64,000 nt of DNA from Collinsella sp. AM18-10. Lineage in GTDB: Bacteria > Actinomycetota > Coriobacteriia > Coriobacteriales > Coriobacteriaceae. The number at the start of each line of letters is the position of its first letter. Positions within the stretch are counted from its first letter, which is position 1. Under the pieces are notes generated by a model, which saw only the letters and a program-made list of their open reading frames with translations, ran no database searches and was not told the DNA's origin. A program made the position numbers and the translations under genes. The DNA lies in NCBI RefSeq assembly GCF_003471585.1, contig NZ_QRJO01000008.1, positions 1 to 64,000 on the forward strand, given 5' to 3'. This document shows positions 1 to 64,000 of the stretch, piece after piece.

Positions 1-32
1 TCGTCGGCGCGTTCTTCGGCGTGCTGGCGTAA
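1..32 (+). CDS. PTS mannose-family IID component, C-terminal end only
   Basis: Only the last nine codons and the TAA are in the window. They read VGAFFGVLA, nearly the same as the C-terminus of the complete IID protein encoded at 4359-5195 (AGAFFGVLGVQ). That suggests a second mannose/fructose/sorbose-type PTS operon ends here. The match is short, so the family call rests on this similarity and on the strong hairpin directly downstream. Confidence 0.55.
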   Translation, partial: VGAFFGVLA

Positions 33-65
33 GGGCCCGGCTGCATAGACTGTCATTGCAACCTG

Positions 66-105
66 GTAAGGGGATGGAGCGGGCCTATGCCCTCCATCCC
101 CTTAC
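66..105 (+). terminator. Strong hairpin, terminator of the upstream PTS operon
   Basis: A perfect 14-bp inverted repeat (66-79 with 92-105) encloses a loop that can pair further (GGC/GCC). There is no long T-run after it, so it may be an imperfect Rho-independent terminator or an mRNA-end stabiliser. An ATG at 56 in frame with the MFS gene would place this hairpin inside coding sequence, so the later start at 125 is preferred. Confidence 0.6.
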
Positions 106-124
106 TTGTATAGAGGGAGTTCGT

Positions 125-1339
125 ATGTTCGCGAAGGATCGCGAAGCAATGCGCCTGACGCCGGCAGAAGTCAGGCTGATTCTTATTGAGTCCCTGCAGT
201 GGTGCGCCAACAACGCGGTCTACTTTTTGGGGCTTATCGGTGCGGCCACGTATGATCTGGCTGGCACGGCCTTTTTGGTTGCCGCCATTACGCTCGTGCG
301 CAATCTTATGACGTCGGTGGGCAATATGGTGTCGGGCTCGGTCATCGATCGCTTTGGACCGCGTCGGACGTCGTTTGTGACGTGCGTGATTACGGCGGTG
401 CTTTCGCTTGGCGTGGGGTTGGCGCCGTTGTCTGTCCCCGGGCTTGTGTTTGCCGCGTGTGTCTTGGGACTTGCGGGCGGTTTTATCAACACCTGCACGC
501 ATGCGTTTCCGGGATACCTAGAGTCGACCACCGAGGGCCGTACCCGCGTGAACGGTCTCATGGTGTTTTACAGCAATATCGCCTATACCGCTGGCCCGCT
601 GCTCGGTGGTGCCATCGTGAGCTGTTTTGCCACGCAATCGGTCTATCTGCTCATGGCGGGCATGATGGGTGTGGCGGCCGTGCTCTCCTTGGGCTGCCAC
701 GAGTGTGTTGTTCCCGCAAAAGGGGAGAAGCCGAAGGGCGGTATTCTGGGCGGCATGGCCGAGGGTGCGCGACTTACGTTTCGCGACCACGACCTGCGCC
801 TCATCTTTATCTCGGGCTTTTTGGGTTTCTTTGCGTTTGGCGCGTTCGATTCGCTGGAGTCGTTGTTCTACCGTGATGTGCTCAACGTGGATATCGTCTG
901 GCTGGGCTGGCTGTCCTCGGTCGTGGGCCTCACTTCCTCGGTGGGCGCGTTCATCCTGACCAAGCTTTCTGCTCGCCATGTCAACCTACGATTGTTACTC
1001 GGCGCGCTCATGGCCGTGGGCATTGGGTCCATGGTGTACGTGGGCACCGATATGCTGGGGGTCGCGATTATCGGTCAGGCGATTAACGGTCTGGCCTGGG
1101 GGTTCCTGGAGCCGCTGCAGATGATCTTGATTCAGGAGCGCGCAGACATCAAATACCTGGGGCGCATTACCGGCTTTGTGCGTTTTGGCCTGATGAGCGC
1201 CGGCGTGGTGCCGCTGCTGGCGGCTCCGTTTTTGGCGGAGGCTTTGGGCGTCCAGACGGTATTGTTTGGGGCATCGACCATTATTGCGCTGGTAGGAACG
1301 CTGTTCTTTGTCACACAAGGGAGACGCCAGGGGCGTTAG
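125..1339 (+). CDS. MFS transporter
   Basis: A 404-residue polytopic membrane protein of the major facilitator superfamily with about 12 hydrophobic segments. The motif A-like loop between the second and third segments reads GSVIDRFGPRRTS. The start is taken at the ATG at 125, which follows an AGAGGGAG ribosome site; an in-frame ATG at 56 lies upstream of a strong hairpin and is unlikely. The gene stands alone between two PTS operons, so its substrate could be a sugar or an efflux compound, but nothing in the sequence fixes it. It ends with a short basic tail (QGRRQGR). Confidence 0.85.
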   Translation: MFAKDREAMRLTPAEVRLILIESLQWCANNAVYFLGLIGAATYDLAGTAFLVAAITLVRNLMTSVGNMVSGSVIDRFGPRRTSFVTCVITAVLSLGVGLAPLSVPGLVFAACVLGLAGGFINTCTHAFPGYLESTTEGRTRVNGLMVFYSNIAYTAGPLLGGAIVSCFATQSVYLLMAGMMGVAAVLSLGCHECVVPAKGEKPKGGILGGMAEGARLTFRDHDLRLIFISGFLGFFAFGAFDSLESLFYRDVLNVDIVWLGWLSSVVGLTSSVGAFILTKLSARHVNLRLLLGALMAVGIGSMVYVGTDMLGVAIIGQAINGLAWGFLEPLQMILIQERADIKYLGRITGFVRFGLMSAGVVPLLAAPFLAEALGVQTVLFGASTIIALVGTLFFVTQGRRQGR

Positions 1340-1357
1340 CTATACATCAAATTCTAA

Positions 1358-1452
1358 TTTAATACCACTCACCAGAGAATTTCGACCGTTCACCGAGGAT
1401 TGGGGCAGATTGAAAAGTGGTATTAAAAACACGTTAGGTGTATGTCTATAAT
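1358..1452 (+). promoter_or_regulatory. Operator-like inverted repeat and -10 box before the deglycase/PTS operon
   Basis: A perfect 12-bp inverted repeat, TTTAATACCACT at 1358-1369 and AGTGGTATTAAA at 1416-1427, flanks about 46 bp. A perfect TATAAT follows at 1447-1452, with no clear -35 at 17 bp. The TGGTAT half-sites resemble operators of GntR/HutC-type sugar regulators, and the spacing would allow DNA looping. Another partial half-site, TTGGTATCG, lies just after the -10. No regulator gene is next to it in the window. Confidence 0.5.
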
Positions 1453-1509
1453 TGGTATCGAAAAGAAACGCGATGTATAGATTCGCGTGCAAGACAGAAA
1501 GGAAAAGCA

Positions 1510-2571
1510 ATGAAGGAAACCGAGAAGATCGAGATCATGCACTTTAGCCAGGAGGGCTACGTCGAGGACGGCAAGAACGTCTACGAGGCCGGCAAGAAGA
1601 TGACCGCGCTCGCCGACAAGGTCGCCGACGAGGGCTACGACGCCGTGTTCCTGATGGGCGTCGGCGGCACCTGGGACGAGCTCATGCAGCTCGAGTACCT
1701 CATGAACAAGTTCGGCGACCGCGACCTCGAGGTCTACCTGATCCACGCCGCCGAGTGGAACGTCTCCGGCCACAAGCGCATGACCGAGAAGTCCGTCGTG
1801 CTCACCGCCTCCGAGTCCGGCACCACCCCCGAGGTCCTCGAGGCCGTCAAGAAGATGAAGGAAAAGGGCATTCGTGTCTACGCCATGACCAAGCCCGAGG
1901 GTCTCATCGGCCAGGCTGTCGGCGCCGAGAATTGCGTCAAGATGGCTTCCGATCATGGTAACGGTGGCTGCGAGATGGGCTACTACCTCGCCGACTGCTT
2001 CGGCCTGCGCCTGCTCAACCGCCGCGGCTGCTTCCCGCAGTTCGATAAGTTCATCGAGCAGACCAAGGACGTTTGGACCCACCTGGTCGACATCCGCAAG
2101 AGCTTCGAGCCGCGCGCCGAGGAGCTCGCCAAGAAGTACGCCCTGGCCCCCTACACCATGTTCATCGGCTCCGGCGCCCTGTGGGGCGAGACGATCCTGT
2201 TCTCGATGTGCATCCTCGAGGAGATGCAGTGGAAGCGCACCCGCTACATCACCTCGGCCGACTTCTTCCACGGCACCCTCGAGCTCGTGGAGCCCGGCGT
2301 CCCCGTGTTCCTGTTCATGGGCGAGGACGAGAACCGCAAGCTCGACGAGCGCGTCCGCGCGTTCCTGACCCGCGGCGTGACCGGCGACACCGACATCAAC
2401 ATCATCGACACCGCCGAGTTCGCCATCCCCGGCCTTGACGACGAGTTCCGCGTCATCGTGTCTCCGTGGATCCTCTCCTCGCTGATCACCGATCGCCTTG
2501 CCGCTTACTACGAGACGGTCACCAAGCACAACCTCAACTACCGTCGCTACTATCACCAGTTCGATTACTAA
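1510..2571 (+). CDS. SIS-domain sugar deglycase, FrlB/GfrF-like
   Basis: A 353-residue soluble protein with two SIS (phosphosugar-binding) domains. The first carries ASESGTTPEV, the second ADFFHGTLELVEPGVP. The second motif and the ending (YRRYYHQFDY) match the fructoselysine-6-phosphate deglycase family (E. coli FrlB: EFRHGPLEIVEPGVP, ending ERRYYGGLVEY). Such enzymes split a 6-phosphorylated Amadori product into glucose-6-phosphate and an amino acid. The start is the ATG at 1510 after AAGGAAAA; an earlier in-frame start overlaps the promoter. A mannose-type PTS and a FrlC-like epimerase follow, as in gfr/frl-type fructosamine loci. An amino-sugar substrate remains possible. Confidence 0.75.
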   Translation: MKETEKIEIMHFSQEGYVEDGKNVYEAGKKMTALADKVADEGYDAVFLMGVGGTWDELMQLEYLMNKFGDRDLEVYLIHAAEWNVSGHKRMTEKSVVLTASESGTTPEVLEAVKKMKEKGIRVYAMTKPEGLIGQAVGAENCVKMASDHGNGGCEMGYYLADCFGLRLLNRRGCFPQFDKFIEQTKDVWTHLVDIRKSFEPRAEELAKKYALAPYTMFIGSGALWGETILFSMCILEEMQWKRTRYITSADFFHGTLELVEPGVPVFLFMGEDENRKLDERVRAFLTRGVTGDTDINIIDTAEFAIPGLDDEFRVIVSPWILSSLITDRLAAYYETVTKHNLNYRRYYHQFDY

Positions 2572-2606
2572 TCGGCGACAAATTAGCTACTGATCAAGAA
2601 GCACCC

Positions 2607-2635
2607 TGCCCGGGCGCATGCGTCCGGGCATTTTT
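2607..2635 (+). terminator. Intra-operon terminator or attenuator
   Basis: An 11-bp stem with one G-T pair (TGCCCGGGCGC at 2607-2617, GCGTCCGGGCA at 2620-2630) is followed by TTTTT. It lies between the deglycase gene and the IIA gene, 30 bp before the IIA start. It probably lowers expression of the PTS genes relative to the deglycase. Confidence 0.75.
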
Positions 2636-2665
2636 ATGCCGAAGTTCGCAAGAAAGGGGAATCGA

Positions 2666-3082
2666 ATGAGGCAGTTTATCGTTGCATCCCATGCTCATTT
2701 TGCGTCCGGAATCGTCGAGAGCATTGGGCTACTCTCGGGCGAGCGCGAGAACGTCCATGCGCTGTCTATGTATGTCGACGGAAACGAGGACCTGGTCAAG
2801 GAGGCCGCAGCGATTCTGGACGGCTTTGCCGCGGACGATGAGGTCGTCGTTTGCACCGACCTCTTTGGCGGCAGCGTCAACAACGAGTTCACCAAGATCG
2901 CCCAGACGCGCCCCAACACGCACCTGGTGACCAATATGAATCTGCCGCTCCTTATTCAGCTGCTGTTCGTGCCCGACTCCACCCCGATCGATGAGGCCAT
3001 TCGCCAGATCGTCGAGGCGGACGACACCAAGGTCAAGTACGTCAACGACCTGCTGGGGCAGGCCGAACTCGATGAGTTTTAA
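2666..3082 (+). CDS. PTS mannose-family IIA component
   Basis: A 138-residue cytoplasmic EIIA of the mannose/fructose/sorbose family (normal size for a separate IIA). It accepts phosphate from HPr on a histidine near the N-terminus, His9 in VASHAHFASG, matching the active-site position of ManX. VVCTDLFGGSVNNEF is the second family signature. The start at 2666 follows AGAAAGGGGA; an upstream in-frame ATG lies within the terminator hairpin. IIB follows after 16 bp. Confidence 0.9.
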   Translation: MRQFIVASHAHFASGIVESIGLLSGERENVHALSMYVDGNEDLVKEAAAILDGFAADDEVVVCTDLFGGSVNNEFTKIAQTRPNTHLVTNMNLPLLIQLLFVPDSTPIDEAIRQIVEADDTKVKYVNDLLGQAELDEF

Positions 3083-3098
3083 TCGTTAGGAGCACATC

Positions 3099-3569
3099 AT
3101 GATTCAGATGATTCGCGTGGACTATCGACTGCTTCACGGCCAGGTTGCCGTTAGCTGGACCTCGGCTCTGGGTGCCGACTGCATCCTGTTAGTGAGCGAC
3201 ACGGTCCTCAACGACAAGCTTCGTCTGCAGGCCCTGTCCCTTGCAAAGCCCGAAGGATGCAAGGTCGTCGTCAAAAACACCGAGGATGCCGTCAAGGCGC
3301 TCCAGAGCGGTGTGACCGACAAGTACAAGCTCTTCGTGGTTTGCGAGACGATCCAACAGGCCGGTGCCGTCGCCAAGGCGATGGGCGTCAAGAAGATCAA
3401 CCTCGGCAATGTGGCCTTTAGCGAGGATGCCCGCCAGGTCTCGACGAGCGTATTCCTTACGCCCGAGAACGAGGCCTACGTGAAGGAGCTACTCGGCGAG
3501 GGCTATGAGCTGTTCATTCAGATGATTCCGGCGGATGCGAAGACTGATGCCGCAAAGGTCATCGGTTAG
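3099..3569 (+). CDS. PTS mannose-family IIB component
   Basis: A 156-residue cytoplasmic EIIB. The signature RVDYRLLHGQV carries the phospho-accepting histidine (His13), which passes phosphate from IIA to the incoming sugar. Length is typical for this family. The gene sits 16 bp after IIA and 8 bp before IIC, with GGAG before its ATG, so it is translated as part of the operon. Confidence 0.92.
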   Translation: MIQMIRVDYRLLHGQVAVSWTSALGADCILLVSDTVLNDKLRLQALSLAKPEGCKVVVKNTEDAVKALQSGVTDKYKLFVVCETIQQAGAVAKAMGVKKINLGNVAFSEDARQVSTSVFLTPENEAYVKELLGEGYELFIQMIPADAKTDAAKVIG

Positions 3570-3577
3570 GGGCTGTC

Positions 3578-4369
3578 ATGGTTATCAAGACGATCCTGAT
3601 TTTCCTGATTGCCCTTTTGGGCTATTCCGAGTGGCTGACCGGTACGAGTTACCTTCAGCGCCCCATTGTGCTCGGACCGTTGGTCGGCCTTGTCATGGGC
3701 GATGTGGTGACCGGCACCATTATGGGCGCCACGATGGAGCTTGCCATGGTCGGTGCCATCTCGGTCGGTGCGTATAACCCGCCCGATACGATTTCCGGAA
3801 CCATTCTGGGCGTGTCGCTTGCCATGCAGGCCGGCGCGGACGCTTCGGCGGCCCTGACCCTGGGCATTCCCATCGCAACGATCGTCCTGGCGCTCGATAC
3901 GGCCCTGGGCCAGCCGGTCATGCTGCTGCTGGTGCACCGTATCGACAAAAACGTCGAGGACGGAGACACCAAGGCCATCACGCGCAACATGCTCATCGCC
4001 GGTTACGCGCAGAGCTGGTGCGGCCTGCTGATCATTCCCCTGGCATTCTTCTTTGGCGCCGATGCTGTTGCCAGCCTGCTCAACATCATCCCCGATTTCG
4101 TTCAGACCGGCATGGATGTCGCCGCCGCCTTCTTGCCCGCACTCGGCTTTGCGATGCTGGCGCAGATGATTATGAACAAAACAGTGGCTCCGTTCTTCTT
4201 CGCTGGCTTCTTCCTCGTCGCCTACTTTGGCATTAGCACGACGGGCGTGGCGATCTTTGCCGCGATTATCGTCGTCGCGATGACGGTTTTGGGTGACAAG
4301 AAAAAGGCGGAGCAGCCCGCAGCGGCAACCGAGGATCCTGCGATTGGGAGTGGGTTCGATGAGTTTTAA
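3578..4369 (+). CDS. PTS mannose-family IIC permease
   Basis: A 263-residue integral membrane protein with several long hydrophobic stretches. The family signature is visible around residues 38-80 (PLVGLVMGDVVTGTIMGATMEL, then AYNPPD). It forms the sugar-translocating complex with IID. A charged tail (DKKKAEQPAAATEDP) follows the last membrane segment. The last 11 bases overlap the IID start, indicating translational coupling. Confidence 0.92.
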   Translation: MVIKTILIFLIALLGYSEWLTGTSYLQRPIVLGPLVGLVMGDVVTGTIMGATMELAMVGAISVGAYNPPDTISGTILGVSLAMQAGADASAALTLGIPIATIVLALDTALGQPVMLLLVHRIDKNVEDGDTKAITRNMLIAGYAQSWCGLLIIPLAFFFGADAVASLLNIIPDFVQTGMDVAAAFLPALGFAMLAQMIMNKTVAPFFFAGFFLVAYFGISTTGVAIFAAIIVVAMTVLGDKKKAEQPAAATEDPAIGSGFDEF

Positions 4370-5195
4370 GTTTGAGTCTTCTTACGACGGGTTGATTTCC
4401 CGCGCAGACCTTAAGAAGCTGTTCTGGCGCTCGATTCCCTATGAGCATTCCTGGAACTACGAGCGTATGGGCCATATCGGCTTTATGTGGGCCCTTATGC
4501 CGATCCTTCGCAAGCTGTATCCGCAGGATGCGGACTTTAAGGCCGCACTCAAGCGCCATATGGAGCTCTATAACGTCACGCCGTATATCTCGACGCTCCC
4601 CATGTCCATTGCTGCCGCAATGGAAGAAGTCAACGCCACCGAAGATAACTTTGACACGAGCGCGATCTCTAATGTCAAGCTTGCTTTGATGGGACCGCTG
4701 TCCGGCGTGGGCGATGCCTTCTACTGGGGTACGCTGCGAATTTTGGCAACGGGTGTCGGCACGTCGCTGGCGCTGCAGGGCTCTATTCTTGGCCCGATTT
4801 TGTTCCTGCTCGTGTTCAACGTCCCCCACTACATCATCCGTTACCTGCTGACGTTTGTGGGATATCGCTTTGGCTCGGACATGATCAGCAAGGTCCAGGA
4901 ATCGGGCATTATGGACACGATCGTCAAGATGGCCTCTATCATGGGCGCCATGGTGATCGGCGCTATGACCATGGAGATGGTCACCGTGGACATTCCGCTC
5001 ATGGTCGGCGCGGGCGATGGCGCTCAGACGCTCGCCGAGCTGCTCAACGGAATCTTCCCGGGCTTTGTTACGATGGGGCTGTTTGGAATTGTCTATCTCA
5101 TGCTCAAGAAGAAGATGAATCCGCTGCTCATCATGCTCGTGATCCTACTCGTGAGTATCGCCGGCGCGTTCTTTGGAGTGCTTGGTGTCCAGTAG
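4359..5195 (+). CDS. PTS mannose-family IID component
   Basis: A 278-residue membrane-associated EIID. The N-terminal part has the conserved YERMGHIGFMWALMPIL and the middle part GPLSGVGDAFYWGTLR, both classic for this family. The C-terminus is a short hydrophobic segment ending FFGVLGVQ. The start is the ATG at 4359, inside the 3' end of IIC and preceded by GGGAGTGGG; an in-frame ATG at 4293 would add 22 basic residues unlike the family. Confidence 0.92.
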   Translation: MSFKFESSYDGLISRADLKKLFWRSIPYEHSWNYERMGHIGFMWALMPILRKLYPQDADFKAALKRHMELYNVTPYISTLPMSIAAAMEEVNATEDNFDTSAISNVKLALMGPLSGVGDAFYWGTLRILATGVGTSLALQGSILGPILFLLVFNVPHYIIRYLLTFVGYRFGSDMISKVQESGIMDTIVKMASIMGAMVIGAMTMEMVTVDIPLMVGAGDGAQTLAELLNGIFPGFVTMGLFGIVYLMLKKKMNPLLIMLVILLVSIAGAFFGVLGVQ

Positions 5196-5225
5196 GGTAT
5201 CCGTCATAATTAAAACAATATAAGA

Positions 5226-5264
5226 GGGGGCGTCGCGCACATTGTGCTGCGGCGCCCTTTTGCC
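5226..5264 (+). terminator. Imperfect hairpin with short T-run between IID and the epimerase
   Basis: GGGCGTCGCGCAC pairs imperfectly with GTGCTGCGGCGCCC and is followed by TTTTG. It lies directly before the ribosome site of the FrlC-like gene, so it is more likely an attenuator within the operon than its end. Confidence 0.55.
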
Positions 5265-5278
5265 GAAAGGTGGACAAG

Positions 5279-6115
5279 ATGGAGTATCCGCAGCTTGCCG
5301 TCATGAATATCAGCCATCGTTATTTTGACCTTGAGGAATTCTTTTCCTCGGCAGCGGCCTCGGGCTACACGTGTTGCGAGCTTTGGACCGGGGCGATGCA
5401 TCTGTATGTCGATTGCCATGGATACGATTCGATCGAGCAGGTGCGGGAGCTGTCACAGCGGTATGGGGTTCGGATTGTGGGGCTTTGTCCCGAACAGAAC
5501 AACCCCAAGCCGTGGAATATCGCGGCGCGCGGGAATGAAGCGCGTACCCGCACGCTCGCGTACTTTAAGAACGTTGTGGATATCGCGGCGGAACTTGGAG
5601 CCGAGCAGGTCATGGTCTCGAGCGGCTGGGCATTTTTGAACGAGCCGATCGAGGACGCGTGGGGTCGCAGTGCCTCGATGCTGCGTGCGATTGCCGAGCA
5701 TGCGGGAGAGCGCGGCGTGCGACTGGTGCTCGAGGCCCTACAGCCGGTTGAGTCGATGATCGTGAACTCGGCGGCCGATACGAAGCGCATGATCGAGGCA
5801 GTTGATCATCCGGCACTTAAGGCGTGTCTGGATATGGGCGCCATGGCGGTGGCGGGGGATACCATCGACGATTACTTCGACCTGCTTGGCGATGATGTCG
5901 CCCACGTGCATTTTGTCGATGTTGCGGCAGATGGCACGACGCATCTTGCCTGGGGTGACGGCGACCGCGATATGCGCGCTGACCTGGATAGGCTGGTGGC
6001 GCGCGGCTATCGCGGAGTTGTTTCGGCCGAGACCTATGACGGGCGCTATTTTGCCGACCCCGCAGCTGCCGATGCGCAGGTAATGGCAGAGTATCGTCGT
6101 GCGATTGGCGCCTAG
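5279..6115 (+). CDS. Sugar isomerase/epimerase, FrlC-like (AP-endonuclease-2 TIM-barrel family)
   Basis: A 278-residue xylose-isomerase-like TIM barrel. Metal-ligand candidates are Glu in LVLEALQPVESMIVNS, Asp in LKACLDMGAM, His in VHFVDVA and Glu in VVSAETYDGRY. The segment LEALQPVESMIVNSAAD closely parallels E. coli FrlC (LEPLTPYESNVVCNAND), a fructoselysine 3-epimerase. Context supports this: a FrlB-like deglycase and a PTS are encoded upstream. The ATG at 5279 is chosen because GAAAGGTGG lies six bases before it; a GTG at 5270 would overlap that site. Another ketose-epimerase activity is possible. Confidence 0.75.
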   Translation: MEYPQLAVMNISHRYFDLEEFFSSAAASGYTCCELWTGAMHLYVDCHGYDSIEQVRELSQRYGVRIVGLCPEQNNPKPWNIAARGNEARTRTLAYFKNVVDIAAELGAEQVMVSSGWAFLNEPIEDAWGRSASMLRAIAEHAGERGVRLVLEALQPVESMIVNSAADTKRMIEAVDHPALKACLDMGAMAVAGDTIDDYFDLLGDDVAHVHFVDVAADGTTHLAWGDGDRDMRADLDRLVARGYRGVVSAETYDGRYFADPAAADAQVMAEYRRAIGA

Positions 6116-6203
6116 GTGGGGTTGGGCTGCGGCAACCTACTCTATGTTTCCAGATGAATACGGTGTGAGCGGTTGCGACGGATTTTCCCCGCAAGCACTC
6201 TAG

Positions 6204-6247
6204 TATGCTAAAGTACCCAGAAGACCGGCGGAGCTACGCCGGTCTTC
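6204..6247 (+). promoter_or_regulatory. Promoter -10 and leader hairpin of the his operon
   Basis: A TATGCT box at 6204-6209 is followed about 10 bases later by a perfect 11-bp hairpin (6220-6230 with 6237-6247, loop GAGCTA). The hairpin would form at the very 5' end of the transcript. No T-run follows and no His-rich leader peptide is seen, so this is not a classic his attenuator. It may protect the mRNA end. No convincing -35 was found. Confidence 0.4.
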
Positions 6248-6284
6248 TGCTCTATATGAAACACAGCATGAGGAGGCTCACCAG

Positions 6285-8000
6285 ATGACGGCCACACCGT
6301 GGGGATTCCGGGACATATTGCCCGAGGAGGCTCAGGCGCGCGAGGAGATTGCGCTGACGGTGAAGGGCTGCTTCAGGGAGCATCATTACCTTCCGGTCGA
6401 GACGCCGCTGCTCGAGGACAAGGGTTCGCTCGAGGAAGGCGGCCGCATTGCGGACACGCCGTTTAAGCTCTTTGATGACGACGGTCGCCTGCTGGTGGTC
6501 CGTCCCGACAACACATTGCCGATCGTGCGTCTGGTTTCGACCCGCATGCGCGCGGCCGACCTGCCCCTACGCCTTCGCTACGAGGCGCCGGTGGTTCGTG
6601 AGTGCCAGCGCAATGCCGGCGGCTCGCGCCAGTTTACACAGCTGGGCTTTGAGCTTATCGGTGCGGGCGACACCGCGGGCGATGTCGAGATTGTCTCGCT
6701 CGTGGCCGAGGCGGTGCGCAAGCTGGCGCTGCCCGATGCGCGCATTATCGCAGGTAGCGTGCGTCCGTTTAAGGAGCTGCTCGCGGCGTGCGAGGATCGC
6801 GAGCTGGCTGCCGAGGCCCTGCGCTGCGTGCACGCCAACGACTTTGTGGGCCTCGATGCCCGCGTGGCGGCAAGCGCCGAGTCCGATGCCGTCAAGGTTG
6901 CCATTAGCGAGCTGCCGCGCTTGCACGGCGGCGCCGAGGTACTCGACCGCGTCGATGTGCTTCTGGCGGCGGCGGGCATCGTCGCGCCGCTCACGAGTGA
7001 GCTGCGTGCTCTGGTCGAGGGCCTGGCTCCCGGGGACGCCCAGGTGCTGTCGTTCGACTTCTCCATCATGAACTCTTTCGATTACTACACGGGCCTGGTC
7101 TTTAAGGCCTATGCCGGCGGCCTGCCTGACCCGGTCGGTTCGGGCGGCCGCTACGACTCCATCTTTACCGGCGCATTTGGCGACGGCATCGAGGTGCCGG
7201 CGGCGGGTTTCGCCTTTTCGCTCGAGCGTCTGGAGGCCGCGCGCACCTCGGCCGAGGACGCCGCTTCCGATGGCGATCACGCCGCGGGCCGTGGCGCCGA
7301 GGGCCCGCTGCGCATCGCCGTGCCCAAGGGCTCGCTCAAGGCCGATACGCTCGACGTGCTCGAAGCCGCGGGCCTGGACGTCTCTGAGTTGCGCGATCCG
7401 GGCCGTCACCTAATCGTGCGCGGCCGCGACACGCGTGCCGGTGAGGGCGCGGTCGGAGATATCGAGTTTGTCATTGTGCGCCCCAGCGATGCGCCCGCCT
7501 TTGTGGGCTGCGGCGGTGCCGATTGCGGCATCTGCGGTTGGGACTCGCTTATCGAGGCCGACCTCAACTTGCTGCAGCTGGTCGATCTGGGCTATGGCCT
7601 GTGCACCTTTATCGAGGCGGAGCCCGCATGGCGCGCCGGTCAGGCCGAGCGCAACTATGCCCGCCGCGGGTCGCTTCGCGTGGCAACCAAGTACCCGCGC
7701 ATCGCGAGTGCCTGGTATGCTGAGCGCGGCGTGAACGCCGACATCGTCTCGCTGCACGGCAATATCGAGCTGGGGCCCATCGTCGGCATGACCGATCGCA
7801 TCGTGGACATTACCGCCACTGGTGCCACCCTACGCGACAACGACTTGGTCATCACCGGCCGCATCATGGACTGCACGGCCCGCTTCTTTGTCAACCCGGG
7901 CGCCGCGCGCCTGGACCCGCGCGTTCGCAACCTGGCCGATCGCCTGGCGACTGCCGTGAAGGACAAGCATTTTGAGCCCGTCGCGGGCTCGGCACAATAG
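6285..8000 (+). CDS. hisZG: Fused HisZ-HisG ATP phosphoribosyltransferase
   Basis: A 571-residue fusion. Residues ~1-325 are a HisRS-like HisZ regulatory subunit (TPWGFRDILP at the start, RPDNTLPIVRLVSTR, FDYYTGLVFKAY, GSGGRYDSI). A 20-residue Ala/Asp-rich linker follows. Residues ~345-571 are short-form HisG (LRIAVPKGSLKADTLDVLEAAGL, DSLIEADLNLLQLVDLGYG). HisG condenses ATP with PRPP, the first and committed step of histidine synthesis; HisZ is normally a separate subunit needed by short HisG. One continuous frame covers both, with AGGAGGCT before the start. As first gene of the operon it probably sets the pathway flux. Confidence 0.93.
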   Translation: MTATPWGFRDILPEEAQAREEIALTVKGCFREHHYLPVETPLLEDKGSLEEGGRIADTPFKLFDDDGRLLVVRPDNTLPIVRLVSTRMRAADLPLRLRYEAPVVRECQRNAGGSRQFTQLGFELIGAGDTAGDVEIVSLVAEAVRKLALPDARIIAGSVRPFKELLAACEDRELAAEALRCVHANDFVGLDARVAASAESDAVKVAISELPRLHGGAEVLDRVDVLLAAAGIVAPLTSELRALVEGLAPGDAQVLSFDFSIMNSFDYYTGLVFKAYAGGLPDPVGSGGRYDSIFTGAFGDGIEVPAAGFAFSLERLEAARTSAEDAASDGDHAAGRGAEGPLRIAVPKGSLKADTLDVLEAAGLDVSELRDPGRHLIVRGRDTRAGEGAVGDIEFVIVRPSDAPAFVGCGGADCGICGWDSLIEADLNLLQLVDLGYGLCTFIEAEPAWRAGQAERNYARRGSLRVATKYPRIASAWYAERGVNADIVSLHGNIELGPIVGMTDRIVDITATGATLRDNDLVITGRIMDCTARFFVNPGAARLDPRVRNLADRLATAVKDKHFEPVAGSAQ

Positions 8001-8105
8001 CGCGAGCGCGCACGGGCGCCCCAACGTACGGGCTGCGGGCCGATTGGCGCCGCCGCCCGGCCTCTCGTTTTTCGAACACAACCTCGACCGATAGGGGATA
8101 CCGAT

Positions 8106-9542
8106 ATGAAGACCATCAAGCTTGCTCCTGGTGAGCGCCTCGTTACCAACCAGCTCAACCGCAAGGGCGTGCTACCGCAAAACATCGTCGACGCCGCCCG
8201 CGATATCGTGGCCAACGTGCGCGCCAACGGCGATGCCGCGGTGCGCGATTACTGTCAGCGTTTTGACGGCGTTGAGCTGCAGAGCTTCCGTCTGCCGCAA
8301 GAGCAGATCGATGCCGCGCTCGAAGGCCTCGATCCCGCTTTTGTCGCGGCGCTCGAAAAGGCTGCACGCCAGATTCGCGAGTTCCACCAGCGCGAGGTCG
8401 AGCAGAGCTGGTTTACCACGCGCCCGGACGGCACGATGCTCGGCGTTAAGGTGACCCCGCTCGCGGCGGCCGGCATCTACGTGCCGGGCGGTCGCGCGCA
8501 GTATCCCTCCACCGTGCTCATGAATGCCATTCCCGCCAAGGTCGCCGGCGTCAAGCGCGTGGTTATGGTGACCCCGCCGCAAAAGGACGGCCTTATCAGC
8601 CCCTACACGCTCGCCGCGGCAAAGCTCGGCGGAGTGGACGAAATCTATATGGTGGGCGGCGCCCAGGCCGTGGCCGCGCTGGCGTACGGCACCGAGACCA
8701 TTCCGCGCGTCGACAAAATCACCGGTCCGGGCAACGCCTTTGTTGCCGCTGCCAAGCAGATCGTCTCCGGCGATGTGGGCATCGACATGGTCGCTGGCCC
8801 GTCCGAGGTCTGCGTGCTGGCCGATGCCACGGCCAAGCCTATGGTGGTCGCGGCCGACCTGATGGCTCAGGCCGAGCACGATCCGCTGGCGGCCTGCTAT
8901 CTGGTGACCTGCGACGAGCAGTTTGCGCGTGAGGTCGAGGCGGGTATCGACATTCTGGTAGCGCAGTCCCCGCGTGCCGAGATTACGTGCGCTTCGCTCG
9001 ATAACGAAGGCGCCATCGTGGTGGCCGCCGACATGGCGGCCGCCGTCGAGGCCGTGAACACCGTGGCGCCCGAGCACCTTGAGCTGCACTGCAAGGATGC
9101 GATGGGCCTGCTCGGCGGCATTCGCAACGCCGGCGCCATCTTTGTGGGCGCTTGGAGCTCCGAGCCGCTCGGCGATTACGTTGCCGGTCCCAACCACACG
9201 TTGCCGACCGGCGGCACGGCCATGTTCTCCAACCCGCTTTCGGTCGAAGAGTTCGTTAAGCGCTCGAGCGTTATATGCTATACGCCCGAGGGCCTGCTCT
9301 CCGACGCTCCCGCTACGCAGCGTCTGGCCGAGGCCGAGGGCCTGTGGGCGCACGCGCTTTCGGCCGCACTGCGTCGCCGCGTGTTGGAGCAGGGCGAGGA
9401 TGCCGTGAGCGCCGAGTCGCTCGCCGCGGCCGACCTGACCAAGGTCGCCTGGCCGGGCGACGCCGTGGCGACGGTTGCCGAGGGCGTGGACCTGGCGGCT
9501 GCAGGCGCAGATGGCGCTGGCGTAACCGGCGGGGAGGCCTAA
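8106..9542 (+). CDS. hisD: Histidinol dehydrogenase
   Basis: A 478-residue cytosolic Zn enzyme that oxidises L-histidinol to L-histidine in two NAD-dependent steps. The NAD-binding signature GPGNAFVAAAKQ, the metal-site segment MAQAEHDP and the catalytic pair in VAPEHLELH are all present. The C-terminus carries an Ala/Gly-rich tail beyond the usual ~430 residues. It begins 105 bp after hisZG, and hisC starts one base after its stop. Confidence 0.96.
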   Translation: MKTIKLAPGERLVTNQLNRKGVLPQNIVDAARDIVANVRANGDAAVRDYCQRFDGVELQSFRLPQEQIDAALEGLDPAFVAALEKAARQIREFHQREVEQSWFTTRPDGTMLGVKVTPLAAAGIYVPGGRAQYPSTVLMNAIPAKVAGVKRVVMVTPPQKDGLISPYTLAAAKLGGVDEIYMVGGAQAVAALAYGTETIPRVDKITGPGNAFVAAAKQIVSGDVGIDMVAGPSEVCVLADATAKPMVVAADLMAQAEHDPLAACYLVTCDEQFAREVEAGIDILVAQSPRAEITCASLDNEGAIVVAADMAAAVEAVNTVAPEHLELHCKDAMGLLGGIRNAGAIFVGAWSSEPLGDYVAGPNHTLPTGGTAMFSNPLSVEEFVKRSSVICYTPEGLLSDAPATQRLAEAEGLWAHALSAALRRRVLEQGEDAVSAESLAAADLTKVAWPGDAVATVAEGVDLAAAGADGAGVTGGEA

Positions 9543-9543
9543 T

Positions 9544-10659
9544 ATGGCCGAACTCACGCCTCGCATGAAGGAGCTCGTCCAGCCTTACCTGGCCGGTATT
9601 GAGCCCTACGATCCCAACTTTACGCCCACGCGCATCAACCTTTCGGCCAACGAGAACACCTATCCCGTGCCGGCTGGCGTGCGCGAGGCGGTCGACGCCG
9701 CCCTGGCTGCCACGCCGCTCAACCGCTATCCCGATCCCATGTCCAACGATCTGCGCGACGAGCTTGCCGCTTGGCATGGTGTGGCGCGCGAGAATGTCTG
9801 CGTGGGCAACGGCGGCGACGAGCTGCTCTATAACTACCTGTTGGCGTTTGGCGGCGCGGGACGGACCCTGCTCAACTGCCCGCCGTGCTTTAGCGAGTAT
9901 GCGTTCTTTGCGTCGCTCTGCCAGACCGAGGTGCGCGACGTGTGGCGCGACCCCGCGACCTTTGAGCTCGACCAGGCAGCCGTGCTTGCGGCGGCGTCCG
10001 AGTGCAACCTGGCAATCGTGACCTCGCCCAACAACCCCACGGGTGACGTGGCACCGCTCGACTTTGTCGCGGCGCTGTGCGATGCGTGCCCCGGCATGGT
10101 AATGGTTGACGAGGCCTACGTGGAGTTTGCCGACGATTCGTTTGGCGCGGTCACCACGGCGCAGGGGCTTATCGCCGAGCATCCCAACCTGGTGATTCTG
10201 CATACGTTGTCCAAGGCGTTTGGCGCTGCCGGTACGCGTCTGGGTTACGTGATCGCGGCGCCGGAAGTCATCGACGTGTTCGCGGCGATTCGCCAGATCT
10301 ATTCAGTTAACGTGCTGAGCCAGGCGGCAGCACTTGCCTGCGTGCGTGCCCGTGATGCCTACACGCCCGTGGTGGCACAGATCGCATCCGAGCGCGAGCG
10401 CGAGCTGTGCGCCCTGCGCGCAATGGCTGCCGAGGGCATGCCCGTGGAGGCATGGCCGAGCGCGGCGAACTTTGTGCTCGTGCGCACGCCGCATGCCACG
10501 CGCGTGCGCGAGCGTCTGCGCGACGAGTATTCGATTTTGGTGCGCGACTTTAGCTACGCGCCGGGGCTTGCGGACTGTCTGCGCATCACTGTGGGTACGC
10601 CGCAGGAAAACGACGAGGTGCTGGCCGCGTTTGCCGCGCTGGTGAAGGAGGAGATGTAG
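9544..10659 (+). CDS. hisC: Histidinol-phosphate aminotransferase
   Basis: A 371-residue fold-type I PLP enzyme making histidinol phosphate from imidazole-acetol phosphate. Visible motifs are NLSANENTYP at the N-terminus, TSPNNPTGD, VDEAYVEF, the PLP-lysine segment TLSKAFGAAGTRLGY (Lys224) and RITVGTPQEND near the end. It sits tightly between hisD and hisB, with the hisB ATG directly following its TAG. HisC enzymes can also act on aromatic amino acids, but the operon settles the role. Confidence 0.95.
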   Translation: MAELTPRMKELVQPYLAGIEPYDPNFTPTRINLSANENTYPVPAGVREAVDAALAATPLNRYPDPMSNDLRDELAAWHGVARENVCVGNGGDELLYNYLLAFGGAGRTLLNCPPCFSEYAFFASLCQTEVRDVWRDPATFELDQAAVLAAASECNLAIVTSPNNPTGDVAPLDFVAALCDACPGMVMVDEAYVEFADDSFGAVTTAQGLIAEHPNLVILHTLSKAFGAAGTRLGYVIAAPEVIDVFAAIRQIYSVNVLSQAAALACVRARDAYTPVVAQIASERERELCALRAMAAEGMPVEAWPSAANFVLVRTPHATRVRERLRDEYSILVRDFSYAPGLADCLRITVGTPQENDEVLAAFAALVKEEM

Positions 10660-11247
10660 ATGGACCGCTATGCCGAGGTAACCCGCAAGACGGGCGAGAC
10701 CGACATTGTCGTAAAGCTCGACCTGGACGGATCTGGCGTGTGCGATATCTCGACCGGCGTGCCGTTTTTCGACCACATGCTCAACGCTTTTGGCCGCCAT
10801 GGCCTGTTCGATCTGACGGTGCATGCGGTGGGCGACGTCGAGGTCGACGCGCACCACACCGTTGAGGACACGGGCATTGTGCTGGGCGAGGCGTTTTGCC
10901 AGGCGCTGGGCGACAAGGCGGGTATTACGCGCTTTGCCGACGCGGCGATCGCCATGGACGAGACACTCGTGATGGCCGCCGTGGATATCTCGGGTCGCGG
11001 GCAGGCCTATTGCGAGCTGCCCGTGCCGACTGAGCGCGTGGGCAGCTTTGATACCGAGCTGGCCGTCGAGTTCTTCTATGCCTTTGCGCGCGATGCCAAG
11101 CTCACGCTGCGCGTGCGCGAGCTGGCGGGCGGCAATTCGCACCACATTATCGAGGCCGCCTTTAAGGCCGTGGGCCGCACGATGCGCCGCGCCTGCGAAC
11201 TCGATCCCCGCGTGCAGGGTATCCCCAGCACCAAGGGCTCGCTGTAA
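10660..11247 (+). CDS. hisB: Imidazoleglycerol-phosphate dehydratase
   Basis: A 195-residue monofunctional dehydratase, the usual size for non-enteric HisB without a phosphatase domain. The two metal-binding repeats are clear: FFDHMLNAFGRH with DAHHTVEDTGIVLGEA, and SHHIIEAAFKAVGR near the C-terminus. Because no phosphatase domain is fused, histidinol-phosphatase must come from another gene (see 14628-15539). Confidence 0.96.
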   Translation: MDRYAEVTRKTGETDIVVKLDLDGSGVCDISTGVPFFDHMLNAFGRHGLFDLTVHAVGDVEVDAHHTVEDTGIVLGEAFCQALGDKAGITRFADAAIAMDETLVMAAVDISGRGQAYCELPVPTERVGSFDTELAVEFFYAFARDAKLTLRVRELAGGNSHHIIEAAFKAVGRTMRRACELDPRVQGIPSTKGSL

Positions 11248-11260
11248 CCGTCACAAGGGT

Positions 11261-11301
11261 AAAACCACCACGAAGATGCCTGTCCTCTTTGTGGTGGTTT
11301 T
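11261..11301 (+). terminator. Terminator-like hairpin between hisB and hisH
   Basis: AAAACCACCAC (11261-11271) pairs perfectly with GTGGTGGTTTT (11291-11301), and the inner GAAGA/TCTTT extends the stem. The arms supply an A-run and a T-run, so it can act as an intrinsic terminator or attenuator on either strand. It splits the his operon into an upstream ZG-D-C-B part and a downstream H-A-F-I-E part. Confidence 0.7.
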
Positions 11302-11326
11302 GGATGATGAGAAGTGGAGGGGTCGC

Positions 11327-12028
11327 GTGGGCGAACCGAAGATCGTGGTGGTCGACTACCACAAGGGCAACTTGTCGAGCGTCGTGCGCGGGCTTGCGCG
11401 CGCCGGTGCCGCCGCCTGCACGTCGGACGATCCGGAGCAGATCCGCAACGCCGACGGCCTGGTCATCCCGGGCGTGGGTGCGTTCTATGACGCGATCGCC
11501 TTTATGCGTCAGAGCGGCGAGGAGGTGGCCGTGCTCGATGCCGTTGCCGCCGGAACTCCGCTGCTCGGCATCTGCCTGGGCCTTCAGCTGTTTTTTGAGC
11601 GCGGCAACGAGGGCGTGCCTGCGAACGAGGACGCGGACGCGGACGACGATGCCTCCGAGCAGGCCGGTGGTCCCTGGGTCGATGGCCTGGGCATCATGCG
11701 TGGCTCGTGCACGCACCTGGAGTCGAGCCGTCTGAAGGTCCCGCACGTGGGCTGGGACCAGGTGCGCATGACGCCCGCCGGTGCGGCCGATCCGTTGCTT
11801 GCCGGTTTTGCCGAGGGCGCCAACATGTATTTCACTCACAGCTACGCGGTGGCCGACGACGTCGATGCCGCCGATGTGTTGGCGCGCACGCACTATACAC
11901 GGAGCTTCCCGTGCATCGTGCGCCATGGCAACGTGTGGGGCTGCCAGTTCCATCCCGAGAAATCCTCTGCGCTGGGTCAGCGCATCCTTAAGAACTTCGT
12001 GAGCATCGTCGAGGGGGCCGGCCGATGA
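11327..12028 (+). CDS. hisH: Imidazole glycerol phosphate synthase, glutaminase subunit
   Basis: A 233-residue class I glutamine amidotransferase that supplies ammonia to HisF. IVVVDYHKGNLSSV opens the domain, GICLGLQLFFERG carries the nucleophilic Cys, and CQFHPEKSS holds the catalytic His and Glu. The GTG at 11327 is chosen because GGAGGGG precedes it and family members begin at this point; a much longer in-frame extension overlaps hisB. Oddity: an acidic insert of about 18 residues (roughly 100-118, rich in Asp) lies after the Cys loop. hisA overlaps its last four bases. Confidence 0.95.
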   Translation: MGEPKIVVVDYHKGNLSSVVRGLARAGAAACTSDDPEQIRNADGLVIPGVGAFYDAIAFMRQSGEEVAVLDAVAAGTPLLGICLGLQLFFERGNEGVPANEDADADDDASEQAGGPWVDGLGIMRGSCTHLESSRLKVPHVGWDQVRMTPAGAADPLLAGFAEGANMYFTHSYAVADDVDAADVLARTHYTRSFPCIVRHGNVWGCQFHPEKSSALGQRILKNFVSIVEGAGR

Positions 12029-12768
12029 TTCTGTTTCCCGCAATCGATTTGATCGGCGGCAAGGTCGTGCGCCTGGAGCGCGGCGACCGGAGCCGCTGTA
12101 AGGTGTATTCTGACGACCCCGTGGCCGTTGCCCGCTCCTTTGCCGAGCAGGGCGCGAGCTGGGTGCACGTCGTCGACCTGTCCGCTGCCTTTGGCGAGGA
12201 CGAGGACGCGTGCGCTGCCAACTCGGCAGCGATTAAGGCCATCTGCGGCGTCGACGGTCTGTCCGCGGACGTGGGCGGCGGCGTACGTTCGCTCGCGCGC
12301 ATCGACGAGCTGGCCGGCTACGGCGCGCGTCGCATCGCGCTAGGCACGGTGCTCGTGACCGAGCCGGGATTTGCCGAGGTGGCGGCGCAAGGCTTTGGCG
12401 AGTTACTGGTGGCAGACATTGCCGCCCGTGACGGCCAGGTCAAGGTGAATGGTTGGCGCGACGGCGCGGGTGTGGCGCTCGACGACGCCGTGGCGCAGCT
12501 CACCGAGCTGGGCTTTAAGCATCTGGTGTATACCGACATCGCGCGCGATGGCATGCAGACGGGCATCGACGTGGCGGCGTATCGCCATGTGGCCGAGGTC
12601 GCGGGCTTTCCCGTCGTGGCTTCGGGCGGCATCTCGACGCTCGACGATATCCGCGCACTGGCCGCGGTGGGCGAGGATGCCATCGAGGGTGCCATTACCG
12701 GTCGTGCGCTCTACGAGGGCAACTTTACGCTGGCCCAGGCGTTGGCCGCCGCCCGAGGGAAGGAGTAG
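12025..12768 (+). CDS. hisA: ProFAR isomerase HisA
   Basis: A 247-residue (beta/alpha)8 barrel that converts ProFAR to PRFAR by Amadori rearrangement. The N-terminal PAIDLIGGKVVRLERGD contains the catalytic Asp, VGGGVRS is the first phosphate site, and YTDIARDGMQTG holds the second catalytic Asp. It overlaps hisH by ATGA and is three bases from hisF. Confidence 0.96.
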   Translation: MILFPAIDLIGGKVVRLERGDRSRCKVYSDDPVAVARSFAEQGASWVHVVDLSAAFGEDEDACAANSAAIKAICGVDGLSADVGGGVRSLARIDELAGYGARRIALGTVLVTEPGFAEVAAQGFGELLVADIAARDGQVKVNGWRDGAGVALDDAVAQLTELGFKHLVYTDIARDGMQTGIDVAAYRHVAEVAGFPVVASGGISTLDDIRALAAVGEDAIEGAITGRALYEGNFTLAQALAAARGKE

Positions 12769-12771
12769 CCC

Positions 12772-13554
12772 ATGCTTGCCAAACGCGTAATTCCCTGTCT
12801 GGATGTTAAGGACGGCCGCGTGGTCAAGGGCGTCAACTTTGTGAGCCTGCGCGATGCGGGCGACCCGGTGGAGCTGGCCCGCGCCTACGACCGCAAGGGC
12901 GCGGACGAGGTCGTGTTTTTAGACATTACCGCCACAAGCGACAACCGCGCGACGACCATCGAGATGGCGGCGCACGCGGCCGAAGAGCTGGCCATTCCCT
13001 ATACCGTGGGCGGCGGTTTCCGCGACTTGGCGGGTATGCGGACCATGGTTGCCGCCGGTGCCGATAAGGTGTCGCTTAACTCTGCCGCCGTGCGCGACCC
13101 GTCGCTGATCAGCCAGGCCGCCGCGGCGTTTGGCAGCCAGGCCGTGGTCGTGGCGATTGATGCCAAGCGCGTGGGGCTGCCCGGGGAGCCGGGCGCCGAT
13201 AAGTGGGAGGTCTTTACGGCGGGCGGCCGCAACGCTACGGGTATCGACGCGGTGGCGTGGGCCGAGGAGGCGGTTCGTCGCGGCGCCGGCGAAATCCTAC
13301 TGACCAGCATGGATCGCGACGGCACCAAGGCCGGCTTCGATTTGGCGCTCACCCGCGCCGTGGCGCGCGCGGTACCAATCCCCGTCATCGCGAGCGGCGG
13401 CGTGGGCACGCTCGAGCATTTTGCCGAGGGCGTGATCGAGGGCGAGGCGGATGCCGTGCTGGCAGCAAGTGTCTTTCACTTTGGAACCTTCAGCATTCGC
13501 CAGGTGAAGGAGTATATGGCGTCGCAGGGCATCCCTGTGAGGTTGGACTTCTAG
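12772..13554 (+). CDS. hisF: Imidazole glycerol phosphate synthase, cyclase subunit
   Basis: A 260-residue barrel paired with His[16 protein letters not shown] and [14 protein letters not shown] carry the two catalytic Asp residues; VGGGFRD and [11 protein letters not shown] are the phosphate sites. A stand-alone HisF with separate HisH is the normal bacterial arrangement. The gene ends 10 bp before a large palindrome. Confidence 0.97.
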
Positions 13555-13563
13555 TGCTGCGGC

Positions 13564-13657
13564 TTGTCCAGGCACCGCATCTTGCCGCTCAAACCGTCGC
13601 TCGCGTACCAAAGTACGCGTCGCTCCTCTTTCGCGGCAACCTGCGGCACCTGGACAA
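13564..13657. repeat. Nested 94-bp palindrome between hisF and hisI
   Basis: Four co-axial stems are visible: TTGTCCAGG/CCTGGACAA (13564-13572, 13649-13657), CCGCA/TGCGG (13575-13579, 13642-13646), TTGCCGC/GCGGCAA (13582-13588, 13633-13639) and CGCGTAC/GTACGCG (13602-13608, 13613-13619). The whole would fold into one long hairpin in the his mRNA. It looks like an inserted REP- or MITE-type palindrome. Confidence 0.85.
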
Positions 13658-13701
13658 CCCTCGCCGACCTGTGGGGTTTCGTTTGTTACTTGGGAGAAAT
13701 G

Positions 13702-14043
13702 ATGACTGAGGTAGTAGAAGCTGCTGATCTTAAATACGACGCTCACGGGCTGATTCCTTGTGTGGTTCAGCAGTATGACACCGGCGAGGTGCTTATGGTT
13801 GCTTGGATGAACGAGGAATCGGTGGGGCTGACGCTCAAGACCGGGACCACGTGGTTTTGGAGTCGCAGCCGCCAGGAGCTCTGGAACAAGGGCGCGACGA
13901 GCGGCAACATGCAGGAGGTCAAGGAACTCTGGGCCGACTGCGATAGCGATACGCTACTGGTCAAGGTCGACTCTCCGGGCCCGGCCTGCCACACCGGCAA
14001 CCGTACCTGCTTCTTTAAGCACGTAAAGGGGGGGACACGATGA
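13702..14043 (+). CDS. hisI: Phosphoribosyl-AMP cyclohydrolase
   Basis: A 113-residue Zn/Mg-dependent hydrolase opening the adenine ring of PR-AMP. The conserved [24 protein letters not shown], the [11 protein letters not shown] metal site and the Zn cysteines in [10 protein letters not shown] are present. The second of two adjacent ATGs is chosen (13702), giving better spacing to GGGAGA; 13699 is equally possible. HisE is encoded separately two genes on. It overlaps the next small gene by four bases. Confidence 0.95.
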
Positions 14044-14267
14044 AAGTCGTGACGCCGTTCGAGGTCGCCGAATGCAACACCGAGCTCCTCCGCGCGGGCG
14101 TGCCATGCCGCGTGCACCTGACTGATGCCTGCGGGGCGCAGTCGCTTTGGCTCGAGGCCGAGAAGGAAAGGCTCAATGAGGCCCATGCCGTCATCGTCGA
14201 GTTCTTTGAGAAAAAGGGCGCAAAGCCTCGGTTCGATGAGACCGGTACCTACTTTACGCTGCAGTAA
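14040..14267 (+). CDS. Small conserved protein inside the his operon
   Basis: A 75-residue soluble protein with no membrane segment and a conserved-looking core, [17 protein letters not shown]. It overlaps hisI by ATGA and lies 15 bp before hisE, so it is certainly translated with them. I recall a small family named for an R-D-A-C motif that occurs near his genes in Coriobacteria and some clostridia; here the motif is TDAC. Function is unknown. Position suggests an accessory to the HisI/HisE steps or to their regulation, but this is inference only. Confidence 0.7.
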
Positions 14268-14282
14268 CGAGAGGAAATAACC

Positions 14283-14600
14283 ATGGGAGTCAGAACAGCT
14301 AACGTGCAGCCGGGAAACATCGGTGAGACGCTGACGGGACTGGCCGAGGTGATTCACGGCCGTCGCGATGCGCCGCCGCAGGAGAGCTATACCGCGCGTC
14401 TGCTGACCGACGTCGAGGACGAGCTTCTCAAGAAGCTTGCCGAGGAGGCGAGCGAGGTGATCATGGCCTGCAAGGATAACGACCACGATCACATCCGCTA
14501 CGAGGCCGGCGACCTGATCTACCACCTGCTCGTGACGCTCGAGCGCTACGGCATCACCCTCGACGAACTGGCCGGCGAACTCAACGCCCGCCGCCACTAG
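14283..14600 (+). CDS. hisE: Phosphoribosyl-ATP pyrophosphatase
   Basis: A 105-residue all-alpha NTP pyrophosphohydrolase of the MazG-like fold acting on PR-ATP. The EEASEVIMACKDN and YEAGDLIYHLLV helices carry the metal-binding Glu and Asp residues. RBS GAGAGGAAA precedes the ATG. It is the last gene of the his cluster; a GGGGACGTTCTT-type repeat fragment follows at 14606. Confidence 0.95.
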   Translation: MGVRTANVQPGNIGETLTGLAEVIHGRRDAPPQESYTARLLTDVEDELLKKLAEEASEVIMACKDNDHDHIRYEAGDLIYHLLVTLERYGITLDELAGELNARRH

Positions 14601-14627
14601 TCATTGGGGACGTTCTTAAACGACTAG

Positions 14628-15539
14628 TTAGGCGAGGGGCGTGGATTCCCATTCGCCGGTGGGGTGGGGGATATCGAAGGCCCGGTAGCCGCAGTCGTAG
14701 GCGTGGGCCTGGGCCTCGCGGATGTTCCAGCAGATGTCGCAGGCGCGGTGCGCGTCCGAGCCAAAGGTGATGGGCACCTCGGCATGGGCGAAGCGGCGCA
14801 ACAGCCCGGTCGCGGGGTAGTAATCGTCGAGCCCCTTGCGCGGTGCGGCGGTCGAGACCTCAACGCGGCGACCCGTATCGTGGGCGCATTCGGCCATCTG
14901 CTCCCAAAACGGCGCGGGGTCAAAGTCGGGTGCAAAGCCGTCCTTCGAAAAGCGCATGACCAGGTCGGGATGGGCCATCGCGTCAAAGTTGAGTGAGCTT
15001 TCGCAAGCACGGCACCAGTCGTCGACGTAGCACTCCCACACGCCGCGCACGCCTAAGTTTTCCCAAACATGCAAGTTGGTATCGTCGTCGATCCAACCGC
15101 AAAGGGAATCGGGTGTATCGGGGCGCGCGACGTCCTCTGTCCCTGCCGTGCCCGCGGCGCCTGCCGCAATATCGCCCGGGTTGCCAATCCAGTGCACGCT
15201 GCCCAGACGTACGACGGCGCCCTGGGACCAGCGCTCTACCAAGGGCTCGCAGCCCTCGTACCAATCGCATTCAAAACCGTAGATAAAGGTGAGCTCCGGC
15301 GCAATCTGCGCGGCGAGTTTGCGGGCGTCCTCAAAGGCCAAACGATGTGCCGGCAAGTCGCCCTCGACGACCTGCACCTCGCAGTTAGCATCCATACTGG
15401 CGGGCAGGGTAAGGTGGTCGGTCGAGACCATGACGCGGCAGCCGGCGGCAGCAGCGGCACGGACGTTGTCCTCGAACGAGGCGTGCCCGTCCGAGAACGA
15501 GGTATGAGTATGGCAATCGACCAGCGGGCAGGCGGGCAT
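14628..15539 (-). CDS. PHP-domain phosphatase, probable histidinol-phosphatase (HisJ/HisK type)
   Basis: A 303-residue PHP-superfamily metal phosphoesterase. Metal ligands are visible in VDCHTHTSFSDGH at the N-terminus, STDHLTLP, GFECDWY, LGSVHWIG and, near the end, GSDAHRACD. The size and the set of motifs fit histidinol-phosphatases of the HisJ/HisK family. Convergent orientation against a his operon that lacks this enzyme strongly supports the role. The start is the ATG at 15539, preceded by AAAGGAGT. A different phosphoester substrate cannot be excluded. Confidence 0.8.
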   Translation of the reverse strand: MPACPLVDCHTHTSFSDGHASFEDNVRAAAAAGCRVMVSTDHLTLPASMDANCEVQVVEGDLPAHRLAFEDARKLAAQIAPELTFIYGFECDWYEGCEPLVERWSQGAVVRLGSVHWIGNPGDIAAGAAGTAGTEDVARPDTPDSLCGWIDDDTNLHVWENLGVRGVWECYVDDWCRACESSLNFDAMAHPDLVMRFSKDGFAPDFDPAPFWEQMAECAHDTGRRVEVSTAAPRKGLDDYYPATGLLRRFAHAEVPITFGSDAHRACDICWNIREAQAHAYDCGYRAFDIPHPTGEWESTPLA

Positions 15540-15674
15540 GGCGACTCCTTTGCATTTGGTGAATCCGCTCCATTGTAACGGCGCCGCCCCCGACGCGCCG
15601 GGCACGTCGGGGGCCGAAATCGACTGGAAAGGGCGGGCAGCGCACGGTCGCCGCCGCATGGCATCGACCCAGCT

Positions 15675-15745
15675 TCCAAACATGTACGTCAGCATCCAAA
15701 AGCTGCAAAAAATGACATGTTTGGAGGGTGACGTACACGTTTGGA
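15675..15745. repeat. Dispersed palindromic repeat, copy 1
   Basis: A 71-bp imperfect palindrome. Outer arms TCCAAACATGTACGTCA and TGACGTACACGTTTGGA enclose a loop with AAAAAATGACATG. A second copy lies at 19978-20049. Both are intergenic and flank the small Cys-rich gene plus the ABC exporter gene. Confidence 0.85.
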
Positions 15746-15783
15746 CGAGGGCGACGTTCGGCAATCGACGGCGCCCGCTGCGG

Positions 15784-16203
15784 CTACTTGTCAGATGCTG
15801 CCGCTCGCTTGGCCTGCACCGTTATAATCGCGTGCCTCACGGCGGTGATGGGGCGATAGCGGATCATACGCGGTCCCGACCAGCGCATGACCTCGCGGAT
15901 CTTCTCGCGCATGGCAGGCCGGTAGCAATGCGAAGGACAGGCCGAGCAAAATGTCTTGGTGCCCATGTGCGGGCAGTGCTCAATGCGCGCGATGGCGTAT
16001 TTCTGCAGCTCGGCGCATTCGGGGCAGAGCGTAATGGTTCGAAGGCCGAGTTTCACGCGCACGGACTCATCGTCGCCAGCCTGTTCGACCACATGCCCGC
16101 CGCCATGATGCCCACGACACCACAGCGCAATCATCTGCGACACCATTTGGGCCTCACGCTCACGTTTGCGTGCTAGCTCCGGTGTGTCGACTGGGCGCGC
16201 CAT
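15784..16203 (-). CDS. Nitrous oxide-stimulated promoter family protein
   Basis: A 139-residue soluble protein with a cysteine-rich core: LCPECAELQKYA, IEHCPHMGTKTFCSACPSHCY and MREKIREVMRWSGPRM. The Cys pattern and the last segment match the family named nitrous oxide-stimulated promoter (Pfam YbgA-unrelated, PF11756 as I recall). Biochemical role is unknown; metal or Fe-S binding is plausible from the Cys spacing. Its ATG overlaps the stop of the ABC exporter gene by one base (TAATG), so the two are coupled. Confidence 0.75.
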   Translation of the reverse strand: MARPVDTPELARKREREAQMVSQMIALWCRGHHGGGHVVEQAGDDESVRVKLGLRTITLCPECAELQKYAIARIEHCPHMGTKTFCSACPSHCYRPAMREKIREVMRWSGPRMIRYRPITAVRHAIITVQAKRAAASDK

Positions 16204-19200
16204 TAGCTCAGCCTCCCGTGCTCGACCGAAAGCGAGAAATCGGCAAACGCGTAGGTGCTGGCACGGTGGCTCACGAGCACAATGGTCTTGCCGCGGCGCT
16301 TGAGCTCGTCGATTGCCTGCATCACGGACGCCTCGTTGAGAGCATCGAGCGCGCTGGTGGGTTCGTCGAGCAAGATGAAGGGTGCGTCGTTGAGGAAGAT
16401 GCGCGCAAGGCCGATGCGCTGGCGCTCGCCGCCCGAAAGCGAGTCGCCCAGCTCGGCAACGGGCGTGTCGAGTCCCTGCGGCAGACGGTCGATGAGCGTG
16501 GTGAGTGAGGCGGAGCGGCAAGCGTCGAGCAGCTCGGCATCGGTGGCGTTGGCGTGCGCGACCAGCAGGTTCTCGCGTACGGTGCCGCAGAACAGATGCG
16601 TGTCCTGGGTCATATAGGACTCGTGGCTGCGCAGGCTCGCCGTGTTGATGTGGCGGGCATCGACGCCGCTCACCGTGATGGTGCCGGCTGCGGGGTCCCA
16701 AAAGCGCATGAGCAGCTTAAGCAGCGTCGACTTGCCCGAACCCGAGCGCCCCATGATGCAGGTCATGGTACCGGGCGCAAAGGTGCAGGTCACGTCGTCG
16801 AGGATGAGACTCGCAGCGGTGTCGTTCGCGACCTGCTCTGTGGCGCCCGCACCGCCCGCGTCCACGCCGCCCACATAGCTAAAGCTCACATGCTCGGCTG
16901 CGGCGCCGGCAAACTCAACGTTCTGTCCATCGGCGACCTCGGCGCACTGGGGCTGCTCGTCGAGCAAATCGAGCACGCGTGCGCCCGAGGCGAGCGTCTC
17001 CTGCAGTGAGGCGCCCAGGCGGCTCACGGCCATCACCGAGCCAAACGACGACACAAAGGTAAAGACGGCGACAAACGCTGCGGCAAAGTCAATCGTTCCC
17101 GCAGCCACCAGCTGCAGCGCACGCCCGAGCATCACCAGATTAGCCACAAGAATAAGCGCATCGGCTACGGCCTCGCTGACCGCCTGGCGGCGCTTGAGGC
17201 GCGCGTCCACGGCGCCGACTTGCTCGGTCAGCTTGCCCAGGGCACGGCTGCGATCGGTGCCACCGGCAAACTGGATGGTCTCGCCCGCGCCGCGCAGACT
17301 GTCGAGTACAAAGGCGCCCAGCTTACCGGCGCCCTCGCGGCTCTGGCGGCCGGTGGTGCCGCATGCCTTGGCCGAGGTCAGGGGCAGTAGCACGCCCAGG
17401 ACCGCGTAGGCCACGAGCGCGATGCCCGCGAGCTCGGGGCTCACAGCCAGCAAAAAGCCCTCAAACACAACGGTGCAGACCAGAGCTATGGCAATGGGCG
17501 AGATGGTGTGCGCGTAGAAGACCTCGAGCAGCTCGATATCCGAGGTGACCAGGCTCACGAGCTCGCCCTTGCCGCGGCCCTCGAGCTTGGCGGGGGCGAG
17601 CTGGCGCAGGGCGCCAAATACCAGGTCGCGAATGTGTGCGAGCAGACGGAATGCGATGTAATGGTTGCAGAGCTGCTCGCCGTAGTGGAGCGGCCCGCGC
17701 GCGATGCCGCAGGCGGCGCAGGCCGCGCATGCTGCGATAAGACCAAGCCTCAAGGCGTTGCGGCCCAGCGCGGCCATAAGGCCAAGGGCGCCAAAGGCCG
17801 GCACGAACGCGGCGGTGAGCATGCCGATGCTGCCCAGCGCGACGGCTAGCACAAGCCAGCCGGCAAGCGGTCGGACGAGCCCCATCATGCGCCACATGAT
17901 GGACGGCGCCGAGCGACGGGCGCGGCCGGAGTCAGGCGCCGCGGCAGCGGAAGACGAACTAGTACCGTTGAGGCCATCGGCACAGGCGGCGCTGCCGTCA
18001 ACAGCCTCAACCGCGCCGGCATCCTCAGCATCACCCTCTGCATACGCATATGCCGAGAGCTGCTCCTGGCTGCTCCACATGCGCGCATAGGCGCCCGCGG
18101 CGGCCAAGAGCTCGCCGTGAGTCCCGTGCTCGGCAATGCGGCCGCGTTCCAGCACCAGGATCTGATCGGCGTCCACGATCGTCGACAGGCGGTGTGCCAC
18201 CACAATTACAGTGTGCCCGCCGGCAAGCGACGCGATGACCTCGCCGATCGCGGCCTCGCTTGCGGCATCGACGTTGCTCGTAGCCTCGTCAAACACATAG
18301 ATCGGCGAGTCGTGCAGCAGGGCGCGGGCCATGCACACGCGCTGGCGCTGGCCGCCCGAAAGGTTGGTGCCACCCTCGTTAATCACCATGTCGAGCCCGC
18401 CGTTGGCCCGCACAAAGGCCGCCACGCGCGTGCGGTCGAGCGCGCGCAAAAGCTCGGTGTCGGTGGCGTTGGGCTGGGCGAGCAGCAGGTTGCCGCGCAG
18501 GGTGCCGGCAAACAGGTAGCCGTTGGTGGGCACCAGCGTGACGGCGCGCATGAGTGAGGCGGCCGTGACATCGCGCAGCTCGACGCCGCCAATGCGCACG
18601 CTGCCGCGGTAGGCGTCCTTGCGGCCCGCGATAATCCCCGCGAGCGTGGACTTGCCGCCGCCGCTTTCGCCCACGAGTGCCACGAGCGAGCCGTGCGCAA
18701 TGGTCGCGCTGGCGCTGTCCAGCACGGTGCGGTCGCCGTAGGCATAGCTCACGCCTGCGAGCTCGATATCGCCGCGACCATCAAGCTCAACATCGCCGCG
18801 CTCGGGCTCGGGTGTATCCAAAATGCCAAACATGCGGCGCGAGGCGGCCATGCCGTTCATGGCCGTGTGGAACAGCGATCCCAGGCGGCGCATAGGCAAA
18901 AAGAACTCCTGTGACAGAAAGACGATGAGGAAGGCAGCCTCAAAGCCGATCTTGCCCGTGGCGAGCTGCAGTGCGGCCACGATAATGCCGAGCGCGGCGC
19001 CCATATAGACGACCAGGTCCATAACGCAAATGGAGCGCAGCTGCATCACCAGCAGGTGCATGGTCGCTGTGCGGAAACGCTCGGACTCGGCGTTGATGCG
19101 CTCGTGCCAGCTTCGATCGGCCTGGTAGACCTTAAGGGTGGTGAGACCCTGCACGGCCTCCAGGAACATGCCGCCAAGATCGACATAGCTGCCCCAGTAC

Positions 19201-19769
19201 TCGGCACCGATCTTTTTGGCGTTGCGCATGACCATCATAATGGAGACGGGGATGACCGGAACGCAGGCGAGCAGCAGCGCGGCGGGAAGACCCGCCTGGC
19301 CCACGAGCAGTACAAACAGCGTGATGGGTGCCAAGCCGGCAAAGAAGAGCTGCGGCAGGTAGCCGCCAAAGTACACCTGGAGTTGCGTGGCGCCCTCGAC
19401 GCTGGTCTGGACGGCCTCGGCGGTGGGGACGGTCTCGGTGTAGGAGGGGCCGAGTGCGGTGAGCTTGTCGTAGACGAACGAGCGCACGCGGCGGACGGCC
19501 TCGAACGCGGCTTTGTCGCCGGCGCGTTGGGCCAGGTAGATGGAGGCGGCGCGCACGATGATGGCGGCGGCGAGCGGCAAGGCCGCCTGTGCGAGGGCAT
19601 CGACGGCGAGCGCGGCGGAAAGACCGTCCGTGACGATGCCGCCCAAGATGCGCGCAAGCACCCACATCACCGTGATGTTTGCCATGAGCGCGATCCACTT
19701 AAACAGGACGCTTGCCATAATGTAGGGCGTTGCCTGCGGAACCAGGGAGAAGAGCCGCTTCTCGAACAT
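16203..19769 (-). CDS. Fused double ABC exporter, CydDC-like
   Basis: An 1188-residue protein made of two complete half-exporters: membrane domain 1 (~1-320), nucleotide-binding domain 1 (Walker A GESGGGKST ~365, signature LSGGQ, Walker B IYVFDEATS), an Ala/Ser-rich linker (~590-625), membrane domain 2, and NBD 2 (Walker A GRSGSGKST ~1005, signature LSGGE, ILLDEPTS). Both ATP sites look intact, including the H-loops. The order fits thiol-exporting CydD-CydC, normally two genes, here joined. CydDC exports cysteine/glutathione and supports cytochrome bd assembly, but no cyd oxidase genes are nearby. AGGAAG precedes the start. Confidence 0.85.
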   Translation of the reverse strand: MFEKRLFSLVPQATPYIMASVLFKWIALMANITVMWVLARILGGIVTDGLSAALAVDALAQAALPLAAAIIVRAASIYLAQRAGDKAAFEAVRRVRSFVYDKLTALGPSYTETVPTAEAVQTSVEGATQLQVYFGGYLPQLFFAGLAPITLFVLLVGQAGLPAALLLACVPVIPVSIMMVMRNAKKIGAEYWGSYVDLGGMFLEAVQGLTTLKVYQADRSWHERINAESERFRTATMHLLVMQLRSICVMDLVVYMGAALGIIVAALQLATGKIGFEAAFLIVFLSQEFFLPMRRLGSLFHTAMNGMAASRRMFGILDTPEPERGDVELDGRGDIELAGVSYAYGDRTVLDSASATIAHGSLVALVGESGGGKSTLAGIIAGRKDAYRGSVRIGGVELRDVTAASLMRAVTLVPTNGYLFAGTLRGNLLLAQPNATDTELLRALDRTRVAAFVRANGGLDMVINEGGTNLSGGQRQRVCMARALLHDSPIYVFDEATSNVDAASEAAIGEVIASLAGGHTVIVVAHRLSTIVDADQILVLERGRIAEHGTHGELLAAAGAYARMWSSQEQLSAYAYAEGDAEDAGAVEAVDGSAACADGLNGTSSSSAAAAPDSGRARRSAPSIMWRMMGLVRPLAGWLVLAVALGSIGMLTAAFVPAFGALGLMAALGRNALRLGLIAACAACAACGIARGPLHYGEQLCNHYIAFRLLAHIRDLVFGALRQLAPAKLEGRGKGELVSLVTSDIELLEVFYAHTISPIAIALVCTVVFEGFLLAVSPELAGIALVAYAVLGVLLPLTSAKACGTTGRQSREGAGKLGAFVLDSLRGAGETIQFAGGTDRSRALGKLTEQVGAVDARLKRRQAVSEAVADALILVANLVMLGRALQLVAAGTIDFAAAFVAVFTFVSSFGSVMAVSRLGASLQETLASGARVLDLLDEQPQCAEVADGQNVEFAGAAAEHVSFSYVGGVDAGGAGATEQVANDTAASLILDDVTCTFAPGTMTCIMGRSGSGKSTLLKLLMRFWDPAAGTITVSGVDARHINTASLRSHESYMTQDTHLFCGTVRENLLVAHANATDAELLDACRSASLTTLIDRLPQGLDTPVAELGDSLSGGERQRIGLARIFLNDAPFILLDEPTSALDALNEASVMQAIDELKRRGKTIVLVSHRASTYAFADFSLSVEHGRLS

Positions 19770-20152
19770 GAAACTTCCTATGTCATAACGGTGCCGGGTG
19801 GGGTCCTCGGCAGCCGCTTAGTTAGCCAAATGCAACTAGAGTAGCATCGTGCAGCGGATAAGTATGCCGAGGGTTATTTTTTGGCCGATGAACTGCGTAG
19901 AAAGTTCAAAATTGTTGAGTGCGGCGAACTTTGTGGTGGACGGAATGCGGGCGCAATTTTGATCGTGTGCGGCCCGCTCCAAAACGTGTACGTCAGCCTC
20001 CAAAACCGACAAAAAATGACATGTTTGGAGGCTGACGTACATGTTTGGATAGGGGCAAGGGCGACGACGGACGAAAGTCACGCCTGTGCCACGTTCGATG
20101 TGCTAGCGTTTGGGTGAATAAAACGAGCCCGTGCGGAAAGGATCCGGACCGT
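19770..20152. other. Intergenic region between divergent genes
   Basis: This 383-bp stretch separates the leftward ABC exporter gene from the rightward LarC2 gene. It must hold both promoters, though no strong -35/-10 pair stands out. The only clear structure is the dispersed palindrome at 19978-20049. Confidence 0.7.
19978..20049. repeat. Dispersed palindromic repeat, copy 2
   Basis: A 72-bp imperfect palindrome matching the copy at 15675-15745 over its whole length, including GACAAAAAATGACATGTTTGG in part. The arms are closer to perfect here (GTACGTCAGCCTCCAAA with TTTGGAGGCTGACGTAC), so this copy is probably younger or under folding constraint. Confidence 0.85.
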
Positions 20153-20638
20153 ATGCAACGTGGAAGTACATCTCCGCTGTCCCGCGAGACCGATGCGCCC
20201 GAAACCATCGTCAAGCTGGAGTGCGACATCGATGATGCGTCGCCCGAGGTACTCGCCTATGCCGCCGACCGCCTGCGCGAGGCAGGCGCCCGCGAGGTGC
20301 ACTGGCTGCCCCTCTACTGCAAAAAAGGCCGCCCCGGCTGGCAGCTGCAGGTGATCTGCTCGCATGAGGATATCGAACGCCTGCAGACGATTATCTTTTT
20401 GGAAACCACGACCAACGCCGTTCGTCGCCAGGTGATGGAACGCGTTTGCCTGCCGCGTCGTTTTGAGCAGGTAGCGACGCCTTGGGGCGAGGTGTCCGTT
20501 AAGGTGGCGACCCTGCCAGACGGCAGCGAGCGCGCGGCTCCCGAGTACGAGGATTGCGCCCGTCTTGCCCGCGAACATGGCGTGCCACTCCAACGCGTGA
20601 TGCAGGCGGCTCAGAGCGCGGCGCTACGATTCGAGTAG
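20153..20638 (+). CDS. Stand-alone LarC C-terminal (LarC2) domain protein
   Basis: A 161-residue protein matching the C-terminal half of LarC, the CTP-dependent nickel insertase that finishes the lactate-racemase pincer cofactor. Signatures are IVKLECDIDDASPEVLAYAADRL, LYCKKGRPGWQLQV, ETTTNAVRR and PEYEDCARLAREHGVPL. No LarC1, LarB, LarE or LarA gene is in the window and there is no room upstream for LarC1, so this is a separate gene. It could act with LarC1 encoded elsewhere or be a remnant. The ATG at 20153 follows GGAAAGGA. Confidence 0.8.
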   Translation: MQRGSTSPLSRETDAPETIVKLECDIDDASPEVLAYAADRLREAGAREVHWLPLYCKKGRPGWQLQVICSHEDIERLQTIIFLETTTNAVRRQVMERVCLPRRFEQVATPWGEVSVKVATLPDGSERAAPEYEDCARLAREHGVPLQRVMQAAQSAALRFE

Positions 20639-20710
20639 CACGGTAGATGGGCTCCACATCCGCCGGACCCCGTATTCAGCCCCCATCAACCCCACCCGAA
20701 AGGACTCCCC

Positions 20711-21259
20711 ATGAAATACCTCATCGCCTCCGACATCCACGGCTCGGCATACTGGACCGAGCGCCTGGTCGCCGCCATCGAATCCGAGCAGCCCGACCGC
20801 ATCGTGCTGCTGGGTGACCTGCTCTACCACGGCCCGCGCAACGACCTGCCGCGCGACTACGCCCCCAAGCGTGTGATTCCGCTGCTCAACGCCCTGGCCG
20901 ACCGCATCATCGCGGTGCGCGGCAACTGCGACGCCGAGGTCGACCAGATGGTCCTCGACTTTCCCGTCATGGCGGACTACGCCACGCTGTTCGACGAGAC
21001 CGGTCGCGAGCTGTTCCTGACGCACGGCCACGTCTTTGGCGCCGGCATGCACAACAGCGTCGACCACGCGCCCGCGCTGCCCGAGGGCTCCGCGCTCGTC
21101 TACGGCCACACGCACATCAAGGTTAACGAGGCAAGCGCCGCGCACCCGGGCCTGTGGCTCTTCAACCCCGGCAGCGTGAGCATTCCCAAGGACGGTGCGC
21201 ACAGCTACGGCATCTACGAGGGCGGCGCGTTCCGTCACGTGATCCTGGAGGAGGAGTAA
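20711..21259 (+). CDS. yfcE: YfcE-family phosphodiesterase
   Basis: A 182-residue calcineurin-like metallophosphoesterase. The metal-binding motifs are in order: ASDIHGS, LLGDLLYHGPR, VRGNCDAEVD, LTHGHVFG and YGHTHIK. Members of this family hydrolyse small phosphodiesters in vitro; the physiological substrate is unknown. It forms a tight pair with mazG, whose ATG follows after two bases. Confidence 0.92.
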   Translation: MKYLIASDIHGSAYWTERLVAAIESEQPDRIVLLGDLLYHGPRNDLPRDYAPKRVIPLLNALADRIIAVRGNCDAEVDQMVLDFPVMADYATLFDETGRELFLTHGHVFGAGMHNSVDHAPALPEGSALVYGHTHIKVNEASAAHPGLWLFNPGSVSIPKDGAHSYGIYEGGAFRHVILEEE

Positions 21260-21261
21260 CC

Positions 21262-22122
21262 ATGGCCGAGCATATGGCTCAGCAAAATGCCGAGGGTTCG
21301 CGCGACCTGTCCACGCTGGTCGACGCGTCGGCCGAGCTGCAGCATCTGGTGCAGACCATCTGGCGCCTGCGTCAGCCCGATGGCTGCCCGTGGGACCGCG
21401 AGCAGACGCATCAGAGCATTGGCAAGAACATGATCGAGGAAGCCTACGAGGCGCTCGATTGCATTGAGGCGGACGACGTGGCACATCTGCGCGAGGAGCT
21501 GGGCGATGTGCTCATGCAGGTGGTGCTGCATGCGCAGATTGCGGCGGATGCCGGTGAGTTTACGCTTGCCGATGTGGCGCGCGATATCGACGCCAAGCTC
21601 ATCCGTCGTCACCCGCACGTGTTTGGCGATGCGGATGCCGAGAGCTCCGACGAGGTGCTCAAGATTTGGGACGAGGTCAAGCTTGCCGAGAAGGCCGCCA
21701 AAGACCAGGCCGTGGCGGCAGGCGAGACTGCGCCCGAGGGTCTGCTCGACGGCGTGCCCACGCACCTGCCGGCGCTGATGCAGGCTCAGAAGGTGTCGCG
21801 CAAGGCGGCTGCCGTGGGCTTTGAGTGGGAGACGGTCCAGGACGTGTGGGACGAGGTCGCTGAGGAGCGTGCCGAGTTTGAGGCCGAGGCTCCCGGCTCG
21901 CCCGAGCGCGAGATGGAGTTTGGCGACCTGCTCTTTGCCCTGGTCAACGTTGCGCGCAAGGAGGGAATCGACGCCGAGAGCGCCCTGCGTGCCAGCACGG
22001 CAAAGTTCCGCCGCCGCTGGGCCGCGATGGAGCAGATGGCGGCCGACGCCCACGTGGATCTGGCCGAGCTTTCGACCCACGGCCTCAATGACCTCTGGGA
22101 TGCCGCAAAGGCAGAGGAGTAA
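21262..22122 (+). CDS. mazG: Nucleoside triphosphate pyrophosphohydrolase MazG
   Basis: A 286-residue two-domain MazG. The first domain begins WRLRQPDGCPWDREQTHQSI and has EEAYEALDCIE with LREELGDVLMQVV, the metal-binding helices. The second carries EFGDLLFALVNVARKEGID. It converts NTPs to NMPs and cleanses or tunes the nucleotide pool. The start at 21262 follows GGAGGAG; an in-frame ATG upstream overlaps yfcE. Confidence 0.95.
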   Translation: MAEHMAQQNAEGSRDLSTLVDASAELQHLVQTIWRLRQPDGCPWDREQTHQSIGKNMIEEAYEALDCIEADDVAHLREELGDVLMQVVLHAQIAADAGEFTLADVARDIDAKLIRRHPHVFGDADAESSDEVLKIWDEVKLAEKAAKDQAVAAGETAPEGLLDGVPTHLPALMQAQKVSRKAAAVGFEWETVQDVWDEVAEERAEFEAEAPGSPEREMEFGDLLFALVNVARKEGIDAESALRASTAKFRRRWAAMEQMAADAHVDLAELSTHGLNDLWDAAKAEE

Positions 22123-22128
22123 GACTGC

Positions 22129-22170
22129 GGGGGCGACGGGACGGACTTTCTCATCGCCCCCATTATTTTT
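22129..22170 (+). terminator. Terminator after mazG
   Basis: GGGGGCGA (22129-22136) pairs with TCGCCCCC (22154-22161), followed by ATTATTTTT. It ends the larC2-yfcE-mazG transcript. Confidence 0.85.
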
Positions 22171-22178
22171 CAAAAAGA

Positions 22179-22208
22179 TTGTATCCCTTGGCTAACTTAG
22201 GGCATAAT
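22179..22208 (+). promoter_or_regulatory. eno: Probable eno promoter
   Basis: TTGTAT (22179-22184) and CATAAT (22203-22208) are separated by 18 bp, directly after the mazG terminator. About 100 bases of leader precede the enolase ATG. Confidence 0.5.
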
Positions 22209-22295
22209 GCAAAAAGTGCGATAAGGCTAACTTACAGAGGCGCACCGACGGTGCGCGGTCAGCCGGTCGCTTGCATCCACTACGTTTCCAAGTGA

Positions 22296-23597
<1,302 letters not shown>

Positions 23598-23669
23598 ACG
23601 GGCGAATTTGGCGAGGGAGAGGCTGATTCGGTTCCGCCCCGCCTTGGCTGGACGCCGCAAAGCGCTGGG

Positions 23670-23701
23670 GGCGCTGGGCCATATGGCTCAGCGCCTTTTT
23701 T
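23670..23701 (+). terminator. eno terminator
   Basis: GGCGCTGGGCC (23670-23680), loop ATAT, GGCTCAGCGCC (23685-23695), then six T. A textbook intrinsic terminator with one G-T pair. Confidence 0.92.
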
Positions 23702-23792
23702 ATGTCGAGCAAAGGCCGCCGAAGGCGTTGCGTGTGCTCGTGCTATAACTAGAATACTTAGCGCAAACAAACCTCAACCGCACAAGGCGCAC

Positions 23793-24551
23793 ATGGATCA
23801 GATTTACGACAACAGGTACTATTCCGCCGGTTCGCGTGAGCCGTCGCCTCGCCGTGCCCGCACGGTGCAGCTCGGTGGGTCCGCCTACGTCGGTGCCGAC
23901 CGCTCCGCGCAGCGCCCGACAAGTACCTCGCGCCCCAATGCTCAATCGAATACTTCGGCAGATGGACCGGTGCGCCCGGCACGTTCGTCGCATGCATCGC
24001 GTCCCTCGACTCAGGCACACGACAAATCGAGCAGGCCCTCGAACCGTTTTTCGAGCTCGGACTTTATGCGCTACGCCAACGACAATGCGGTGGTCAAGGC
24101 AATCTATGACTTTACGCATGGCTCTCTGCGTCCGCTGTTTATCGGTATCGTGGTGACTCTGGCGCTCGTGAGCCTGTATTTCCCCGTGCGCGACCTGTAC
24201 GTTGCAAAACGCTCGAACGACATCTTGGCCAAGCAGGTCGAGATTCGCGAGCAATACAGAGACGAGATGAAAAAAGACACTGACAAGTGGCTCTCGGAAG
24301 AGGGCATTAAGGATCGGGCACGGGAACTGGGCATGGTGATGCCCGGCGAAAAGAGGATTGAAGTACAGGGTCTGGACGAGGATTCGGATTCGTCGTCGAG
24401 CAAAAAGTCCTCAAACGCCAAGAAGGCCAGCGAAGTGGCCAAAGAGATCGAAGAGGTCGGCAAGGACGTGCCGTGGTACATTCAGACGCTCGACATGCTG
24501 TTTGGGTTTAGCGGCGTCGAAGGCCAGACGGTCGCGTCCAGCGGCGAGTAG
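23793..24551 (+). CDS. DivIC/FtsB-like septum formation initiator protein
   Basis: A 252-residue bitopic membrane protein. A long Ser/Arg/Pro-rich cytoplasmic N-terminus (~1-90) precedes one transmembrane helix (LFIGIVVTLALVSLYFPV, ~112-130), then a coiled coil (DILAKQVEIREQYRDEMKKD) and the family-type ELGMVMPGEKR. A charged Ser/Lys linker follows. The C-terminal end (DVPWYIQTLDMLFGF) is unusual. The position between eno and ppx/gppA is the same as for divIC in many Actinomycetota. It would act in the divisome with FtsL/FtsQ-type partners. Confidence 0.8.
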   Translation: MDQIYDNRYYSAGSREPSPRRARTVQLGGSAYVGADRSAQRPTSTSRPNAQSNTSADGPVRPARSSHASRPSTQAHDKSSRPSNRFSSSDFMRYANDNAVVKAIYDFTHGSLRPLFIGIVVTLALVSLYFPVRDLYVAKRSNDILAKQVEIREQYRDEMKKDTDKWLSEEGIKDRARELGMVMPGEKRIEVQGLDEDSDSSSSKKSSNAKKASEVAKEIEEVGKDVPWYIQTLDMLFGFSGVEGQTVASSGE

Positions 24552-24579
24552 GCGAGTAGCGCCCGGAGGGGAGCCCGCA

Positions 24580-25581
24580 ATGACAAATTGCAAACGATAT
24601 AAGGTGGCCGCGATCGACTTGGGAACGGTGTCGTCGCGACTAGTGCTAGCGCAGGTCGAGGGCGGGGCGATCGTGGAATCGTCCAAGCATACCGAGATCA
24701 CCGACTTGGGCGAGGGCGTGGACGCGACGGGGCGCTTTTGCGAGGCAGCTGTCGAGCGTGTGCTCGCTGCGTGCCGCATGTTTGTGGACGAGGCCCGTGC
24801 CTTTGGGGCCGTGTGCGTCTGCACCACGTGCACGAGTGCCGCGCGCGATGCGTCCAATGCCGCGCTGCTGCTGGACGGCCTGCGCGAGTTGGGGCTCAAA
24901 CCACAGGTGATTCCGGGCGAGGTCGAGGCGCGCCTGACATTTTTTGGCGTGGCGCACGACTTTGCCGGCGAGCGCATCATCGTCGCGGATTCGGGCGGCG
25001 GCTCCACGGAGCTCGCGACGGGCGTATACGCTCCGGAGCGCAGCGTCTTTGCGCTGGAGGGAACGCGCTCGCTGGACATCGGTTGCCGTCGCGTGACGGA
25101 GCGCTTTTTCTCCGCGTTGCCGCCCGCGGATGGCGAACTTGCTGCCGCTGCCGCGTGGGCAGGCGATCAGTTCGCCGCCTATTTTGAGGGCCTGCCTGTC
25201 GACTTTGAGCGCGCCGAACGCTTAGTCGCGGTGGGCGGCACGGTGACTACGCTGGTGGCTCTGGTCCACGAGCTGGAACCGTACGATTCGAGCTTTGTGC
25301 ACCTACGCGAGCTGTCGCTGGAGCAGGTCTCGGCCGCTATCGAGCGCATGTCTGTGTTGGACGCGGAAGGCATCGCCGCGCTACCGGGTGTACAGCCCAA
25401 ACGCGCGGGCGTGATCTTGGCTGGTGCCGTGGTGATTCGCGAGCTTATGCGAGCCGGCGGCTACGACACGCTCACCGTAAGCGAGAACAGCCTGCTTGCC
25501 GGCATGGCCGCCACCATTAACGAGGTTCTCGACGGCGAGCTACCCACCATCGGCTGGACCCCGAGCCTCAGCACCCTTTAA
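24580..25581 (+). CDS. Ppx/GppA family phosphatase
   Basis: A 333-residue member of the ASKHA-fold exopolyphosphatase / pppGpp phosphohydrolase family. AAIDLGTVSSRLVL is the phosphate-1 motif and IVADSGGGSTELATG the phosphate-2 motif; VGGTVTTLVAL fits the third. It may hydrolyse polyphosphate or (p)ppGpp; the sequence does not separate these. The start at 24580 follows GGAGGGGAG, in an operon-like arrangement after the DivIC-like gene. Confidence 0.88.
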   Translation: MTNCKRYKVAAIDLGTVSSRLVLAQVEGGAIVESSKHTEITDLGEGVDATGRFCEAAVERVLAACRMFVDEARAFGAVCVCTTCTSAARDASNAALLLDGLRELGLKPQVIPGEVEARLTFFGVAHDFAGERIIVADSGGGSTELATGVYAPERSVFALEGTRSLDIGCRRVTERFFSALPPADGELAAAAAWAGDQFAAYFEGLPVDFERAERLVAVGGTVTTLVALVHELEPYDSSFVHLRELSLEQVSAAIERMSVLDAEGIAALPGVQPKRAGVILAGAVVIRELMRAGGYDTLTVSENSLLAGMAATINEVLDGELPTIGWTPSLSTL

Positions 25582-25593
25582 CCATTCCCTCAT

Positions 25594-25661
25594 AAGTTGC
25601 GGTGAAATGCGGACTAAAATCGCCCTTTCGGGCCCCAACCAGTCCCTATTCCACCGCAACT
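25594..25661. repeat. TTGCGG palindromic repeat, copy 1
   Basis: Imperfect inverted repeat: AAGTTGCGGTGAAAT at the left and ATTCCACCGCAACT at the right. A related element with the same outer arms and a different centre is at 27177-27247. The two copies bracket the DUF4143 ATPase gene. Confidence 0.75.
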
Positions 25662-25666
25662 CAACA

Positions 25667-25708
25667 GCCGGCACCTAGGGACGTTTTTTTCTGCCGGCAC
25701 CTGGGGAC
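25667..25708. repeat. Short direct repeat GCCGGCACCTRGGGAC
   Basis: Two 16-bp copies differing at one base (25667-25682 and 25693-25708), separated by a T-rich spacer. The tails GGGGACAGTCCTT and GGGACGTTTTTTT resemble the GGGGACGTTCTT piece after hisE at 14606, so these are probably parts of a wider repeat family in this genome. Confidence 0.6.
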
Positions 25709-25735
25709 AGTCCTTGCTGAGCGCCTCCGCAGCCT

Positions 25736-27037
25736 TTATGCCAGTTTGTCGATTTGCCCAATTTCCCAAAGCGGAATATTGACGAGCGTGTCCTCGTCTC
25801 TATATGCCGCCAGAGAGCTCCTCACGCAACGCTCGAGTTTGAATTTTTCGCAGGCTATTTTCAGACTCTTCGCTTTAAGGTTCTCTGCCGCCTTGACCTC
25901 AAGCGGAAGCACGGTTCCCGCATGGTCGATGGCAAAGTCGGTTTCGGCATTGCCAGAGGTAGAGGACCAATACACGGGAGTTTTGTCCTGGAGCAAAAGC
26001 TCCTGCGCGACGTATTGTTCGGTCAGCGAACCTTTGAACTCGGTAAAAACAGCGGATCCGTTAAGAACGATGGCCGGAGAGAGACCGGAGAGCGCTCCGA
26101 GGATGCCGGTGTCGATGCAGAACAGTTTGAAGCCCGAGAGGTCTTCGTAGCTCGAGAGCGGTGCCTTTAGAGCGGAAACACGTGGCACCTTATGAACGAT
26201 TCCGTAGTCCGTGAGCCACTGGAGGCTTTCCTCAAAATCGCGTGCGCGCGCTCCAGGGCGAAGGGCGCCATAGACAAACTTCTTGTTCTCCTTGGCAAGC
26301 TGGCCGGGAAGGGATTTCCAAACCAACCTCATGCGCTCGACGATGCGGGCGGGTGCATGTTTGCCAAAATCGGATTCGTAAGCCTCGATGATTTGCTGCT
26401 GAAGCCTTCGGGCTTCAATGAAGTCGCGTGTCTCGGCGAAAGCGGAGACAACTTCGGGCATACCACCGACAACAAGGTATTCCTTGAGCAAGTGCACGAG
26501 CTTTTCGGTGACGTTTGCTAGAAGGTTCATGTCTGCGGCAAGGATGGCGTCGGCGAGCGGGTTGCCGTCGACGGCGCGAACGAACTCGGCAAACCCCATG
26601 GGACGCATGGTGAGCTGGTCGATTTTGCCGACGGGAAATGACTCGTTTTCGCGTCGGAGCGCGAGGCCCATATAGGAACCGGCTGCTACGATGTGGTATT
26701 CGGGTGCAAGCTCGTTGAAGTACTTGAGCGAGGTGATCCCGCGTGGCGCCTCTTGGATCTCGTCGAAGATGATGAGCGTGTCTGTCGGCGTTACGGTTTG
26801 GCCACGTAGGAGCTCTATCTGGGAGATGATGCGCTTGGGGTCGAGGTCCCCATCGAACAGCGAGCGTGTGCTCGGCTCGAGCATAAAGTCAAAACGAATG
26901 ACGTTTCGATACTGCTGGCTTGCGAATTCGTTAAGAAGCCAAGTCTTTCCTGTCTGGCGGGCTCCCTTAAGCAAGAGAGGTTTGCGATTCGCCCTTGATT
27001 TCCAAGCGATAAGTTCACTCATAAGCTGTCGTTGCAT
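25736..27037 (-). CDS. AAA ATPase with DUF4143 domain
   Basis: A 433-residue protein. The N-terminal ATPase has Walker A in LLKGARQTGKTWLL and Walker B in LIIFDEIQEAPRG, with IVAAGSYMGLALRRE as sensor. A DUF4143 region follows, and the C-terminal part (YWSSTSGNAETDFAID with LPLEVKAAENLKAKS) looks like a PD-(D/E)XK-type fold. The family is widespread, often in several copies, and of unsettled function; toxin or defence roles have been suggested. The start at 27037 follows GGGAGG. It is bracketed by palindromic repeats, hinting at acquisition. Confidence 0.85.
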   Translation of the reverse strand: MQRQLMSELIAWKSRANRKPLLLKGARQTGKTWLLNEFASQQYRNVIRFDFMLEPSTRSLFDGDLDPKRIISQIELLRGQTVTPTDTLIIFDEIQEAPRGITSLKYFNELAPEYHIVAAGSYMGLALRRENESFPVGKIDQLTMRPMGFAEFVRAVDGNPLADAILAADMNLLANVTEKLVHLLKEYLVVGGMPEVVSAFAETRDFIEARRLQQQIIEAYESDFGKHAPARIVERMRLVWKSLPGQLAKENKKFVYGALRPGARARDFEESLQWLTDYGIVHKVPRVSALKAPLSSYEDLSGFKLFCIDTGILGALSGLSPAIVLNGSAVFTEFKGSLTEQYVAQELLLQDKTPVYWSSTSGNAETDFAIDHAGTVLPLEVKAAENLKAKSLKIACEKFKLERCVRSSLAAYRDEDTLVNIPLWEIGQIDKLA

Positions 27038-27088
27038 ATTGCCTCCCAACCCTCTCGGCTAGTATAAGGCCATTTGGGCGTTTCCTTT

Positions 27089-27165
27089 GGAAAATGTGCG
27101 AGACAACCACGTTTTTCCATCGGAAAATGTGTGAGACAACCACATTTTTCCATCGAAAAATGTGG
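27089..27165. repeat. Tandem 33-bp palindromic repeat upstream of the ATPase gene
   Basis: Two full copies (27089-27121, 27122-27154) and a partial third (27155-27165) of a unit starting GGAAAATGTGYGAGACAACC and ending TTTTTCCATC. Each unit is itself nearly palindromic (GGAAAA...TTTTTCC). It sits 50-130 bp before the DUF4143 ATPase start and may be an operator array or a folded leader. Confidence 0.85.
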
Positions 27166-27176
27166 GAATGCCAATC

Positions 27177-27247
27177 TAAGTTGCGGAGAAATAGTTCCTA
27201 AATGGGCTGATAAACTGCCAAAACAGGAACTATTCCATCGCAACTTA
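27177..27247. repeat. TTGCGG palindromic repeat, copy 2
   Basis: Arms TAAGTTGCGGAGAAATAG (left) and CTATTCCATCGCAACTTA (right) with two mismatches. It shares arm sequence with 25594-25661 but not the centre. Confidence 0.8.
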
Positions 27248-27267
27248 GAGGCTTAACGGCATCCAGA

Positions 27268-27433
27268 AGAAACGAGCCCGCATCCCCAGGGGGCACGGGC
27301 CCGTAAAAGCCAAATGGTAGGGGCGGTGGGACGTCTGCGAATTTGCGCAGCAAATACGCACCGGCCTCGGTCGCCTGCCGGCGCCCTCGCCGGCTCGCTA
27401 CAAACGCTCCGCGTTTGCTTAACGCTCGCCCCC
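27268..27433 (-). pseudogene. Degenerate tRNA-Leu copy with its terminator
   Basis: Bases 27268-27332 duplicate 27464-27527 (tRNA terminator plus the 3' end of tRNA-Leu) with about ten differences. Reading leftward, a GGGGGCG acceptor start at 27433 and CGCCCCTACCA at its far end (27315) are kept, but about 119 bp of unrelated GC-rich sequence lies between. This is a decayed second tRNA-Leu or an old attachment-site scar. No integrase gene is next to it. Confidence 0.55.
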
Positions 27434-27466
27434 TCGCGGGTTCGAGCCCCACCGGCGTGCAAAAGA

Positions 27467-27501
27467 AACGGGCCCGCATCCCTGGGAGATACGGGCCCGT
27501 A
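27467..27501 (-). terminator. Terminator of tRNA-Leu
   Basis: ACGGGCCCG and CGGGCCCGT arms around a 15-base loop, followed in the leftward direction by TTTCTTTTGC. It lies immediately downstream of the tRNA 3' end. Confidence 0.75.
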
Positions 27502-27509
27502 AAAGCCAA

Positions 27510-27594
27510 TGGTAGGGGCGGTGGGACTCGAACCCACAATCCTTGCGGCGAGAGATTTTAAGTCTCCTGCGTATGCCAATTCCGCCACGCCCCC
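27510..27594 (-). tRNA. tRNA-Leu (anticodon UAA)
   Basis: Read leftward from 27594: acceptor GGGGGCG, D-arm GGCGGAATTGGCATACGC, anticodon stem-loop GAGACTTAAAATCTC with anticodon TAA, a long class II variable arm (TCGCCGCAAGGA), T-arm GTGGGTTCGAGTCCCAC, then CGCCCCT and an encoded CCA end. The long variable arm and the UAA anticodon identify leucine. Confidence 0.95.
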
Positions 27595-27625
27595 GTGAGA
27601 CTAGAAGTCTAGCACAAGCCGTCCG

Positions 27626-28249
27626 TTACGCGTTGACGGCCATCGAGTGTTGGCCCGACTTCTCCAGGAACTCCTGGAACTTGGCTTCGTCGCCCTTGTT
27701 CTGGTATTGCAGGGCCAGCAGGTACTCCAGGCGGCAGCGCTTGACCGGGTCGTCGCCGACATCCTCGAGCATGCGCTCCAGCTCGGGAATGTCGTTGTGG
27801 CGCTTGAGGATCATCGTGTCGTACATCAGCTGACACTCGTGTGCAACCGCCTCGGCTTGACCGCCCTCAAAGCCCTTGATCTCGTGCAACAGCTCTTTGG
27901 ACTTTTTGCGGTCCTCCTGGCCAACATAGTAGTTAAAGGCCTTGATCACCAGGTCGACGCGCTGCATCTTGGGCAGGTTGAGTCCCAGCAACAGGTCGAA
28001 CATCTCGTTGGCGTGTTCGTGGTCCTCGCGCAACAGATAGGAGTTCAAGCGCAGGTAGTCGCGGTTGTAGCGCGGGTACAGCATGCTGGTGAGTTTGCCG
28101 TCGAGCAAACGATCGAACTCGTCCCACTGTTTGGCAGCCATCAACTGCTGCAGGCGCTTAAACGTGGTGCGTTTTTTGATGCTAAAGAACACCGACACGG
28201 CGATACAGATGATAACGACGGCGGTCCAGAGTGTGCGGGAATCGGGCAT
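27626..28249 (-). CDS. Membrane-anchored helical-repeat protein, function unknown
   Basis: A 207-residue protein with an N-terminal membrane anchor (LWTAVVIICIAVSVFFSI, ~7-24) and a soluble helical remainder that looks TPR-like (FDRLLDGKLTSML, YLRLNSYLLREDHEHANEMFDLLLGLN, CRLEYLLALQYQNKGDEAKFQEFL). Such proteins usually scaffold other proteins at the membrane. AAGGACC precedes the start. No partner is evident from the neighbours; the tRNA-Leu lies just downstream in the same direction. Confidence 0.75.
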   Translation of the reverse strand: MPDSRTLWTAVVIICIAVSVFFSIKKRTTFKRLQQLMAAKQWDEFDRLLDGKLTSMLYPRYNRDYLRLNSYLLREDHEHANEMFDLLLGLNLPKMQRVDLVIKAFNYYVGQEDRKKSKELLHEIKGFEGGQAEAVAHECQLMYDTMILKRHNDIPELERMLEDVGDDPVKRCRLEYLLALQYQNKGDEAKFQEFLEKSGQHSMAVNA

Positions 28250-28412
28250 ATTAGGGTCCTTAGTCGCTCATAAAGCGAGCGGTATGACAACACGTACTGG
28301 ATGTATTATACGCAGCGCGCAAGCAAACTGGCATAAAAGCTCATCGAGGCCGAGTGCCATCGCTCGCTGCGGTACACTTACCTAAAGTAAACCATGAAGG
28401 GAGACATTACCT

Positions 28413-28700
28413 ATGAAGAAAATCGTTTTGGCTTGCGGTGCTGGCGCTGCTACTTCCACGCTCGTTGCCCAGAAGGTCGCCACCCTGCTCGACGCCAACG
28501 GTTATGCCGACAAGTACGAGATCGTGCAGTGCGCCATCTCCGAGGCCAAGGACGCTTGCGACGAGGGCGCCGACCTGCTGATCGCCACCACCGTTGCCCC
28601 CGAGGGCCTCACCTGCCCGTACGTGAGCGGCGTGCCCTTCATGACCGGCATGAACCGCGTCGCTGCCGAGAAGGCCGTTCTTGACGTCATGGCTCAGTAG
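28413..28700 (+). CDS. PTS galactitol-type IIB component, orphan
   Basis: A 95-residue cytoplasmic IIB of the galactitol/ascorbate type. The phospho-accepting cysteine is in the first loop, VLACGAGAATST (Cys8). No IIA or IIC gene is nearby, so it must work with components encoded elsewhere or serve a regulatory role. RBS AAGGGAGA precedes the start. The VOC gene follows after 11 bp, making a two-gene unit. Confidence 0.88.
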   Translation: MKKIVLACGAGAATSTLVAQKVATLLDANGYADKYEIVQCAISEAKDACDEGADLLIATTVAPEGLTCPYVSGVPFMTGMNRVAAEKAVLDVMAQ

Positions 28701-28711
28701 GCGCTGACTGC

Positions 28712-29086
28712 ATGAGTGAGCAGAACGCCAATCCGGTCGAGCTCTTTGGTATGCGCGTTGCCCATGTGGGCATTAACGCCGCCGACCCGGCAGACGCCTT
28801 GGAGATTGCGGAGCTGTTCTCGACGATGATGGGCCTGCCCGTCATCGAGACCCCCGTTTCGTACTTTAACGATTCGCTGGTCGAGATCATGAAGCAGAAC
28901 GGTCGTGGCACCAAGGGCCACATCGGCTTTGCCGTCAACGACATCGATGCGGCCGAGAAGTGGTTTGCCGAGCGCGGGCTCAAGGTCAACGAGGAGTCGC
29001 GCGCGCTACTGCCCGACGGCAGCACCAAGCTCGTGTACTTTAAGCGCGAGTTCGCCGGCTTCGCCGTGCACCTGTGCCGCGAGTAG
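28712..29086 (+). CDS. VOC-family protein
   Basis: A 124-residue vicinal-oxygen-chelate (glyoxalase-like) protein: AHVGINAADPADALEIAELF at the start, KGHIGFAVNDIDAAEKWFAERGL in the middle and FAGFAVHLCRE at the end. From memory it is very like the C-terminal VOC domain fused to some KDPG aldolases (AHIGINA..., GHIAIGTN..., GGFAVHL). That could tie it to sugar-acid breakdown alongside the PTS IIB gene; this is inference. Metal ligands (His/Glu) are partly conserved. Confidence 0.75.
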   Translation: MSEQNANPVELFGMRVAHVGINAADPADALEIAELFSTMMGLPVIETPVSYFNDSLVEIMKQNGRGTKGHIGFAVNDIDAAEKWFAERGLKVNEESRALLPDGSTKLVYFKREFAGFAVHLCRE

Positions 29087-29109
29087 CGCACAAGCTGTCA
29101 TAGCTAGCA

Positions 29110-29145
29110 AAAAGGGATAGGGCCGCGTGGCCTTATCCCTTTTTT
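29110..29145. terminator. Bidirectional terminator
   Basis: AAAGGGATAGGGCC (29111-29124) pairs with GGCCTTATCCCTTT (29129-29142), flanked by A-rich and T-rich runs. It serves the VOC gene from the left and the histidine kinase gene from the right. Confidence 0.9.
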
Positions 29146-29160
29146 ACGCCGAGGGGCTTC

Positions 29161-30456
29161 CTACCGTGGCAGGCGAATCGTAAAGCGGCTGCCGACGCCT
29201 TCGACCGAGGTTACGCCGATGACGCCGCCATGGCTATCGACAATCCACTTGGCAATGGCAAGCCCCAGGCCCGAGCCCTGCGCGCCGGCATCGCGTGCGT
29301 TGTCGGCGCGGTAGAACCGTTCAAACGCGTGAGCTGCGGATTCCTGGTTCATGCCGATACCCTCGTCCTCAACACTTATGTCGATCGCGCCCGTGCCCGT
29401 ATCCGGCGCTACGCCAAAGGTGATGGCCGTTCCCGCGTCCGAATACTTGGCGGCGTTTTGTACAATCACGCGCAGAGCCTGCTTCACGAGCGCCACGTCG
29501 ACGGGCGCGTCGCAGCGCGGGTCGCTGGCAAGCAAGGCGTCAAAAGCCAGCCGATACGTGTGCTCGGTATCGATCATCTGTGACTCCTCGCATACCTCGC
29601 TGACCAGTGCGGCCAGGTTGGTATCCGCACGCCGCAGAACCGTGCGTCCGGCATCGCCGCGCGCCAAAAACAGCAGCTGCTCCACAAGCTCTTGCATGTG
29701 CTCGCTTTCGGCCTTGAGCGAGGCGATGGACTCCGCCAGCACGTTCGGGTCGTCTTTGCCCCAGCGGTCGAGCATGTTTACGTAGCCCTGAATCACCGCG
29801 ATGGGCGTGCGCAGCTCGTGGCTCGCATCGTTGACAAAGCGCATCTGCTGCAGCTTGGCCTCTTGCATCTGGCGCAGCAGGCGGTTGAGCGCAACCTCGA
29901 TGCTTGCCAGGTCGGCGTCGCCGGTGGTGACGCTCGGCGAGTCGACGCTTGCGCGTTCGATGGCCTGCTCCAGTGTTTCCATCTTGCCGCCGGAGAGCTG
30001 CATGCGGCCGAGCTCGTCCACGCGCAGGGCCAGATCGTTGAGCGGTGCCATGGTGCGGCGCACGCGGCGGGCGCCGCCGAGCATGTCGAGCACGCTGATG
30101 ACCTGCCAACCCACAACGACAAGGTAGAGAGGCCATAACGCGACGAGGTCCTGCGCGAGGGGGAAAGTCTTGGTGGTACGCGCAAGCGCGACGGTATAGG
30201 TGAGCGTTGTCAGGTCCCAGCCGCGCGCAGGCGCCAGCGACATGCCGTGAACGGCGACGCCGGGGATCCATCCTGCGGTAAACGCGCCGTCGGGCAGCAT
30301 CTGGTTGTATCCATAGACGAGGATCGCCGCCGCAATCACCATCAGCAGCAGATCGAGCCAGACGTAGCTCATCAGGCGGCGCCACATATAGCCCCAGTTG
30401 ATGGCGCGGGCGATGGAGGTGACGCGCTTGGCCTCGGCGTTACGCACGGCAGACAT
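29161..30456 (-). CDS. Sensor histidine kinase
   Basis: A 431-residue membrane kinase. Two membrane helices (~25-46 and ~95-115) flank a ~50-residue extracytoplasmic loop; a HAMP-like linker follows. The H-box NDASHELRTPIAVI carries the phospho-His (~212), then the N-box VIVQNAAKYSD and G-boxes DEGIGM and GSGLGLAI. The start at 30456 overlaps the response-regulator stop by 17 bp; reading further upstream would run out of frame through that gene. The short sensor loop suggests a membrane or envelope signal. Confidence 0.92.
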   Translation of the reverse strand: MSAVRNAEAKRVTSIARAINWGYMWRRLMSYVWLDLLLMVIAAAILVYGYNQMLPDGAFTAGWIPGVAVHGMSLAPARGWDLTTLTYTVALARTTKTFPLAQDLVALWPLYLVVVGWQVISVLDMLGGARRVRRTMAPLNDLALRVDELGRMQLSGGKMETLEQAIERASVDSPSVTTGDADLASIEVALNRLLRQMQEAKLQQMRFVNDASHELRTPIAVIQGYVNMLDRWGKDDPNVLAESIASLKAESEHMQELVEQLLFLARGDAGRTVLRRADTNLAALVSEVCEESQMIDTEHTYRLAFDALLASDPRCDAPVDVALVKQALRVIVQNAAKYSDAGTAITFGVAPDTGTGAIDISVEDEGIGMNQESAAHAFERFYRADNARDAGAQGSGLGLAIAKWIVDSHGGVIGVTSVEGVGSRFTIRLPR

Positions 30457-31225
30457 AGCCCACCCCGCGCACGGTTTGGATGATGCGGGCGCCGCCGGCG
30501 TCTTCGATCTTGGCACGCAGGTGCGCGATGTGCACGTCGACGTTGTTGGTGTCGCCCACGTATTCGTAGCCAAGCGCCTCGTGCGCGATGCGCTCGCGCG
30601 TGAGCACGGTCTCGGCATGCGCCATAAGCAGGGCGAGGACATCGAACTCGCGGGCCGTGAGCGCGATGGGCGAGCCGCCGACCGTGACTTCGCGGCGGTC
30701 GGGGTCGAGCGCGACCGAACCCACGGTGAGCGTGGCGGGGGAGGGCAAGGCGGAAGCTTGGGCCGAGTCGCTGACCGGGGGTATCGCAGCGGCGTCTCCG
30801 CCCGCACCGGCCGCCATGCCCGTCCCGGCGCCGGCGCCGCCAACGCCCGAAGCCGCCCGCACGGCCTCCGAGCGCTTCAACGCCACGCGGATCCGTGCGA
30901 ACAGTTCCTCAATCGCAAACGGCTTGGTCAAGTAATCATCGGCACCGGCATCGAGCCCGGCAACCTTATCCATCACGGCATCGCGCGCGGTGACCATGAT
31001 CACCGGCACGTCCTTGTGCTTGCGGACACGCCGCAGGACTTCCATGCCGTTGAGCTGCGGCAACAGCACATCGAGCAGAATCAGATCGTAGTTGCGCTCC
31101 AGCGCCAGGTCCACGGCGGTGCGGCCGTCGGCGGCGTGCTCCACCTGGTAGCCCTCGTGCTCCAGCTCGAGCGTCACAAAGCGGGCGATTTTCTCCTCGT
31201 CCTCTACGATCAGGATCCGTGCCAT
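30440..31225 (-). CDS. OmpR-family response regulator
   Basis: A 261-residue regulator. The receiver domain (~1-120) has the acidic pair in VEDEEK, phospho-acceptor Asp52 in ILLDVLLPQLNG, and the Lys in LTKPFAIEELFAR. The winged-helix DNA-binding domain (~165-260) has LTAREFDVLALL and VDVHIAHLRAKIED, ending TVRGVGYVC. Oddity: a ~45-residue Gly/Ala/Ser-rich linker joins the two, much longer than usual. It is the upstream partner of the overlapping kinase gene. Confidence 0.94.
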   Translation of the reverse strand: MARILIVEDEEKIARFVTLELEHEGYQVEHAADGRTAVDLALERNYDLILLDVLLPQLNGMEVLRRVRKHKDVPVIMVTARDAVMDKVAGLDAGADDYLTKPFAIEELFARIRVALKRSEAVRAASGVGGAGAGTGMAAGAGGDAAAIPPVSDSAQASALPSPATLTVGSVALDPDRREVTVGGSPIALTAREFDVLALLMAHAETVLTRERIAHEALGYEYVGDTNNVDVHIAHLRAKIEDAGGARIIQTVRGVGYVCRA

Positions 31226-31243
31226 GCGTACCCCCGTCTGCGA

Positions 31244-31786
31244 TTACTTGTCGTCGTTGAGATTTTGCTTGATGTCGTCCGCGGCGTTGGCAGCGCTGTC
31301 CATAAGGTTGTTGATGCTGCCAGGCACGTCGCCGTCGCTGTCGATGCGGTAGCGCATGCCAAAGAACAGGCCAATCAGCATCAGCCATATCGTGGCGCCC
31401 CAGGCAAACAGCGCGACGATGGGGATCAGGATGGGGATGTTGAGGATGATCGCATCGCGGCGCGTGGCGATAAACTTGGTGTCCAGGCTCAGGCGGAAGA
31501 GCTTTTTGAGGTACTCCCACACGCTGTCCATCTTCTTGGAGAAGTCGGTCTTTTCGCTCGACTTCTCGTAGGCGGCCTGCGCGGCGACCATCTCGGCCGA
31601 GGGCTCGTCGACCGGCGCGGACTCGGTGGCGGCGTGCGCCGACGTAGTCTGGGTCTTGCCCTGCGACTCGAGCCAAATGATGGCGTCCAGGACGTTGCCG
31701 TCGGCGGCGTCGAGCGCGGCCTTGGCATCGGTGTAGCTCACGTTGCACTTGGTGCGGATGGTTTCAACTTTTTCGAGGTCGTCCAT
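31244..31786 (-). CDS. DUF4342-type protein with UBA-like N-terminus and membrane segment
   Basis: A 180-residue protein. Residues ~4-45 (VETIRTKCNVSYTDAKAALDAA, then DAIIWLESQGK) form a UBA/TS-N-like helical bundle typical of DUF4342. A linker follows, then one or two membrane helices (~110-150, IPILIPIVALFAWGATIWLM) and an acidic tail. Function is unknown. It lies 18 bp upstream of the response regulator and in the same direction, so it is probably controlled with, or feeds, that two-component system. Confidence 0.8.
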   Translation of the reverse strand: MDDLEKVETIRTKCNVSYTDAKAALDAADGNVLDAIIWLESQGKTQTTSAHAATESAPVDEPSAEMVAAQAAYEKSSEKTDFSKKMDSVWEYLKKLFRLSLDTKFIATRRDAIILNIPILIPIVALFAWGATIWLMLIGLFFGMRYRIDSDGDVPGSINNLMDSAANAADDIKQNLNDDK

Positions 31787-32269
31787 GACCTGTCCTTTCG
31801 TTCGATGGGCGCGACGCCAGGCGATCTGCCCGGGCGCGAGCGTTGCGTTCGGCGGCCTGCGTTGCGCGGCGCCGCCCCGCCCTTGGTCGAACTCTATAGT
31901 GCAGGTTATAGATTAAGCGATTCTTGAGCCAAGATTAATGTTGGATGAGTTTTTGCGTGTGTATGGGTGAGTGATTGGGGGTCATTATTAACGACTGGCG
32001 GTGAGGTCTAATACTTTTCCCGAGAAGCGTACGAGCTAAATCGGACCCCCGAAGCATCGACACTTTAAGCACGTCGTTTCCTGCGGTTTTGATGCTGGAA
32101 TCATGCGATTTTGCCACTGAAAAATGCGGATGCTTCGGGGGTCCAAAAACAGGCGTTCACTTTCCGGGAAAAGTATTAGACCTGGATAGCGGGGGATGGT
32201 GGGCCGGCAGCAAGCCGGTGGCAGGGGTTGGGCCTGTCTCCGGATTGGGGCGTTGCCGCTGCCTATGTG
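31787..32269. other. Intergenic region with a large palindrome
   Basis: A 483-bp gap marks the left edge of the accessory island. It contains the 180-bp nested palindrome described separately and, nearer 31900, AT-rich sequence likely to carry the promoter of the DUF4342/two-component operon. I see no gene in it. Confidence 0.7.
32004..32183. repeat. 180-bp nested palindromic element (MITE-like)
   Basis: Terminal 19-bp perfect inverted repeats (AGGTCTAATACTTTTCCCG at 32004-32022; its complement at 32165-32183) enclose a second perfect 16-bp pair (GGACCCCCGAAGCATC at 32043-32058; complement at 32129-32144). The interior is non-coding. It resembles a miniature inverted-repeat element or a large RNA hairpin. 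No clear target-site duplication is visible. Confidence 0.88.
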
Positions 32270-33706
32270 CTACCCGCAGATTTGGTCGACCACCTCGGTG
32301 ATGGTCTTTTTTGCCGCTGCGAGGTTGCGCTGCGCTTGGGCGACAGCGGCTTCGGCTTGCTTCTTCGCCTTTACGACCTCGGCAAAGCGATTGATAGATT
32401 CGCTGTACTCGCGCGTGCGCGGATCGAGCGCCGGCGGGACTTCGATTTCGAACAGGTCGGTCGGGCGGATGGCGCGGATGTCGGCTGCTTCGGTTAATGC
32501 TTGAATTAGCTGTGCCCCATGGCCTTCTGTAAGGTATCCAACGATTATCTCCGAAAACACCACGCGCTCCTCTTCGGTCATCGTTTCGAATGACGGGCGA
32601 ATGACGGTGGTGTTATGTGAAGCAACCAGGTGCTGCTTTGCGTCATTGGCGCTGACGACAAGCAGGTTGGACGCGCCGTAGCGACCCAGCATGCGTGGCA
32701 TGACGATGTCTCCAGCGCGGAGCTCGTAGCGATCGAGAACGCTGGGGTCCACCTTTACGATTTTTGAATCCGAACCATTTGCACTCTCTACAGCGTCTGC
32801 GGGTAGAAGGTTGCCGTCCTGAAAATCTTGAGATGAGATACGTCGTACCTCGATTGCATCAATGTCGTTCGATGTGGTGCTCTCGCGTGGCATAAATGGT
32901 GCTACTCGCGTATAGGCGTCACCGAGCTTGGCACTGAAGTTTATGGTGAGACTGATAAGGCTGATTTTGCTTTTTGAGAGAGCCGCACGATGCAGGAGTA
33001 GCTCGCGCGTCGCAAAAGTGGACGTTTCGATGGACGTCGATCTGGGCGTATTGGTATCAATGCGGGCCCAGTCATGAGAGATAGTAAAGGTGACATCTGA
33101 GTAATACGATGTTTCGGTTACATATCGAAAACGCGGTCTGGATTCGATTGCGCTGCGAAATGAAACGCTGCGATTTCCTGAAGACAATATGAGAAGTGCG
33201 CTCGTCATGTAGGGCCTGGGCTCAGAAAGTGGCAAATAAACGATGCTCTCGATGAGTCCTTCGCGTATCAGGATTGTGCGTGCCTGCTCGGCTTTATCAA
33301 GTAGGTTGGCGGGCAGCACTACGGCTGCGCGGGTGCGATCTGAAAGAGCGAGCGCATACAGGCACCAAATAAAGGGACCCCAGTCGCAAAAATCGAGGTA
33401 GCCGGGCTCTAGGTAATCAATCAAGGACATGCAATCTTTTTCGATGTCGCGTTTGTCCGTGCGGTAATAACCCAATGCATCGATAAACACCGGCGCCGTA
33501 TCGTCATTGCCGGCGTCCTGCTTGCCGGGCTCGAGCTCGCAAATGTTGGGCACTCCGTTGCCGTTCAGGCTGAAGCATTCGCGAAGCGCCTCGCAGCCAA
33601 TGGCGCCAGGCAGACGGACGGTGAGTAGACGGCTGTCTTGTTCCAGGTTGAGCGCGCGCGAGAGGGCGGCGGCAGTGAGGCGCGGCAATGATGTGGTTTC
33701 ACGCAT
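32270..33706 (-). CDS. Degenerate HsdM-HsdS-like fusion protein (1)
   Basis: A 478-residue protein with two parts. Residues ~1-260 resemble an N6-adenine methyltransferase: DRTRAAVVLPANLLDKAEQAR and IREGLIESIVYLPL match HsdM motifs around and after motif IV. However, the catalytic NPP(F/Y) is replaced by CDWGPF, and no DPxCGxG SAM site is seen. Residues ~290-478 look like a type I specificity half-subunit with a C-terminal coiled coil (ESINRFAEVVKAKKQAEAAVAQ). It may recognise DNA without methylating it. A paralogue lies at 49673-51277. AAAGG precedes the start. Confidence 0.65.
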   Translation of the reverse strand: MRETTSLPRLTAAALSRALNLEQDSRLLTVRLPGAIGCEALRECFSLNGNGVPNICELEPGKQDAGNDDTAPVFIDALGYYRTDKRDIEKDCMSLIDYLEPGYLDFCDWGPFIWCLYALALSDRTRAAVVLPANLLDKAEQARTILIREGLIESIVYLPLSEPRPYMTSALLILSSGNRSVSFRSAIESRPRFRYVTETSYYSDVTFTISHDWARIDTNTPRSTSIETSTFATRELLLHRAALSKSKISLISLTINFSAKLGDAYTRVAPFMPRESTTSNDIDAIEVRRISSQDFQDGNLLPADAVESANGSDSKIVKVDPSVLDRYELRAGDIVMPRMLGRYGASNLLVVSANDAKQHLVASHNTTVIRPSFETMTEEERVVFSEIIVGYLTEGHGAQLIQALTEAADIRAIRPTDLFEIEVPPALDPRTREYSESINRFAEVVKAKKQAEAAVAQAQRNLAAAKKTITEVVDQICG

Positions 33707-33996
33707 GTATAGAGACCTTTCTTCTTAGTGGGTTATATATTAGCAGAATAATTTGAAAATTTCTAATGACGAGAACAGCGCACTGTGCTATCCTCGAAGC
33801 AATCCAAAACCAACTCAATATTAACTGCTTGATACAACCGCTATACAGCCTTTAGGCAAACTGCGCTATCGAGCAGGGCAATTTCACTTACGAAGCAGCA
33901 GGTTAGGTCAATAACTACTACCTATGCCTCAGAACATTCTAAAACTTAGAACAAACTTACCGACAAACATTTGCAACCGGACAGGAAGAAGCATCC

Positions 33997-34914
33997 ATGA
34001 AGAACGAAGACAACATTTATGAGGTATTCCTCAACACGCTCGACGAAGACCTCCGTGGCATGTGCGAAAAGAACGTGAAGGCGGAGAAGCCGTTTCCGTA
34101 TCCGTACTGCGGTGAGGAGAACGTTGAACGCCTTGCTAAGGCGCTTGTTGGCGTACTGGAAAAGCATTCACCCGATATTCCCGGGCTGGTGCCCGAGCAG
34201 TATCGAGACGATGTGCACGAGGCTCGCGAGCTTTTGGCCGCGGCGGCGCTCGCTTTGCTGTCGCTGTACTTTCCCCAGCGCGATAACTGCATGCGCTGCA
34301 TGGCCATCTTAATTAGCCTGTTTCGGCACGGAAGCAATCCGCGCTTTAAATCGAGCGGCGTGCTCATGTTTGAGCAGGTTTCGACAGGTATGAAGTACTC
34401 GTCCGAAAAAGGGGGACGCATTCCGTCTCGCTTTGTGCGAAGCATCGACTACAAAAGACCCAGCGACCACGTGCATCGCGATGGATCGCATGGATTTACG
34501 GCGGACGAAGACGATGCCGTCATGTTTTTCGAACGTTACCGCGTGATTCAGCAACGCGTATTCGATGCGAGTTCGCGTTTCAACTTCGAGCTATGTGTCA
34601 AACGCCCGTTTGAGGCGCTTTCGGACAATCGACAGAACTTTTATTACAGGGAGGAAAAGATGGAAACCGATTTGGCAACCAAGGTACAGAGGCTTCGGGA
34701 CCGCTACACCCTCAACTACGCTCAGGCCAAGGGATACGACCTGCTCGACAAGCTGATGATCGAGTCGTTGCTTGCGTACCTGCGCGACGGGACGGTCTCA
34801 ACCGTGGCGCGCGAGAGCTATGTGGCGCAGGCCGAGCGACTGATTGACGGCGCGGTCAAGTTGCCATGCGCGACAAGCCCCAAGGAGGGCGAAGGCATCG
34901 ACCGTATTTCCTAG
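33997..34914 (+). CDS. Uncharacterised protein preceding the VirD4-like ATPase gene
   Basis: A 305-residue soluble protein, mostly helical, with no recognisable domain. CEKNVKAEKPFPYPYCGEEN near the N-terminus and a Cys pair (DNCMRCMAIL) are notable. Inside the gene, at 34660, a strong GGGAGGAAAAG site precedes an in-frame ATG (METDLATKVQRLRDRY); an 84-residue shorter product from this site is possible. It follows a 290-bp AT-rich promoter region and is 38 bp upstream of the VirD4-like gene, so the two are likely co-expressed. Confidence 0.7.
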   Translation: MKNEDNIYEVFLNTLDEDLRGMCEKNVKAEKPFPYPYCGEENVERLAKALVGVLEKHSPDIPGLVPEQYRDDVHEARELLAAAALALLSLYFPQRDNCMRCMAILISLFRHGSNPRFKSSGVLMFEQVSTGMKYSSEKGGRIPSRFVRSIDYKRPSDHVHRDGSHGFTADEDDAVMFFERYRVIQQRVFDASSRFNFELCVKRPFEALSDNRQNFYYREEKMETDLATKVQRLRDRYTLNYAQAKGYDLLDKLMIESLLAYLRDGTVSTVARESYVAQAERLIDGAVKLPCATSPKEGEGIDRIS

Positions 34915-34952
34915 CAACTACGCAGAACCATCGACAAGAAAGGGGCCGTGAC

Positions 34953-36437
34953 ATGTCGGTCATTAAGATGTACGGCTACGAGGCCGCGCAGCAAACGGAG
35001 TATCAAACCAAGAAGTGGGCTACCAAGGAGGAAATGCAGACGCTGTCATCCGGCGACGAGCAGCGCGATGTGATCTTGGCCCAAGGTGCCACGGTGGCTT
35101 TTTACGAGGGCGACAAGCATTGGGAGACAAGCGTGTCCAACAATGTATTTGTCTTTGGCGGTACTGGCAGCGGCAAAACGGCGAGTTTCGTTTTGCCCAA
35201 CCTGCTTAATCACCACGAGTGCTGCTATGTGGTCACGGACACCAAAGGCGAACTGCTGCGCCGTACGGGGAAGGGCTTCGAAGAGGACGGCTACGAGGTA
35301 ACGGTTCTCGACACTATCAATCCCGAGCAGTCGTCCGGGTACGATCCTTTGCGCTACGTGATGGATGTCGAGGACATCCCAACCACAGTGGCGTCAATCA
35401 TGGAGGGGGTCGATCCTGGCAGGCGTAGCTTTAGGGACGATCCGTTTTGGGACAATGCGAGTGATCTGCTACTTCGAGCGATTATTGGAATCCTGTTCCT
35501 CTTGGAGCGCCTTGCCGGCACATTTGCGTCGGGCGGGGATCCTGAGGCTCCGCGCTGCTACCTCAAAATGAACAACGTCTTTAAGCTGGCGGCGCTCATC
35601 AAGGTCACGGGAGATGGCGAGGGCCGCTTCCCGTTGGACTACCTTGTGGAGCAGGTGGAGTCCAAGGAATTTCTTGACAAGTACGAGTCGGCGAACGCGG
35701 ACCTGTATGGCGTTGAGCAGTATCGCGATTTTCGCGGAGCAGCCGATAGGACGCTTAAGAGCATTCTGATCACGCTCAATGCGACCATCTCGCGGCTTAA
35801 GACTCCCCAGCTCATGCGCGTCTTTGAGAAAGATGAGATGCGCCTCGACCGTATCGATGAGGGCAAGCGCGTGATCGATCTTAAGGTGAGTGACAACGAC
35901 TCGTCCAATGCGTGGCTCGCCAACGTTGCCCTCAAGCAGCTGTTTAACCTGGCCCAGCGCCGCGCCGATGCCAGTCCCAGTGGGCATTTGCAGCGCCGCG
36001 TGCAGTTTGTTCTGGATGAGTTTCCCAATGTGGGCCGCATCCCCGATTTTGAACGGAGTATTGCGACCGTGCGCAGCCGTGGCATGAGCTTTTTGATGTG
36101 CGCGCAATCGTTGAGCCAGCTCGATGGTGTGTATGGCGAAACCACAGCGCATACCATCCTGGATAACTGCGACAGCTTGATCTACATGGGCGGTGGCAGC
36201 AACATCGCGACGCAGAACTACATAAGTGAGCTGTGTGGCGAGTCGGTTTTGGGCACCAACTATGTGGGTGCCGAGCGCACTGCCGTCGATGTGCGCGGTT
36301 GCGTGATAACTCCGGGCGAGGTGGGGCTTATGCCGCGCACCGACTGCCTGGTCAAAGTGACCGGCATGCGCCCTTTCCGTGCCAAGAAGTATTTTTGCGC
36401 CGACCATCCCAATGCGGCCAAGTGGCTGAGGGACTAG
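34953..36437 (+). CDS. VirD4/TraG-like ATPase without membrane anchor
   Basis: A 494-residue member of the type IV coupling-protein family: Walker A GGTGSGKTASFVLPNLL (~69), the family segment YVVTDTKGELLRRTG, QRRVQFVLDEFPNVG (Walker B, ~351) and RGMSFLMCAQSLSQL. True coupling proteins start with membrane helices; here none is seen and the N-terminus is hydrophilic. No relaxase, VirB4 or pilus gene is in the window. It may therefore be a repurposed DNA pump (defence or plasmid exclusion) or a relic of a conjugative element. AAAGGGGC precedes the ATG; an earlier in-frame start overlaps the previous gene. Confidence 0.85.
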   Translation: MSVIKMYGYEAAQQTEYQTKKWATKEEMQTLSSGDEQRDVILAQGATVAFYEGDKHWETSVSNNVFVFGGTGSGKTASFVLPNLLNHHECCYVVTDTKGELLRRTGKGFEEDGYEVTVLDTINPEQSSGYDPLRYVMDVEDIPTTVASIMEGVDPGRRSFRDDPFWDNASDLLLRAIIGILFLLERLAGTFASGGDPEAPRCYLKMNNVFKLAALIKVTGDGEGRFPLDYLVEQVESKEFLDKYESANADLYGVEQYRDFRGAADRTLKSILITLNATISRLKTPQLMRVFEKDEMRLDRIDEGKRVIDLKVSDNDSSNAWLANVALKQLFNLAQRRADASPSGHLQRRVQFVLDEFPNVGRIPDFERSIATVRSRGMSFLMCAQSLSQLDGVYGETTAHTILDNCDSLIYMGGGSNIATQNYISELCGESVLGTNYVGAERTAVDVRGCVITPGEVGLMPRTDCLVKVTGMRPFRAKKYFCADHPNAAKWLRD

Positions 36438-36472
36438 TCCTTGCAGCTTTGCGCGCTCCATCTTGCTTGTTT

Positions 36473-36516
36473 GGCCGCACGGCTACCATTGGCCGCTAGC
36501 CGTACGGCCCCGTTTT
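36473..36516 (+). terminator. Terminator after the VirD4-like gene
   Basis: GGCCGCACGGCTA (36473-36485) pairs with TAGCCGTACGGCC (36497-36509) with one mismatch, then CCGTTTT. It separates the VirD4-like unit from the ClpP-like gene. Confidence 0.7.
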
Positions 36517-36551
36517 GCCTCCTTACCGATTTTGTTTAGAAGGGAATTGCC

Positions 36552-37154
36552 ATGCCCGTTATGTATCGTGAACCCAGCATTATCAAGAAGTCCAAGGACG
36601 GCCGCGTTGCCGCTGTCGATATGGCAAGTGAGCTGCTCAACAGCCGCGTGCTGTTGCTAGAGGGCGAGGTCAACGATGTGACCTGCAACGGCCTTATTAA
36701 GTCCATGCTGGTGCTGGAACATCAGGACGCCCACGAGCCCATCACCCTCATCATCAACAGCCCGGGCGGTAGCGTTACGGCGGGGCTGGCGCTCATCGAC
36801 ACCATGCAGTCGCTCGATTGCCCCGTAATCACGGTGGGCGAGGGCGTCGTGGCCTCGATGGCCGCAGTGATCCTGGCCTGCGGCGACCACCGCCAGGTGT
36901 ACCGCCACACGCAAGTGCTCATCCACCAGCTGATGGGCGGCACGGGCATGGCGCAACAGACCGATATCGAGATTGTGGCCCAGCACACCGCGGCCATGCG
37001 CGCCGAGCTGGACGAGCTGCTGGCCGAGCATGGCAACCTGAGCGCGCAGGAGTTCCACGAGCTCACCGAGCGCGACTGCTGGTGCAACGCCAAGCGCGCC
37101 CTGGAGCTAGGCCTGGTGGACGAGGTGATTGCTCCGAGTAAGAAGGCGCTCTAG
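36552..37154 (+). CDS. ClpP-like serine protease
   Basis: A 200-residue member of the ClpP/crotonase fold. The catalytic triad is conserved in order and spacing: Ser102 in GVVASMAAV, His125 in VLIHQLMGG and Asp175 in TERDCWCN; INSPGGSVTAGLALIDTMQ is the family segment. The N-terminus and several core stretches differ from housekeeping ClpP, so this is an accessory paralogue. A ClpX-like AAA+ gene lies in the same island at 52530, and the two could pair. AGAAGGGAA precedes the start. Confidence 0.88.
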   Translation: MPVMYREPSIIKKSKDGRVAAVDMASELLNSRVLLLEGEVNDVTCNGLIKSMLVLEHQDAHEPITLIINSPGGSVTAGLALIDTMQSLDCPVITVGEGVVASMAAVILACGDHRQVYRHTQVLIHQLMGGTGMAQQTDIEIVAQHTAAMRAELDELLAEHGNLSAQEFHELTERDCWCNAKRALELGLVDEVIAPSKKAL

Positions 37155-37228
37155 CGGGGCGCATGCCTTTTGAGCATGTAGAGCAGGACGATCGAGCGTG
37201 AAAATTCACAGCCAGAAAGAGGTTGAAC

Positions 37229-38056
37229 ATGAGCAGAATTTGGGATGTTGATGGCATTGAGTGGGAAGACCTGCCTACCGTGAGCGACCTGCTGTGCGCG
37301 GCAGACAATAAGATCCTGGCGCGTGAGGTCGCCCTGCGATACGCCGGCAAGGCAGGCGGTTGCGGCTGTGGCGATAGCGAGCACGGCCTAAAGCGCGCCC
37401 GCCGCAAGCTCAAGAAGCTGCGCAAGATTGACCCCGAGCCCAGCGACAAGATCGTCCTGCTGCCCAAGCACGTCATCAATCGTCGTGGTGCAGGCCGCGG
37501 CTTTGGCTATTACGACGTGGAGGCATGCGTCTTTACGCGCGCCGGCGTGCAAGGGCTAGGGAAGGATTTGCTCGACAGTGTGCGTCCGTGGGAATTGATT
37601 TTGATGGATGATGAGTCCGCGAGCGAGATGCTGGGCTATCGCGTATGGCTCGGCGGCGAGTGGGATCTATGCGAACGTTATCGCTTTTTGGCTGTGGTGT
37701 GCGCCCGCGTGCTGAACAGCATCTGGGCGCAAAAGGAACTGCGCAAGTGCCTTGAGGAGGGCGATGCAGCCTGTGATATGGACGAGGACGAGGCGATTGA
37801 AGGCGTTCGCCGCGATGTACTGTACCCCGAGGAAGTAATCGACGCAAAGCTCGGCGGCTATTGGGATGTGAGTTTGGGACTCGACCTGCCCTGGAAGGAC
37901 GAGCATCGGCAGACCTACACGCGAATCGACAGGGCTATCGATGACCTGTTTGCCGAGGAAACGAAGCGCTGCGCTGCGGAGCTTGGGAAGAAGCTTGAGC
38001 GAGGGTATGAGAAGCGCGGGGAGGTGCCGTTGTGTCAACTATTTCCCGACGAATGA
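37229..38056 (+). CDS. Uncharacterised acidic/basic protein, C-terminus duplicated nearby
   Basis: A 275-residue soluble protein of no family I recognise. A Cys cluster (GGCGCGD ~46-52) is followed by a basic run (KRARRKLKKLRK), then a mixed domain with WELILMDDESASEML. The C-terminal helix reads RIDRAIDDLFAEETKRCAAELGKK. The last ~110 residues are duplicated as a broken copy at 39145-39501. The ATG at 37229 is chosen over a TTG six bases upstream because GAAAGAGG fits it. Confidence 0.65.
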   Translation: MSRIWDVDGIEWEDLPTVSDLLCAADNKILAREVALRYAGKAGGCGCGDSEHGLKRARRKLKKLRKIDPEPSDKIVLLPKHVINRRGAGRGFGYYDVEACVFTRAGVQGLGKDLLDSVRPWELILMDDESASEMLGYRVWLGGEWDLCERYRFLAVVCARVLNSIWAQKELRKCLEEGDAACDMDEDEAIEGVRRDVLYPEEVIDAKLGGYWDVSLGLDLPWKDEHRQTYTRIDRAIDDLFAEETKRCAAELGKKLERGYEKRGEVPLCQLFPDE

Positions 38057-38220
38057 GAATGGGCGGCGAATGCCCCCCCCCCTCGCCTTTGAAGGCAGCG
38101 GCCGAATCGCACGGGGCCTGCCATGGGGCCCTGTTGGGATCGACAGAACGGGCGCATGGGGCGGGGTGCCTCTGAGCCTGGACTCGCGTTGAAATCGCGC
38201 ATGGGATGCACGGCTACGGG

Positions 38221-38955
38221 CTATTTCGCGGCGCCGCACCCGGAGCAACGGTAACCCGTGAGGACTTGTTTGGTTCCGGCCTCTACCTGACGCGTCTCCT
38301 GATGCGTAATCGCCTCATGGTGGACTGTCTTGTAGTCATCCACTACAGAATAAGAACAGCCTGTATCAAACTGATAATTCATTGCTTCCATACCGTCATA
38401 GCAAATGTGGCCGTCCGAGAACAGGAAATGGCTGCCGCTACGAACCTGTTCGTCCCACGCCTTCTGGTCGACAACGGTGTAGGTTTCGGTGGTGTATACC
38501 GGTTCAGTGCGGTACTGAGCCTGCCATGCATGCTCATGGTTGTGCTTGTTGGTAGAGCCGGAAGAGGGCTTTGATTCCGACTTGGACGGCGAGGAGTCCG
38601 AGCCCGTCGACGGCTTCGCCGCATCCTCAGCTCTCACGGTACCATCGGCCGCGGCGTCCTCCGCCTTCTCCTTGTCGGCGGCAGGTACCTTGGAGGAGTT
38701 GTCGGCGACCTCGTCCGCCACGTCCTTGCCGTCGTCCCCCGCGGGCGTGCCGTTGGCCTCGGCAGCCTCGGGCTTGGGGGCGAAGGCGCCGGCCGCCCAT
38801 GCGCCGCCGAGCCCGAGCCCCGCAACGACGAGCGCGACCGCCGCGACGATGGCGGCTTTCCGCTTCAGGGGCGTTGCGTCGCCGCCGTTTCCATCGGGAA
38901 TGAAGCCGGGGTCCTGATCCCGCTCATCTTGGGGCTTGATGTTGTTCTCATCCAT
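38221..38955 (-). CDS. Membrane-anchored protein with Cys/His-rich extracellular domain
   Basis: A 244-residue protein. A charged cytoplasmic N-terminus precedes one membrane helix (~32-56, AAIVAAVALVVAGLGLGGAW), then a low-complexity Ala/Asp/Ser/Lys linker (~60-140) and a C-terminal module HEHAWQAQYRTEPVYTTETY ... HHEAITHQETRQVEAG ... GYRCSGCGAAK. The His and paired Cys residues suggest a small metal-binding domain; similar HxHxW...CxxCG tails occur on surface proteins of gut bacteria. Function unknown. It is the only leftward gene in the 34-45 kb stretch. Confidence 0.7.
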   Translation of the reverse strand: MDENNIKPQDERDQDPGFIPDGNGGDATPLKRKAAIVAAVALVVAGLGLGGAWAAGAFAPKPEAAEANGTPAGDDGKDVADEVADNSSKVPAADKEKAEDAAADGTVRAEDAAKPSTGSDSSPSKSESKPSSGSTNKHNHEHAWQAQYRTEPVYTTETYTVVDQKAWDEQVRSGSHFLFSDGHICYDGMEAMNYQFDTGCSYSVVDDYKTVHHEAITHQETRQVEAGTKQVLTGYRCSGCGAAK

Positions 38956-39144
38956 GGCGTTGCCTTTCTCTAGTCCTCAACCGGATTCTATTCCATCGCC
39001 CGGACATTAGATTCTCGGCGATGCGGTCGACCCGGACGCCGCTGCCGATTGTCTCCGGCACTGTGGTTATGCGCCCCTTCCCCATAGGGCCCGCTGACGT
39101 TCACTGAGAAGTGATCCGAATGGCCACCGCCTTTTGGCTACGAC

Positions 39145-39501
39145 ATACGTTAGCGTGCTGAATCGTATGCGCGAGCAAGAGGTCTTGCGTGAGTATCTTG
39201 AGGGGGGGCGATGGGGGCTGCGATGGGGAGGTGACGATTGAAGGTGTTCGCCATGATGGTCACATCCCGAGGAGGTAATCAGCGTAAGGCTCGGTGACTA
39301 TTGAGATGCAAGCTTGGGGCTCGACCTGCCTGGAAAAACGAGCATTTCAAATCCCGCTTGCGAATCGACAGGGCCATCGATGGCCTGTTTGCCGAGGAAA
39401 CGAAGTGCTGCGCTGCGGAGCTTGGGAAGAAGCTTAAGCGTGGGTACGAGAAGTGCAATGAACAAGTTGACGAGGACTTGCTAAACGGGATGTCCTTGTG
39501 A
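39145..39501 (+). pseudogene. Broken partial copy of the 37229-38056 gene
   Basis: Conceptual translation in shifting frames gives YVSVLNRMREQEVLREYLEGG (one residue block), then KNEHFKSRLRIDRAIDGLFAEE and KCCAAELGKKLKRGYEK. These match, in order, the C-terminal ~110 residues of the protein at 37229-38056. At least two frameshifts and a stop interrupt it. DNA identity is highest over 39350-39450. It reflects a tandem duplication followed by decay. Confidence 0.8.
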
Positions 39502-39588
39502 ATGGCTCCCGGCAATTCGATAAAAATCTGTCCGGACGGAATGGTAGAAAGATAGCGCAAATGGAATCTGTGCATTAAGGAGTTGGCA

Positions 39589-40026
39589 ATGGAAATCGTC
39601 TATAAGGAACTGTTTCGTGTAAACCGTCCTATCTATGGTCCTGGACCAGGAGGTTTCTTCATTAAAAGATTCAAGAAAAGCGGATACAGTGAGGCTGAAT
39701 TATTCGATTTAATTTCAGGAATGGACTTTTCTCTCGCTGGAGCTGACGAGGACATCAGCCTGAAAAAGAAATGCAAAATAATCGAACGGGCGGTTGCTGA
39801 GACGCATTATACGAGCTGGGTCCTTAGCCTGATCGGCATCATTGTCTCTCTTATGGCCGGAGGATATTTGTCTGCGCTGATAGCCAGCAATCCACTTTCT
39901 GCCGGAATTTTCGGGGCGCTATTCCTGATTGTCTTGGGAATATATGCATGGTTTCGGTTTTGCTTTGAGCGAAATCGGACCGTGCTGTTGTGTGCATTGG
40001 AGCACATAAAGACGCTTCAGCCATAG
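39589..40026 (+). CDS. Small membrane protein, unknown
   Basis: A 145-residue protein with a soluble N-terminal half (GPGPGGFFIKRFKKSGYSE, SLKKKCKIIERAVAET) and two adjacent transmembrane helices (~80-97 and ~103-120). The local sequence is visibly more AT-rich than the flanking operons, a sign of recent arrival. AAGGAG lies six bases before the ATG. It has no recognisable domain. Confidence 0.65.
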   Translation: MEIVYKELFRVNRPIYGPGPGGFFIKRFKKSGYSEAELFDLISGMDFSLAGADEDISLKKKCKIIERAVAETHYTSWVLSLIGIIVSLMAGGYLSALIASNPLSAGIFGALFLIVLGIYAWFRFCFERNRTVLLCALEHIKTLQP

Positions 40027-40595
40027 TTGCACGAAATCGAAAGACAGAGGTAAGAAACGCGTGTCGCTGCCCATAGGCATAGGGGGCACCGTCGGCATTC
40101 TTTCGCAAATTGGTTTATTCGGCCTCGGCCCCGTACTCTTTTAGCACTGAGTCTTTCCCTTTAGCTCGTCCTTCCTCTCTCCAGTTTAGACATATCTAGA
40201 TACATCATCTTGTCCCACTCGCAATCCACCTTGTACTTGAGCCTCACCGTCACGAGCGTGAGGGTGAGGCTGCAGCTCAACACCGCACCGTCGGATCCGC
40301 GCTCTTCGGACTACTTCAAAGCGAGCATCAACAGTTGCTGAAGCACGCAGGCGACCGTCTGCTGCTTCGCGCTGCTTAGGCACGCGCGATTGGGGGCTAG
40401 CGACTCTGGCTGAGGCGCGCGGGGCGTGAGCGCGGGTGGTGCGGCCCACGGTTGGTAACAACGGTAGTAACTGCCATTCGGAGGTGAGAGGTGGATTTCT
40501 AGAAATAAGGCGAATTAAAAAGCTCTGCTTTTTTGAATGGTAAAGTCTTGTGTTTGTAGAATGTTGCTATTACTGATTGAAATGAGATAGACATC
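40027..40595. other. Gene-free 569-bp stretch before the restriction-modification system
   Basis: No convincing gene is seen. It contains a near-perfect hairpin with a two-base loop (GCCTCACCGTCACG at 40241-40254, CGTGAGGGTGAGGC at 40257-40270) and, at 40490-40595, AT-rich sequence expected to hold the promoter of the methyltransferase gene. A possible translated fragment around 40205-40340 ends in a stop and is not assignable. Confidence 0.6.
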
Positions 40596-41819
40596 GTGGA
40601 GACTCGTCAGACAAAGCCTTATCGCATCGCCTCTCTCTTTGCGGGATGCGGTGGTCTTGACCTCGGTTTCGCCGGGGGGTTTGATTTCCAAGGCAAGCAT
40701 TTTGCTCGTTTGGCCACTGAAGTAGTCTATGCCAACGATTTCGATCGCGATGCCGTGACCTGTTTTAATGAGAACATCCCGAATTACGATGCCGCCGCTA
40801 ATTGCATCGAGAAGGATATTCGCCAGGTTGAGCTTGACGAGATACCGGATTACGATATTCTCCTTGCCGGCTTCCCTTGCCAGCCCTTTTCCAATGCCGG
40901 CCTTCGCGGTGGCGTAAACGATAAATACAACCGTGGAACCCTTTTTGAGGAATGTGAGCGCATCCTAAAGGGGAAAATTAATGCAGGCAAGAAGCCCAGG
41001 GCATTCGTCTTTGAGAACGTGCGCGGAATCATGTCTTCTAAGATGGATGACGGAACTCCCGTCATTGCTGAGATTGAGAACCGCATGAGGATACTTGGCT
41101 ACAACGTCTGTCACCGGCTTGTGAAGGCGAGTAACTATGGTGTGCCCCAGAACAGGTTCCGACTCTTGATTATCGGCATAGATAGTTCTCTGAACAAAAC
41201 GTTTGATTTCGATGAGATGGATCGCGTTGTCGACTCAGAGCAGCTGCCTTCCGTTTCTGCTGGGCGGCCTGAGAAGTTGCTCCTGGGGTCCATCCTTCAA
41301 AATCCCTCGGTTGAACACGAAAATGGGGATTTCTGGTCGTATACCGATGCCACTCAGGCCATGATTGAGCAGATCGGTCCCTGCGCTCATGGCGATAAGG
41401 CTTTTAAGTATTTTACCGAAGACATGACCATTGGCGATCTCCCCGAGGTGGTCTTTGAGGGCCGGTCGTGGAAGGATATTCCCTACGAACTTCTTAAGCC
41501 CAGGTTTAAGAAGATTGCCGATGATCCAAAACGCTACCACGCCCCTAAGTTTTTCCGCAGGTTCGCTTTTGGCGAGATTAACGGTACGATTACGGCCTCA
41601 GCGCAGCCGGAGAATTGCGGCATCACTCATCCCGTTGAGAACCGCCGCTATACAGTTGGCGAGATTGCGCGAATCCAGTCCTTCCCGGATTCTTACGATT
41701 TCAGCAAGATTCCCTTGCAGTCACGTTATAAGGTTATCGGCAATGCTGTGCCGCCGGTGCTTGGCTGGGTCATTGCCAAAGCCCTGACGAACAAGCTCCT
41801 GGAGGCTGACGGTGAGTAA
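40596..41819 (+). CDS. DNA (cytosine-5) methyltransferase of a LlaJI-type R-M system
   Basis: A 407-residue m5C methyltransferase with the ordered motifs: I SLFAGCGGLDLGF (~13), IV GFPCQPFSNAG with the catalytic Cys (~94), VI FENVRG, VIII GVPQNRFRL, IX/X RIQSFPDSY and YKVIGNAVPP. It would protect host DNA from the restriction genes that follow. The start is a GTG with only a weak ribosome site. Its last eight bases (GTGAGTAA) overlap the start of the McrB-like gene. Confidence 0.93.
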   Translation: METRQTKPYRIASLFAGCGGLDLGFAGGFDFQGKHFARLATEVVYANDFDRDAVTCFNENIPNYDAAANCIEKDIRQVELDEIPDYDILLAGFPCQPFSNAGLRGGVNDKYNRGTLFEECERILKGKINAGKKPRAFVFENVRGIMSSKMDDGTPVIAEIENRMRILGYNVCHRLVKASNYGVPQNRFRLLIIGIDSSLNKTFDFDEMDRVVDSEQLPSVSAGRPEKLLLGSILQNPSVEHENGDFWSYTDATQAMIEQIGPCAHGDKAFKYFTEDMTIGDLPEVVFEGRSWKDIPYELLKPRFKKIADDPKRYHAPKFFRRFAFGEINGTITASAQPENCGITHPVENRRYTVGEIARIQSFPDSYDFSKIPLQSRYKVIGNAVPPVLGWVIAKALTNKLLEADGE

Positions 41820-43620
41820 ATACTTCTCAATCGATGCAATTATGGCAGCGTTCTCCCTACTAAACACAGAGCTTTCAGCTGGGACGCATTTTAGCGCGCT
41901 GCAATATATGTTCGCCCTTGACAACTATGCTCACAAGTTCGGTAGAGACTGCGATACCGATTCCGATGAGGACACATTTGTTTCTTTCGCCCATAAAGTT
42001 GGCGGACTTGAAGATGGGGAAGTCCCTGACCACATTGATGGCTTTACCGGCAAAAAGCCGAAAAAGGACAAAGATTCTGCCCGAATCCATTCAAATTTCA
42101 TTAGCGCAGGAGCTGTTCAACGTTCCGAGCGCGCAACCCGCGAAGACCCCGAGCTTTACCCCAGCGGGGCAAAAAGCTATCTTTTTGCTATTTCCAAGAA
42201 GGTGCTTCTTGCTGATTCAATTTGTTATGAGCATTTGGACGCCTATCTTCCATCAAAGGAAATGAAAACTGCGTTTGCCGTGTGGGTTGAACGCAACTCC
42301 GCCTTCAAAGATGACTCCTCTTTTGCGGAGGCCCTTAAGGACGCTCTTGGCCAAAGCTATACTGGCAATTTGATAAACGCTCTCTGGAAAGAGGGTGCGC
42401 CGTCCCCAGATGATATTGGCATTGACGATGATGTTTTTTCAAATGTTAAGCCGCGTATTGATTGGGCGATGATTGGGGAGTACTTTCCGGTGGGCGAACC
42501 GAACAGCACTCATTCCGAACCAGACAGGGCGAATCTAGTAAAAAACAGTTCTGAACTTCTCGAAAAAGTGGCGGGCTTGCCTCGCAATTTGATTTACTTT
42601 GGTGCTCCTGGTACAGGAAAGTCCTATCAACTGAATAAGCTTGTCAGGGATGGCTTTGCCAAGAAAAACATTCGGCGAGTGACCTTCTATCCGGACTATA
42701 CGTACTCGCAGTTCGTGGGATGTTTTAAACCATATAGTGAACCTGGCAGTAAGGAGATATCCTACGAGTTCGTTGAGGGTCCATTCCTGAAGACTTACCT
42801 CGAGGCAATAGCGCACCCCTATGACAACTTCGTCCTGCTAATTGAAGAAATCAACCGCGCGAACCCCGCCGCTGTCTTCGGTGACGTGTTCCAGCTGCTT
42901 GACCGCGACAAGAGCGGGAACAGTGTTTTCCCAGTTGCAGCGCCGAAGGAGATGGCTGGCTGCATCGGCAGCTATCTCAATGCGCTCAAAGACGATGCCG
43001 ATGTTCGAGACGCTATCGAGGGGTATTACGACCCCGATATGGACTTCGATGACTTTAGGGAGATAGCCTGCGAGGAGCTCTCCCTACCGCCCAACATGTA
43101 CATCTGGGCGACCATGAACAGCGCCGACCAAGGGGTGTTTCCGATGGACACCGCATTTAAGCGGCGTTGGAACTTCAAGTATATTGACATCGATGCTGGG
43201 GCCGGCAAGCCTCTCGAAGACGGGAAGAAGATATCCGAGATAGAGGTGACGATTACGGTAAACGGCACCGATTCTCAAATCGTTTGGGATAAGCTGCGCC
43301 GCAAGATCAACGGACTGATGAAGGACCTCAGGATCAATGAGGATAAGTTCTTGGGCCCCTTCTTCATCTCGCCCAATGACCTCAATGATCGATTCAGCGA
43401 TGTGTTCAAGGACAAGGTTCTTCTCTATTTATGTGAGGACGTTGGGAAGTTGAAGCGCGGACGGCTTTTCAGCGATGAGACGGCGACCTATTTCGAGCTG
43501 TGTAAACAGTTCGACCGCGATGGAGTTGCCATTTTCAAGGGCATCGAGCTCGCCGATGTTGTCGCTGGCGAGCCGTCGGAGGGTGTTGCTGCCGAATCTG
43601 AAGAAGAGACCGAGGAATAG
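41812..43620 (+). CDS. McrB-like AAA+ GTPase, LlaJI R1-type restriction subunit
   Basis: A 602-residue protein. The N-terminal ~240 residues are a variable DNA-binding region; the AAA+ motor has Walker A FGAPGTGKSYQ (~264), Walker B VLLIEEINRANPA (~342), and the McrB-type ATMNSADQGVFPMDTAFKRRW (~435). McrB-like motors hydrolyse GTP to drive DNA translocation and activate the nuclease partner. The GTG start overlaps the methyltransferase gene; the nuclease follows after three bases. All three are thus one translational unit. Confidence 0.9.
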   Translation: MSKYFSIDAIMAAFSLLNTELSAGTHFSALQYMFALDNYAHKFGRDCDTDSDEDTFVSFAHKVGGLEDGEVPDHIDGFTGKKPKKDKDSARIHSNFISAGAVQRSERATREDPELYPSGAKSYLFAISKKVLLADSICYEHLDAYLPSKEMKTAFAVWVERNSAFKDDSSFAEALKDALGQSYTGNLINALWKEGAPSPDDIGIDDDVFSNVKPRIDWAMIGEYFPVGEPNSTHSEPDRANLVKNSSELLEKVAGLPRNLIYFGAPGTGKSYQLNKLVRDGFAKKNIRRVTFYPDYTYSQFVGCFKPYSEPGSKEISYEFVEGPFLKTYLEAIAHPYDNFVLLIEEINRANPAAVFGDVFQLLDRDKSGNSVFPVAAPKEMAGCIGSYLNALKDDADVRDAIEGYYDPDMDFDDFREIACEELSLPPNMYIWATMNSADQGVFPMDTAFKRRWNFKYIDIDAGAGKPLEDGKKISEIEVTITVNGTDSQIVWDKLRRKINGLMKDLRINEDKFLGPFFISPNDLNDRFSDVFKDKVLLYLCEDVGKLKRGRLFSDETATYFELCKQFDRDGVAIFKGIELADVVAGEPSEGVAAESEEETEE

Positions 43621-43623
43621 GCA

Positions 43624-45075
43624 ATGAAATCGGTGATGGTCCGCGAGCTAAGGCCCTTTTCTCTTACTTGGCTTGCTGACGTGCTGGGATGTACGGTTGC
43701 GAGGGCAAAGACCCTCGTTGGCGACATGATGGCGCGCGGTATTGTGCGGTACCGGACGGGAAAGAAAGCCGATCCCGAGGAAGCCGATGTGGAGAACGCC
43801 GCTCCCTCTGAAGTCTATCAGTTTCGCTTCGTGGGCCTGGTGATGACCGAAGGCGCGGTGATTATTGTCTATCCCAAGTACTTCCACGACCGGATACCTG
43901 TTATTGATGAGCTCAGGTTGATAATGCGAGTTCTCAAGCGTGATGCGGGCATCGCGGTGCTGACGAGTTTGGAAGACACCGATGAGGGCACTAGCGACAA
44001 GTTGTCCGTAATGCTGGCGCTGTTGGAGCTGTACGGCGAGTACGGTGAGTACTCGAACTACGTGGAAGATCGCGAACTCAACGGTAACGGGAGTATTGAC
44101 TGGAACCGTACAATTGACGGACACTTGCCCGTTCTCTCGAACTGTCGACCGATATACATGGAGTACGAGACGCGCAAGACGTATCGCGATGACTCTGACT
44201 TCATCACGCGGCTGCATCGCGCCGTGCTGACCGAGTGCTCGCGTAAGTTCGGGGAAGTGGGTATCGACAAACTGCTTTCGCTCGATGAGGTGTGTCTTTC
44301 GGACGAGGACATCGAGACTTTCGGCGATGTTGAGATGCTAGGTTGGCGTCTGGAGCGCGAGCGTGCGGCCCAGTTCTTGGACTGGAAGCTCTTAACGCTC
44401 GATTTGCTTGAGCGCTACCTGCTGCTGCGTGAGAGCGAGGTACGCAGTGATGAGGTCCAGGCACTGGGGACAACGAGCTTTTACCACCTGTGGGAAGAGG
44501 CCTGCAAAACGGCTCTCGGCGATGCGCTTGGTAAGCGGCTGGGCGCGCTCGGGCTTACGCTTGAGGGTAAGTGGGCGGCTGATAGTCGGAAGAAGTTGAT
44601 CGAGATAATTCCACGGCCCCTGTGGGAGCGCTGGCGCGGCGATGGGTTTGCTGAGCCCGAAGGTACCGATACGCTCATCCCTGATGCCATTGCCATTGCA
44701 AATGGACCCGATGGCGAGCGGCTGTTCTGTATCTGTGACGCGAAGTACTATGTGCCGAGTGCAAATGGCAAGATGGAGCACCAGCCGGGGCTGGAGTCGG
44801 TGGCCAAGCAGTTCTTGTACCAGAGTGCATACCGGGAGTTTATCGAGGCTTGCGGGTTCGACCGGGTGGTGAACGCGTTTCTAGTGCCGGGGACCGTTGA
44901 TAGGCCCGAGCTGATGGCGAGGGTGTCGTTTCCGGGCGTGATTGCGGAGGAAGATAAGCCGCTCAACAATTTCATTAACATGTTAATGTTGCCGGCGGAG
45001 GTCGTGTTCGAGGCGTATCTTCGCGGAGAGATATTGAATACTTGCCGACTACTTGCATTTGAGGGTACTTGCTAG
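43624..45075 (+). CDS. LlaJI/McrC-family restriction endonuclease subunit
   Basis: A 483-residue protein. A winged-helix-like N-terminus (ADVLGCTVARAKTLVGDMMA) precedes the McrC/LlaJI region: LALLELYGEYGEYSNYVEDRE, NRTIDGHLP and a C-terminal PD-(D/E)XK nuclease with LIPDAIAI (~351) and FCICDAKYY (~370) as Asp and Asp-x-Lys. In LlaJI both R1 (McrB-like) and R2 are needed for cleavage. LlaJI itself has two m5C methyltransferases; only one is seen here, which is unexpected if the site is asymmetric. Confidence 0.87.
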   Translation: MKSVMVRELRPFSLTWLADVLGCTVARAKTLVGDMMARGIVRYRTGKKADPEEADVENAAPSEVYQFRFVGLVMTEGAVIIVYPKYFHDRIPVIDELRLIMRVLKRDAGIAVLTSLEDTDEGTSDKLSVMLALLELYGEYGEYSNYVEDRELNGNGSIDWNRTIDGHLPVLSNCRPIYMEYETRKTYRDDSDFITRLHRAVLTECSRKFGEVGIDKLLSLDEVCLSDEDIETFGDVEMLGWRLERERAAQFLDWKLLTLDLLERYLLLRESEVRSDEVQALGTTSFYHLWEEACKTALGDALGKRLGALGLTLEGKWAADSRKKLIEIIPRPLWERWRGDGFAEPEGTDTLIPDAIAIANGPDGERLFCICDAKYYVPSANGKMEHQPGLESVAKQFLYQSAYREFIEACGFDRVVNAFLVPGTVDRPELMARVSFPGVIAEEDKPLNNFINMLMLPAEVVFEAYLRGEILNTCRLLAFEGTC

Positions 45076-45238
45076 CGGGAAAGCCAAGTCGGTTAACTGG
45101 CAACTGTGGCTAGGGGGAGTCGGTTCTTTCGATCCTAAACCAGACTGGGTAACGAACGCGGACTATATGCAGATTGCCATATATGCTGGCAGTGGGCAGG
45201 GAAAGAGTGCGATAAGCGGGTAGCAGCCCAATGCCGCT

Positions 45239-45269
45239 CCGTGGCCTTCGGCTCTGCTGAAGGCCACGG
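45239..45269. terminator. Hairpin between convergent genes
   Basis: CCGTGGCCTTC (45239-45249) pairs perfectly with GAAGGCCACGG (45259-45269). There is no T-run, but it lies between the stops of two convergent genes, where a two-way transcription stop is expected. Confidence 0.5.
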
Positions 45270-45277
45270 GATTAAGC

Positions 45278-47437
45278 TCAGTCCCGCTTCTCCGGGTCAT
45301 ATCCCTTTGTATACACGGTAAAACTAAGGTCATAGATCATGCCGGTGCTGCAGACACATGCGTCGGGCGTGTTCCATGTGTCCTGGACGGTCAGGTCGGT
45401 TGAGACACGCTCGGGCTCATCAATTCCAAGCAATGGAATGGGCTTAGCCATCTGATCGGCGCTATTTATCTGCGCAATGATCTCCAGCAACTTGTATAAC
45501 TTGATATGCCAGGAGCTGTACGGGCGCTCGCCGGGCCCCTTGAAATCCAGTGTGCATTTTGATTGCGGCCTTTCGGCGAGTCGGCTCAAGCGTTCAAAAA
45601 GCGCTGGGTACTCGACTCCTGGAAACTCGACTCGTACATATCGATTGCCATCGCGGACGACTCCGTACCACATTACAGAGTATGGAAAGCCGATCCTATC
45701 CGGTCGTTTGATTTCTGTCCTGCAATTGGGCTGGTTGACGATAGACAGCCATGTCGCATAGAGCTCGTCGGAAATAAGGTCACTCGCTTGGTATGTTGGG
45801 CCGAGACCATCGAGGACAAAGTTGCCAAGACGCTCAAAATAGTGGGCACAATCTGTTAGGCCTTTTTTATATGCCGTATCGGCCTTTCTCTGCATATTGA
45901 GCGCGACATCGCGGGGTGATTTGCGACCAAGATGTTTTTTGGTGTTATATCGCGGGTTGCAGTAAAGCTTGGTTTCCTTGTTATATCGGTCGCAGTATTT
46001 GCTGTTGGGACCGGTCGGAAAAAAGAGCGAACCGCAGGTTTGGCATGACATCGGCATAATGCCGCACAGCAGCAGCTCGTGGAGGATGCGGGCATAAAGG
46101 CTTGCGAAGGACCATTCCTTTTCGGTGAAGTAGAGCTCTCCTGCCTTTGAAATAACGGCTTGAAGCCCAACGAGCCTATTGAGGTTTTCCTGGTCGTTAA
46201 GCTCTGCATGCGTATGGAAGTCTCCATTTGCGAAGATCTGGTTCTCGCGCATAGCTTCTAGATAATTTTTACGAAACGCCTGCATAAAGGGGGCGCTATT
46301 CATCCGCTTTATATCGTTCAAATGTTCTACGAGCTTTTGGGCCGTTTCGTTTCCGGGCAAGTGCTTTTTGGCTGCGCATGCAAAAGCTTCGCCAAAGCGG
46401 ATGATTGCCGGCAGCTGCTCATCGAATAATCGAAATTGTCTCGGGTCGCTTGTTTTGATGGCGGCTGGGAAAAACTCTTCGTTTTGCGCGAGCAGGCTAG
46501 GTGCCTCGGTGTTTTTAAGCAGCGGGGCAAGCTCCAGACATTCCTGATAAAAAACAATGAGAAGCGCTCGAAAGAGCTCGGTATTGGTGCAAACACAAGC
46601 TGTTTCTATCTGTGATTTGACCTTTGGAAAGTTGTATCTTGGATTGTCGTGGTCATACGGCACCGGTGCTGTTAGATCGGTCTTGCCGTTGGTAGCGTTA
46701 ATGCTCATGTCGTTCGACTCGAGTTTGAGATAGGAGCTAAAGAGGGACGCTATTTCTTGCTTGTTGAGTTGGCCCGATGTTGTAATCACCGCGCGGTACA
46801 AGCGGTTGATTTCGTTGCACTCAATAGCGTTGTTGTCCATCCAGCAGCTGTAATAGCGATAGTCAGGAATCGCAGTGATGTTCATGACGCACTGTCTGCA
46901 GACACTTTCGAGGAGATATCTGGCCATGCCGGAAATCTCTCCGTGCGCATGGCGCGTAATGACCTTGTCGATTATCGGAGCAAAGAAATCGAGATCGCTT
47001 TCCTTTTGTTTTTGAAGGTTGACTTCGATTTCGGCTTCGTTCAATTCTGCTTGTGCGGATTCTTGGTCGGGGTCGTCTGGATCGAGCTGGTCGTCATGGC
47101 CTGGCTCGGCTGCCCAGTCCATCGAAGCTTGTTGCGCATGGTGAGGAGCAGTAGAGGACTGGCGAATGGCGTTTTGCAAATCGATATAAAAGCGCTGGTT
47201 TGCTCGCTCACGAAAGTGGTCTCCGATTTCGTTGAAAAGCGAGCTTAAGTCAACGCGCAATAGGTCGTTGGCTATGGAGACGAGATTCCATGCGCTTGCA
47301 TTGCCGGTTGCGTTTTCGTCACCGGCACAATCAATCTCTGGCGTCCTGTTAAGAAGAAGCATACGGGGATTGACGGGGGAGCGAAGAAAGCCAGCCTCAA
47401 AACCCCAGTTAAATGGTTCTTTTTCGGACTCAAGCAT
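45278..47437 (-). CDS. DUF6076-type zinc-finger protein
   Basis: A 719-residue soluble protein, mostly helical. At ~463-495 a Cys-rich site (SCQTCGSLFFPTGPN, KYCDR, LYCNPRYN) forms a zinc-ribbon-like motif followed by a basic helix; this matches my memory of DUF6076 proteins from gut Firmicutes and Coriobacteria. An acidic Gln/Asp/Glu-rich stretch lies at ~110-150. The C-terminal part has many aromatic and Arg residues. Function is unknown; location among defence genes suggests nucleic-acid sensing. GGAG precedes the ATG. Confidence 0.7.
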   Translation of the reverse strand: MLESEKEPFNWGFEAGFLRSPVNPRMLLLNRTPEIDCAGDENATGNASAWNLVSIANDLLRVDLSSLFNEIGDHFRERANQRFYIDLQNAIRQSSTAPHHAQQASMDWAAEPGHDDQLDPDDPDQESAQAELNEAEIEVNLQKQKESDLDFFAPIIDKVITRHAHGEISGMARYLLESVCRQCVMNITAIPDYRYYSCWMDNNAIECNEINRLYRAVITTSGQLNKQEIASLFSSYLKLESNDMSINATNGKTDLTAPVPYDHDNPRYNFPKVKSQIETACVCTNTELFRALLIVFYQECLELAPLLKNTEAPSLLAQNEEFFPAAIKTSDPRQFRLFDEQLPAIIRFGEAFACAAKKHLPGNETAQKLVEHLNDIKRMNSAPFMQAFRKNYLEAMRENQIFANGDFHTHAELNDQENLNRLVGLQAVISKAGELYFTEKEWSFASLYARILHELLLCGIMPMSCQTCGSLFFPTGPNSKYCDRYNKETKLYCNPRYNTKKHLGRKSPRDVALNMQRKADTAYKKGLTDCAHYFERLGNFVLDGLGPTYQASDLISDELYATWLSIVNQPNCRTEIKRPDRIGFPYSVMWYGVVRDGNRYVRVEFPGVEYPALFERLSRLAERPQSKCTLDFKGPGERPYSSWHIKLYKLLEIIAQINSADQMAKPIPLLGIDEPERVSTDLTVQDTWNTPDACVCSTGMIYDLSFTVYTKGYDPEKRD

Positions 47438-47546
47438 TGATGCTCCAAACAGCCAAAATTTAAAACGCGATAAAAGTCATATTACGCGGCTGTTCGCGGC
47501 TGTTCAATGGAGTCAAGCGAAAAGGCTTAAAACCAGGGAGGCCGTT

Positions 47547-47873
47547 ATGTTCGAGTGCATCAAGCTCAACGAAGGAAACATCGATGTATGCGAGCGCGAG
47601 GTTGTCGTTCTTCGCGAGATTATCGCTGCCGCCATGGGTCGTTTGCACCAGATGCGCAAGCAGTGCGAGCGCGGCTACGCGTCTTCGGAAGATTTCGAGA
47701 ATGCGTTGGATGCCTACGGAGTGATCCGTGAGCGAGCCGACGAGCTTGACCAGCTTGGTTTCGAGTTCAGGTGGTCGTCAGTCCCCGATGCGGGGGTCGA
47801 TGAGTACATCGGGCTCGAATGGATCCAGGACGACAACTCTCCGCGTGAGCGCGGTTTCGATATTGCTTGTTAA
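47547..47873 (+). CDS. Small coiled-coil protein, unknown
   Basis: A 108-residue acidic protein with a long predicted helix (VVVLREIIAAAMGRLHQMRKQ, then FENALDAYGVIRERADELDQLG). It ends WIQDDNSPRERGFDIAC. A strong AGGGAGG precedes the ATG. The last ~55 bases of this gene are repeated at 48908-48962. It is divergent from the DUF6076 gene, with which it shares a 109-bp promoter region. Confidence 0.6.
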   Translation: MFECIKLNEGNIDVCEREVVVLREIIAAAMGRLHQMRKQCERGYASSEDFENALDAYGVIRERADELDQLGFEFRWSSVPDAGVDEYIGLEWIQDDNSPRERGFDIAC

Positions 47874-47880
47874 TGTGTCC
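47827..47880. repeat. Direct repeat, copy 1 (3' end of the coiled-coil gene)
   Basis: The segment with GAGCGCGGTTTCGATATTG and TTAATGTGTCC recurs at 48908-48962. Copy 1 is coding and includes the stop codon. Confidence 0.85.
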
Positions 47881-47987
47881 GCGCGACTTGGTATCACTGT
47901 GGGCAAACAATCTCTAGTCGGGGTCGACTAGAGACTGCGTCCTAGGTGCCGTCGATTCCGGTTCTAATTTCTGTTGAAAGGGAAATC

Positions 47988-48812
47988 ATGAACGCTTCTC
48001 TCCAAATTCCGTTCAGCACCGTTGAGGCCGCGCCCCGCACCGCCAAAGGTGAGGTCGTCAAGCTCGTGCAGGGCGCGCTGCTCATTGCCGTTGCTGCGGT
48101 TGCCGCCGTCGGCATCGCCTCCGTCGCCGCTCCGTTTTGTGTTTGGAAGGGCGAGGTCGCGCTGTTTCTGAACGAGTCGTTCCACACCAACTGCTCAGTT
48201 TCTGCGATCGCGGAGTACGCGTCAGCGGCACCCGGGTCTGATTGGGCGTCGCTGCTCGTGGCCGTGCTCATCGCGGCCTACCCTGCCTACCATGCCGTCT
48301 GGCGCGTTCGCGAGGGACTTGGGCTCAGCTGCGAGGCACCGGTATTCTGCAGCCGTGTGTCGCGCCTGCTCGCTGCGGTGAGCGCCTGCCTGCTGCTTGC
48401 GATGCTGTTCATGGGCTATGGAACGAGCTGGCTCATCAACGGCAGTGCGATGGGTGACCAGGGACTTGTTGAGTCGGGGCACAATGTATGGACCGCTTCT
48501 ATCGTGATTATGCTGGACTGCGCCCTGATGTGCCTGTTCAAGTGGTTCCTTGCCAAGGGCCCCGGACGCAATTTCGGCAGCGGCTTTGCCGTCGAGCTTG
48601 TCCGCCTCGCCGACGTTCTGCTGAAGCGCGCGAGCTCGAACCTGGTGTTGTGCTATGTGGCCGAGCTGCTTGCCTGCCTGCTGGCGCTGACCTTCATTGC
48701 CGTGGCCTATGTCGTCGTGAGCGTGGCTATCGCGCTCGCATTCGCAGCCATCGCCTTGGCGGTGTGCGTTGCCGGGATTCCCGTTATCCTTGCTGCCTCG
48801 TGGCGCAGGTAG
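47988..48812 (+). CDS. Polytopic membrane protein, unknown (1)
   Basis: A 274-residue protein with about six hydrophobic helices: ~27-52, ~95-110, ~130-155, ~170-185, ~215-235 and ~240-270, the last very Ala/Val-rich and ending AGIPVILAASWRR. The overall plan resembles the membrane protein at 51482-52219, whose C-terminus reads SLAIPVVFAFLAIAIAA. No transporter motif is seen. AAAGGGAAAT precedes the ATG. A strong hairpin at 48841-48881 follows the stop. Confidence 0.65.
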   Translation: MNASLQIPFSTVEAAPRTAKGEVVKLVQGALLIAVAAVAAVGIASVAAPFCVWKGEVALFLNESFHTNCSVSAIAEYASAAPGSDWASLLVAVLIAAYPAYHAVWRVREGLGLSCEAPVFCSRVSRLLAAVSACLLLAMLFMGYGTSWLINGSAMGDQGLVESGHNVWTASIVIMLDCALMCLFKWFLAKGPGRNFGSGFAVELVRLADVLLKRASSNLVLCYVAELLACLLALTFIAVAYVVVSVAIALAFAAIALAVCVAGIPVILAASWRR

Positions 48813-48840
48813 CGGGGCGATCATGCGAGTTCTTATCGCA

Positions 48841-48881
48841 GCGTGAGAAAAACTTGCAGAAATCGCAAGTTCTTTTCACGC
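48841..48881 (+). terminator. Hairpin after membrane protein gene (1)
   Basis: GCGTGAGAAAAACTTGC (48841-48857) pairs with GCAAGTTCTTTTCACGC (48865-48881) with two mismatches. The left arm is then repeated directly (GATGAGAAAAACTTGCAG, 48883-48900), so the region has undergone a small duplication. Confidence 0.7.
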
Positions 48882-48907
48882 GATGAGAAAAACTTGCAGA
48901 TTGGCGC

Positions 48908-48962
48908 GAGGACGACGTCCCTCCGCGCGAGCGCGGTTTCGATATTGGTCATTAATGTGTCC
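48908..48962. repeat. Direct repeat, copy 2
   Basis: A near copy of 47827-47880 placed 22 bp before the next gene. Here it is non-coding, being cut off from any start. It shows that the two neighbouring gene blocks share an origin or that a fragment was copied. Confidence 0.8.
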
Positions 48963-48983
48963 GAACGGTTGATTGGAGACAAA

Positions 48984-49601
48984 ATGTATCCGGACTATGA
49001 GTGCAACAACTATCCCATGAGCATTACGGATGAGGATGGTCCGTTCCTGGTCATGGAGGCGGAGCTGTCTGGCGACATCGAGCTCAATGATGAGTTTAAG
49101 AAAGACGCCAGCTATAGATATTCGTGTGCGACTGTTTCTGCGGCGATCGATCTTTGCAAGTCAATGACGGACGGCGATGCCGATCCTTGGTATGAAAGTT
49201 GGGAGAAGGCGGTTGAGCGTTATCCGCTCGAGAAATTCGAGGATGCGACAACGCTGTATTGGATTGAGCCGACCGATCCGCACAAGGCGCTGTGCGCATT
49301 CCATCCCCATCCCGATCTTGAGCGGTACGTGGCTGAGGCAATTGGCGCCGTTGACACCTATCTGCTGGAGCGAGAGTACTGTCCCTTTGCGGTCAGCCAC
49401 TTAGATCTAAAGGATGTTGACGTCCTGCTCAGCGCCGCTTGGGGATTGGCTCGAGTCCTTAAAGATATTTGGGGAACTTGCGACCCTGATGTTATGGAAA
49501 AGATTGAGGATGCTTCGTACGGTGCGCATATAACGGTTAGGGACCTGATCGCGGGCGAAGAGGCAGCTAAAGCCAGCGCAAAGTCCGATGACAATTTCTA
49601 G
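48984..49601 (+). CDS. Uncharacterised acidic protein
   Basis: A 205-residue soluble acidic protein (many Asp/Glu, several Trp/Tyr: DPWYESWEKAVERYP, TLYWIEPTDPHKAL). No motif I recognise. TGGAGAC precedes the ATG at 48984. Its leader contains the repeated fragment from the coiled-coil gene upstream. It converges on the HsdM-HsdS-like gene at 49673. Confidence 0.6.
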   Translation: MYPDYECNNYPMSITDEDGPFLVMEAELSGDIELNDEFKKDASYRYSCATVSAAIDLCKSMTDGDADPWYESWEKAVERYPLEKFEDATTLYWIEPTDPHKALCAFHPHPDLERYVAEAIGAVDTYLLEREYCPFAVSHLDLKDVDVLLSAAWGLARVLKDIWGTCDPDVMEKIEDASYGAHITVRDLIAGEEAAKASAKSDDNF

Positions 49602-49672
49602 CCGCCGCGCTGAATGGCGCGCCTGATTGACAGGCCGTCGGAAAAGTCCGGACATTCTGCCAATCTCGGTCG

Positions 49673-51277
49673 CTACATCGTTCCCTTGCTCGCGGCGTAA
49701 TGTTCCGCCTGTTTAAGGGCGTTCTCGTAGGCGCGCTGCTTTGCTTCGTACTCTTGCGCGTAGCGCTCCTGTTCCACTTGGCTGGGAACGGGTACGGTCA
49801 TGCTTCGCAGGTCCTTGGGAGATAGCTGTGCAAGCGAGTCTCCGTGCGAGGAGGCCAAGAGCTTCTGCTGTCCTTCATCGGATGACAGGTAGGCTAAGAA
49901 GAACCGTGCTAGTAGTTCATCTTTAAAGGATGCGCAGAAGACGACATCGCAAGGGACAATGAGCTTAGGGCATAACTGGGGTTTCTGGGGTGCCGGTTCG
50001 CGCTTCATGCTTCCCGGCACTACGAGGGCCAGCTTAAATGGCGGTCCGAAGCGTGAGATCATTATGCAGGTTTCATACTCGCCCAGCGGTTTGAGACGAT
50101 AGAAATAACCTGGATCCGTATCGCCCATATCGTAAATATCCGTATCGGATACGCGCTCGGGTAGATCTTCGAAACCGATGGTCGTTCCATCGACTAAGTG
50201 TTTAAGCGATAAGTAGTAGCAGTCGATTCGTCGGTCCGTTCTGCCAAGACCCATCTGTGGCACCTTTAAAAGGGTGCTACGCGGAATGCCGCGGCGTATG
50301 TCCGCTACGGTGCCAAAGCGAACGAAGGACTCCTCTGCAAAAGAGGTGCTTTTAGCTTTCGGAAGTAAAGGCCAGATTTTTTCAGCACCCCGATCGCCGA
50401 GATGCCAATGCGTTGCATCGGTTGTTTCGGCATAAGCATGGCTAATCGAGTCTTGGATCTGATGCATGAGCTCACTTGTCATGGGCTTGTCATCAAATGA
50501 CCGCCCATCAAAGAGGAAATATGACTCGTTGGGTTTGCGGTCGCCTAGAAATAGTAGGGCATAGCCATCGCTATTGGCTGCGATCGTATTGGGAAGCAAC
50601 ACTATCGCTGTCAATAGTCCAAGCTGGCAGAGCAGACGGCGCCCGTCTGCGGCGCGTGCCAGGTTGAGCAGTCGGTTGGAGACTTGTACGACCGCAATGG
50701 AATTCGGACGTTCACATGCAAGGGAAGCTGCGAGAAAAACGTAATACCATTCGCTGACCGAAAGCGGGCTTGGTACATCGACAAGTGTTTGCAGTTGATG
50801 GGCCCTCGACGTAAGGAAATCCTGAACATGCTCATTTGCAATTTCGAGCGAGGGCTCAAATTGAGTGAGGGGGATTTGCTCGGGGGGTCTGCAGTAGATG
50901 AGCACGGACTCATCGGTACGGGGCATGGCGCCCGATTCTGGCGTTGAGGCAAAGACATCGGCTTTGGTAAACGAAAAAGACGGGTCAGCGGATGTGTCGC
51001 GAGTTCCAAATTCGATGTTTTCGGGGTCCTTAAGGTCGATGCCCCAAATAGACCATGCGGATCCATCTGCATAGTCCTGGGCAAACTCAAAATCTCGGCA
51101 GCACAACTCGATAAGCGTATGAACTCTTAGCGTTGGCTGGAGTTTTGAGACCATAAAGGAAACCAGGTTTGCAAGAAATGCGCTGCTATGAGGCTCTGGC
51201 TCCTGATTGTAGGCATGGTAAAGGCCTAGCTGGGCTTGTTCTGCGCGAGACAGAAGCACGATTGCCTCCTCGGACAT
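49673..51277 (-). CDS. Degenerate HsdM-HsdS-like fusion protein (2)
   Basis: A 534-residue protein of the same plan as that at 32270-33706. The methyltransferase-like part keeps the outline: IELCCRDFEFAQ at motif I, IWGIDL at motif II, and LACERPNSIAVVQVSNRLLN after motif IV. The motif IV NPP(F/Y) is replaced by YCRPPEQ and motif I lacks Gly-x-Gly. Residues ~320-534 resemble an HsdS target-recognition domain (VADIRRGIPRSTLL, LIVPCDVVF) with a coiled-coil end (VEQERYAQEYEAKQRAYENALKQ). Methylation is unlikely; DNA recognition is plausible. It is divergent from the 51.5-60.6 kb array. Confidence 0.65.
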   Translation of the reverse strand: MSEEAIVLLSRAEQAQLGLYHAYNQEPEPHSSAFLANLVSFMVSKLQPTLRVHTLIELCCRDFEFAQDYADGSAWSIWGIDLKDPENIEFGTRDTSADPSFSFTKADVFASTPESGAMPRTDESVLIYCRPPEQIPLTQFEPSLEIANEHVQDFLTSRAHQLQTLVDVPSPLSVSEWYYVFLAASLACERPNSIAVVQVSNRLLNLARAADGRRLLCQLGLLTAIVLLPNTIAANSDGYALLFLGDRKPNESYFLFDGRSFDDKPMTSELMHQIQDSISHAYAETTDATHWHLGDRGAEKIWPLLPKAKSTSFAEESFVRFGTVADIRRGIPRSTLLKVPQMGLGRTDRRIDCYYLSLKHLVDGTTIGFEDLPERVSDTDIYDMGDTDPGYFYRLKPLGEYETCIMISRFGPPFKLALVVPGSMKREPAPQKPQLCPKLIVPCDVVFCASFKDELLARFFLAYLSSDEGQQKLLASSHGDSLAQLSPKDLRSMTVPVPSQVEQERYAQEYEAKQRAYENALKQAEHYAASKGTM

Positions 51278-51409
51278 ACGTTGTGCGATATGGAGTGCGC
51301 CGTTGTTGGCAATGGCACGATGCGGTCAATTCATATTATCAGCCTAATTCCGATTAATTTGAAATTGAGTGTTTATAGCTTAATCCGCGAGGGTATCAAC
51401 TGCGATAAG

Positions 51410-51433
51410 TTTTTAGAAATAAAATTCTAAAAA
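51410..51433. promoter_or_regulatory. AT-rich perfect inverted repeat in a divergent promoter region
   Basis: TTTTTAGAA and TTCTAAAAA with a six-base spacer lie in the 204-bp AT-rich gap between the leftward HsdM-HsdS-like gene and the rightward membrane protein gene. It is well placed to be an operator, or a small terminator-like hairpin in the leader. Confidence 0.45.
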
Positions 51434-51481
51434 TGGTCTGGCCTTCGGACCAATATTGCGACAGCAACGAAAGGACAGCTA

Positions 51482-52219
51482 ATGAACGGATACGACATGT
51501 ACAGGATCGAGCCAGACATCCCCAAGAAGCCAACTGTGATGAATATTGTCGGCATGATTCTGCAAACCCTATTTGCGGTTGTGCTGTACGTTGTCGCCGT
51601 CGACATGATGTGCTTGCTGACGACGTGGCTCGGCGGCTTTATGTTCGAGATCGGCGAGGGCAACACGGTGATTCCGCTCCACTCATGGCGTCTGGTGGCG
51701 TTTAGGGTGTACTGGGTTGTACTGGGCGTGGGCGTCGTTGCAGCGCTTGCCCGCAAATGGATCGTGCTGTTAACGGGAGCGCGTGAATCCGACATGTGCG
51801 AGCTGCTCGGTGCAATTGAGGATGCGGGCGCATTCGCGTCCGTCGTGTGCGCGATCGTCTGTTTGCTGGGCTATGCCGCCGCATTTGATTGGTGGGCCGG
51901 CGTTACCGGAAAGATGGCTTCGGATTCCCGCGCCAATGATTACCTGCTTTGGGCTGTTGTCTTAACCATTGGAACGATTGTTGAGTGGCGAATTGTCGAG
52001 GGAGTCTTCAAGGCTTTATTCCCTCATGAGTGCCTGTTTCACGGGCTTCGCTTTGCGTCCGCCTGCGTGGTTACTCCTCTGCTTGCGCTTGTGCCCACCG
52101 CACTGACCATCGTCGTGTGCGCGGTGGTGGTAGGCCTATTTGCCGGGATTCTGTTTGCATCGCTTGCGATCCCCGTAGTTTTCGCGTTCCTCGCCATCGC
52201 CATTGCAGCCAGCCATTAA
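51482..52219 (+). CDS. Polytopic membrane protein, unknown (2)
   Basis: A 245-residue protein with about six membrane helices (~22-46, ~68-90, ~112-132, ~150-170, ~185-205, ~212-243). The C-terminal two helices resemble those of the protein at 47988-48812. AAAGGAC precedes the start. It opens a run of six rightward genes ending at 60640 and could be the membrane or effector part of that set. Confidence 0.65.
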   Translation: MNGYDMYRIEPDIPKKPTVMNIVGMILQTLFAVVLYVVAVDMMCLLTTWLGGFMFEIGEGNTVIPLHSWRLVAFRVYWVVLGVGVVAALARKWIVLLTGARESDMCELLGAIEDAGAFASVVCAIVCLLGYAAAFDWWAGVTGKMASDSRANDYLLWAVVLTIGTIVEWRIVEGVFKALFPHECLFHGLRFASACVVTPLLALVPTALTIVVCAVVVGLFAGILFASLAIPVVFAFLAIAIAASH

Positions 52220-52261
52220 TGAATCACGCGCGCCGAGGCTCGCATAAAGAAAGGAACGGCC

Positions 52262-52468
52262 ATGTCGCTAATCTCTAGCGCTCAAAAGGTTCTGTTGCTC
52301 GCCGTACTTACCGCTCTTGTGGCTGGTGCCCTGATGTACGAAGTCCTGCATCCCACCCTGTTCCCGCTGCTCAAGCAGGGTATTTTACAGCTGCTCTACC
52401 ACATTCCAGTCTTTACGCAGCCGGGCAACGTGATCTATTTGGAGTCGGTGACCTCGCTGGCGCTGTAG
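52262..52468 (+). CDS. Small single-pass membrane protein
   Basis: A 68-residue protein with one clear membrane helix (VLLLAVLTALVAGALMY, ~10-27) and a second weakly hydrophobic stretch. AAAGGAACGGCC precedes the ATG. It lies between the polytopic membrane protein and the ClpX-like gene and is probably co-transcribed. No family recognised. Confidence 0.6.
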   Translation: MSLISSAQKVLLLAVLTALVAGALMYEVLHPTLFPLLKQGILQLLYHIPVFTQPGNVIYLESVTSLAL

Positions 52469-52529
52469 GAGTTTAAGGGCTTGGGCCCACGTCATAGGTA
52501 AGAAAGCAAGTTTTGAAAGGAAAACACCC

Positions 52530-54299
52530 ATGACTCAGAAGCAGTATCGAAGCGTCGATCGCTACCAGGACCTGCTCAATCGAATTGCGCCTACGCGCCT
52601 GGTGGAGCAGACGCGCCAGAGCGTTATTGGCCACGAGGGAAGCTTGGAGGCCTTTGTGACGGCGCTGAGCTTTGAGGTCAACCGCTGCGTGATGTTGGCA
52701 CGCGGCGCCGATCCGCGCGAAGTCCTTTCGCCCGCTGCCATTTTGGTGATGGGTTCTACCGGTACGGGAAAGACCCACACCATCAAAGCCGTGGCGGATG
52801 CCGCGGGGCTCAAGCTGTTCGTGTTCGATGTCTCCACCATGACGGGAGAGGGCTGGCGCGGTGCCAGCATGAGCAACTGCCTGTCGCAGGTCGCGGACTA
52901 TCAGGCTGCGAATCCCGGCGATATCTGCCTGGTGCTCTTTGACGAGTTTGACAAGGCGGTTCGTGCCGAGCCCGATGGGAGCGACGTTGCGTCCAGCTTT
53001 AGTCCGTCACAGTCGTTCCTTAAGCTCTTGGAAGGCGGGGAGATGCCGTTTGAATGCGAGAGCCAGAAGGGCACGGCGATGAAATCGCTCAATCTTGATC
53101 AGGTTGTCTGCATTTTGGGCGGCGCCTTTATGGGCTTGGATGCTCTGGTGCGCAAGCGCCTGGCCGGCAAGGCCGGTACCATGGTCGGTTTTGGATCTTC
53201 GTATGCCGCCGTGCGCACCGCCGCAAAATCGGCAAACGAGCTGCGAGACAGTGCGACCATCGAGGATGTTGAGACTTGGGGCATTATGTCCGAGCTGTGC
53301 GGGCGCATTGGCTCGGTGATTAACTTTAACGCCTTGAGCGTGGACGACCTGGTCCAGATTGCGTATGAACAGTACCTGCCCAAGTACAACAACATGATGG
53401 GAAATGGCGCCAAGATGGAACTGACGGCAGATGCTGCTCGCCTTGCGGCGAAGCGCGCGGTTAAGGAAGGTGCCGGCGCGCGCGGTATGCTCCGTCAGCT
53501 GCGTCCCCTTATGATGTACGCCTGGAGGGACATGCGGGAAGATACCTATATTTCCCGTGCGACCTTGGTCGTGAGCGACGGGGAACTTGCGGTTGCGTAC
53601 GAGCGCTCTCATGAGCCGCGGGGCTTTTTGCAGGAAGAGATGGGGGAGAATTCGCCCTTTCTGAACGGGAGGGAGATTGAAGCCCTGACGCTGGTGAACA
53701 ACTGGATGGAGCATGAGGACGAGGACGAGCATAAGCCGTATCAGCCTGAGTTTGCTTGGCTGGTGGATTTGGTGGACGGCTCGGCGCTCGACAAGATCGT
53801 GCAGGGCGGCAAGGCATTCGATCTTGCTGGGGTGTTGTTGCGCGGCGTTCCGTTTGATGGGCCGGAGCGCATTGCCGCCCACGAGCTGCTTAAGGCGTGC
53901 GCCTGCTACAACGACGTGCTCTATGCCGATCAGGACAAGTATCGCAACCTTGCTCAGGTGCTTACGCTCACCAAATTGGTGTACAAAAATTCGCCCGATT
54001 GCTTGCTGAGCCCGCTCGATGTGGTTATGAACGGCACGACTACGGGCAACGGTTTTCAGGGTCTTGGCGAGTGGGTCGATGCCATGAGCAGGTCCGAAAA
54101 GCCTTCGTTGGAAAAGTGGCAGTATCTGGCGGCCGGGGAGGCCCTGCGGATTTACGACCACTTTAGCAAGCGCCCCGACCAGGTTAAGGAGCTTGCCGCC
54201 GAGGTGTCCCTGATGCGTGTTGCCCTTGCAGTGATGGACGTTGAGGAGCGTGAGGCATTGGAGTGCGATCTTGAGAAGCTGCTCGCTTCGTGCGAGTAA
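52530..54299 (+). CDS. ClpX-like AAA+ ATPase with a long C-terminal extension
   Basis: A 589-residue protein. Residues ~1-340 are a ClpX/HslU-type AAA+ domain: VIGHEGSLEAF at the start, Walker A VMGSTGTGKTHTIKA (~74), Walker B LVLFDEFDK (~134), then LLEGGEMPFE and a sensor-2 Arg in GAGARGMLRQLRPLM. There is no N-terminal zinc-binding domain, and I do not see the IGF/LGF loop ClpX uses to dock on ClpP. Residues ~340-589 are of unknown fold. It could unfold proteins for the ClpP-like protease at 36552, or remodel complexes for the helicase encoded next. Confidence 0.8.
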   Translation: MTQKQYRSVDRYQDLLNRIAPTRLVEQTRQSVIGHEGSLEAFVTALSFEVNRCVMLARGADPREVLSPAAILVMGSTGTGKTHTIKAVADAAGLKLFVFDVSTMTGEGWRGASMSNCLSQVADYQAANPGDICLVLFDEFDKAVRAEPDGSDVASSFSPSQSFLKLLEGGEMPFECESQKGTAMKSLNLDQVVCILGGAFMGLDALVRKRLAGKAGTMVGFGSSYAAVRTAAKSANELRDSATIEDVETWGIMSELCGRIGSVINFNALSVDDLVQIAYEQYLPKYNNMMGNGAKMELTADAARLAAKRAVKEGAGARGMLRQLRPLMMYAWRDMREDTYISRATLVVSDGELAVAYERSHEPRGFLQEEMGENSPFLNGREIEALTLVNNWMEHEDEDEHKPYQPEFAWLVDLVDGSALDKIVQGGKAFDLAGVLLRGVPFDGPERIAAHELLKACACYNDVLYADQDKYRNLAQVLTLTKLVYKNSPDCLLSPLDVVMNGTTTGNGFQGLGEWVDAMSRSEKPSLEKWQYLAAGEALRIYDHFSKRPDQVKELAAEVSLMRVALAVMDVEEREALECDLEKLLASCE

Positions 54300-54431
54300 T
54301 CGCCGGCTGTTCCTCTTTCCTTTCTCTTCTTTTCTCAAGCGGCATAGACGCCGTCTCAACCGCCCTGCGTGAGTTTTTGTCCGCATGGGATGGTATTCAA
54401 CACATGCAACAACTAAATCGGAGGTTTGACC

Positions 54432-57400
54432 ATGGCTACGTGGGAACTGAACTGTCAATCGAGCCCGTCGTCTGCGGGCGACAAGGAGCTTGCCCCCTAT
54501 CTCGCACGCCAAAAGGTGATGCGCGAGTTTTTTGAGCGTGCGCTGTTTGCCCCCAAGGACCAGGACGGCGCCAAGAATCAGGGCGACAACGGCCTGTATT
54601 TTTTGGGCGCCACGACGGGCTCGGGTAAAAACTACACGGCCGAGCAGGTCACGGCAGACCTGATTGCCGGTGGCTGGGATGAGTCGGGCTGCTTTAACAA
54701 ATGTCCTGGTCGCCGTACCTTGGTGTTTGTGGTGCCGGGCAAGGACAACCGCGACAACTATGTTGCAAGCGTGCGCGAATTGCTGGTTGAGCAGGGCATG
54801 AGTTGTGGTGAAGCGGCACACATGGTGTTCGATCTTCCGCGTGCTGGAGAGAACATCACAAACTGGATTGATACCGCGTTTGACAAGGGCAGCATGAGGC
54901 CGCGTGATATTCCTTGTCCCTTTGGAGCGAAGGACGAGGCTGTTGTTCGCGACATTACGCACGCCTGGAACAGCGCGATGGAAATCGCTGATGATCTTTT
55001 GGGCATTTTGGACAAGAAGGATCGCTTGGGAAGTGTTGTCGACCGCCTGACTCCAGGGCTGTGGGATAAGCTGGCGTTGGCAGACGCGAGCTTGCGTCGA
55101 GCGGTGAGCCGTGGACGCCAGAGCATCACGCGTGGCTTTGAGGAGATTCCCCGGATTTGGCCCTCGGCATTGCTTAACGATAAGCGCACGCCGCATGTAA
55201 TTGCATGCACGCCGCAAAAGCTCGTCAATAGAATCGATACGGTGACAGGAGCGGGCGTCGTGTTCTTTAACGCAACGGTTGCCGACGAATGCCTGTTTAT
55301 CTTTGACGAGATCGACCATGCGAAGGCCGATATGCTGTCGATGCTGGCAACGGGGCATATGAAATTTCAGCCCGACGAGATGCTGCGTATTCTTGACCGT
55401 CATTTTAATGGTGGCGTGGTGGATCCTCTGCTGTTGGGAAATCGAGACCAGTGGATGGCGGTCTATACGCATGCCTCGACCTCGGGCGAGCACGAGGGGT
55501 CAAACGCGGCAACGGGCAAGGTTTCGCGCACAAGTGTGGAGACGGCTGCCGAAGAGATTGCCAAGAACGCCCAGCGTATGCAAAAGATGATCGCTGCGTG
55601 TATTCAGGATATGGAGCTGCAGCAGCCTTTTGCCTTGTCTGACAAGGCGAAAGACGAGCAGCTTGCCGGACGTCACCTGTTTGGCAGCGACGATATTTCG
55701 GTGGGCGATGGCCTGTCGAATCCCTTGCGTTATGAGTTCGATACTCGCCGCAACCGCAACATGATTACGTCTTGCGGGACGGACGAGCAGCAGACCGTCA
55801 ACAAGGCGGTGCGCCGTGCGCGCGGCCTTGTCAGGATGGTGGTGGGCCATCTTGCCCGTTGCGCCACGCTTATGGACAAGCTGTACTACGGCAGCATTTC
55901 GTACAAGGACGATCTTTCGCGCAAGAATATCATCGATGCCATGGGCATTAGGAACGACCAGACCAACGAGAAATACTTCTGGAATTCGCTGATGCTGGCA
56001 CTGTTCTTTAAGGACCGCAAGAACGACGAGATCGATGCCGTTGACGACTCGATGTATGCGCGTGGTGTTGACTACCTGGTGATGGAAACCACCATCGACC
56101 ATATGTTTACCACGTACCTGACTAATCACGGCATTGAGCGCATGCCCGAGGCGTATCTGGCCTCCATTGCCGCCAAGGCTCCCTGCGTGTGCATGAGCGC
56201 TACCTGGAATGCGCCGACCATTAAGAACTTTGATCTGGATTACCTGGACGAAGTGCACGGCGTGGTTCGTAAAGATGCTTGGATTGGCGAGCTCAACCAG
56301 GAGATCGTGCGGCAGACCAAGCTGTTCAACAAGCAGGCGGCAACGGTGTACGACGTCGACGTTGTTTGGGTTGACGAGTCCAAGAAGCTTGCCGGCATGG
56401 CGGCCGTGGCCGGCGGCGCCTATGGCGGCGGTATCGTGTCGCCCGACGAGGTGTACGAGCATGCGATGGAATTCTTTGACCAGATTGGCGTGAGCGAAGG
56501 GCTTGCGGCGTGCCTGCGCCGAAAGATTGCCGACAGGGTGACCACGAGCGATGCCGAAAGCATCGAGTTTGAGCTCAAGCGTCTGAGCAAGACGCTCGTT
56601 GCCGTGAGCGCCTGGGCGCGTGGCGTGGCGCGCAGTGAGCAGCAGGCGGGAGCCATCTTTACGACACGACACATGGGAAACCATGGCGACTTTAATAGTT
56701 TGGCGCTGGATCTTGCCCGAGAAATCGTTGCCGAACTGGTGATTAGGAACGTTAAGCACCCCGAGGCGTCGTACGAGAAGTCGCTCGAGGAAGCCAAGGA
56801 TATGGTGCCGTGCTTTAACGCCTCCGGCTGGGAGGAGGGCTGGCGTGACGCTCAGGGGCGTCTGAAGGACGGCAAGCCGACCCTGATGTTTATCAATCTT
56901 GCTGCTGGCGGCTTTTCCAAAAACCTCAAATACGAGGTGCCGGAGAGCCTGCGCGACACGGTGCGCCAGGTGGACTGCGGCTTCGATAACGCTGAGCGAC
57001 ATCCCAAGATGGATCTCGATTTTTTGTACGTGGAGTCGCCCACGAGCCGCTTGACCTGGGGAGTCGATATGAGCTCAAAGAAGTTTGACCAGCAGGCGCT
57101 GCTTGGCGTGGTCGAACAGGAGGAGCTCGTGACGCGCGGTGAGATCCCGTTTATTCAGAAGCGCCATCGCGTGCGCACGGTACTGGCGGGCGTTGGCGGA
57201 AAACTGCCGGTGCGCGACACCCTCTCTTATCAGGTCGAAGGAGCCCGCATTGTGGCGCAGGCCGTGGGTCGCTTGATGCGCACGAGCGTAAAGATGCCGC
57301 ACGTACGGGTGATGCTCGATCGCGAAATCGTCGGCGATTGCGATTTTTCGTTCCTGCATGATTTGCCGATGGGCTACGAGCTGGAGCAGGTGGTTGGTGC

Positions 57401-58382
57401 CTGTGCGGCCGTCAACAATCACATGGCGGACAAGAAGCAACACGCTGCTAGCAAGCAACAGAACCTTGCTGCCTTTAGGAACAATCTGGCGAAGGAGAAG
57501 CACGAGAGGCTGGCGTGGAGGGTTACCTCGCTCGATGCGCGCGAGGAAGATCTGGCCGCCTTTGACGACGAGCGCGACTTTTATCTGCATCATTTTTGCC
57601 TGCCGTGGGAGGACCTTGCGAGCTATCCTGCGCGCAAAAGCACTGCGCTACACATGCCGTTCCCCGCGAGTGGCTATGCGTACGCGGAGGGCGGAGCGTG
57701 CAAGGTGCCGCATTTTGGGTTCCCCAGCTACGACGGTGAGCCTGTCGAGCAGATTGCCGCCCGTCTGGAGGAGTGCTGCTGCTATAACGAGGGCTTTAAG
57801 GGCGCGAAGGTTCGCCAGGTAAGCCAGACGGCGGCCCGTGTGCCCGAGCTGTTGTCGATTCGGGAGGTGCGCGAGCGTTGGTCGCGCGACGGGGTGCCCG
57901 CGATGCTGCAACCGGCGGCGACGGCGCACATGACGCCCTATATGTTCCAGGCGGTGTATCTGGGAGAACTGGGAGAGTCTGCCGGTAGGGCCATCTTCGA
58001 GGCGTATTACGATGGCCGGTATTTGCTTGCGCGTGGTGACGCTGCCCATGCCGAGACGGGCGGCGATTTTGAGGTGCTCGATGCCGCCGGCAACAAGACC
58101 GGGGTGTGGATCGACTTTAAGCACTATCGCATCGGCGCCTACGAGGCCTACAGGCGCAGCGGCGGCGAGACTACGGATGCCGAGCGCTTTAAGGCAAAGG
58201 CTCAAAAAGTTGGGGCGAAGCGCCTGTTGATCGTCAATGTTTTGGCCGATGAAGCGGCGCTGGAGCTCCGTCAAAAGCCGATCGATGGCGAGGGGATGGT
58301 GTTCTCCTTCCCCTATATGGCAGCTGATGGAGCAATCAGTTTGGAGATGATGGAGGCGATCGGTCGTGTAATCGAAGCATAG
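54432..58382 (+). CDS. SF2 helicase fused to a C-terminal PD-(D/E)XK-like nuclease
   Basis: A 1316-residue protein. The motor has motif I FLGATTGSGKNYTAEQ (~60), Ia LVFVVPGKDNRDNY, II LFIFDEIDHAK (~290), III CVCMSATWN (~586) and VI AQAVGRLMRTS (~942). A ~300-residue insert separates II and III. Near the C-terminus GGDFEVLDAAGNKTGVWIDFKHY (split Asp ... Asp-Phe-Lys, ~1211-1230) and AKRLLIVNVL look like a PD-(D/E)XK nuclease. Oddity: Walker A ends GKN rather than GKT/S. GGAGG lies seven bases before the ATG. A type-III-like or PIWI-RE-associated helicase is the nearest idea. Confidence 0.75.
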   Translation: MATWELNCQSSPSSAGDKELAPYLARQKVMREFFERALFAPKDQDGAKNQGDNGLYFLGATTGSGKNYTAEQVTADLIAGGWDESGCFNKCPGRRTLVFVVPGKDNRDNYVASVRELLVEQGMSCGEAAHMVFDLPRAGENITNWIDTAFDKGSMRPRDIPCPFGAKDEAVVRDITHAWNSAMEIADDLLGILDKKDRLGSVVDRLTPGLWDKLALADASLRRAVSRGRQSITRGFEEIPRIWPSALLNDKRTPHVIACTPQKLVNRIDTVTGAGVVFFNATVADECLFIFDEIDHAKADMLSMLATGHMKFQPDEMLRILDRHFNGGVVDPLLLGNRDQWMAVYTHASTSGEHEGSNAATGKVSRTSVETAAEEIAKNAQRMQKMIAACIQDMELQQPFALSDKAKDEQLAGRHLFGSDDISVGDGLSNPLRYEFDTRRNRNMITSCGTDEQQTVNKAVRRARGLVRMVVGHLARCATLMDKLYYGSISYKDDLSRKNIIDAMGIRNDQTNEKYFWNSLMLALFFKDRKNDEIDAVDDSMYARGVDYLVMETTIDHMFTTYLTNHGIERMPEAYLASIAAKAPCVCMSATWNAPTIKNFDLDYLDEVHGVVRKDAWIGELNQEIVRQTKLFNKQAATVYDVDVVWVDESKKLAGMAAVAGGAYGGGIVSPDEVYEHAMEFFDQIGVSEGLAACLRRKIADRVTTSDAESIEFELKRLSKTLVAVSAWARGVARSEQQAGAIFTTRHMGNHGDFNSLALDLAREIVAELVIRNVKHPEASYEKSLEEAKDMVPCFNASGWEEGWRDAQGRLKDGKPTLMFINLAAGGFSKNLKYEVPESLRDTVRQVDCGFDNAERHPKMDLDFLYVESPTSRLTWGVDMSSKKFDQQALLGVVEQEELVTRGEIPFIQKRHRVRTVLAGVGGKLPVRDTLSYQVEGARIVAQAVGRLMRTSVKMPHVRVMLDREIVGDCDFSFLHDLPMGYELEQVVGACAAVNNHMADKKQHAASKQQNLAAFRNNLAKEKHERLAWRVTSLDAREEDLAAFDDERDFYLHHFCLPWEDLASYPARKSTALHMPFPASGYAYAEGGACKVPHFGFPSYDGEPVEQIAARLEECCCYNEGFKGAKVRQVSQTAARVPELLSIREVRERWSRDGVPAMLQPAATAHMTPYMFQAVYLGELGESAGRAIFEAYYDGRYLLARGDAAHAETGGDFEVLDAAGNKTGVWIDFKHYRIGAYEAYRRSGGETTDAERFKAKAQKVGAKRLLIVNVLADEAALELRQKPIDGEGMVFSFPYMAADGAISLEMMEAIGRVIEA

Positions 58383-58395
58383 CCAGCCGTGTGGC

Positions 58396-60261
58396 TTGGG
58401 AGACATCGCGGTTTCCGAGCTTGTGTTGCGGCTTGATCCCGCGGCCGCCGAGGAGCGCTATTCTGTCTTTTGGTGTAACGTCGGTGATGCGGGCAAGCAT
58501 GCCGTGGCAGACTTTATGGCCGATGTGTGCCAGACGGGCAAGGTTGTCGCGCTCACCCAGCTCGAGGACAACCGCATCTTTCTCATGGTCAAAGCGGGCG
58601 CGCGGACGGGCGACCTTAACGCCCCACTCGGCCATGAGCAAATGGTTCCGATTAAAACTTATTGGGATGAGCTGGACGATTATGTCGCGTTGCGCCTGCT
58701 GTTCAACTCGTGTTCGCAGTTTGAGGGGATTGAGGACGAGATCCCCAACGACGCGGGGCACCTGTATGTCATAAGCGCCAAGGGTGCTCGTCGTGATGCC
58801 GTCGAGGAAGCCGGAAGGGGTCCTGCCAAGATTGAAACGGTCGAGACCGTTATCAACGAGGATTGCACCTTCGAACTCAAGATTCGAACGTTTACCAAGC
58901 GCCGAGTGCTCATCGGTCGTGCGGCAGGCAACGAGTTAGAACTCAAGAAGATCAACAGCCAGGTGGGTTACAGGCTGTCGCCTGTGGCTACGGTGGTGCT
59001 GGCGCACGGACAAAGTGACGAGTACATCCTGCGCCGCGCCAAGGGCGATAAGCCGTCCAAACGTCGTGACCTTACGTTTTCTGCCCAGGCGGAAAAGGTT
59101 GCCTATACCAAGAAGGGCATCCTGTACCGAGAGCTGCAGATTCTTGAGCGCCGGTACAGCGATTTTGCCCGAGTGTCGCTCGGGGAGTATCCGCGCAAGA
59201 GCTTCTACGAGGTTCTGAAAAGCGACCGATATGCCCGCGTGGTTGCGGAGCGTTCGTTGGGGCAGCGGGCTGTGGTGTCGTTTGCGGGTGACGGGCTTGA
59301 TGGGATGGCGCGCCAGTTGGTCGATCGGCTCAATGATTCTTCGTGGGGCGTACACGCGTCGTATGGCGGCAGGGCTGTTGATCCGCTGGCATGGAATATC
59401 GTCGTGGTGCCCAACGAGGTTGCCGAGGACGATGGCTATGCCCTGCATGCTGGCGTGGTTGAGCAGCATGTGACGCCGGATGTGTGCGAGCCGCTGGTCA
59501 AGGCGGCATCGAATGCAAAGGTGCGGGGCGCTCAGGAGGGAGTCCTGGGAGCCATGCTCAAAGAGCTGCTGGTAAAGCAGGACGTTGCCGACGGCCGTGT
59601 GAGGGCGTTTGGCCTTGGTTCTTTTGACATTGAGTCGGTGACGGTCTGCGGCGTGGTCAATGTCCCACGCAAGGAAGAAGGCAAGATTGAGCTCGATGAG
59701 CGCCTTGCAGCCCTAACGATTGATGCTGACGGGGGCATGGACTACGCCTCGCATTCCATCGAGGATGGTCCCGTGGACGAGATGGAGTTTGAGCTGTTGA
59801 CGGCCGATGGCAAGCTCGACAAGGACGCCTATATCTTTGACGTGCGGGCGGGTGGGCAGTCTATGCTCGCGCGCGTGCGGGATACGGGCTTGACGACCTT
59901 CTCTAACAGCTTTGCGACCTTGGTGCGCGATTACCAGCTTGCGGGTAAGGCAGGTCGTAAGAAGGAGTTTTTCGAAAGCTACAACTCGCCCTATTACGGC
60001 ATTGGAACGTTCGAACGTGCAGGGATGACCTGCTACTTTGTGGGCGTCAACAACGGCACCAAGGAGGACCTGGCGACGGCGATTCATGTGCGCTCGATTG
60101 AGGTGCTCGAAGGCGACGATCTGTTCGAGCTGCTGGTCCAGCTGGTGAATGTGGGACTATCGCGCCATGGGGCTCCCTCCAGGTGGCCGATTCCGGTGAA
60201 GTATCTCAACGAATATGCGGCGCGTGAGGGTGCGGCGGGAGAGTCTGGCATTTGTTTGTGA
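58396..60261 (+). CDS. Putative divergent PIWI/Argonaute-like protein, predicted nuclease-inactive
   Basis: A 621-residue protein that I cannot place in a named family with certainty. The C-terminal half follows the MID-PIWI plan: IVVVPNE, then YALHAGVVEQHVTPDV (~348, like the K/Q...tQ segment), VLGAMLKELLVK (~382, like the conserved helix before PIWI), a first PIWI strand VTVCGVVNVPR (~415) with Asn where active Argonautes have Asp, and a terminal GAPSRWPIPVKYLNEYA (~594) like the PIWI C-terminus. The start is uncertain: the TTG at 58396 has no good ribosome site; it is 13 bp after the helicase stop. The pairing with a helicase-nuclease recalls PIWI-RE loci. Confidence 0.45.
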   Translation: MGDIAVSELVLRLDPAAAEERYSVFWCNVGDAGKHAVADFMADVCQTGKVVALTQLEDNRIFLMVKAGARTGDLNAPLGHEQMVPIKTYWDELDDYVALRLLFNSCSQFEGIEDEIPNDAGHLYVISAKGARRDAVEEAGRGPAKIETVETVINEDCTFELKIRTFTKRRVLIGRAAGNELELKKINSQVGYRLSPVATVVLAHGQSDEYILRRAKGDKPSKRRDLTFSAQAEKVAYTKKGILYRELQILERRYSDFARVSLGEYPRKSFYEVLKSDRYARVVAERSLGQRAVVSFAGDGLDGMARQLVDRLNDSSWGVHASYGGRAVDPLAWNIVVVPNEVAEDDGYALHAGVVEQHVTPDVCEPLVKAASNAKVRGAQEGVLGAMLKELLVKQDVADGRVRAFGLGSFDIESVTVCGVVNVPRKEEGKIELDERLAALTIDADGGMDYASHSIEDGPVDEMEFELLTADGKLDKDAYIFDVRAGGQSMLARVRDTGLTTFSNSFATLVRDYQLAGKAGRKKEFFESYNSPYYGIGTFERAGMTCYFVGVNNGTKEDLATAIHVRSIEVLEGDDLFELLVQLVNVGLSRHGAPSRWPIPVKYLNEYAAREGAAGESGICL

Positions 60262-60302
60262 AAAACAGATTAGTTATATGTACTAGAAAACTAAAATTGT
60301 TC

Positions 60303-60331
60303 TTGCAACATGCAAGCGGAGCGCATATACT
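60303..60331 (+). promoter_or_regulatory. Promoter before the small acidic gene
   Basis: TTGCAA (60303-60308) and TATACT (60326-60331) are 17 bp apart in an AT-rich gap. The -35 region is itself a small inverted repeat (TTGCA, ACA, TGCAA), a possible repressor site. Confidence 0.6.
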
Positions 60332-60409
60332 GCAGTCATAGCGTATGAGATGGGGTCTCGGAAAGAGACCAAGCACAGCAATTTGAGTTTATGTAGACGG
60401 GACTTGAGC

Positions 60410-60640
60410 ATGAGCACCAGCAGTTTCTCCTTTAACAACGTCAATATCGATTTCATTAATCTCGAGACCATTTATGGCCGTACTGACCGTTCTCACACAG
60501 AGAACTGGCCTGTATGCCTAGGTGAAGAGGCGCCAAGTGGCGAAGAGCTTGAGTATTTGGATGAGATTGAGCGCGAGCGGAACTTTGAGTTTGGCTTTTG
60601 CGAATACCAGGTTCATCGCGATTCAAATCGCTCAATTTAA
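60410..60640 (+). CDS. Small acidic protein, unknown
   Basis: A 76-residue strongly acidic protein (LGEEAPSGEELEYLDEIERERN) with no membrane segment. It follows the PIWI-like gene by 149 bp and has its own promoter. The ribosome site (GGGACTTGAG) is weak. Size and charge would suit an inhibitor or a DNA-mimic regulator, but that is speculation. Confidence 0.5.
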   Translation: MSTSSFSFNNVNIDFINLETIYGRTDRSHTENWPVCLGEEAPSGEELEYLDEIERERNFEFGFCEYQVHRDSNRSI

Positions 60641-60726
60641 TTACCCCGTTATCACCTCTTTTTAGCGGGGCAAGTTAGATCGACTATCTGTGTCAAACAA
60701 CGGCTCACCGTGGGAAGGAATCGGCA

Positions 60727-63700
60727 ATGAGCAAGAACATGAACAAGGACATGAACGGCAAGGCCTTGGGTAAGGCCAGGGCGGCTGGGCGCGTGGCGAC
60801 AGTTGCTGCGGCGACGATTGTCATGACGGGCGGCTCGCTGCTGTCGCCCCTGGCCGCGGCGGCGCAGGGTGTGGATGGCATTGGCACTGCATGCGCAACG
60901 GCTGCGGTGATGTCGCCGCTGGCGAGCGCTGCATCCGCCGGCGCTGGTACGGGTGCTGTGTCTGCGGCTCAAAAGGTCGCCGATCTGCAGGCTGCAGTTG
61001 ATGCGGCGCGCGCCAAGGCTGCTGCCGCCAAGGCCGATCTGGAAGCGGCTGCTGTTCCCTACGATGCCGCCGCCGTCAACCGGCAACAGGCGCAGGGCGC
61101 CTATGACGTGGCCCGCGGTGCGAGCGATAGTGCGGCTTCTGCTGCCTCGGCCGAGCTGGAAAAGCAGATGGGCGCTGCACAGGACAAGGCCGATTTGGAT
61201 GTCAAGGCGCTCGAGGACGCTCAAGCTGCGCTTGATGCCGCCAAGAAGAACCTGGCAGACAAGGACGAAGCCCTGACTACCGCCCAGAAGGCATCCCGCG
61301 ATGCTCAATCTGCGCTCGAAGCTGCACAGGCCGCTGCATCCGATGCCACACCCGAGGCCGTAGCCGCTGCCCAGGCTGCCGCAGAGCAGGCCGCGAGTGA
61401 TTTGGAGCAGGCAAAGCAGCAGGTTGTTGATGCGCAGGCCAAGCTCTCGGATGCTCAGGCCGCTGCCGCTGCTGCCGCTTCCAAGCAGCAGGACGCGCAG
61501 GGCAAGCTTTCGGCAGCTCAACAGGCAAGGGCTGCGGCAGATGCGGACGTGGATGCTGCACAGGCGAGCTATGACGCAGCCAAGGCCGATCTGGACCGAG
61601 CCGAGCAGGGCGCTGCGGGCCCGGAGTACGAGGCCGCCAAGGCAAAGGTGGCCGCCGCGTCCGAGGAGCTGACGGCCGCCAAGACCACGCAGTCGCAGCG
61701 CGAGAGCGAGCTTGCTGCCGTCGAGCAAGAGGTGACCGCTGCCGAGGGCGAGGTACAGACTGCCCAGCAGGCAGTTGCCGATCAGCAGCAGGTTGCTGCC
61801 GAAGCCCAGTCCAAGCTGGATGCCGCTGTTGCCGCCAAGACGGCGGCCGATGCCGCTCTTGACCAGGCCAAGACTGATCATGCCAGTGCGCTCACGGAGC
61901 TGGCCGATGCCCAGGCCAAGCTTTCGGCGGCCAAGGACGAGAAAGACGCTGCCGACAAGGCGCTCGATCAGGCGAAGGCCCAAAAACAGCAGGCCGACCA
62001 GGCTGTGGCTCAGGCTCAGGCAAAGCTCGATGCCGCTCAGGCAACGGCGAACGCATCGGCAGAGAACTACCGCCAGGGTGCTATCGCGTTCTTTAAGAGC
62101 GTGGGTGCCGACGATGCGGCGGATATCATCCTCAACTGCAAACTCGCTAGCTATAACAAGGTGGGTGAGGAGGTCGACGCGACGAGCCTGGCCAACATGA
62201 AGCAGGCGGTTGTGTGGCTCAAAGCGTGCAACGAGTATCGCGCAAGCGTTGGCCTGGGCGAGCTCAAGGTGACGTATGCCATGATGGCGACTGCCATTGC
62301 GGATGCGAACTTCTCCGACACGAAGATCGATCACGCCAGGCAGTTCGAAGTGGGCGAAAACGTGGCATGGAACTACGGAAGCAATCCGTTTAAGCAGTGG
62401 GTCGATCAAGAGAAGGCCGTCTTTGACGCTGCTGCCGCCTCGCTGGGCGCGACGGGCCTTACGGGAAAGGCCGCTTACGATTTTTATACGGCGCATAGTT
62501 CCGAGATTGATACCTACGCCGTGAAGCATGGTGATTCGGTCGGCCATTACATCAACGTAATCGATCCCAGCTACACCGTGACGGGCATGGGCGTTTGCAC
62601 GCGTGGAACGATCAACGGGTACAGCACGCAAGCGCAGACATTCGTATATTCTGGTCAATGGTACGAGCCGTACAACGTCAATCCGATGACGGTTGCTGAG
62701 TATGAGGCTGCGCTGAACGCGTGGTGCGACTCTCTGGCAAATCCCGAGCAGGGCGTTGACACGGCACGCAAGGAGCTTGCTACGGCGCAGGGCGTTGCTG
62801 ACGATGCCGGCAACAAGGTGGACGCAGCATCGCAGACCGTTGCGGCAAAGCAAGCTCAGATTGAGCGCGCTGTCGCTGACGTTGATGTCGCGACTGCCAA
62901 GGTCTCGGAGGCTCAGGCTTCTGTGGAGCAAAAGCAGGCTGCAGCTGACGTCGCCGCGCGTGCTGTCAGCGATGCCCGCGCCGATTTGAGCGCTGCCAAC
63001 GCCGCAGTTGCGGCGGCTCAGGACGCCGTGGCCGCCAAGTCTGGCGAGCTCGACATTGCCAAGGGCAAGGTGGCTGCTGCCAAGCGCGCACTGGATGCCG
63101 CTCGTGTCGGTGTCGGCGACAAGCAGGATGCACTTGCCGCGGCCCAGGATGAGCTGGCGGCGTATTCGGCCGATATCGCTGCTGCTCAGCGTGCGTTTGA
63201 TGCGGCATCGTCTACGCTCGAAGACGCACGTGCCAATCAGCGTGAGGCGGAGGCTGAACTTGCTGTCGCCCAAGGCGATGCCGATCGGGCAGCCATCGAT
63301 GCTGCTGGCGCTCAGGCGGAGCTCGATATGGCCCAGCAGGCTGCGAGCGATGCTGGCGCTGCCGCGACAACGGCTCAGGCAAAGTCTGATGCAGCTGCCG
63401 CGCGTGCCTCCCAGCTTAAGAATGCCGCTGCAGCACTTTCCAGGGCTACTGAGGACAAGCTCGCTGCCGATGCTGCGCTTGATGCTGCGGAGATGGCCGT
63501 GAGCGATGCCGAGTACGACTTGGTGGAGGCTGACGATGCCGTGACCGCGGCCGCCGCCGCCCGCGATGCCTCTGCCGCCGCGGTCACCCGCCTGCGCAGG
63601 ATCAATCTTGCCGAAGCCATCGCCAACGGCAGCGCTGACGATGTGGACGAGGCGCTCAACGCCAAGATCGCTGCAGCTCACAATGCCGCCGAGCGCGCCG

Positions 63701-64000
63701 CGACCGCCAAGGCCGAACTCGATGCCGCCGTGGCTGCGACGGATGCCGTGGCGCCGGCATACTTGGAGGCGCTCGCCAACTACACCGCCGCCAAGGTCGA
63801 GCTCGACCAGGCTATTGCCGAGCTTAACGCCGAGATCGCTCGCCAAGAGGCCGCCGACCGCGGAAACGGCGAGCAGACCCAGCCCGTCACGCAAGTGACG
63901 TACCAGGCCAAGCATGCGGAGGCAAAGACCGAGGCCACGACTTGGCAGACGGCGATGCCCGCCACGGGCGATGCGTCCGAGCTGCTGGGTGAGACCTTCG
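60727..64000 (+). CDS. Secreted coiled-coil CAP-domain surface protein, 3' end outside window
   Basis: At least 1091 residues, open to the window edge. A signal peptide (~1-47: basic start, VATVAAATIVMTGG, cleavage near LAAAAQG) leads into ~400 residues of Ala/Lys/Asp/Gln-rich coiled coil. A CAP/SCP domain follows (~490-650: ACNEYRASVGLGELKV, ARQFEVGENVAWNYG, VGHYINVIDPSYTVTGMG), then a second Ala-rich coiled coil (~680-1040). The last visible part has MPATGDASELLGE, an LPxTG-like sortase signal whose membrane helix lies beyond the window. GGAAGGAA precedes the ATG. A cell-wall-anchored adhesin or scaffold is likely. Confidence 0.88.
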   Translation, partial: MSKNMNKDMNGKALGKARAAGRVATVAAATIVMTGGSLLSPLAAAAQGVDGIGTACATAAVMSPLASAASAGAGTGAVSAAQKVADLQAAVDAARAKAAAAKADLEAAAVPYDAAAVNRQQAQGAYDVARGASDSAASAASAELEKQMGAAQDKADLDVKALEDAQAALDAAKKNLADKDEALTTAQKASRDAQSALEAAQAAASDATPEAVAAAQAAAEQAASDLEQAKQQVVDAQAKLSDAQAAAAAAASKQQDAQGKLSAAQQARAAADADVDAAQASYDAAKADLDRAEQGAAGPEYEAAKAKVAAASEELTAAKTTQSQRESELAAVEQEVTAAEGEVQTAQQAVADQQQVAAEAQSKLDAAVAAKTAADAALDQAKTDHASALTELADAQAKLSAAKDEKDAADKALDQAKAQKQQADQAVAQAQAKLDAAQATANASAENYRQGAIAFFKSVGADDAADIILNCKLASYNKVGEEVDATSLANMKQAVVWLKACNEYRASVGLGELKVTYAMMATAIADANFSDTKIDHARQFEVGENVAWNYGSNPFKQWVDQEKAVFDAAAASLGATGLTGKAAYDFYTAHSSEIDTYAVKHGDSVGHYINVIDPSYTVTGMGVCTRGTINGYSTQAQTFVYSGQWYEPYNVNPMTVAEYEAALNAWCDSLANPEQGVDTARKELATAQGVADDAGNKVDAASQTVAAKQAQIERAVADVDVATAKVSEAQASVEQKQAAADVAARAVSDARADLSAANAAVAAAQDAVAAKSGELDIAKGKVAAAKRALDAARVGVGDKQDALAAAQDELAAYSADIAAAQRAFDAASSTLEDARANQREAEAELAVAQGDADRAAIDAAGAQAELDMAQQAASDAGAAATTAQAKSDAAAARASQLKNAAAALSRATEDKLAADAALDAAEMAVSDAEYDLVEADDAVTAAAAARDASAAAVTRLRRINLAEAIANGSADDVDEALNAKIAAAHNAAERAATAKAELDAAVAATDAVAPAYLEALANYTAAKVELDQAIAELNAEIARQEAADRGNGEQTQPVTQVTYQAKHAEAKTEATTWQTAMPATGDASELLGETF

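Follow-up and report, generated by a model that had tools for sequence, protein, structure and literature searches.

A gene pair of Collinsella sp. AM18-10 that very probably encodes a divergent DdmDE plasmid-defence system

The analyzed DNA (hereafter the window) was a stretch of 64,000 nucleotides from Collinsella sp. AM18-10, and the two genes studied here lie next to each other on its forward strand. The 1316-aa product of the ddmD-like gene (54432..58382) joins an SF2 helicase to a PD-(D/E)XK-type nuclease at its C-terminus. The gene starts with ATG at 54432 behind a GGAGG sequence at 54420-54424 and ends with a stop codon at 58380-58382. The ddmE-like gene (58396..60261) encodes a long protein of Argonaute-like type in which the first catalytic Asp is not conserved; read from TTG, it has 621 aa. 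This TTG is separated from the ddmD-like stop by 13 bp on the same strand. A first-pass annotation, made from the letters of the window alone, had called reading frames of 1316 aa and, after 13 bp, 621 aa, and both were found at these positions. Since three further Collinsella genomes contain both frames with 80-94% identity, the pair is not a product of chance. A scan for sigma-70 promoters and terminators gave sites that were no more frequent than in shuffles.

A gene for a ClpX-like AAA+ ATPase of 589 aa (52530..54299, forward strand) is located 132 bp upstream of ddmD in the same orientation. It matched NCBIfam PRK05342.1 with an E-value of 1.2e-32, which is below the curated cut-off, and was full length in the nearest genome, G001, which had 23% of sampled words in common with the window. 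In the genomes G029 and G068, the equivalent of window positions 49646-54160 was missing as one block that holds the ClpX-like gene except for about its last 45 codons, a gene for a 245-aa membrane-like protein and a type I specificity-like gene. Because the remnant of about 45 codons is present there without the rest of the gene, the absence was read as a deletion. A second stretch, 47882-48880, was likewise missing in both genomes. Further upstream, an accessory ClpP-like protease is encoded at 36552-37154 on the forward strand (Pfam CLP_protease, E 3.6e-50). Copies with 98% identity were detected in three of 43 same-genus genomes, all carrying ddmDE on the same contigs, while the next best matches had 60-61%. 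The ClpX-like protein contains a VGFG stretch, which we take to resemble the ClpP-binding loop of ClpX, and the two genes could constitute a second ClpXP pair.

The wider neighbourhood included an apparent LlaJI-type restriction system, composed of genes for a C5-cytosine methyltransferase, a McrB-like ATPase and an LlaJI endonuclease (40596-45075, forward strand), and a gene for a T4SS coupling protein of the VirD4/TraG type (34866-36437, forward strand; PF02534, E 7e-50). The coupling-protein gene may mark an integrative conjugative island, and together with the LlaJI-type system it would fit a defence-rich mobile island. An 18-bp copy (27315-27332) of the 3' end (27510-27527) of a tRNA-Leu gene (27510-27594, minus strand) was located 195 bp away and is perhaps the trace of an attachment site. 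A 719-aa protein encoded on the minus strand (45278-47437), with only a sub-threshold match to DUF6076 (E 0.033), also occurred in each of the three relatives that carry ddmDE, although in G068 it was split in two. Downstream of the pair, a large protein, rich in alanine and coiled-coil-like, in which a CAP domain was matched at the cut-off (PF00188, E 5e-4), is encoded at 60727-63999 on the forward strand, in a frame that is open at the window end. This gene also occurred in genomes without ddmDE, for example at 89% in G019. When G019 was examined as an empty site, the downstream surface gene was present and the contig ended about 0.5 kb past it.

The motifs of the helicase-nuclease were checked in a 10-row alignment that included relatives from Nostoc and Lactobacillus, using the numbering of the 1316-aa protein. 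The Walker A residues T62, G63, G65 and K66 were nearly invariant, and the helicase residues D292, E293 and D295, S589, A590 and T591, and Q943, A944, G946, R947 and R950 were invariant. In the nuclease, E1182, D1228 and K1230 were invariant and D1212 nearly so. The SF2 helicase and C-terminal nuclease signature recognized by the first-pass annotation is therefore borne out, and both domains are encoded in one protein, as in DdmD. In a model of the last 776 residues, all 19 Foldseek matches at E<=0.001 were DdmD; the N-terminal 540 residues were assessed from their motifs. By sequence, the DdmD of L. casei matched with E 5.9e-7 (phmmer against PDB), and the PADLOC DdmD model matched weakly (E 3.3e-6).

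For the 621-aa protein, DdmE structures occupied ranks 1-6 of the Foldseek PDB matches to an AlphaFold2 model (best E 9.6e-25), with a structural alignment covering residues 2-615. By predicted structure, the protein is Argonaute-like with a DdmE fold over its whole length. Identity to the DdmDE structures in structural alignments was 15-19%. Residue columns were counted in 112 aligned proteins, namely the window protein and 111 of the 120 listed homologues, of at least 590 aa, the nine shorter ones being dropped. At the presumed position of the first catalytic Asp (residue 422, in VTVCGVVNVPR), Asn was found in 85 proteins, Asp in 24 and V, R or K in three. The Asn noted in the first-pass annotation is therefore present, and Asp is not conserved, though it is not lost throughout. 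D496 was invariant, as were Y348, Q357, K389 and K394. DdmE is described in part of PMC12409362 as a catalytically inactive pAgo, and the loss of the first Asp would fit that description, although 24 of the 112 proteins retain it. Neither PADLOC nor Pfam (single-sequence hmmscan) returned any family for this protein at E<=1, so that PF13032, PF18157 and PF02171, the families suggested beforehand, were not found.

The first-pass annotation had suggested testing whether homologues always adjoin the helicase-nuclease. In all nine loci opened, a partner gene adjoined the helicase relative, and in seven of them the partner was similar by sequence. A tblastn search of 72,556 plasmid records with the window helicase gave one match, on a Nostoc plasmid (E 5e-15). 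With the Nostoc helicase as query, relatives were detected on plasmids of Persicobacter, Cetobacterium and two Lactobacillus, that of L. delbrueckii H6 being weak, while plasmid tblastn with the Nostoc partner protein returned no entry but its own. Four plasmid loci were opened (Nostoc, Persicobacter, Cetobacterium and one Lactobacillus, leaving out L. delbrueckii). In each, the helicase gene is followed on its own strand by a gene for a hypothetical protein of 606-761 aa, which begins at or before the helicase stop. The partners from Nostoc and Lactobacillus were related to the Collinsella protein with BLASTP E-values of 2e-5 and 0.001 and hhalign probabilities of 58 and 80, and those from Persicobacter and Cetobacterium showed no sequence likeness to it (BLASTP E 0.3 and 0.2). 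The hhalign values for the helicases were 99 (Nostoc), 94 (Lactobacillus), 41 (Persicobacter) and 44 (Cetobacterium), against at most 3.2 for the controls, five unrelated proteins of the window. The genes for a DdmD of 1325 aa and a DdmE of 732 aa are adjacent in G640, a single-contig genome from a different family of the same order. In a large protein database, for three of five divergent DdmE-like proteins (P0113, P0119 and P0120), the longest contig had exactly the same size as for the divergent helicases P0217, P0220 and P0218, which suggests, without proving it, that they share a contig. No such size match was found for DdmE P0112 and P0114 or for helicases P0215, P0216 and P0221-P0223.

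The nearest relatives were from Collinsella, namely three uncultured MAGs and one protein (P0019) named from C. aerofaciens. At E<=0.001 the helicase was detected in three of 65 family genomes (G001, G029 and G068), all belonging to the same genus, which accounts for 43 of the 65, and the partner was present in all three. A wider helicase profile (A5) identified one of 396 phylum genomes and five of 296 class genomes, the fifth class match (G096, E 7.8e-4) being doubtful. The helicase is therefore rare in the family, class and phylum. At least 122 homologues of DdmE and at least 103 of DdmD were collected at E<=0.001, and a DdmE profile search added no protein to those from the first DdmE search. 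Among the matches listed, a scan of genome contigs returned only the three Collinsella genomes already known. The PADLOC DdmD model gave no match in 197 class genomes, a result that is uninformative because the control was equally silent. Among 50,697 phage records, tblastn with the helicase gave no match, and a scan of viral contigs, made with two short peptide patterns only, returned no relative.

Several known systems were compared with this arrangement. PIWI-RE systems combine a divergent PIWI protein with DinG-type helicase and REase partners, and are similar in having such a protein beside helicase and nuclease functions. They were ruled out, since the Argonaute-like protein had no Pfam match at E<=1 by single-sequence hmmscan and the helicase, already considered unlike DinG in the first-pass annotation, was nearer to DdmD than to DinG. 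In short pAgo systems (SPARTA, SPARDA) the Argonaute is limited to MID-PIWI and the APAZ effector is a separate protein; these were also ruled out, as SPARTA chains aligned only from about residue 262 on, whereas the DdmE alignment starts at residue 2. The DdmDE of L. casei (PDB 9ix4, 9iw3, 9ixm) has the same two proteins, the same helicase/nuclease order and the same Argonaute-like partner fold, with about 15-17% identity in structural alignments. The Collinsella DdmD is longer (1316 versus 1192 aa) and its DdmE shorter (621 versus 715 aa). Identity to the V. cholerae DdmDE (PDB 8u3k, 9ezy, 9bgk and others) was about 15-19%; the upstream gene encodes an HTH-WYL protein in V. cholerae, according to part of PMC12409362, and a ClpX-like protein in Collinsella.

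The anti-plasmid system ApsAB of Escherichia coli ST38 likewise consists of a helicase-nuclease and an Argonaute-like partner, and ApsA and DdmD are presented in part of PMC11096173 as one continuous family with two partner types. The pair might thus belong to the ApsAB branch or be an intermediate, with a similar mechanism and a MID-type guide pocket, and the invariant Y348, Q357, K389 and K394 resemble part of the ApsB motif, given in the same source as Y-x3-K...QG...K. However, the position of the first Lys was A or V in 108 of the 112 proteins and K in one, and Q was followed by H in all 112. ApsB is moreover described there as being without typical PIWI and PAZ domains, which sets it apart from a protein with a whole-length DdmE fold, and this assignment appears unlikely. 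A decay of the pair in this strain, which would be compatible with a DdmDE identity, deserves more weight and is possible, if rather doubtful: DdmE would be shortened or poorly translated, and the system inactive here and intact in relatives. The DdmE-like homologues among the matches listed are mostly 631 aa long, and near-identical 631-aa copies of the window protein exist (P0001 and P0002). In G001 and G029 this frame begins with a GTG equivalent to position 58366, which in the window runs directly into a stop codon and makes TTG the fallback start of the 621-aa frame. By eye, no clear Shine-Dalgarno sequence precedes the TTG at 58396, ten residues in, and DdmE of Collinsella sp. AM18-10 may be shortened or poorly made. 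On the other hand, the loss would amount to just ten residues, which the divergent homologues do not conserve, and the remainder of the frame is intact. Translation could also start by coupling to the helicase stop just upstream, and the stop after the GTG could be a sequencing error.

A three-part system, in which DdmD or DdmE would depend on the ClpX-like ATPase for loading, remodelling or turnover, would agree with the position and orientation of the ATPase gene, with the full-length copy in G001 and with the ClpP gene on the ddmDE contigs. However, both ddm genes are full length in G029 and G068 despite the missing block. The pair can thus persist without the ATPase, and an obligatory third part was ruled out because nearly the whole ClpX-like gene is absent from these genomes. 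On the Nostoc, Persicobacter, Cetobacterium and Lactobacillus plasmids the annotation shows no such gene directly next to the pair, and the three-part arrangement is highly unlikely. Just as improbable is a DdmDE that travels, in this Collinsella lineage, on a mobile island with accessory ClpX-like ATPase and ClpP. The ATPase would then regulate DdmDE, for instance by separating the subunits of the autoinhibited DdmD dimer or by removing DdmE, and lineages that lost it would have an unregulated version.

We conclude with high confidence that the pair represents a divergent form of the DdmDE plasmid-defence system in Collinsella, on the basis of the gene pair, the DdmE fold, the fold of the DdmD C-terminal 776 residues, the conserved motifs and the co-occurrence observed here. 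The first-pass annotation had suggested a new Argonaute-type module; the Argonaute-like protein beside a helicase-nuclease stands, but the Foldseek matches to DdmE and DdmD identify the known DdmDE and not a new architecture. It had reached the principle of DdmDE independently of the already known system. For guide loading, recruitment and plasmid loss we draw on published work on other DdmDE systems. In the model set out in part of PMC12409362, DdmE with bound DNA guides targets plasmid DNA and brings in DdmD out of an autoinhibited dimer. DdmD is loaded on the non-target strand, moves along it in the 5'-to-3' direction and cleaves. Part of PMC12904381 gives the same model, although a single sentence there swaps the names of the two proteins. 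By analogy, the 621-aa DdmE would load a short DNA guide and pair it with invading plasmid DNA without cutting. It would then recruit the 1316-aa DdmD, which would quit its autoinhibited dimer state, load on the displaced strand, translocate, and nick or degrade the plasmid.

A search of the main texts of papers for DdmDE together with Collinsella found no report, and an earlier actinobacterial listing is possible. The pair is a divergent member of DdmDE whose underlying biology is known, and it places DdmDE-type plasmid defence in an actinobacterial genus of the human gut. The homologues collected make up a set for a divergent branch, in which PADLOC profiles recognize DdmD only weakly and DdmE not at all, and defence catalogues relying on such profiles may undercount DdmDE. 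If active, the pair might bear on the plasmid content and transformability of Collinsella.
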